DNA of 28,692 nt from a virus. Positions within the stretch are counted from its first letter, which is position 1. Every line of letters begins with the position of its first letter. The DNA is taken from IMG/VR virus record IMGVR_UViG_3300023179_000392, positions 1 to 28,692 of that record; one strand, given 5' to 3'. The position numbers were made by a program, and so were the translations under genes. Positions 1 to 28,692 of the stretch are shown here, in pieces. The notes beneath the pieces are model-generated. The model did no database searches, had not been told where the DNA came from, and saw only the letters and a list, made by a program, of their open reading frames with translations.

Positions 1-209
1 CCGATATATGTAAAGCAATTCAGATTAGATGAAGAACTGCTACTACCAGCGTCCGAAGACGAATAACTTTGATAACCAAGAGTACCTTGGGGTAAAGGGT
101 CTCCGTTTAAGCATCCAAACGCACTTGGAGATACTGCTGCTGATGCTCCTATGCTAAAAAGACTTAAACTTGGACCACAATTTTCACAATTTTGACTGCA
201 ACTTGACAT
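1..209 (-). CDS. Cysteine-rich protein, second tandem copy (partial, C-terminus beyond window)
   Basis: The frame opens with ATG at 209-207 and stays open to the window edge (69 codons). It begins MSSCSQNCENCGPS, almost identical to the complete gene at 260-1480; only a few bases differ over about 200. Around residue 66 the two diverge (CFTYI here against CFWHI in the other copy). Function is unknown. There is no signal peptide or membrane segment in the visible part. It has its own GTGTAA motif just upstream, with the ATG about nine bases further on and no Shine-Dalgarno sequence between. It is a recent tandem duplicate whose remainder may differ. The product cannot be named. Confidence 0.75.
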   Translation of the reverse strand, partial: MSSCSQNCENCGPSLSLFSIGASAAVSPSAFGCLNGDPLPQGTLGYQSYSSSDAGSSSSSSNLNCFTYI

Positions 210-223
210 GCAATATTTTACAC
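16..223. repeat. Direct repeat, left copy (start of cysteine-rich gene)
   Basis: Nearly identical to 1287-1494, displaced by 1271 bases; about three substitutions in the first 200 bases plus one in the upstream motif. It covers the first 65 codons and the upstream GTGTAA element. Left of position 16 the copies diverge abruptly. Confidence 0.9.
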
Positions 224-224
224 C
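216..224 (-). promoter_or_regulatory. GTGTAAA motif before the second cysteine-rich copy
   Basis: Minus-strand GGTGTAAAA followed by TATTGC and the ATG at 209. The duplicated block includes this element with one base changed (TGTAAA instead of TGTAAT), so each copy brings its own candidate promoter. Confidence 0.45.
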
Positions 225-259
225 AATAAATTAATTGACAGAATTAAAAGAATTTAACG

Positions 260-1480
260 TTAACTTAAAGTTAAACGATCAATTTTCGCGCAAGCAATTA
301 TATTTGAGCCTACGTAAGCTTGCATAGAATCGTTTTCAAAATTATAAACGTCTGTTGCACACATGGTTCCATTTTGGAAATTCGCAGATGAGCTTAGCGA
401 AAAATTTGTTGTTATAATAGGATTTCCACCTCCACAACATCCTGGCAAGGAATCTTGGTAAAAATAAACTTTTCCTTCCACGCTTGAATAGTCTTTCATC
501 TGTTCTCTGGAAGCAGCAATTTTTATTTTAACACGAGAATAGTAAGAATTATTTGTATTATCAATAGGTTCAAATCCTCCATATCCTCCCCAACAAGCAT
601 CTTTACCATTTCCACAATTACTTCCACAAGGATTTTGCGCTGTATTATTCTGCAAGATCGATATCCGTGTATTAACAGACTGTTTAGAAAAACCTTTAGC
701 TTTACTAAGGGTTATTTGCTTAGATACTCTTCTTGAGCTATCTGAACTATTCATAGAATTAGCAGTATAACAATCATATTCAGAAGTAGGCTCATATTGA
801 GAGAATGTTGAACTACTACAATTTACACGAGTACAACTTCCTACTAATGGACCACATTCTCCAACTCCTCCACAACCATCACTGGAATAATTTTCAGTAG
901 TTGGACTACAATTATCTCCGCAACCTGCCCTGCACATAGTATCAGTAGAAGAATAATCGCAATCTTCTTGGCATTCATAATAGCCGCATGGCTGCACTTC
1001 GCATTGACTAAAATCACATGTTACAAAAGTACAGTTTATATTAGTTTTACCATTTGAGTTGGCATTTGTGGCAGAACATGGACCAGGCGCTCCATAATAA
1101 GCAAAACTATTGGATTTATAGTTTTCGGCTGCATTTACAGTACTGGAGGCAGTAATATCTTCAAGATATCTTCCATACCCATCTACTGTACTATTTATAC
1201 TATAATTTGATCTAGCATTTCCATTGCTATAATAATTACTATTATAAATTGCTGAAGCATAAGTATCTCCGCCAATATGCCAAAAACAATTCAGATTAGA
1301 TGAAGAACTGCTACTACCAGCGTCCGAAGACGAATAACTTTGATAACCAAGAGTACCTTCGGGTAAAGGGTCTCCGTTTAAGCATCCAAACGCAGTTGGA
1401 GATACTGCTGCTGCTGCTCCTATGCTAAAAAGACTTAAACTTGGACCACAATTTTCACAATTTTGACTGCAACTTGACAT
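260..1480 (-). CDS. Cysteine-rich protein of unknown function
   Basis: 406 residues with about 27 cysteines, densest in residues 150-225 (runs such as CQEDCDYSS and CRAGCGDNC) and thinner towards the C-terminus. The rest is rich in Ser, Asn, Tyr and Gly. No signal peptide, transmembrane segment or recognised domain is visible, so it may be a disulphide-bonded or metal-binding protein. It sits downstream of the small genes left of the tail-tip cassette but has its own GTGTAAT motif about ten bases before the ATG, with no Shine-Dalgarno sequence. The start is supported because the same ATG and motif are preserved in the duplicate at 209. A decoration or receptor-related virion protein is a guess from location only. 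Confidence 0.7.
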   Translation of the reverse strand: MSSCSQNCENCGPSLSLFSIGAAAAVSPTAFGCLNGDPLPEGTLGYQSYSSSDAGSSSSSSNLNCFWHIGGDTYASAIYNSNYYSNGNARSNYSINSTVDGYGRYLEDITASSTVNAAENYKSNSFAYYGAPGPCSATNANSNGKTNINCTFVTCDFSQCEVQPCGYYECQEDCDYSSTDTMCRAGCGDNCSPTTENYSSDGCGGVGECGPLVGSCTRVNCSSSTFSQYEPTSEYDCYTANSMNSSDSSRRVSKQITLSKAKGFSKQSVNTRISILQNNTAQNPCGSNCGNGKDACWGGYGGFEPIDNTNNSYYSRVKIKIAASREQMKDYSSVEGKVYFYQDSLPGCCGGGNPIITTNFSLSSSANFQNGTMCATDVYNFENDSMQAYVGSNIIACAKIDRLTLS

Positions 1481-1494
1481 GCAATATATTACAC
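1287..1494. repeat. Direct repeat, right copy (start of cysteine-rich gene)
   Basis: Partner of 16-223. The repeat unit contains promoter-like motif plus coding start, so the duplication yields two separately expressed genes with the same N-terminus and different continuations. Confidence 0.9.
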
Positions 1495-1495
1495 T
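1488..1495 (-). promoter_or_regulatory. GTGTAAT motif before the cysteine-rich gene
   Basis: Minus-strand AGTGTAATATATTGC runs straight into the ATG at 1480. With a -10 at TGTAAT the transcript would start about at the ATG. It sits in the 35 bases between the small membrane protein gene and the cysteine-rich gene. Confidence 0.5.
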
Positions 1496-1515
1496 AGATT
1501 TTCTAAAGAATTATT

Positions 1516-1809
1516 TTAATTTCTATATCGAATTAAACTATTTCTTACAAAATATAAATTAATAAAAAATCCACAAAAAGCACTAAAAATGTTACTAATT
1601 ATAGGGTATGTTAATCCAATAAATGGATTAATAAAAAAACTAATTGCTAAAGATATCCAAAAGCTAGAGCATTCATGACATAATAATGGTTTGTGAATAT
1701 ATGGAATTTTTGCTATAAAATTTCTAAATGGTCTTGCTATTTCTGTATCACTCCAAGCATATGTAACGCCAAGAGAAACAAAAAGATATATTAAAAATTG
1801 GTAAAACAT
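1516..1809 (-). CDS. Small membrane protein with CxxC-SFW motif, DUF1360-like
   Basis: 97 residues. It starts with a hydrophobic segment (residues 2-18), has a short loop with RPFRNFI, then LCHECSSFW at about residues 43-51 followed directly by two further hydrophobic stretches to about residue 88. An N-terminal membrane helix, a basic-aromatic linker and a CxxC followed by a Trp-containing helix is the pattern of DUF1360-type integral membrane proteins found in phages and bacteria; the match is from memory. Its role is unknown; the CxxC could bind metal. It starts six bases after the upstream 156-residue gene ends, so it is in the same unit as the genes at 1815-3132. Confidence 0.6.
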   Translation of the reverse strand: MFYQFLIYLFVSLGVTYAWSDTEIARPFRNFIAKIPYIHKPLLCHECSSFWISLAISFFINPFIGLTYPIISNIFSAFCGFFINLYFVRNSLIRYRN

Positions 1810-1814
1810 TTAAT

Positions 1815-2285
1815 TTAAACAAAATAAATTAATAAATGATCTTCTTTTTCTAAAATAGAAAAAGATCTAAATAAAAGTTTATCATTTTGAATCTTTTGGC
1901 AAAGATTCTTCCAATCTTGCTCTTCTTTTCCAATTTTAAATACTTTGCCTCCACTACTTAAAAACATATTAATTTGACTAGGCATAGGCATTATTGGACC
2001 AGTTATAATAGATTGATTTTTTTCAATTTCTGTTTTATTTTCTTCTATTAATTTTTTAATTTCTTCATTATTTAAAAGATCTTCAAAATATGAAGCCTCT
2101 GTAACAGTTTTTGGACTTAAATATACTCTCACCCTATTTCTGCAAGAACAATTTGGATTATCTCTAGAACTTACTAAATCTGCCAAAATATCTGGAAATT
2201 TATTTTTCAATGAATTAAAGAATGTATCATTTTTCATGAAGATATTAAAAAATGATGGAGAACTTAATATTTTATCAATAGTCAT
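1815..2285 (-). CDS. Hypothetical protein (156 aa)
   Basis: I do not recognise this protein. The N-terminal third is helical with aromatic residues, a CSCRNRVRVYLS segment lies near residue 47, a charged helix (EEIKKLIEENKTEIEKN) occupies about 75-92, and the C-terminus has alternating hydrophobic residues ending in LLIYFV. There is no membrane span. It lies 19 bases after the 275-residue gene and 5 bases before the small membrane protein, all on the minus strand, so the three are probably co-transcribed. If the neighbouring tip cassette is an inversion, this gene would originally have lain downstream of J, where phages often carry small accessory tail or assembly genes. Confidence 0.6.
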   Translation of the reverse strand: MTIDKILSSPSFFNIFMKNDTFFNSLKNKFPDILADLVSSRDNPNCSCRNRVRVYLSPKTVTEASYFEDLLNNEEIKKLIEENKTEIEKNQSIITGPIMPMPSQINMFLSSGGKVFKIGKEEQDWKNLCQKIQNDKLLFRSFSILEKEDHLLIYFV

Positions 2286-2304
2286 ATAAAGTATTATATA
2301 GTGG

Positions 2305-3132
2305 TTATGTAAAAAAATCTAAATTTAAATTATTATTTAGTATTTGAGTTTTAAGATTTATAGTTAACTTTGCATCATCATTTAAACTATAATTTATCGC
2401 GCTCTGATTGTTAATAATTCCAGATAAATTTAATGTTAAAAGATCTATATTAGAATTATATTTTTTTATTTTTATAATAGCTGGATACGATGTAATTCCA
2501 GTAAATATATTTGTGACTTTTTGTTGATTATATTCGCTTATAGAAAAGTTAAGGTTTAAATTGATATCTATAGGGTATCTAATAATTACATCATCAGGTA
2601 AATAATTTCCTATAGTATATACTGGTTCACGAACAGTCTCAACTTCTATAGAAAAAGATTCTAATCTATTAGAATTTATTTCATTTAAATTTAAATCAGC
2701 ATAACAATTATCAGCTATTGTAAAATTATTTAATTTATTTGGAATATATTCAAAAACCCCAAAATTATTTCCTAATTCACCAAAAATTATACCTTTAATA
2801 TTAACATTAGGATATTGTCCTAACTTATAGTTTAAAGAATAATTTGTTAAATAACCACTAGAAAAAGTAAAGAATTTATTTCCATATTCTACTTTACCTT
2901 CAAAAGAATTTCCAGTTATAAAACTTATAAAACTATCTTTTTCACTTAATAAGTATTCTATATTTAAATTTGCAGCTATAGGATTTGAAATAAAATAATT
3001 AGAATTAGAATCTTGTATAGCTAATGATGAATCAATATTATTATTATAAGATACATCTAAACTCTGTATTCCAGATACAATAGAATTATTTAGATAAAAA
3101 TTTTGATTTTCTATAGAATAAACATTAAACAT
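2305..3132 (-). CDS. Putative tail-tube-like or distal tail structural protein
   Basis: 275 residues, largely beta-strand by composition, rich in Asn, Ile and Ser, with no membrane segment. It appears to have two similar halves: a strand-rich unit up to about residue 115 and a second from about 140. The stretch around LNIEYLLSEKDSFISFITGN resembles, in spacing, the VSLDFSYING region of the major tail tube protein at 19999-21174, so a tube-fold relative (an extra tube domain or a distal-tail ring) is possible. This is inference from weak similarity. The gene faces away from M; its ATG follows a GTGTAAT motif by about ten bases with no clear Shine-Dalgarno sequence. Confidence 0.45.
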   Translation of the reverse strand: MFNVYSIENQNFYLNNSIVSGIQSLDVSYNNNIDSSLAIQDSNSNYFISNPIAANLNIEYLLSEKDSFISFITGNSFEGKVEYGNKFFTFSSGYLTNYSLNYKLGQYPNVNIKGIIFGELGNNFGVFEYIPNKLNNFTIADNCYADLNLNEINSNRLESFSIEVETVREPVYTIGNYLPDDVIIRYPIDINLNLNFSISEYNQQKVTNIFTGITSYPAIIKIKKYNSNIDLLTLNLSGIINNQSAINYSLNDDAKLTINLKTQILNNNLNLDFFT

Positions 3133-3139
3133 TAAATAT

Positions 3140-3149
3140 AATTACACTT
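3140..3149 (-). promoter_or_regulatory. GTGTAAT motif, candidate late promoter for the 275-aa gene
   Basis: On the minus strand this reads AAGTGTAATT and ends eight bases before the ATG at 3132. It forms one arm of an inverted repeat with the plus-strand copy at 3156-3165. If TGTAAT acts as a -10 element, transcription would begin at or within a base or two of the start codon. No -35 box is evident. Confidence 0.5.
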
Positions 3150-3155
3150 CTTTTT

Positions 3156-3165
3156 AAGTGTAAAT
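3156..3165 (+). promoter_or_regulatory. GTGTAAA motif, candidate late promoter for the M-L-K-I-J cassette
   Basis: Reads AAGTGTAAAT on the plus strand and mirrors the minus-strand motif six bases to its left, giving back-to-back copies. It is followed by AGAGG and AAAGG purine stretches before the ATG at 3185. It is the only copy of the motif on the plus strand outside coding sequence, and it lies exactly at the head of the plus-strand tail-tip genes. Confidence 0.5.
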
Positions 3166-3184
3166 TATAAGAGGTAAAAGGTAT

Positions 3185-3733
3185 ATGGCTAGTATTTATG
3201 ATACAGTTCCTAACTGGAGCGAGGCAGCTACATACAATAAGTTCGATATTGTAATAGGTAGCGATGGAAGGTTTTATTATTCTGTAATTAATAACAACCA
3301 AAATAAAAATCCAACCAGTACTAGTCCTTCATATTTAGGTTCAACTTGGGATGGATATATTTCCTTAAATAATGTTTTATACCCAAATTTTTGGTGGAAA
3401 CCATCTTATAATGGATCAATTCAACATAAACCAAAATTAAAAATAAACCAATTTGGTAATGGATATCAACAAAGATTAAATGATGGTATAAATAATGATT
3501 TAATTGAATTAAATTTAAATTTTCAAAATAGGAATGAATTAGAAACAGTTTCTATACTTCATTTTTTAAAAGAAAGAAATGGTCAAGAAAGTTTTGTATA
3601 TAATATGCCTACAATATATTCTAAATTATCTAATAATTTAATTACAAAATTTACTTCATTTAATTGGAGTGTAAATTATATTTCTTATAATAATTATAAC
3701 ATAGAAGTTAATCTCACAGAAACACCTGTATAA
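3185..3733 (+). CDS. M: Minor tail protein M-like (lambda gpM family) with extra N-terminal domain
   Basis: 182 residues. From about residue 67 it matches lambda gpM-type tail-tip proteins: a hydrophobic-aromatic entry (NFWWKP), then KPKLKINQFGNGYQQR at about 82-97 followed by DGINNDLIELNLNF, the family signature. gpM helps build the tail tip at the distal end of the tape measure. Residues 1-60 are additional: W11, TY at 16-17, D21-I-V23, YY at 31-32 and W55 have the spacing of a CBM5/12 (chitin-binding type 3-like) domain. A good purine-rich ribosome site (GAGGTAAAAGG) supports the start. It is the first gene of the plus-strand cassette, in lambda order with L, K, I and J. Confidence 0.85.
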   Translation: MASIYDTVPNWSEAATYNKFDIVIGSDGRFYYSVINNNQNKNPTSTSPSYLGSTWDGYISLNNVLYPNFWWKPSYNGSIQHKPKLKINQFGNGYQQRLNDGINNDLIELNLNFQNRNELETVSILHFLKERNGQESFVYNMPTIYSKLSNNLITKFTSFNWSVNYISYNNYNIEVNLTETPV

Positions 3734-3738
3734 TAATT

Positions 3739-5121
3739 ATGCCAACTATACCATCATCTCAAGTTTATAATTATTTAATTAGCGGTTCTAGATCTATAAA
3801 TACAGAAATTTCTTCTTTGTCTCCATCAACACAAATTTTTCTTTACGAATTAGATATCTCAGAAATTGCACCAACAACGATAAATTATCCAATAGAAAAT
3901 CAACCAATTAGTAATGGTGTTTTTAGAGTATATAATGATTACAATTTATTTAAAATCTCTACAGATAATAGTCCGCAGAAATATGGCGCAATCAAATGGC
4001 AAAATAATTTCTATTATCCATTTCCAATATCTACAGAAGGATTTGAATATACTTCTGCAGGAGCTTTACCCACACCAAGAATATCAATATCTAATTTAGC
4101 TCCAGATTATTCTGCAAATTCTTTTTATAGATATTTACGTATGCAGATTCAATCTTTAGGAGATATAGTTGGAGCAAAATTTACAAGAATAAAAACATTT
4201 TTAAAATATTTAGATGGATCAAATTTCTCTGGGGATATAAATATATTCAATCCTCAAACTGGATTATATGAAATGGAATTACCTAAGGATATATATTATA
4301 TAGATCGAAAATCTTTAGAAACAAAAGATACAATTCAATATGATTTAGCTTCAATATTAGATTTAGAAAATTTAACACTTCCAGGAAGAACACTTTTATC
4401 TATAAAATGTCCATTTCAATATAGAGGCGAAGGATGTTTATATGAATACGATAGTAGATTGACATCTCTTCATAGTGGTATTTATGCTGGTATTGAAAAT
4501 TCTCCATATCAAATAAGAGGACTACAAACTGCACCACCAGTTGCAACAGAAAACGATCAACTTTTTATAGGTCAAGGAGGAGTATTTGATACTGGAGTAC
4601 ATTTAAATGCACAAAACGCAATATTAAGAATTACTGGCGGAGCTGGAAATCTTGGTTTATGGCAAAATAATTATAATTATATTTCTGGAGATTTTGTATT
4701 TTTATCTACAAAAAATATTAAATTTTATTATGTTTGTACTAATAATCATTTATCTGATTTTTTTAATGCTCCACCAAATAAAAACTATTGGACATCAGAT
4801 AGTTGTTCAAAAAGTATATCAGCCTGTAGATTAAGGTGGTTAAAAAATCCTGCTTTTAGACCTATAATATGGCCAACAAATCGAAATGGAGAAACATATA
4901 CACAAACAAGAAATAGAATGACATGGCTATATACTACTGGAGAAAGGAGTTTATTTATTACTGGAAATAATAATGAATTAATTAATTTCCCAAGAAGACC
5001 TGGGGCAGAAAATCCTTCGTCAGAAATTTCACATGGAATACCTAAAGACGCCAATGGAAATTATTTAAATGGATTTTTACCATTCGGTGGTTTTCCAGGA
5101 ACAAATCAACCTCAAATGTAA
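3739..5121 (+). CDS. L: Minor tail protein L-like (lambda gpL family), iron-sulphur tail-tip protein with inserted domain
   Basis: 460 residues, longer than lambda gpL (about 230). The N-terminal half has the family pattern (QIFLYELDIS, GFEYTSAGALPTPRISISN, GRTLLSIKCPFQYRGEGC). Four cysteines, C224, C233, C356 and C363, have spacings C-x8-C and C-x6-C, as I recall for the lambda gpL cluster ligands, so a 4Fe-4S cluster is expected. About 120 residues separate the pairs, far more than in lambda. Within them residues 308-351 (W308, YISGDFV, YYVC, NNH, APP, W351) resemble a second CBM5/12-type domain. The C-terminal tail after RLRWLKNPAF is Asn- and Pro-rich. The start lies five bases after the M stop. 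Confidence 0.88.
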   Translation: MPTIPSSQVYNYLISGSRSINTEISSLSPSTQIFLYELDISEIAPTTINYPIENQPISNGVFRVYNDYNLFKISTDNSPQKYGAIKWQNNFYYPFPISTEGFEYTSAGALPTPRISISNLAPDYSANSFYRYLRMQIQSLGDIVGAKFTRIKTFLKYLDGSNFSGDINIFNPQTGLYEMELPKDIYYIDRKSLETKDTIQYDLASILDLENLTLPGRTLLSIKCPFQYRGEGCLYEYDSRLTSLHSGIYAGIENSPYQIRGLQTAPPVATENDQLFIGQGGVFDTGVHLNAQNAILRITGGAGNLGLWQNNYNYISGDFVFLSTKNIKFYYVCTNNHLSDFFNAPPNKNYWTSDSCSKSISACRLRWLKNPAFRPIIWPTNRNGETYTQTRNRMTWLYTTGERSLFITGNNNELINFPRRPGAENPSSEISHGIPKDANGNYLNGFLPFGGFPGTNQPQM

Positions 5122-5122
5122 T

Positions 5123-5842
5123 ATGATAGATAAAAAGATAAAAAATTTCATAAAAAAAGAAGCTTTATTAAATAATCCAAATGAATGCTGTGGTTTTATA
5201 ATTCAAGAAGACGAAAAATTTAGATGTATTCCTATCAACAATATATCACAAAATCCAAAAGAAAATTTTGAAATACTAAGTTTAGATTTTTTAAAAGTAA
5301 AACAAAAATATAAAAAAATATATTATATATATCATAGCCATACAAACGAAAATCAAGAAATTACTGAAAAAGATAAAACTTGTTCAGAAAATTTAATGGT
5401 GCCAATTATTATGTATAATATAAATCATGATATTCTAAAAATTTACGAACCAATAAAAATAAAGAATGAATACATTGGAAGATACTATGAACATGGTAGA
5501 TATGACTGCTTTAAACTTATTGAGGATTATTATAGAAATGAATTAAATATTAATTTTAATTATGATCGTACTTTTTATCGTAAATCACTTATAGAAATGG
5601 ATATAAAAAGTGAAATATTTAAATATTTCCAACAGAATAATTTTGAATTAATAAAAGATAATAAATATCATATAAATGATATACTTTTTATGGATTTCTT
5701 TCTTGATAAAAATCCTAAACATTTTGCTTTATATTTAGGTGATGATAAAATTTTACATCAACCCATGAATGGATTTTCTAAAATAGAAAACTATTCGGAC
5801 TTCTATAGAAAAAGATTATATGCATTTTTTAGGAGAAAATAA
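5123..5842 (+). CDS. K: Tail-tip peptidase K-like: JAMM metallopeptidase plus NlpC/P60 domain
   Basis: 239 residues from ATG at 5123, one base after the L stop; an in-frame ATG at 5069 lies inside L and is rejected. The N-terminal JAB/MPN domain shows E21 (NECCGF), H71-S-H73 and T81-x-x-D84, a JAMM motif with Thr instead of the usual Ser. The C-terminal NlpC/P60-type domain shows C129 in YDCFKLIEDYY and H200 in KHFALYLGDD, the expected Cys and His. Lambda gpK has the same two-domain order and is thought to process tip components or cut peptidoglycan. It overlaps I by one base (TAATG), so translation is probably coupled. Confidence 0.92.
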   Translation: MIDKKIKNFIKKEALLNNPNECCGFIIQEDEKFRCIPINNISQNPKENFEILSLDFLKVKQKYKKIYYIYHSHTNENQEITEKDKTCSENLMVPIIMYNINHDILKIYEPIKIKNEYIGRYYEHGRYDCFKLIEDYYRNELNINFNYDRTFYRKSLIEMDIKSEIFKYFQQNNFELIKDNKYHINDILFMDFFLDKNPKHFALYLGDDKILHQPMNGFSKIENYSDFYRKRLYAFFRRK

Positions 5843-6612
5843 TGATTAAAATAAATTTACACGGAAAACTAGGCGCAGAGCTTGGTCAAGAATGGAATCT
5901 TGATGTAAAAAGCGTTGCTGAGGCCTTAAGAGCAATTGAAGCAAATACAAAAAAATTAAGAAAATGGTTAATAACATATTTGAATGAATATGAATATGAA
6001 ATACTTATAAATAGTTATAAATTAATTATAGATGATAAAAAATTTGAATCAATCGAAGATGTTAGAAATTCTGAATTATTTCTTGAATTAAATAATAAAA
6101 TACATACAATTGATATTATTCCAAAAATAACTGGTTCTGGCGCATGGGGAATGGTTGCAGGTGGGACTCTAGGTTTAGCTGGGGCAGTTTTGTTAGGCGT
6201 ATTTGTTCCTCCAGCTTTACCTTTTGCCATTGCTCTAGGTGTAGCAAGTGTTGGTTTAATCGCAGCTGGAACAAGTCAGTTATTATCTAAACCTCCTCCA
6301 TCTGTACCATTTACAGCGCAACAAGTAAATCCAATGCAAGGAGAAGGTGGCGTTGCCGGTGGCCCAACTTCATATTTATTTAATGGACCAGTTAACACAA
6401 TGGGAGAAGGAGGTCCTGTACCAATAGGATACGGCCAACTAACTATAGGTGGAAATAATGTTTTTAGCAGTTATGATATCTTTTATAGAACATTTCTATC
6501 AGATTATAACGATGCAACATTACAGATTGATTATCAAGGACTTCAACAATATTTATTTAATTCAAAAGGCTATCTAGTAACACAAACCCCGTTACAGAGT
6601 AGTCCATTCTAA
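5842..6612 (+). CDS. I: Tail assembly protein I-like (lambda gpI family)
   Basis: 256 residues. The N-terminal 90 residues (INLHGKLGAELG, SVAEALRAIEANT, IHTIDIIPKITGSG) match the ubiquitin-like domain of lambda gpI. A Gly/Ala-rich hydrophobic region follows (about 100-150, GMVAGGTLGLAGAVLLG), then the family motif YLFNGPVNTMGEGGPVPIGYGQL at about 178-200. The final 50 residues are an extension that I do not recognise. gpI acts in tail-tip initiator assembly with J and K and may not remain in the virion. The start codon overlaps the K stop, and J begins four bases after the stop. Confidence 0.9.
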   Translation: MIKINLHGKLGAELGQEWNLDVKSVAEALRAIEANTKKLRKWLITYLNEYEYEILINSYKLIIDDKKFESIEDVRNSELFLELNNKIHTIDIIPKITGSGAWGMVAGGTLGLAGAVLLGVFVPPALPFAIALGVASVGLIAAGTSQLLSKPPPSVPFTAQQVNPMQGEGGVAGGPTSYLFNGPVNTMGEGGPVPIGYGQLTIGGNNVFSSYDIFYRTFLSDYNDATLQIDYQGLQQYLFNSKGYLVTQTPLQSSPF

Positions 6613-6616
6613 TTTT

Positions 6617-9600
6617 ATGGGTAATTCTAATAAATATGCAGATGGTTTACAATATTTACTTTTTCCAGGAAATATTGGAATTGGTGCATGTGGTTATAAT
6701 TTTCCAGAAAGCACCGCTCAAGATCTTGATGGAGGAGCAGTATCTTTATCTTTTAGTGGAAGTGTAGTTCCATTCGCTGGTCCAACAAGTACAGCTTTTG
6801 CTTATAGATATGGTCCAAGCGGATTCGCAACAAGATATACTCCATTAGCAGTATTAACTGGTTGTAGTTTATTTCCAAATGCTCCCTCAAATTTGAAAGG
6901 ATATGTTCTTGACTTTAATGGAAATGGAATTCGAGCATTAAATAAATTTAATGCACCAGATTTAAGAACTATATATGGTGTTAGTGAAATTGCAGCTGTA
7001 GAAGCTGGAACCCAACCTCATGATAACGGTTCAATAATTACAGAAAGATTTAAAAATTCTAGAGCATTTAATACAATAGCAGAAGTTCAAATTCTTGATT
7101 TAATATCAGAAGGACCAATTGAAGGTTTTGTTAGTGGAATATATATATATAATTTAAGTGGCAAAACAACTGGAGATATTGGATATAATAGCGTAACATT
7201 TCAACCATATACGCAAAGTAATCCAGAAACTAGATCTATAATTTGGAACGACACACCATTAACGGATCAAGCAGGATTTTTTAATTTTCAATATGCAAAT
7301 TATAAATTTACGTATGGAGAAAAAACTAACAATCATACTATTTACAATCCTTACATAAACTTATATGAAGATAGATATAACTATTTTGGTCAACAAGTAG
7401 ATATAAATAAAATTCCATTAGAAACTTCTGTTACAAAGTCTATCGGTGATCAACTTTATGGATTTTATACAGTAAGTGGATTAACTCAGATTTTATCTCC
7501 AAAGACATATTATATTTATAACACAGATGTTTCCGCAATCAAAATAAATATAAAACTTGGTTCTCTTTATGAAAATATATTAACTGGATCAAATGCTGGA
7601 GATGTAGAAAGACAATTAGCTACGTTTAGATTCTTAGTTAGTAGAGTTTTAAAAAATGGAGAAAAAATAGTTTTAGATACTTCTAAATATTATCCATATA
7701 TAAGAAATTATTATTCTTATGATGAAATAGCCGCATACGGTAAGATTAGTCAATCACCATGTATTATAACTTATGAAATTGCACTAAGGCCATACGCAGA
7801 AAATTCTCCGTCTTTTGGACTTTTTCCAAATCAAATTGGCTGGGCTATAGATATAGTTAAAACTACTAGAGAGTCTATAAATGCAGGTATTGGTAATGCT
7901 TCATATGTAGATAGTATTACTGAAGTTTATTCAGATAGATTTGTTTATCCAGATGCAGCTTTGGTATTTTCTAAATTTGACGCTAGGTATTTTAATGAGA
8001 TTCCATCTAGATCTTATAACGTAAGACTACTAAAAGTCAAAGTTCCAATTAATTATGATCCAATTACTAAAAATTATACTGGTCCTTGGAATGGTAAGTT
8101 TAAAGTAGCATGGACAGATAATCCAGCTTGGTGTTTCTATGATTTAATTACAAATAATAGATATGGTTTAGGAAAATATATTGATTCAACTTTAACTGAT
8201 AAATGGACTTTATATGAAATTGCTCAATATTGTGATCAACTTGTATCAGATGGATCCGGAGGGTTAGAGCCAAGATTTAAATGTAATTTATACATTAATA
8301 CAAAAGAAGAAGCTTATAAAGTTTTAAATGATATGGCAAGTATATTTAGAGCAATTGTTTATTACTCAGCAGGACAAATTACGGTATCTCAAGACTCATT
8401 AAAAGAACCGATATATATTTTTAATAATAGTAATGTATTAAATGGAGATTTTAATTATTCAGATTCATCAAAAAAATCAAGAAAAACTGTAGCTTTTGTA
8501 AGATATAATGATGAAAATGATAATTATAAACCTGCAATTGAATACGTAGAGAATAAAGAAGCTATTTTAAAATATGGTATTAGAGAAACACAAATATCCG
8601 CATTTGGTTGCACAAGTAAAAATCAAGCCAAAAGAATAGGAAAATGGATCCTTACTACGGATAACTTTGAAACAGAAATTGTAGATTTTCAAGCAGGACT
8701 AGAAGGCATATTTTTAAAACCTGGAGATATTATTTCTGTTTATGATCAAAATAGAAAAAATCAAGTATATGGAGGACGCACACTCCAACTTACAAACGCA
8801 TATGCAATTCTTGATGTTAAAGCTAATGCATCTAATCTAAACTTTTTAACTGGAGTTTTAAATGATTTTAACATTAATATTCTTACACCAACTTATAATT
8901 TAAATCCAGGAACACAAATGGGAGATATGTACATTACAGGAATGGATATAACTTCTTCAGGAACAACAGGTATTAATAATTCTTTCTTAAGAAGAAGTCA
9001 AGTGCAATCTATAAAAATAAATAATCCATCTATAGCTATAGAAAGTGGTAATGATATATATTCAAAAAATATTAAAGTAACATTTCCAACTCTATTAGAT
9101 AATATAAATTACAATCTACCACAAAATACGGTATGGACTATAGATCTAAATGAAAATAATTATAATTTTAATAAAAGTAACACAATAAGATCTCCGATAA
9201 ATAATGACTCTAGAATAGCATATCCAGGTTATTATTTAGAACCATATTTAAATAAACCTAAAAAATATAGAATATTAAATATTTCGGAAAAAGAAGATTC
9301 TGTATTCTCAATAAATGCGCTGGAATATAATGATAAAAAATATGAAGATATAGATAATATTGGTAATTTAGTAAATGTTCCAATTAAGGCTGCATCCCCA
9401 GTGGCTCCTAGAGTATTCTTAAGCGGTATATTTCGCAGTCCAAGCTCAAATTCTTACTGTGCTACAAGTCCATGTAATGGTACTCATTTTACGACAAATC
9501 AAGGTGGAATAAATAGTATAATGTATAATATTATTCCTCAAGATAATATAAATAATAGTTTATATTATGTATATGCAAAACCATACGTTAATTATTTAAA

Positions 9601-9856
9601 TTCTGTTGAAGCACCAGAGCAGTATTTAGTTGGAGTTCTGTCTTCGCAAAATATAAGAACAGGTTTAACAACAACGGATTGGATTGCTGGAACTATACCC
9701 CCATTTTTAACTCCTACAGGTGCAGGTATATATTATTTTAGAGTTTTTTCAGAAAATAGTATTGGCGAAAGAAGTTCTCCAGTTAATAGTTCTTACAACT
9801 TAACTGCACAGGCTTCTATATTTACAGTACAGGCTTCAGGATTTAATATCTATTAA
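6617..9856 (+). CDS. J: Tail-tip attachment / host-specificity protein J-like
   Basis: 1079 residues, close to the lambda gpJ length. Signature segments include QILDLISEGPIEGF from about 158, KFTYGE near 230, VKVPINYDP from about 474, AWTDNPAWCFYDLITNNRYGLG, IAQYCDQLVSDG and EPRFKCNLYIN at about 550. They define the hub domains that form the central tail spike around the end of the tape measure. The first 150 residues are extra compared with lambda J. The C-terminal 150 residues (after PVAPRVFLSG) are fibronectin-III-like in composition, ending in TAQASIFTVQASGFNIY. In lambda the J C-terminus binds the receptor; here that role may be shared with the separate fibre genes. Fifth gene of the plus-strand cassette. 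Confidence 0.93.
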   Translation: MGNSNKYADGLQYLLFPGNIGIGACGYNFPESTAQDLDGGAVSLSFSGSVVPFAGPTSTAFAYRYGPSGFATRYTPLAVLTGCSLFPNAPSNLKGYVLDFNGNGIRALNKFNAPDLRTIYGVSEIAAVEAGTQPHDNGSIITERFKNSRAFNTIAEVQILDLISEGPIEGFVSGIYIYNLSGKTTGDIGYNSVTFQPYTQSNPETRSIIWNDTPLTDQAGFFNFQYANYKFTYGEKTNNHTIYNPYINLYEDRYNYFGQQVDINKIPLETSVTKSIGDQLYGFYTVSGLTQILSPKTYYIYNTDVSAIKINIKLGSLYENILTGSNAGDVERQLATFRFLVSRVLKNGEKIVLDTSKYYPYIRNYYSYDEIAAYGKISQSPCIITYEIALRPYAENSPSFGLFPNQIGWAIDIVKTTRESINAGIGNASYVDSITEVYSDRFVYPDAALVFSKFDARYFNEIPSRSYNVRLLKVKVPINYDPITKNYTGPWNGKFKVAWTDNPAWCFYDLITNNRYGLGKYIDSTLTDKWTLYEIAQYCDQLVSDGSGGLEPRFKCNLYINTKEEAYKVLNDMASIFRAIVYYSAGQITVSQDSLKEPIYIFNNSNVLNGDFNYSDSSKKSRKTVAFVRYNDENDNYKPAIEYVENKEAILKYGIRETQISAFGCTSKNQAKRIGKWILTTDNFETEIVDFQAGLEGIFLKPGDIISVYDQNRKNQVYGGRTLQLTNAYAILDVKANASNLNFLTGVLNDFNINILTPTYNLNPGTQMGDMYITGMDITSSGTTGINNSFLRRSQVQSIKINNPSIAIESGNDIYSKNIKVTFPTLLDNINYNLPQNTVWTIDLNENNYNFNKSNTIRSPINNDSRIAYPGYYLEPYLNKPKKYRILNISEKEDSVFSINALEYNDKKYEDIDNIGNLVNVPIKAASPVAPRVFLSGIFRSPSSNSYCATSPCNGTHFTTNQGGINSIMYNIIPQDNINNSLYYVYAKPYVNYLNSVEAPEQYLVGVLSSQNIRTGLTTTDWIAGTIPPFLTPTGAGIYYFRVFSENSIGERSSPVNSSYNLTAQASIFTVQASGFNIY

Positions 9857-9857
9857 A

Positions 9858-11282
9858 ATGAAAATAAATAATTTAAATTTAACTTTAGAATGGGAAACAA
9901 TCAGAAATATACCTGAGTTAGAAAATTATAATATAAATGTAGATTTTCCTTCTTATAATATAAATATAAAAAATGAAAATAATATTATTATAAAAACTCA
10001 TATCGGGTTAAAAGAATACGAGCCTATTATAGAATATAGAATTGAAAAGTTAGAATTTAGTAAAAAAACAAAATTTTTCTCTAATATATCTACAAGTCGA
10101 GCAAAGAATATATTTAAATATAATTTTTACGATAATTATTCTCATTATAAAAAAATTAATAATAAAATAGGATTTTATAAAAAAATAATATTTGACATAG
10201 ATTATAATAATGACGGAAAAGGTGATTTCGAATTAAATGCAGAGTACGCTGAATTAGATAATGTAAATAAAAATTTATTATTTAAAAAAATTTATAGAAG
10301 TAATGATTATATTAATATAAAAATTTTGACAAATAAGAAATATTTTGAGGAAAAACAAATTTTTTCATTTTTAATATTAAGTGATATTTCTAATAGATTC
10401 ATAAAAGAAAAGAAATTATCAAATTTATTTATAGAGAATGTTAAAGAAAAAGCCTTAGATATTAATGGAGATGATATATTATTGACTATTCCATTTAAAG
10501 AAATTGACTTAGTAGAAATATCTGAAAATTTAAATATAAGAATTATACCATTAAATTACTTTCAATCTGAACTCTATAAATTCCTTTTAGAGCAAAATGA
10601 GAAAGAAGATGATATTAATAATTTTTATAAAGAATTTTTTAATAATCAATATTTTGACATTGGCAAAATATACAAACAAGTTTCTAATAATGAAACATTA
10701 ATATATTATCAAAATTATATATATTTATTTAATAAAGATAGTTTAAATACAAACTGTCTAAATGCTGATATAAATATAAATGGCATAACATTTAATAAAT
10801 ATTTCCCATTATTAAATAAAAATCAAGACAACAAAACTATTTGCTTATCTGACGATCTAAATACTGATACAATACAAGATAATTCTTACAATCTTAATAG
10901 TGATTATCTTGGATATTATGCTAAGAATATGACAGATTATGAGGATATTATTATAGATATTGATTATCTTCAAAATCAAGGGGTTAAAGATGTTAAGATA
11001 ATAGATATTGAAGAAATAGACAACATATGTAATATTTATATTGAATTTATAACACTATATTATAATAATGAAAAGTTTTATATAGATACAAGTTCAAATC
11101 TTAAATTTGAAGAAAAATATAAAACTCTAATAGATAATAAGGAATATATAACATTTTTATTCAAATATTCTTATAATCTAAATTCTTTAAACGAATACCT
11201 TTCTGAAAATTTAAATATAAATAAAAACCAAATCATCTCCGAAAAAGACCTAATTAATTTTTCTGCAAAATTAATCTTATAA
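9858..11282 (+). CDS. Hypothetical protein downstream of J, with a calcium-loop-like motif
   Basis: 474 residues, starting one base after the J stop, so part of the same unit. I do not recognise the family. It is very rich in Asn, Ile, Lys and Tyr, with no membrane segment or signal peptide. Residues 115-123 read D-Y-N-N-D-G-K-G-D, the D-x-N-x-D-G-x-x-D pattern of calcium-binding loops, preceded by hydrophobic FDI and followed by FELN. Acidic clusters recur (EEIDNICNI, EDIIIDIDYL). Its place after J fits a tail-tip accessory or structural protein. It converges on the tape measure gene: the two stop codons are one base apart with no hairpin between. Confidence 0.6.
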   Translation: MKINNLNLTLEWETIRNIPELENYNINVDFPSYNINIKNENNIIIKTHIGLKEYEPIIEYRIEKLEFSKKTKFFSNISTSRAKNIFKYNFYDNYSHYKKINNKIGFYKKIIFDIDYNNDGKGDFELNAEYAELDNVNKNLLFKKIYRSNDYINIKILTNKKYFEEKQIFSFLILSDISNRFIKEKKLSNLFIENVKEKALDINGDDILLTIPFKEIDLVEISENLNIRIIPLNYFQSELYKFLLEQNEKEDDINNFYKEFFNNQYFDIGKIYKQVSNNETLIYYQNYIYLFNKDSLNTNCLNADININGITFNKYFPLLNKNQDNKTICLSDDLNTDTIQDNSYNLNSDYLGYYAKNMTDYEDIIIDIDYLQNQGVKDVKIIDIEEIDNICNIYIEFITLYYNNEKFYIDTSSNLKFEEKYKTLIDNKEYITFLFKYSYNLNSLNEYLSENLNINKNQIISEKDLINFSAKLIL

Positions 11283-11283
11283 A

Positions 11284-14200
11284 TTAACGTTTACTATAAT
11301 AGGTACTACTTAAAATGCCGCCAGGTCTTTGCTCGCTAACAAGTGTTCTAATAACCTGATCTTTTATTTGTGAACTCAACAATTTTAATTTTTGATTTTG
11401 TTCTTCGTTACTAGTGCCACCTGTTTCAGAAGTAGATGTATTTTGATTATTTGACATATTGACTGTAATGTTTACATTGTTTACAGAATTGTAATTATTA
11501 TCTGATATAATACCTTCGGTTCTTTCATTTGAAGTAGGTCCACCATTCGCGAATTTCTTGACTCTTCCAGTATTTAAATCATCAAAGAATTTTTTGCCAT
11601 ATAAATTTACAGCTTCTTTACGCATAACAAACTCTCCATCCATTAAGAGTGCTGGAATATTATCTTGATTTGATCCTCCTTTTGCAAATTTCTTAACTTG
11701 TCCACCAGAAGCTAGAAAGGTTGATCCTGCAGCACCAGCTCCTAGAAGAAATGAAAGCCATGCTCCTTTCTCGGCTTGGCTTTTTTGTTTGTTATATTGA
11801 TCTCTAATTTCTTGATTTATTCTTTGATTTTCTGCATAAGCCTCTTCATTAGACCTTCGAACGCCTTCAACATATTCTAAATAAGCATCAATTTGATTAA
11901 TTCTATCAATATAATAATCTTCGGCCCTTTTTCTTGCTTCATTTTGAGGGTTAGAAGAATCTAAAATCGCCCTAATATTTAAACCTTCTGTAATAGGCTG
12001 GCCTTCTTTGGGTCGGTATAAAGTTTGGCCAGTCTCTGGAATAGTAATTGCATCAAAATTTGAAGTAAAATAATTATCTTTTATAAATGAAGCTTCACCG
12101 CCTCTTGCAAATTTTTTTACTCTTCCGCCATATTTGAAAAATTCTTCTTCATCGGGTCTTGAAATAGAACGGGCCATTGAGGATGTTGAGGATGTTGAGG
12201 ATACGCTTCTAGCAGCCGCGAGTTGAGCCGCAGTTTGATCATAAAAACTAGAGAATACTGGTAAGAAAGTTGAATTAAATGTTTTTTGTTGAATTGAACT
12301 AGCAGGTTGTCCATTGTATGTTGCAGATAATCCTAAACCTGAATATTTAGCTAGAGCAACATCTTTTGGAGTCCCAGCTCTTGCCTCGCTCATTCCTAAC
12401 ATTGAACCCGTCAATGCTCCAAAGGCTTGTCCACTTAACATTTCCTTAATTAAAGTACCAGAAAATTTTTTCTGTACTTTTCCTTCATTCAACATTTGTA
12501 AATATTCTGAACCATATTTTTTAACCGCGCTTTTCCTTATCACATATTCTCCTTGACTTAGCATGGCGGGAACATCATCTTTTGTCCCAGATCCACCAGT
12601 TACATTCCCACCAGAAGAATATCCCTTAATAATACCACCTTTTTTAAATCCAAAAAGGCTACCAAATCCGCCCCCTCCACTACCTCCGCCCAAACCAAAT
12701 ATATTACTTGTACTACCAAAAAGCTTACCAAATAAAAGATTTGTACTAAATTCAAGCGCCAACTGTTGTATTTTATTAGATATATTTAATGCAAATTTTT
12801 CAAAAGCTTGACCAGCTGTAGCTGTACCCTGTGCAAAATCAAAGAAAGCATTATTAAATTCGCTTTTAATTGTTCTCGCAGTTTCTTTTGCGCCTAACTG
12901 AGCGTCTCTAAATGCATCTTCTGTTCTATAATCAAATTCATCAAAGAAAGCATCAGAAAAATCTGTTAATTTTGTTTGATTTGATAAAATATTTTTTTCT
13001 CTTGTTGATTGCCTTGATGTTCTAAAATCTTCTGCAAATAATAATCCTCTTTGTCTTTTATTAAGAGTTATCGAACTTTCTTGAAGAGCTTGTAATGCTA
13101 GAATATATTGATCTTCAGTTATAATTCTTTTATCAACTTGTTCTTTTAATTTTTTCTCTCCAATAATTAATTGATCGGATAAAATTGCTCTATCAGCCTG
13201 ATTGATTACTTCTGTTCTTATACCTTGGAATAATTTACCATATTCTCTTCCCATCATTCGTTCTGGCGCAAACTCTTTACTTTTATCTAATCTTAGACCA
13301 AAGTCTCGGATTAGAGATTCTGTTATTATATCTTGTGCATAGTAATTTTCAAAATCTTCAAGATTTCTAATAATAAGCTCTTGTTTTTTATTAATTTGTT
13401 TACTAAGGCCAAGTCTTTTTTGTAAATCAGTTCTTATTTCTTTTATAATTGCATTTTCTTGATCTAAAGTTAAACTTTGATCTTTTATTTTAAACGTAAT
13501 TCCATCAAAATATTTTTTACCTTCTTCAGTTGCGTAATATATGCCCTTAACTTGATTTAGAACATCATCAAGAGTATTATTTGTTTCAATATAAGTTTTT
13601 GCTGCATTTTCTGGACTTAATCCTCTATTAAGTAAGAAATTCACTCCTCCAGATTTTAATCCACCTGTAAAATCTTTCGTCATTAATCCTATATCTCTTT
13701 CAAGATCTGCCCAAGTTGGTTCAGCTTCACTAAGAGTTTTGAGGCCAGCTGGTTTTTGTGATAAAGGTAGATTCTCTCTTATCGCAAGTACGGCTTCTTG
13801 TAGAACCGCATCTCTATTTTTTGCTATATTATCTAAATTATTTATAATATTTTGAGTACGCTCTCTCCCTCCTTCTGCTTCTATAAAACTAGAAACAAAA
13901 CCTCTGCCTGTAGTTGGACTTTGTCCACGTAATAAACCTTTTGCAATAGCAGGTTCATCTCCTGATTTTATTCCTCTTTGATATAATGTATCAAAATATA
14001 ACTTTGTTTCTCTTTCTATAAGTTCTGCAGATTTTTTAAACAATGATTCATTTAATAATATAGGTATTTTATCAAGTTCACCGCTTTCAAATGCTTGTAA
14101 TATTTTTGCGGTAGATTCTTCTGGAATTTTTTGTAGAGTATTTAAAATATTTTCTTTTAACTGCTCTAATGCTTGAGTTTTTGATATCTCATCTAAATCA

Positions 14201-17200
14201 GAGAATTGAATTTTTCTATATTCTTCTAATTGAGGAAGTAATTGTTGAAGTCCATTTCCTGTATCAGAAATTTCTTGTCTTAAATTTTCAAATTCTCTAA
14301 GTTGTGTTTTTAAATCTTCATTTCCTAAATCTTTTATAATTTGATATATACTAAGAACCGTACCAATTCCCAATCCGATCTTTCCTCCTTTTGCTCCACC
14401 TAATGCTTGACCAGCAAAACCAAAACTAGTAAGATTATTTAAAAGAGTAGTTGCACCTCTTAATTGAGGAGAGTCTTGTACAAATTGAGAAATAGTATTA
14501 ATTAATATTGGAAGACCTATAGATAATGTTAAAAATTTATTATTTAAACCTTCTAAATTTTTCCCTAATTTATCGGTTGTTGTTTCAATGAGTTTGACAT
14601 TTTTACTTGTTTGAGCTACAGCTCTAGATAAAGCCATTTCATCTTTTATCATGCCCAAACCTCCAACAGGTTGAACAGTTGGAATATTAGCAAAACTTGG
14701 TATAAATCCACTTGCTGCGCCAGCATTCTTAGCTCTTGAACCATATCTTGAAACTCCTTGGCCTAAACCAAGTGGTTCATCTTGAGTGTTATATACTCCT
14801 AATCCTAAAGGATTATATGCAGAAGTTAATCTTTTATCTCTACCTATTCTGATTCTAGATGGTGATACTCCTGCGGATAATTCTCTATCAATAGATTCAC
14901 TTAAAGCTGTGAAATTAGGTATAAAACCTTGCGAAGCTAATTTTTTAGTTATTGGTCTTGGTAAACCTGGAAGTCCAGCATTATAAGCTTTTGATATTAT
15001 TTCTCTAGCTGAATCTGAACTTACAATTCTTTTTGCATCTGCTTTAATTACAAATGGATCAAATGCAAAACCAGTATTAAATTGTTGAGATGGAGCGGAA
15101 GCTTCTTCAAAATCAAATGGTTTTTGAGCTGTATCTTGATTGAAAGCTTGCTCTAATGCACCTGTTCCTTTTTTTACTCCTAAATTTACAGCAGCTTCAA
15201 ATATAGAACCTTCAGTTCCTTTTGGAAATAAATTTATATTTTTTCTAGTAGAATTTTGCAACAAATTAAGAAATTTTGGATCTGGATTAACTTTTCCAAA
15301 TATTTCACTCGCTAAATTATAAAGAGGATTAGCAAATAAAGCGTTTATTCTCGTTGAAAATTGTTGTTCATTTCTTATTGAAGAACTAGCTAGATCATCT
15401 AAAGTTCTACCTTGTATACCAGCAAATGTTACTGACCTTGGATCATTTGGATATCCTAATTTTCTAAATTCTGTACTAACTGTAAATGGCCCACGGCTTC
15501 CAGCTACTCCAACAACACCAAGAGAACTTGCATTATATATGGCTTCAGGTAGTTTTTCTACCATCTTTGCATTTTTAACTCCCTGTAAATATTTAGCTTT
15601 ATCTTGTTCAGTTTTTAGTTGAGTTAAGGCTTTTTGTTGACTAATATTTCCTTTTATAGTTTGACTAATTAATGAAGTTACAGAAAAATTAGGTATAAAT
15701 CCTTCTGCTGCATATGGATTAAATCCATAAATTGAACCAAATGCATCTTTATAATTTTTACCAGCAGAGCTTTGACTAGGGGGCATAATTGCAGGTTGAG
15801 ATAGTCCTGGAAATCTTTTTACTTTTTCTGCGCTATTATAAGTTATAGGTCCTTCTCCAGGGATATTCATTCTTCTTATGTTTCCTGGACTATATCCTCC
15901 AGCTAATGCTCCAAAAATTTCACTCATTGCAAAATTAGGTATAAATCCACCACTTTTTGCTTTTAATGTCCCTCCTTTAGTAGTAACTCCTTTTCCTAAT
16001 AAACCACCCGCGATTGTTGTTGAAAGTGCCGCAGCTCTTTCTCTTTCTAATGTTTGTTGACGAATTATATTTAATATTTTATTTTCAACATCTAATACGC
16101 TAATTTGTTTATTATAAACAGCTTGAACTAAAGCTGGCTCTTGAGATAAAACCTGATTAATTCTTGCTTGTATTTGTGCGCGCTGTTCTGCTTGAGTATT
16201 TACATTTAATAATGTTTTTAAAGATTCGCTACTAAATTTAGCTAAATTTAATAATAATTTTCCAAAGACGGCAGTTATAAGTATAACTCCTGGTCCGCTA
16301 ATGAATGCTCCAAGCCCTTGAAAAATTCCTTTTCCTATTTTACCTCCAATTCCTTCACTATCAGTAGATAATGATTCTAGCCCCTTATTAAATAGATTTA
16401 ATGCACTTTCAAAAGTTGGTTGAAAAGATATTTTTCCTACATCTGAACCTAACTTTGTTAAATTAACAAAAGTTTTATTGATTAGTGCTGAAAGAGTTTG
16501 ATTTAATGCTTCATTTCTTGTAATTGCTTCATCTGTAGCATTTCCAGCTGTTTCTAAAGCTCTTGAATATACAGAGTATTGTTTACCCAAATCACCTAAA
16601 GCAGCTTTTAAAATATTTATTTGAAATACGCCGCCGACAGTTTCAGCTAATTGCGCTCTCTGAGCATCAGAAAGTTTATCAAATGTTGTTGATAAATTAT
16701 TTAATATTTGTATAGCTGGTAATGTTCCACCTTCCAAGTCTCGTACTTGAATACCTAATTCCTGCAATTGATCTAAAGTATCTGTTCTTTGTATTCTGGT
16801 AAAAATTGTTTTTAAAGAGTTACCTATAACAGCTCCACCTCTTGCTGTAGTTTGTTGAACACTTGTAACAATCGCAAGAAGTTCATCAAATCCAACTCCA
16901 GCATCTTGAGCAGAACTTCCAACTCGTTTAATAGCTTCCGCTAAGTCAGCTGAACTAACAGCAAATGCTGCGTCAACATTTGCTAATTTATTAATAATCG
17001 TAGTAGAATCTAGAGCTGCGTCGCTAAAACTATTAATTGTTGCTGTTAAGGCTTCTACGGCGCTAACTGTATCTAAACCACTAAGACGAGTTAAAATAAG
17101 CGCATCTCTTGTTCTCTTTAGAGTTTCTTCTAAACCTAAACCTTGACGTGAAAACTCTGTTGCAGCTTGAGCTACTGTATCAAATGATTGAGCTGTATTT

Positions 17201-17562
17201 TTTGCTATAGAAAATAATTGACCACCAAAATTTTCTAAAGTTTTATTACTAACATTTAAAATAACATTAATATCTGTTAATGATTTTTGGACATCTATTG
17301 TGCTTTTTACTAATGCCGAAAATGCTCTCTCTACTGTATAGATTAAACCTGCACTCGCGCCGAATGCAATAACACGAGCATTAGAAGCGTCTAATGATTT
17401 TTGAAATTCATTGGCTGCACCAGTAATTCTACCTAATGGCTGAGTAAAGGCTTTTTCATTTAATCCTTTAAATTTAAAATCGCGCCCTAAAGCCCTTTGA
17501 ATATCTCTTTCAAGTTGCCTTGTATCTGCACCTACTGAAATTGTAGCCGAGGTCCTTGCCAT
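11284..17562 (-). CDS. Tape measure protein with embedded modules, including a PD-(D/E)XK-like segment
   Basis: 2092 residues. The N-terminal 350 residues are a tape-measure core of the TIGR01760 type (ATEFSRQGLGLEETLKRTRDAL, AAFAVSSADLAEAIKRVGSSA, TARGGAVIGNSLKTIFTRI). Residues about 535-960 carry four GFIPNF/GFIPSF motifs at 539, 621, 879 and 952 that divide the middle into modules. Between the second and third lie E789 (GSIFEAA), D817 (PFDFEE) and D842-A-K844 (KADAKR), a PD-(D/E)XK-like arrangement. Residues 1000-1550 are helical. Near 1660 and 1966 a tape-measure C-terminal repeat occurs twice (DVPAMLSQGEYVIRK; NIPALLMDGEFVMRK), each flanked by Gly-rich KKF segments. At about 1.5 angstrom per residue it implies a tail near 300 nm. 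AAAGGAATAAGG precedes the ATG. Confidence 0.95.
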   Translation of the reverse strand: MARTSATISVGADTRQLERDIQRALGRDFKFKGLNEKAFTQPLGRITGAANEFQKSLDASNARVIAFGASAGLIYTVERAFSALVKSTIDVQKSLTDINVILNVSNKTLENFGGQLFSIAKNTAQSFDTVAQAATEFSRQGLGLEETLKRTRDALILTRLSGLDTVSAVEALTATINSFSDAALDSTTIINKLANVDAAFAVSSADLAEAIKRVGSSAQDAGVGFDELLAIVTSVQQTTARGGAVIGNSLKTIFTRIQRTDTLDQLQELGIQVRDLEGGTLPAIQILNNLSTTFDKLSDAQRAQLAETVGGVFQINILKAALGDLGKQYSVYSRALETAGNATDEAITRNEALNQTLSALINKTFVNLTKLGSDVGKISFQPTFESALNLFNKGLESLSTDSEGIGGKIGKGIFQGLGAFISGPGVILITAVFGKLLLNLAKFSSESLKTLLNVNTQAEQRAQIQARINQVLSQEPALVQAVYNKQISVLDVENKILNIIRQQTLERERAAALSTTIAGGLLGKGVTTKGGTLKAKSGGFIPNFAMSEIFGALAGGYSPGNIRRMNIPGEGPITYNSAEKVKRFPGLSQPAIMPPSQSSAGKNYKDAFGSIYGFNPYAAEGFIPNFSVTSLISQTIKGNISQQKALTQLKTEQDKAKYLQGVKNAKMVEKLPEAIYNASSLGVVGVAGSRGPFTVSTEFRKLGYPNDPRSVTFAGIQGRTLDDLASSSIRNEQQFSTRINALFANPLYNLASEIFGKVNPDPKFLNLLQNSTRKNINLFPKGTEGSIFEAAVNLGVKKGTGALEQAFNQDTAQKPFDFEEASAPSQQFNTGFAFDPFVIKADAKRIVSSDSAREIISKAYNAGLPGLPRPITKKLASQGFIPNFTALSESIDRELSAGVSPSRIRIGRDKRLTSAYNPLGLGVYNTQDEPLGLGQGVSRYGSRAKNAGAASGFIPSFANIPTVQPVGGLGMIKDEMALSRAVAQTSKNVKLIETTTDKLGKNLEGLNNKFLTLSIGLPILINTISQFVQDSPQLRGATTLLNNLTSFGFAGQALGGAKGGKIGLGIGTVLSIYQIIKDLGNEDLKTQLREFENLRQEISDTGNGLQQLLPQLEEYRKIQFSDLDEISKTQALEQLKENILNTLQKIPEESTAKILQAFESGELDKIPILLNESLFKKSAELIERETKLYFDTLYQRGIKSGDEPAIAKGLLRGQSPTTGRGFVSSFIEAEGGRERTQNIINNLDNIAKNRDAVLQEAVLAIRENLPLSQKPAGLKTLSEAEPTWADLERDIGLMTKDFTGGLKSGGVNFLLNRGLSPENAAKTYIETNNTLDDVLNQVKGIYYATEEGKKYFDGITFKIKDQSLTLDQENAIIKEIRTDLQKRLGLSKQINKKQELIIRNLEDFENYYAQDIITESLIRDFGLRLDKSKEFAPERMMGREYGKLFQGIRTEVINQADRAILSDQLIIGEKKLKEQVDKRIITEDQYILALQALQESSITLNKRQRGLLFAEDFRTSRQSTREKNILSNQTKLTDFSDAFFDEFDYRTEDAFRDAQLGAKETARTIKSEFNNAFFDFAQGTATAGQAFEKFALNISNKIQQLALEFSTNLLFGKLFGSTSNIFGLGGGSGGGGFGSLFGFKKGGIIKGYSSGGNVTGGSGTKDDVPAMLSQGEYVIRKSAVKKYGSEYLQMLNEGKVQKKFSGTLIKEMLSGQAFGALTGSMLGMSEARAGTPKDVALAKYSGLGLSATYNGQPASSIQQKTFNSTFLPVFSSFYDQTAAQLAAARSVSSTSSTSSMARSISRPDEEEFFKYGGRVKKFARGGEASFIKDNYFTSNFDAITIPETGQTLYRPKEGQPITEGLNIRAILDSSNPQNEARKRAEDYYIDRINQIDAYLEYVEGVRRSNEEAYAENQRINQEIRDQYNKQKSQAEKGAWLSFLLGAGAAGSTFLASGGQVKKFAKGGSNQDNIPALLMDGEFVMRKEAVNLYGKKFFDDLNTGRVKKFANGGPTSNERTEGIISDNNYNSVNNVNITVNMSNNQNTSTSETGGTSNEEQNQKLKLLSSQIKDQVIRTLVSEQRPGGILSSTYYSKR

Positions 17563-17585
17563 ACCTTATTCCTTTACTACAATAA

Positions 17586-17594
17586 ATTACACAA
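17586..17594 (-). promoter_or_regulatory. GTGTAAT motif upstream of the tape measure gene
   Basis: Minus-strand TTGTGTAAT, in the 58-base gap between the 338-residue gene and the tape measure ATG at 17562. It is followed by TTATTG and then the AAAGGAATAAGG ribosome site, so a transcript starting just past the motif would have a leader of roughly 17 bases with a Shine-Dalgarno sequence. It suggests the tape measure gene can be transcribed separately from the chaperone-slot genes. Confidence 0.55.
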
Positions 17595-17620
17595 AATATA
17601 TTTAATTATGATAGTTTTAC

Positions 17621-18637
17621 TTATTTAATACCATGTAGTTTCATTAAATCTTGCATACTTAAAGTGCCACCTTTTTTCAACGCTTCTCCATGTAAACTTA
17701 CCCCATTTTCATCTGCACCAATTTTAGCAAGATCTTCTTTTTTAGCGCCTATTATAGATGTTCCAACTGCACCCTCACTTTTTTTATTTTCTTTTATATT
17801 ATTTTTATTAAGTACTTCCTCAGCATTTTTACTACTTTCAAGCCAATCAATAAGCTTTTCTGGGTCTTCGTATAGTTCATCTGCCGGTTTGTGTTTAGCT
17901 TCAGATAGAGCGTTTCTAAAATACCTTGAATAACTAAATACTTCAATTTGATAAAAAGTGAGATGTATTATTGGTTTTCCATATAAATAATATGGATTAT
18001 CTTCGCACATATTATAAAGGCTAAGATAAAAAGATGATAAAGCTATTTTTTTTAAATTTTTTTCAGAAAAATTACTATTTATAATATTGTATATTTCTAT
18101 TATTTCAGATATATCTTTATTCTCTAATTCATCAAATTCATTTTCAGAAAAATACCTTTCCCTTAAAGACGAATCTTTAAATAAAGAATTAAACATATAA
18201 TATTCATTAATTTTTTTATTAGCATAATCTTCAACTGTAAATCCTAGCAAGGTCTTTCTTTCACTTGTCAATTCTACTAATTTTAATGTTTCTTCATTGA
18301 TATGCTGATTAATTGAATTTATCTCTTCATTTCTAAATAGTTTTGATTTCGTTGTCTTAAGATTAGAAATATAAGATTTTATCTTTTTTATTTCTTCATT
18401 TTTTTCTTTTGACCAAAATTTTTCTGTTATTAAATATTTTTCTTTTTCTTCTTCTGTTGGTAATCCGTTACTTTTAGCTTTTCTTATAAAATCTTGTCTT
18501 TTTGAATCTATATCTCCAGAGTCAAAACTGGTATTATGCTTGAAATAAATTTTGTTATTTTTATAATATGCTTCTGTATACCCTTTGAGTATATCAACAA
18601 ATAATAACCTTATTTTATTTTTGTCTATATTTTCCAA
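17621..18637 (-). CDS. Protein in tail-assembly-chaperone slot (338 aa)
   Basis: 338 residues, mostly charged and helical (EEKEKYLITEKFWSKEKNEEIKK, with likely coiled coil at 80-130), a more compact hydrophobic part around 190-240 (LSSFYLSLYNMCEDNPYYLYG) and a flexible Lys/Gly-rich tail ending MQDLMKLHGIK. I do not recognise the family. Lying directly before the tape measure gene, it occupies the position of the long tail chaperone (lambda gpGT). The start is a TTG at 18637 with GGAG nine bases before it; no suitable ATG lies nearby in frame. It is in the same frame as the upstream gene, separated only by tandem TAA and TGA stops, and no classical slippery heptamer was found. Confidence 0.65.
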   Translation of the reverse strand: MENIDKNKIRLLFVDILKGYTEAYYKNNKIYFKHNTSFDSGDIDSKRQDFIRKAKSNGLPTEEEKEKYLITEKFWSKEKNEEIKKIKSYISNLKTTKSKLFRNEEINSINQHINEETLKLVELTSERKTLLGFTVEDYANKKINEYYMFNSLFKDSSLRERYFSENEFDELENKDISEIIEIYNIINSNFSEKNLKKIALSSFYLSLYNMCEDNPYYLYGKPIIHLTFYQIEVFSYSRYFRNALSEAKHKPADELYEDPEKLIDWLESSKNAEEVLNKNNIKENKKSEGAVGTSIIGAKKEDLAKIGADENGVSLHGEALKKGGTLSMQDLMKLHGIK

Positions 18638-18640
18638 TCA

Positions 18641-19402
18641 TTATTTCTCCGCTTTTTTCACATCTTTATTTATTGCGTCAAGAAGTTTAGAAAATTCCTC
18701 TTGAGTTGCAGCTCTGCCGATATACCAGAAACTTATTAGATATAATAATTTTTGAAGAGCAATTTTTTCTAAGCCTAATTCTGATTCTTCAATTTCATCA
18801 TATCTCTTAAGTTTATCTTCATAAGTTCCTTCGCCAAAAAGTTCTTTTAACTTCTTATCCTCTCCTTCGATGAGACTTAATTGAAGAACCCACCACATGA
18901 TTGTTTTATTTCTTGCTCTATTTTCTGCGGTTTGTTCAAAAAGATTAGCTTGAGCCATCTCATATTTTTGTATCATTTCTCTTGTTTCTGTCATTTTTTC
19001 AATAATTTTAGCAAGTTCACTTTTTTCTTCTTCTGTTCTTAATGATTCTTGTTTCAAAGATAATTTTTGAAAATCAACTTGTAAATTTAAGAAATTATTA
19101 TAAAGATCATTATATTCCTTTTGTTCTTCTTCGCTTAAAACTCCTCCATCATTATTAAATCTTTTAGCTAATAAGGCGCGAGTCAATAACCCAGCTTTAA
19201 TACCTTCTGATAATCTTACGCCATAAAAAAGTTCAGCTTCATCAAAAAGACTACGAGTTGGTTTCTTAATAGCTAGTTTAACTGGAACTGTAGTCTTGAC
19301 TTTAGAAGTTACTTTAACTTCTTCACCTTTTTCGTTGGTAGAAACTTCAACTTTTTCTACTTCTTTTTCATGATAAATATCAAATTCAAACATTGTTTTC
19401 AT
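18641..19402 (-). CDS. Putative tail assembly chaperone (253 aa)
   Basis: 253 residues. The N-terminal 50 residues are strand-like and acidic (FDIYHEKEVEKVEVS) and lead into VKLAIKKPTRSLFDEAELFYGVRLSEG and LLTRALLAKRF at about 45-83. A long helical region follows (about 85-165), then NKTIMWWVLQLSLI and a final helical part containing LLYLISFWYIGRAATQEEF. The position between tail tube and tape measure genes, together with the length and helical character, fits the first tail chaperone (gpG-like). It is ATGA-coupled to the 91-residue gene upstream. The function is inferred from position; I cannot name the family. Confidence 0.65.
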   Translation of the reverse strand: MKTMFEFDIYHEKEVEKVEVSTNEKGEEVKVTSKVKTTVPVKLAIKKPTRSLFDEAELFYGVRLSEGIKAGLLTRALLAKRFNNDGGVLSEEEQKEYNDLYNNFLNLQVDFQKLSLKQESLRTEEEKSELAKIIEKMTETREMIQKYEMAQANLFEQTAENRARNKTIMWWVLQLSLIEGEDKKLKELFGEGTYEDKLKRYDEIEESELGLEKIALQKLLYLISFWYIGRAATQEEFSKLLDAINKDVKKAEK

Positions 19403-19674
19403 ATTTTTTCTCCATTATTTTCTATTATCTCATTGAGATATTTTTTAATTTTTCCATAGTAAACTACGCCGCCTATTGTTTTTATAAATAGGTGTTTTTT
19501 AGTTTCATCCCAATTTTTATAATTTTTAATAAAATTAGGATTTTTAAGAATAGTTAGGCTAGGTTTTAGAATGCCGAAGTTATCTTTTAAACTTTTCTGT
19601 ATACTCTGCACGGATAGATTACCCTCTATTATTTGATCTATGCTAAAACTATAATTTAATTTCTTGCTTCTCAT
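19399..19674 (-). CDS. Small hypothetical protein in chaperone slot (91 aa)
   Basis: 91 residues, basic, with no membrane segment. An N-terminal part (FSIDQIIEGNLSVQSIQKSLKDNFG) looks helical, a middle part is Asn/Lys-rich, and FIKTIGGVVYYGKIKKYLNEII closes the protein. Its start overlaps the stop of the 74-residue gene and its own stop overlaps the start of the 253-residue gene, both as ATGA junctions, so the three are translationally coupled. I do not recognise it. A role in tail assembly is inferred only from this tight coupling. Confidence 0.6.
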   Translation of the reverse strand: MRSKKLNYSFSIDQIIEGNLSVQSIQKSLKDNFGILKPSLTILKNPNFIKNYKNWDETKKHLFIKTIGGVVYYGKIKKYLNEIIENNGEKI

Positions 19675-19895
19675 TTTATTGATATATTTAATTTACTAAA
19701 ACTTTCTTCTATCTCTCTTATAGCGTCATTTGCGTTATCGAGTATTCTTTTACGTATTTTTTGATAAGTTTCATCATTTATATTATAACCAGAATCATTT
19801 AAATCTTCAAGAATAAAAAAGAAATTTTTATATATATTTGTAATTTTCCTCTTTATCTGAAAAAGAGTAATATCTTTGATAGGATCATTTTCCAT
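19671..19895 (-). CDS. Small hypothetical helical protein (74 aa)
   Basis: 74 residues, predicted nearly all helical: KDITLFQIKRKITNIYKNFFFILEDLNDSG, then NDETYQKIRKRILDNANDAIREIEESF. No known domain. First gene after the terminator and GTGTAAT motif that follow the tail tube gene; AAAGG sites lie before its ATG. Its stop is TGA inside an ATGA overlap with the next gene. It probably assists tail assembly like its neighbours, but nothing in the sequence proves it. Confidence 0.55.
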   Translation of the reverse strand: MENDPIKDITLFQIKRKITNIYKNFFFILEDLNDSGYNINDETYQKIRKRILDNANDAIREIEESFSKLNISIK

Positions 19896-19934
19896 AATCT
19901 TTTACCTTTATTTTAACCTTTGACCTTACAATAC

Positions 19935-19943
19935 ATTACACCA
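19935..19943 (-). promoter_or_regulatory. GTGTAAT motif upstream of the chaperone-slot unit
   Basis: Minus-strand TGGTGTAAT immediately downstream of the hairpin terminator and about 40 bases before the ATG at 19895. It is followed by GTATTG, resembling the TTATTG after the tape measure copy. Terminator then motif then gene is the clearest example that this element marks a transcription start. Confidence 0.6.
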
Positions 19944-19944
19944 A

Positions 19945-19978
19945 AAAATAACCCCCGCAGTGACGCGAGGGTTATTTT
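19945..19978 (-). terminator. Strong hairpin terminator after the tail tube gene
   Basis: The arms AAAATAACCC and GGGTTATTTT pair over ten bases; one mismatch and three more G-C pairs extend the stem, closed by a six-base loop. The stem ends in A/T runs on both sides, so it could work in either direction. It lies 21 bases past the stop of the major tail tube gene. It is by far the most GC-rich hairpin in the window and would isolate the highly expressed tube gene from the chaperone-slot genes. Confidence 0.85.
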
Positions 19979-19998
19979 ATAATTTATTTAATTATTTA

Positions 19999-21174
19999 TT
20001 AGAATTGACCGTTAATAAATAATCCGTTATTGGTATCTTGTGGACCACCAACTTGAGTACTAAATGTCAAGGTTACTGTCTTATTAGCACCAATATCAGA
20101 ACTAAATTCTTGACTATCTAATTTGGCCCCTTTTAAAATATAATTAGCCATAATTAGATTAGAATCAGTTGGACTTTTAATAGTTATTTCTGGATTATAA
20201 GTTTGCCCATCATTTGCAACAATATTCGCTAGATTACCAGTAATCATATCTGTTACTTGAGCATCTACGCTTAATGTTACAGCTAATGGGAAATCAATTT
20301 CTTTTGCGAAAGCAAATCTGTTACCGAGTTTTTCGATTGGTGTACGAGCAAGATCAAAACTTAAAGTGTAGCTTTGAACATTAGCTTGAGTAGCATCTGC
20401 TCCTCCTGCGGATGTATTACTTAAAGTTAAAGTAATATCTCCTGGACGAAGGGCGCTAATTGCGTTACCGCTACCAATACCAACATTTTGTATCGTTGCG
20501 GGAATTTGATAGTAAACTCCTGTAGTACCATCAGCAGATACTGGTAATCCATTTACTGGGTTCACAGCGGGGATTAAATTACCACTTAATCCTTGCTGGA
20601 AATTCATATTAGTTCCTTCTACGTTAATAGTTGTAGTTGGGAAATTACCAACAGATCCTTCGTGTGAAAAAGATGTAATATATCCGTTACCAATGCCTAT
20701 TATTCCATTTGTACCAGTAGCTCCAGCGTATCCAACAGCATCATTACCTTCTGCAACAGTACGAATAAAATAATTTCTTTCATCACCTACTTTATTCAAA
20801 AATCCAGATATAGCAGATACTGTTGAATCTGTATTTCCAGAAACTATGGTAAATCCAAGAATATTCTCATTAGCTAAATTACCATTAATATAACTAAAAT
20901 CTAAAGATACTGTTGGTTGAGTCAAGATAACTCGATCAATAGCTGCTAGCTGACCAAATTGATTTACATCTGTACGCTCTACATTAAAACTATAATTTGC
21001 GGTTTGTATTCTTTGTAATTGTTTAACTAAATTACCGCTAATCCACGCCCATCCGCCTGCATCTTCTTGTCTATTAGTTTTTACTCCTGCAGCGTTAACG
21101 AAATGAAACCCTGTTGCTGGAGCAGGTCCAACGTAAAGAGCTTCTGATTGATAAATTATTCTATTTCTTGGCAT
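19999..21174 (-). CDS. Major tail tube protein
   Basis: 391 residues, beta-rich, Gly/Asn/Thr-rich, with no cysteine and no membrane segment. The N-terminus (RIIYQSEALYVGPAPATGFHF, then LVKQLQRIQTANYSFNVERTDVNQFG at about 49-74) and VSLDFSYINGN at about 89-99 fit tail tube proteins of long-tailed phages. The C-terminal third repeats the theme (YTLSFDLARTPIEKLGNRFAFAKEIDFPLAVTLSVDA), so the protein may hold two tube domains, or a tube domain plus an added domain. The position after the neck genes and before chaperone-slot and tape measure genes supports this strongly. It has its own GTGTAAT motif, a CGGAG ribosome site and a strong terminator, as expected for an abundant structural protein. Confidence 0.82.
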   Translation of the reverse strand: MPRNRIIYQSEALYVGPAPATGFHFVNAAGVKTNRQEDAGGWAWISGNLVKQLQRIQTANYSFNVERTDVNQFGQLAAIDRVILTQPTVSLDFSYINGNLANENILGFTIVSGNTDSTVSAISGFLNKVGDERNYFIRTVAEGNDAVGYAGATGTNGIIGIGNGYITSFSHEGSVGNFPTTTINVEGTNMNFQQGLSGNLIPAVNPVNGLPVSADGTTGVYYQIPATIQNVGIGSGNAISALRPGDITLTLSNTSAGGADATQANVQSYTLSFDLARTPIEKLGNRFAFAKEIDFPLAVTLSVDAQVTDMITGNLANIVANDGQTYNPEITIKSPTDSNLIMANYILKGAKLDSQEFSSDIGANKTVTLTFSTQVGGPQDTNNGLFINGQF

Positions 21175-21198
21175 ATTATTGTTTCTCCGTTTATTGTT

Positions 21199-21207
21199 AT
21201 TACACCT
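21199..21207 (-). promoter_or_regulatory. GTGTAAT motif upstream of the major tail tube gene
   Basis: Minus-strand AGGTGTAAT in the 57-base gap before the ATG at 21174, followed by AACAATAAACGGAGAAAC, which contains the ribosome site. A transcript starting just past the motif would have a short leader with a good Shine-Dalgarno sequence. Confidence 0.55.
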
Positions 21208-21231
21208 TATTTTTTATATTTTTACCTTTTT

Positions 21232-22095
21232 TTATTGATGTGGTTGACGATTTTGCGCTAACTCAAAGTCAATAAATGCTGTAAAAAGGTTAGGGTTTAA
21301 TTTATTATAGCTATTACTAAGCCTACTATCAGTTTTTGATACGCTAACATCATTAATATATAAATATTGATAATCAGGCTGTTTATTGGCTGTTAGTTCT
21401 TGATAATTGAAACAATGCCCAGTACAGCTCCCTAACATATTAAATGGCATCTCATTATCGTATATTAATGGTATAAATTGCCTAGCAGTATCTCTAAATA
21501 TGCTAGTAACGGCATCCAACTTAAATATATTATCAGCTAATACTATAGCTCTTACATTAATATAGGTTGTATCCATTCCACCAAAAGCAAAAGGCTCATT
21601 TGAACCACCTTGATATTTTAGATATATCACAGGATACGTTTCTGCATTTGAAGCTAAACCAGTAGGATTCTGATAAGTCTGAGGCTTTAATTGAAATTGA
21701 GTTTCAAATAGAAGATCTTCTTCTGTTTCACTAGTTAAATATATATTAAAATCTTTAACTGCATAATTACCACTTATTGAACTTGGCGCACCAACTATAG
21801 GTTGACTAAAATATAATTGACCTTGAGTAGCATTAATTCCACTTAAATAATTTTGTCCAACTTGTGTAAATACTCCATTTATATATACTCCGCTGATGAT
21901 ATTAGCATTTGTTATAGATTCATCAATAACCATTTGTTTAAATGGCGCACCATATGTATAATATCCATAATATCTGGTATCTATAGGCCAAAAGTTACTA
22001 GAATGATTTGTAAAAGCTTCACCTTTTGATAATAATTTATTATCAAACCAAAATAACATGCTTGTCATAGCGATATTATTAAATTGAGCTTTCAT
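21232..22095 (-). CDS. Neck / tail-terminator-position protein
   Basis: 287 residues, mixed alpha/beta, aromatic-rich, with no membrane segment. Visible features: LFWFDNKLLSKGEAF near 14-28, YINGVFTQVGQNYLSGINATQGQLYF at about 70-95, and VIYLKYQGGSNEPFAFGGMDTTYINVRAIVLADN around 154-188. The last part holds CTGHC at about 224-228. Order in the unit (adaptor, stopper, completion, this gene, tail tube) puts it where tail terminator proteins are encoded, but it is about twice their usual length, so an enlarged terminator or another neck-ring protein is possible. Its ATG directly follows the stop of the 193-residue gene. Confidence 0.55.
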   Translation of the reverse strand: MKAQFNNIAMTSMLFWFDNKLLSKGEAFTNHSSNFWPIDTRYYGYYTYGAPFKQMVIDESITNANIISGVYINGVFTQVGQNYLSGINATQGQLYFSQPIVGAPSSISGNYAVKDFNIYLTSETEEDLLFETQFQLKPQTYQNPTGLASNAETYPVIYLKYQGGSNEPFAFGGMDTTYINVRAIVLADNIFKLDAVTSIFRDTARQFIPLIYDNEMPFNMLGSCTGHCFNYQELTANKQPDYQYLYINDVSVSKTDSRLSNSYNKLNPNLFTAFIDFELAQNRQPHQ

Positions 22096-22677
22096 TTATT
22101 TAAAACCTTCTATAAAATTTTTATATAAAACACTAAAGTATTTTGTTGGTTTATAGGATAGTCTTCTAATTTTATTTTTACTTTGAATAGCTTTGCCAGA
22201 ACGACTTGTAGGAAATAATAAGCCGTAAAGATAATTACTAAATCCAGATATGCCTTTTTCTATTCCTTTTAACCAACTATTTCCACCTTCAAATGGCATA
22301 GGAGTATAAGGTTTAAGTTCTTCTAAAGACGGAGTATAAACTTGAAAGCTAAATACTTCTCCTTTAGATTTAATTGGTTGTATTCTTGTATTTTGTTCTA
22401 TAATCTCTATGAGATCTTCTACGGGTTTATCTCCCGCGTCAAATCCAATAAAACTATAAAGATTTCCTTCTCCGTTTAATGTATTAGATATATTTGCCGC
22501 TTCTGGTCCATCAGCTAATTCTTGAGAGACTGGATGTTCTAAGATTTTAGAGATATATTCTTTTTTATTATTCTCAAGAATTTTATCAGCAATTATTTTG
22601 GCTTCTTTTTCCAAAGCTTTAAATTGAGCAGAAGCAATTTCATTTTTCAATATAGACTTATTAATTTTTGAAGCCAT
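22096..22677 (-). CDS. Putative tail completion / neck protein (HK97 gp10-position)
   Basis: 193 residues. The N-terminal 45 residues are helical and basic (LEKEAKIIADKILENNKKEYISKILEH). A Gly/Ser region follows with LYSFIGFDAGDKPVEDLIEIIEQN at about 73-96, then FEGGNSWLKGIEKGISGFSNYLYGLLF at about 129-155, SRSGKAIQSKNKIR, and a basic C-terminus. This pattern and its place between stopper and terminator positions fit a tail-completion protein. The start overlaps the stop of the 145-residue gene (TAATG), so translation is coupled. The family assignment is inferred from order and length. Confidence 0.6.
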   Translation of the reverse strand: MASKINKSILKNEIASAQFKALEKEAKIIADKILENNKKEYISKILEHPVSQELADGPEAANISNTLNGEGNLYSFIGFDAGDKPVEDLIEIIEQNTRIQPIKSKGEVFSFQVYTPSLEELKPYTPMPFEGGNSWLKGIEKGISGFSNYLYGLLFPTSRSGKAIQSKNKIRRLSYKPTKYFSVLYKNFIEGFK

Positions 22678-23114
22678 TATTTTGTCTCCTGCAAATAATA
22701 TTGATAGTATGTATTATTTAAATACTTTCTTACTCCTGCTGTTGTAATTTTATTAAAAGTTTTACCATCAAATTGAATATTCAAAGTTGTCCCATTATCT
22801 ATATAATTTTTTGCATTTTCTTTAACAATTAATGTAACAATACCCTCAGCTATACTCACTCTTAAATCGGCCAATAAATCTTCACTTTGTTTTTTATTAT
22901 ATGATATTCTTCCTTTAAATGTAGCTTGAACAGGAATATAATTGTAAGATTCTGGAGTTGATTGTAAATCATAACCAAATAATGGGGTCGTAGCCGGAGA
23001 TATTAGAACTTTTAATGGTTCTTTATTAACAATAAAATCTCTAGAAAAATAATCAAAAAATTTATCAAATTCTTGAGAAAATTTTTCTGCTACGCTTGGA
23101 GTGATAAAGCTCAT
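22677..23114 (-). CDS. Putative head-tail stopper (head closure) protein
   Basis: 145 residues. A helical N-terminus (FSQEFDKFFDYFSRDFIV) precedes a beta-rich body (YIPVQATFKGRISYNKK, ADLRVSIAEGIVTLIVKENAKNYIDNGTTLNIQFDGKTF) and a short C-terminal part ending YYQYYLQETK. Size, beta-barrel-like body and place directly after the adaptor match stopper proteins that plug the portal vertex after DNA packaging. It starts three bases after the adaptor stop and overlaps the next gene by one base. Confidence 0.6.
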   Translation of the reverse strand: MSFITPSVAEKFSQEFDKFFDYFSRDFIVNKEPLKVLISPATTPLFGYDLQSTPESYNYIPVQATFKGRISYNKKQSEDLLADLRVSIAEGIVTLIVKENAKNYIDNGTTLNIQFDGKTFNKITTAGVRKYLNNTYYQYYLQETK

Positions 23115-23117
23115 TAT

Positions 23118-23627
23118 TTATCCAGCGTTATATATAGTGCGTATATTATATAACGCATCCCTTTCAAAACTATAAGAGCTTGATATAGTATCATCTCCAG
23201 CAACTTGAAGTGGGGTAATTTCATTTATATTATATGTATCCACTAAAGATTTTAATTCTTCATATTCCTGTTTGCGAATTTGATAAAAACTTTTTAGTAC
23301 TTCATTTGTATTTAATTTTTGCACACTTCCAAAATCATCTTTAATAGAAACATAATCTGTAAGAGCAAGACTTCCAGCGCTTTTAATTTTGATATCAAAA
23401 AAATAAATTGAATACATTTTTTTAAAAATATATTTCTGGACATCCGTAAGATTTGGAGTAATTTCTAAAGTTGTAGCATCAATAGAAAATTCTATATTTA
23501 ATAGATTCCCAAGACCACCTACATTTCTTCTCACCCAAGCTGCTATGGCTGCTATACTAAAATCACTTGGTTCACCCATTTCTTCGTATATTTCTTGAGC
23601 TATAGATGTAACTGTATTTAGTATCAT
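23118..23627 (-). CDS. Putative head-tail adaptor (connector) protein
   Basis: 169 residues, mainly helical: TSIAQEIYEEMGEPSDFSIAAIAAWVRRNVGGLGNLLN (about 7-43), TDVQKYIFKKMYSIYFFDIKIK (about 60-81) and VLKSFYQIRKQEYEELKSLVDTYN (about 108-131), with a C-terminal tail. This helical-bundle layout with an N-terminal segment predicting a surface-exposed turn is typical of adaptor proteins of the gp6/gp15 type that bind the portal. It is the first gene of the neck unit and follows a GTGTAAT motif by about ten bases, with no good Shine-Dalgarno sequence. Confidence 0.65.
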   Translation of the reverse strand: MILNTVTSIAQEIYEEMGEPSDFSIAAIAAWVRRNVGGLGNLLNIEFSIDATTLEITPNLTDVQKYIFKKMYSIYFFDIKIKSAGSLALTDYVSIKDDFGSVQKLNTNEVLKSFYQIRKQEYEELKSLVDTYNINEITPLQVAGDDTISSSYSFERDALYNIRTIYNAG

Positions 23628-23637
23628 AATACTCTAA

Positions 23638-23646
23638 ATTACACTT
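23638..23646 (-). promoter_or_regulatory. GTGTAAT motif upstream of the neck unit
   Basis: Minus-strand AAAGTGTAAT followed by TTAGAGTATT and the ATG at 23627. With transcription starting about seven bases past a TGTAAT -10 element, the leader would be only a few bases. It abuts, and partly overlaps, the AT-rich hairpin at 23643-23668. Confidence 0.5.
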
Positions 23647-23668
23647 TAAATTTAGATAAATTTAAAGT
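23643..23668 (-). terminator. AT-rich perfect hairpin after the tail-fibre unit
   Basis: Arms ACTTTAAATTTA and TAAATTTAAAGT are perfectly complementary over 12 bases with a two-base centre. It lies 18 bases past the stop of the propeller fibre gene and just before the neck-unit motif. It could be a weak terminator or an operator-like palindrome; lacking G-C pairs it is far weaker than the hairpin at 19945-19978. Confidence 0.45.
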
Positions 23669-23686
23669 AAAGTTCTAATCGTCTAT

Positions 23687-25672
23687 TTAATATTCTAAAC
23701 AAACTGCTGGAGATCTTACAGATCTATTCCATAATCCTGTGCCAATTATAGACTTTAAATCTGATCCACTTTCATAGATAAGAAAATCAGAAATCGCAGG
23801 ACTACCTCCATCTAAGAAAGTTGTCATTCCCGTGGCTAATCCAAAATAACTTAAAAAACCATTTGTATTTACTGTTCTAAATGTAATAGGAGTTAATGTT
23901 CCAGTATTACAAGATGCGAAGATATAAGATCCTTTAGGCAAAGTAATATTAGTATTTAAACGTTCAATTCTAGGAACATTACTATTTAAAACATTTATTG
24001 TTCCTGAATAACCTAATTTCGCTCCTTCAAATCCCGCGCCTGAATAAATACCAATCTTAATAGATGTATCAGAACCAGCAGAAACACTCTCTATACAGAT
24101 TTTTGGATTTATGGCATCTTTTTTTAATATAAATGGATAATAATTAATATGACCAGAAGGCGGAGCAGCGGTTCCAAAAGTTACAGTTGAATCTGATACA
24201 TATCTTCTAACATTTAATGATGCAGGATAATTTTCCGCTAAATTTGGAGTAAATACACCACTACTGTAAATATTATTGACATATATATTTCCACTAATAT
24301 TTTGATTTCCAGTATTATAAATTAAATTATTTGCATATAAATTATCTGCATACAAATCTCCATTAATAAATTCTGGAGATCTAGATACATAAATTCCAGA
24401 AGGATCATTGTATACTGTTCCTACTAAATATTTTGCGTCAGCACTTAAAAATAATGAAGTCCAATTTTTTACTGAGCTTTTTTCTACCCAGTCGGATCCA
24501 TAATTTGTTGATATATATATTTTCCCATTATATGCACAGACACCCATAATCGAACCATCATCACTCATACCTCCTATGCCATCTATGGCTATACCAGTTG
24601 GACCAACTCCAGTGTTCCATGTTTCTCCATAGTCATTTGAAATAAAAATACTTTTTTTATCTGGATCTGATGGAACCCATTGAGTACATAAAACTTGAAC
24701 TCTGCCTAAATTAGATATTGATGCTGCCATATATCTTTGGTTAGATACTGACATAGGTAAATATTTTTCTATCCAAGTATTTCCATAATCATTTGAAGTA
24801 TAAAAATATCCAGTATTTGGTGGGAAAGCATAAGAAACGGCTAATTGATATCGTCCATCTCCATTCATAGCACAACTTTTAAAAAGTAAACTTTCTCTAT
24901 TTATTTTTCCTGGAATTTGAAGTGAACCTTGGGCTTCCCAAACTTCACCATAATTATTTGAAGTATATAGTCCAAACTCTGGTTGAGTTTCTGCATCGAT
25001 TCTATCATAATAAACAACCGCAGTTTGATATCTGCCATTCGCACTCATTGCGACAGATGAAAATCTACTGTATCCATCGATAGGATTTAAAATTTTTTCC
25101 GTATTCCAGCTAATTCCATAATCTTTTGAAAGATATATATTTCCAGAAAAAACAACTGCAGTTTGATATTTACCATCAGCACTACTTGCAATACCAAACC
25201 AATTCTTTGCTCCTATATTTTTGTTAATATTCCAAGTTTTTCCATAATTATTAGAATTAAAAATATTTCCTGTCGTCTCCCCAAAAACATTTCCAGCTAT
25301 AACACTTAAATATTTTCCATCTGAACTACCTGCTACTTGTTTAAATAAAGGATTAATTGGATTTAATAAATTAGATTGATTAAATTTTTCTCCAATTCTA
25401 TATGGAACAACATCTTTAGGTCCTTCTAGAATATTTATTTTTCCAACAAAATATCCTGCATCATAATTACCAGAATAATTTATACCTGTTAAATATCCAC
25501 TTGGTTCACTGGTATAATTACTTAATATATTATTCGCGTATAGTTCATCAAAAATACCTGTAGAATTACAATTTAAACTTAAATTATTTAAATAAACTGC
25601 TGATTTATTCTCGACAATGCTAAAATCTTGATATACAGATGATGTTTTTTTATTATATATAGTGTGTTTCAT
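23687..25672 (-). CDS. Tail-fibre protein with Asp-box beta-propeller
   Basis: 661 residues. After an N-terminal part with fibre-like repeats (about 25-80) come six Asp-box-type motifs: SNNYGKTW, SKDYGISW, SNNYGEVW, SNDYGNTW, SNDYGETW and STNYGSDW, each with an upstream SADGKY-like turn. They build a six- or seven-bladed propeller of the sialidase/sortilin kind at about residues 110-430. A short fibre repeat (DLYADNLYANNLIYNTGNQNISGN) follows, then a beta-rich C-terminal domain (about 475-661) that may be a separate binding head. No sialidase catalytic Arg triad or Tyr-Glu pair was identified, so a binding role is more likely than catalysis. Last gene of the fibre unit. Confidence 0.75.
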   Translation of the reverse strand: MKHTIYNKKTSSVYQDFSIVENKSAVYLNNLSLNCNSTGIFDELYANNILSNYTSEPSGYLTGINYSGNYDAGYFVGKINILEGPKDVVPYRIGEKFNQSNLLNPINPLFKQVAGSSDGKYLSVIAGNVFGETTGNIFNSNNYGKTWNINKNIGAKNWFGIASSADGKYQTAVVFSGNIYLSKDYGISWNTEKILNPIDGYSRFSSVAMSANGRYQTAVVYYDRIDAETQPEFGLYTSNNYGEVWEAQGSLQIPGKINRESLLFKSCAMNGDGRYQLAVSYAFPPNTGYFYTSNDYGNTWIEKYLPMSVSNQRYMAASISNLGRVQVLCTQWVPSDPDKKSIFISNDYGETWNTGVGPTGIAIDGIGGMSDDGSIMGVCAYNGKIYISTNYGSDWVEKSSVKNWTSLFLSADAKYLVGTVYNDPSGIYVSRSPEFINGDLYADNLYANNLIYNTGNQNISGNIYVNNIYSSGVFTPNLAENYPASLNVRRYVSDSTVTFGTAAPPSGHINYYPFILKKDAINPKICIESVSAGSDTSIKIGIYSGAGFEGAKLGYSGTINVLNSNVPRIERLNTNITLPKGSYIFASCNTGTLTPITFRTVNTNGFLSYFGLATGMTTFLDGGSPAISDFLIYESGSDLKSIIGTGLWNRSVRSPAVCLEY

Positions 25673-25690
25673 ATATTTTTAAATTATGAG

Positions 25691-26776
25691 CTATGCATAA
25701 CAATTTATATAAGTACCTTTTTTAATACTATAAGGACTTGGGCCACATGCTGTACAATTTATAAAAACTGAATTTTCATTTATTGATACGTTTGGTCCAT
25801 CATTTCCAAATCCATTAGAAGAGGAAAAACAATTTATAAATTGTCCATTTATTGTTGCTGCACTAAAACCTGCAACTCCTCCAAAACAATAAAGTCCACC
25901 TTTACAATATTTAAATCTTGATGAAGTTATATTATATGCCGTACCGATCGCAACTGCATAACCAAAAGAATAATCTCCTGCTGCACAATATTCAAAATCT
26001 GTATCTTCTAAGGGGCCAATAAAAGAATTATTTCCTGCTGTACAATATCTTAATATCGCAGATATAAAAATTCCAAAAAATGAATTATTTCCTGCTGTAC
26101 AATATTGAAAATTACCAGTTATATTATGGGCAGTAAATGAATTATTTCCTGCTTTACAGTTTCTAAAAGTACCACTTAATAAACTGTTGAATGTTCCTGG
26201 ACTTATTGGATTAAGAATATATCCAAAAGAATAGTTTTCGCCAATACAATTTGAAAAGAATCCACTTAAAATAACCGAAGTTCCACCGAAAAAATTATCT
26301 CCTCCTGAACAATTTATATATTTACCACTATAATTTATACCGTTTCTTGTAGGACTTGATCCAGCAAAAAATATATTTTCAATATAAGTCAAATTTAAAT
26401 TAGTATTTGGGTAATAATCACATCCTGCGCCAATATTTTGTATTTTTAGATTATATAATTTTATATCATTGTTTGTTTGAGTTATAACTCCAGTAACATT
26501 ATTACTTTTTACAAAATGATCATCTTTATTGTTTGTAGAGCCTATTATATCTATATATTGAGCATCAAGTATTAAACTTTCAGTTCCAAGATCATATATT
26601 CCTGGTGGTAGTATAATCGCAAGTCTATTAGAACTTGATAAAGCAATACCATTAGGAGTTTTAGTTTTTGCATTTTCATATGTAACCAGAAGATTAGTTC
26701 CATTGGTAATAGGATTATCTGTCACTTTAACAGTAACATAATTTGCACTATTTAATTTATTTAATATGTCTGCCAT
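25691..26776 (-). CDS. Tail-fibre protein with cysteine-ladder parallel beta-helix
   Basis: 361 residues. The N-terminus (ILNKLNSANYVTVKVTDNPITNGTNLLVTYENAK) resembles a fibre attachment segment; from about residue 45 to the end the protein is a right-handed beta-helix of the pectate-lyase-like type. Rungs carry a repeated C-x-AGNNSF element (YCTAGNNSFFG, YCTAGNNSFIG, NCKAGNNSF, YCAAGDYSFG, YCKGGLYCFGG), with the cysteines expected to stack in a ladder. No clear active-site Asp/Arg set is visible. The start codon directly follows the stop of the upstream fibre gene. Likely receptor-binding or polysaccharide-binding; enzymatic function cannot be claimed. Confidence 0.72.
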   Translation of the reverse strand: MADILNKLNSANYVTVKVTDNPITNGTNLLVTYENAKTKTPNGIALSSSNRLAIILPPGIYDLGTESLILDAQYIDIIGSTNNKDDHFVKSNNVTGVITQTNNDIKLYNLKIQNIGAGCDYYPNTNLNLTYIENIFFAGSSPTRNGINYSGKYINCSGGDNFFGGTSVILSGFFSNCIGENYSFGYILNPISPGTFNSLLSGTFRNCKAGNNSFTAHNITGNFQYCTAGNNSFFGIFISAILRYCTAGNNSFIGPLEDTDFEYCAAGDYSFGYAVAIGTAYNITSSRFKYCKGGLYCFGGVAGFSAATINGQFINCFSSSNGFGNDGPNVSINENSVFINCTACGPSPYSIKKGTYINCYA

Positions 26777-27727
26777 TTAACTAACTCCTATATCCGCACT
26801 AAGCGTTATCCAACCTGTATAACCTATATTATTTACACCCAAGAGTTGCAAGCTTTCGTTCTTGTAAAGGCTAATATTAAAGAATCCATCTATAGTTCTT
26901 TGACCAGATCCTGTTATTAATAATATTCCAGAATTAAGATTTTTAACATAATAATTTATCCCAGAAATTATTCCACTAGGTAAAGTACCTATTACATTAT
27001 TTGAACTATTAACAATATTTATGTAAGTATTACCAAAAATAAAATTAGAACTAATATAATTATAAGAAGATAATTTACTATTTGTTATTTGAATAGCATC
27101 AAAAAAACCTGTATTAGTAAAAGTTTTATTACCAGATACTACTTGATTACCAGTAACGTAAACCACTTGATTGGATAAGGCGTATGGCATTAAATTAACT
27201 CCAGTTAATACTCGATTACCAGAAATATACATTGTTCCACCCGAGATATTAACATTTCCATCTATTAAATTTATATTTGTCCCAGAAAAATTAAATTCAC
27301 TAATATTACTTAAATCTAGATAATTAAATATGCCTGTTCCTTGAATTTCAAGATTATTAATAAAAGTTTTATTCCCAGAAATTATTTGGTTTCCAGTAGT
27401 ATAAACTACTTGACTAGATAAAGCGTATGAAGATAAATTTACTCCTGTAATTATAGGATTTCCAGAAATATAAATATTTCCGCCAGAAACATAAACATTA
27501 CTATCAACTAAATCTATATTTATACCAGAAAATTCAAATTCATTAATATTATTTAAGTCTACAGCGTTAAAAATACCAGTTCCAGAAATTTGAATATTAT
27601 TTAAAAAAGTTTTATTTCCAAATATAATTTGATCGCCAGTGTTATATACTAAATTAGGAGCAGTTACTTCTTGAGAAAAAATCCCACTTTTACCTATTAA
27701 AGTTTTAGCCTTAAATATATTTGCCAT
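26777..27727 (-). CDS. Tail-fibre protein with three ~80-residue repeats
   Basis: 316 residues. An 80-residue unit occurs almost three times, each beginning with a segment like QVVYTTGNQIISGNKTF (first at about residue 25, then about 105 and 185) and continuing with GTGIFN, SGTNINLIDGNV, ISGGTMYISGN and ITGVNL. The third copy is truncated after NKTFTNTGFF. The C-terminal domain (about 215-316: NVIGTLPSGIISGINYYVKNL, LLGVNNIGYTGWITL) is a compact beta structure common at fibre ends. The repeats suggest a trimeric shaft. An AAGGAT ribosome site supports the ATG at 27727. First gene of the three-gene fibre unit. Confidence 0.75.
   Translation of the reverse strand: MANIFKAKTLIGKSGIFSQEVTAPNLVYNTGDQIIFGNKTFLNNIQISGTGIFNAVDLNNINEFEFSGINIDLVDSNVYVSGGNIYISGNPIITGVNLSSYALSSQVVYTTGNQIISGNKTFINNLEIQGTGIFNYLDLSNISEFNFSGTNINLIDGNVNISGGTMYISGNRVLTGVNLMPYALSNQVVYVTGNQVVSGNKTFTNTGFFDAIQITNSKLSSYNYISSNFIFGNTYINIVNSSNNVIGTLPSGIISGINYYVKNLNSGILLITGSGQRTIDGFFNISLYKNESLQLLGVNNIGYTGWITLSADIGVS
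27080..27660. repeat. ~240-bp tandem repeats in fibre coding sequence
   Basis: Sequences near 27117, 27358 and 27598 (AAAGTTTTATT cores) recur about every 240 bases and encode the three 80-residue fibre units. Divergence is clear at the DNA level, so these are older than the 54-base repeats. Confidence 0.65.
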
Positions 27728-27794
27728 ATCCTTATTCTTTTTATTAGCTTGCGCTAAATTGTCGCTTTTAAAGGCGAACTAAAGAATCTAGTAA
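27728..27794 (-). promoter_or_regulatory. Leader of the fibre unit with a GC hairpin
   Basis: About 67 bases between the GTGTAAT motif and the ATG, the longest leader in the window. It contains an imperfect stem at 27762-27777 (TCGCTT pairing with AAGGCGA-type sequence through a G-U pair) and a short TAGC/GCTA stem beside it, then AATAAGGAT before the start. No known riboswitch class is recognised; it may modulate fibre translation or mRNA stability. Confidence 0.35.
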
Positions 27795-27803
27795 ATTACA
27801 CTT
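27795..27803 (-). promoter_or_regulatory. GTGTAAT motif upstream of the three-gene fibre unit
   Basis: Minus-strand TTAAGTGTAATTTA, starting a few bases after the stop of the partial fibre gene at 27811. It is the only motif copy for the genes at 27727-23687; the two internal junctions of that unit have none. Confidence 0.55.
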
Positions 27804-27810
27804 AATAGTA

Positions 27811-28692
27811 TTATTGTATACTTGCAAAAGTGTGTATTTTTGCGCCTACCTCAGATAAATCATCAGATAATAAACCTGTATAGCCTGTCATATTAATATT
27901 TCTTATACTTAAATTATATAATATATTTCCTGGAACTTCTAATATAGCTTGAATTTTAGGTATTGAATTAGTAAAAGGTATTGGATAATTTATTTGATAA
28001 GAATCAAGACCAGGTGTTAATTGTGTTGTAAATATCTGCTGATTAGATAGTATAGTATTTACTTGATTTTGAAGATTTGAACCAGTTAAATTTAAATTAA
28101 CTATTGTTGCGAATTTATTATCAGCGATACCACTATAATTCTGTATATCTTGTCTAGAAGCGATCTTATTTAATGTTGATAAGTCGCTTGCTCTTGTAGA
28201 TATACCAAAAACAAAATTATCACTATGATCAAAACCAATTATTGGTCCAGTATCATTTACGCCAGTTAGTCCTGATCCTGTAACAAAGAATATACCACCA
28301 TCAACTGCTCCACCAGTTAAATTTAAGAGTATATAAGGACTTTGAACATTAAAATTTTGAGTATTAATAACCGTTTCTGTTCCAGTTACATTAAGATTAT
28401 TTATAAAAATTGTATCATAGAAATTTTTATTACCGTATATTTGTTGATTACCAAAAGTTAAGACAGAAACTCCACTGAGAGAATCTATTTTATCATTAAG
28501 GTTTGAATCTGTATTATAGATTTGTAAATATAAATTATTAACTTGCGTTTGTAAACCGCTACCAGTCGTAAATAGATTCGTTGTAAGCGTATTGATTTGC
28601 GTTTGTAAACCGCTACCAGTCGTAAATAAATTCGTTGCAAGCGTACTACCAGTCGTAAATAGATTCGTTGTAAGCGTATTGATTTGCGTTTG
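27811..28692 (-). CDS. Repeat-rich tail-fibre protein (partial, N-terminus beyond window)
   Basis: 294 codons open to the right window edge, ending in a TAA at 27813-27811. The first part is an 18-residue repeat (NLFTTGSGLQTQINTLTT), with one copy shortened to NLFTTGSTLAT, likely a trimeric coiled-coil or triple-beta shaft. A segment like VLTFGNQQIYGNKNFYDTIFINNLNVTGT at about 80-110 of the visible part is the same fibre repeat type as in the 316-residue gene. The C-terminal part (ending MTGYTGLLSDDLSEVGAKIHTFASIQ) is beta-rich. The whole repeat region and any head-binding domain lie outside the window. Confidence 0.75.
   Translation of the reverse strand, partial: QTQINTLTTNLFTTGSTLATNLFTTGSGLQTQINTLTTNLFTTGSGLQTQVNNLYLQIYNTDSNLNDKIDSLSGVSVLTFGNQQIYGNKNFYDTIFINNLNVTGTETVINTQNFNVQSPYILLNLTGGAVDGGIFFVTGSGLTGVNDTGPIIGFDHSDNFVFGISTRASDLSTLNKIASRQDIQNYSGIADNKFATIVNLNLTGSNLQNQVNTILSNQQIFTTQLTPGLDSYQINYPIPFTNSIPKIQAILEVPGNILYNLSIRNINMTGYTGLLSDDLSEVGAKIHTFASIQ
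28545..28692. repeat. 54-bp tandem repeat in fibre coding sequence
   Basis: A 54-base unit starting GCGTTTGTAAACCGCTACC recurs at 28545 and 28599, and a third copy with an internal deletion continues to the window end. Copies are almost identical at the DNA level and stay in frame, which suggests recent expansion or contraction by slippage or recombination. Confidence 0.8.

Follow-up and report, generated by a model that had tools for sequence, protein, structure and literature searches.

Exchangeable domains bounded by GFIPNF motifs, including a predicted nuclease-like module, in the tape measure proteins of uncultured phages

Tape measure protein gene, its surroundings and its motifs

The window, a stretch of 28,692 nucleotides (IMG/VR virus record IMGVR_UViG_3300023179_000392), contains a minus-strand ORF of 2092 aa at positions 11284..17562, which was assigned as a tape measure protein (TMP) gene on the basis of a PhageMin_Tail match (E 9.3e-29) and of matches to many PHROG tail length tape measure families (best 4.9e-52). 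The conserved N-terminal domain (Pfam PF10145, PhageMin_Tail) covers residues 120-311 (16630..17205, minus strand), and the ORF is sited among tail genes, with PF05939, PF05100 and GpJ-like matches elsewhere in the window. A tail-tip protein encoded on the plus strand at 5069-5842 carries JAB and NlpC/P60 domains, which we take to be the usual lambda gpK-like pair. Five minus-strand ORFs of 193-391 aa at 17621-22677 had no Pfam or PHROG match, so part of the phage structural gene set is very divergent. A BNR/sortilin-like beta-propeller protein (23687-25672) and a protein with BppL_N-type segments (26777-27727), both on the minus strand, are likely receptor-binding or baseplate parts. In the C-terminal part of the TMP (residues ~1700-2040), two copies of a repeat, GGxxxx..D[DN][VI]PA[LM]L..GE[FY]V[MI]RK.AV..YG..[FY]...LN.G, were recognised by eye and are possibly a second bead type.

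The original prediction had divided this protein at four copies of a short motif, and all four were located at the residues it gave. The motif reads GFIPNF at residues 539-544 (motif 1, 15931..15948), 621-626 (motif 2, 15685..15702) and 879-884 (motif 3, 14911..14928), and GFIPSF at residues 952-957 (motif 4, 14692..14709), whose fifth residue is N in relatives; all copies are encoded on the minus strand, as are the segments between them. Motifs 2 and 3 form the left and right boundaries of a slot: DNA identity between relatives falls at the former and returns at the latter. The two short segments beside the slot are here termed beads. Bead segment 1 (residues 545-620, 15703..15930) has the form YNSAEKVKRFPG...QPAIMPP...GFNPYA, with YNSAEKVKRFPG beginning at residue 575, belongs to an 82-member cluster and is 62-96% identical between relatives and the window. 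Bead segment 2 (residues 885-951, 14710..14910) has the form NPLGLGVYNTQDEP..., with NPLGLGVYNTQDEP beginning at residue 917, belongs to a 114-member cluster and is 58-89% identical. An enzymatic role had been suggested for the segments that follow motifs 1 and 3, but these YNSAEKV.../...VYNTxDEP sequences proved to be small conserved beads and not obvious enzymes.

Across 784 distinct contexts the motif consensus was [AK][AS]xG[FY][IV]PN[FY]A. GFIPNF occurred 618 times in the fetched ORFs against a mean of 0.15 for other permutations of its letters, a contrast that is inflated because the loci were partly collected by the motif itself. DNA encoding GFIPNFA was found in 120 stretches in the viral contig scan, 99 of them within ORFs in which the motif occurs two or more times. 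A TMP-wide search, which was not directed by the motif, recovered 27 relatives, and in 24 of the 26 that reach the region the motif is present three or more times with an unchanged layout; those with fewer were partial matches or matches to the C-terminal part only. The N-terminal domain of the window's TMP was detected by HMM in three scans in 267 of 322 ORFs with at least two motifs (ORF counts may repeat contigs, segment counts refer to distinct sequences, and neither is corrected for relatedness), and PhageMin_Tail was found in all three multi-motif ORFs checked by Pfam. In 54 of the remaining 55, the first motif comes within the opening 450 aa of the ORF, so that the N-terminus is probably off the stretch. 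The proposed motif-delimited modules are strongly supported by these 322 ORFs, a wider set than the original prediction had before it, and by module swaps at the motifs, and the motif is, on the same strong support, a boundary marker of cassettes in a large TMP group of uncultured phages.

Codon identity between motif copies was 0.69 against 0.60 expected, and with only this slight excess the motif looks to be kept mainly as protein. One explanation for such conservation is processing: GFIPNF would be a putative protease site, the TMP would be cut at each copy, and the modules would travel as free effectors. It would account for the finding that a single nine-residue consensus marks each module boundary and is conserved on its two sides in the 784 contexts, and proteolysis of multidomain virion effectors has been proposed for polyvalent proteins (PMC5512222). 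After such cuts, however, the tail-length region would no longer be attached to the N-terminal domain, and a linker or cassette joint predicts the same pattern and fits it equally well; processing is considered unlikely, although it is compatible with an effector array and does not exclude one.

Exchange of modules at the slot

The slot (residues 627-878, 14929..15684, minus strand) is occupied in the window by a hypervariable nuclease-like module, whose subtypes share 15-29% identity, and which was characterised by a 177-member HMM family and by AlphaFold2 modelling. Exchange at this position was examined in three pairs of relatives that are mostly collinear outside the slot. Between L009 and L010, TMP identity is 97% outside the slot (TMP residues 1-957) and 17% within it, with nucleotide similarity of 89% upstream and 80% downstream; the blastn blocks break off at 9883, close to the end of motif 2 at 9878, and restart at 10608, the start of motif 3. 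In L014 and L021, similarity restarts exactly at motif 3, having been lost approximately 25 bp ahead of the motif 2 end; in L007 and L011 it reaches precisely to the motif 2 end and restarts approximately 10 bp before motif 3. Domains are thus swapped at a fixed boundary within a constant carrier, as is characteristic of polymorphic systems. No co-varying neighbour gene stood out in the three swapped pairs within the sequence compared, and an adjacent cognate immunity gene is therefore not indicated there.

The toxin of MuF polymorphic systems forms the C-terminus of a head protein. The MuF toxins of temperate phages (PMC5576092) resemble the present case in that a virion protein bears exchangeable toxin domains; in the window's TMP, by contrast, the cargo lies inside the protein, and the swapped pairs showed no neighbour gene that varies with it.

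Replacement of whole cassettes, precisely at a conserved site, would also be expected of a selfish element, that is, an in-frame homing-type nuclease spreading between TMP genes through the conserved motif codons, and interruption of TMP genes by homing endonuclease genes is common (PMC10448857). Nevertheless, the module runs without a break within the ORF, occurs in 122 of the 133 complete cassette regions and is swapped for other alleles and not absent; the same boundaries are common to unrelated domains, and the usual intein junction residues were absent at the module ends by eye. A selfish cassette is consequently regarded as very improbable.

Residue pattern and modelled fold of the slot module

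Slot family members were gathered by iterative HMM, which yielded 177 distinct modules. The residues on which a nuclease had been proposed, E789 within GSIFEAA, D817 within PFDFEE, and D842 and K844 within KADAKR, were all found as described, and a check for their loss in relatives found them retained across the 177 members. E789 of GxxFE (15196..15198) is E in 172 and D in 5; D817 (15112..15114) is D in 176; D842 of [DE]xK (15037..15039) is D in 123 and E in 54; K844 of the same element (15031..15033) is K in all 177; and K858, which lies in the helix that follows the [DE]xK strand (14989..14991), is K in 159 and Q in 18 (all minus strand). Columns with more than 75% agreement and few gaps were G785, F788, E789, D817, F832 (81%), K844 and K858. 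A loose regular expression of the residue pattern fitted 169 of the 177 modules, where shuffling gave an expectation of 5.75. Because the HMM in part recruits its members by these very columns, 177 of 177 overstates independence; the direct alignment of 22 sequences, in which subtypes share 15-29% identity with the window module and the same residues are prominent, is the cleaner evidence.

The K or Q at position 858 recalls the RecB-type Q of the PD-(D/E)XK family. Read from sequence, the arrangement E...D...[D/E]xK...[K/Q] is the active-site pattern of PD-(D/E)XK nucleases, and the module shares with those of the RecB/Cas4/lambda exonuclease type E, D, [D/E]xK, K/Q in the next helix, and a G four residues before E; unlike them, it gave no sequence, profile or fold match, and its D817 lies in a loop of the model.

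Two AlphaFold2 runs agreed, and the deeper one (85 sequences) reached pLDDT 90.3 and pTM 0.81. In the model, E789 lies in helix 781-796, D842-x-K844 in strand 840-847, which is preceded by a three-strand meander, K858 in the next helix and D817 in a loop. The helix, strand, strand order that had been predicted for these residues is accordingly followed by E789 and D842-x-K844 but not by D817. In PD-(D/E)XK nucleases, whose core is alpha-beta-beta-beta-alpha-beta, D and (D/E)xK occupy adjacent strands. Foldseek comparison of both models with the PDB and of the first model with BFVD gave nothing significant, VIA gave a best Z of 4.4 on a 46-residue helical stretch and no structural match, and phmmer and hmmsearch of the slot module against the PDB gave no meaningful match. 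Pfam, NCBIfam and PADLOC provided no credible family for any of 85 slot-family members. Alignment with hhalign to PDDEXK_1, lambda exo and GIY-YIG was not significant, and this comparison has no power because the positive control, lambda exo against PDDEXK_1, failed too. As no solved or viral structure resembled the model and D817 is in a loop, a PD-(D/E)XK fold was not confirmed by modelling. Of the nuclease originally predicted, then, the residues stand (E789, D817, D842 as D or E, and K844 kept in 172, 176, 177 and 177 of 177), whereas the fold, which these structural and profile searches did not support, stays a candidate; as judged from the residue pattern, the slot module is probably a Mg2+-dependent nuclease-like domain.

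Inter-motif cargo, membrane-like segments and proposed delivery

The 592 distinct inter-motif segments comprised 177 nuclease-like modules and 148 others of at least 100 aa. Among the 133 complete cassette regions, the TMPs carry up to six cargo domains each, and 43 regions hold other modules in addition to the nuclease-like one. Pfam searches of 75 representative segments matched SNase (2e-9), a cytidyltransferase-associated region (3e-8), GNAT (2e-5), an HSP90-like ATPase (4e-5) and ParB_N (6e-3); matches to other domains were mostly weak, and for GNAT, the ATPase and ParB they lay close to or under the curated cut-offs. By eye, some segments were also read as kinase-, ART- or HAD-like, but neither Pfam nor, for three of them, PDB searches bore this out.

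TMPs are known for modular repeats, and the inter-motif segments could be folded tape-measure spacers that have no enzymatic role and vary by ordinary phage mosaicism, their conserved acids and lysines stabilising a small fold or binding a tail component. The conservation of beads 1 and 2, which have no enzyme match, and the failure of every library searched (Pfam, NCBIfam, PADLOC) to name the slot family are consistent with such structural beads. Against them, the columns conserved at 15-29% identity are mainly E, D, [DE]xK and K/Q and not core hydrophobics, and recognisable enzyme domains occupy sister slots; a purely structural role is thus considered unlikely.

Hydropathy identified transmembrane-like segments on both sides of the cassette region, at residues 420-438 upstream (16249..16305) and 1010-1028 downstream (14479..14535), both on the minus strand. 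In 124 distinct long TMPs, at least one hydrophobic segment was present before the first motif in 121 and after the last motif in 92, and none lay between motifs in 120. A loop held between two membrane segments would be well placed for the exposure of cargo. Domain content, hypervariability and position between the two membrane-like segments together suggest, at the level of sequence, that the cargo is delivered to the host, and a polymorphic, virion-delivered effector array with a nuclease-like core module is the explanation that we favour, with moderate confidence.

Under the effector-array model, this TMP group would carry an exchangeable domain array in the stretch between the two membrane-like segments, with a GFIPNF-type motif bounding each domain and serving as the joint for cassette exchange; the window slot (residues 627-878) would hold the commonest cassette, the hypervariable and probably Mg2+-dependent nuclease-like domain. 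The TMP would be packed in the tail and on injection would pass into the cell envelope along with the DNA, where its two hydrophobic segments would enter the inner membrane and the intervening loop would position the cargo within reach of nucleic acid. The putative target would be nucleic acid in the cell, for example the DNA or RNA of the host or some competing element, and slot hypervariability could reflect an arms race over the target or an inhibitor. The more specific proposal, an undescribed effector-delivery system in which GFIPNF joints link one to six cargo domains in a membrane-flanked loop around a near-universal core weapon, a nuclease of new fold, is advanced only tentatively.

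The closest precedent, as far as it is set out in the part of the source available (PMC10770324), is gp96 of Thermus phage P23-45, a TMP fused to the virion RNA polymerase. Both proteins combine an enzyme, a putative one in the window, with the membrane or membrane-like segments of a TMP, and the P23-45 enzyme is proposed to be active during DNA entry; gp96 differs in having a single fixed N-terminal polymerase, and that part of the source describes no motif-delimited exchangeable slot. Polyvalent proteins (Iyer et al. 2017, PMC5512222) likewise contain many enzymatic domains (GNAT, ADP-ribosyltransferase, nucleases) and are predicted to be co-injected with DNA, and multiple domains, which define them, are present in the cassette TMPs (133 complete regions). 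They differ in that TMPs go unmentioned in the paper, whereas here the backbone is a TMP and one nuclease-like family is near-universal. A literature search with the motif strings found no relevant paper. No credible match to the cassette region of the window or of three diverse relatives was found in 50,697 phage records, and none of the cultured phages tested carries these cassettes; a tblastn match in MT836110 (E 0.4) fell in tryptophan synthase and was attributed to chance.

Two relatives sit in Flavobacteriales or Flavobacteriaceae MAGs, which is a weak host hint. L108 (contig NZWA01000041.1), a close TMP relative within a Flavobacteriales MAG, could point to a host or be a phage contig that was binned there. 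Among 395 sampled genomes of the class of this MAG, the region was found in that MAG only, and the hosts therefore stay uncertain.

The occurrence of different enzymes between the same markers in related uncultured phages suggests swappable weapons or tools that are brought into bacteria with the DNA. Proteins injected with phage DNA are largely unknown because such cargo is hard to recognise, and a short boundary motif makes it searchable. The 148 non-nuclease segments can be taken directly as candidates for domains with a role in counter-defence or takeover. The hypervariable nuclease-like modules would constitute an enzyme family that is new and subject to strong diversifying pressure, and the cassette boundary points to a natural chassis with which proteins might be delivered into bacteria.

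Unrelated extra modules of 155 and 121 aa were observed beside the nuclease-like module in L099:1-13779 (TMP residues 628-782) and in L106/L107, respectively, and since each brings its own motif, arrays grow by one motif-bounded unit. The TMPs of L132, L147, L138, L172 and L156 have four to eight inter-motif segments, which include an HSP90-like ATPase (L147:5327-7036), a ParB-like domain (L138:1213-1524) and GNAT, all by weak Pfam matches, and these proteins offer rich material for effector discovery.
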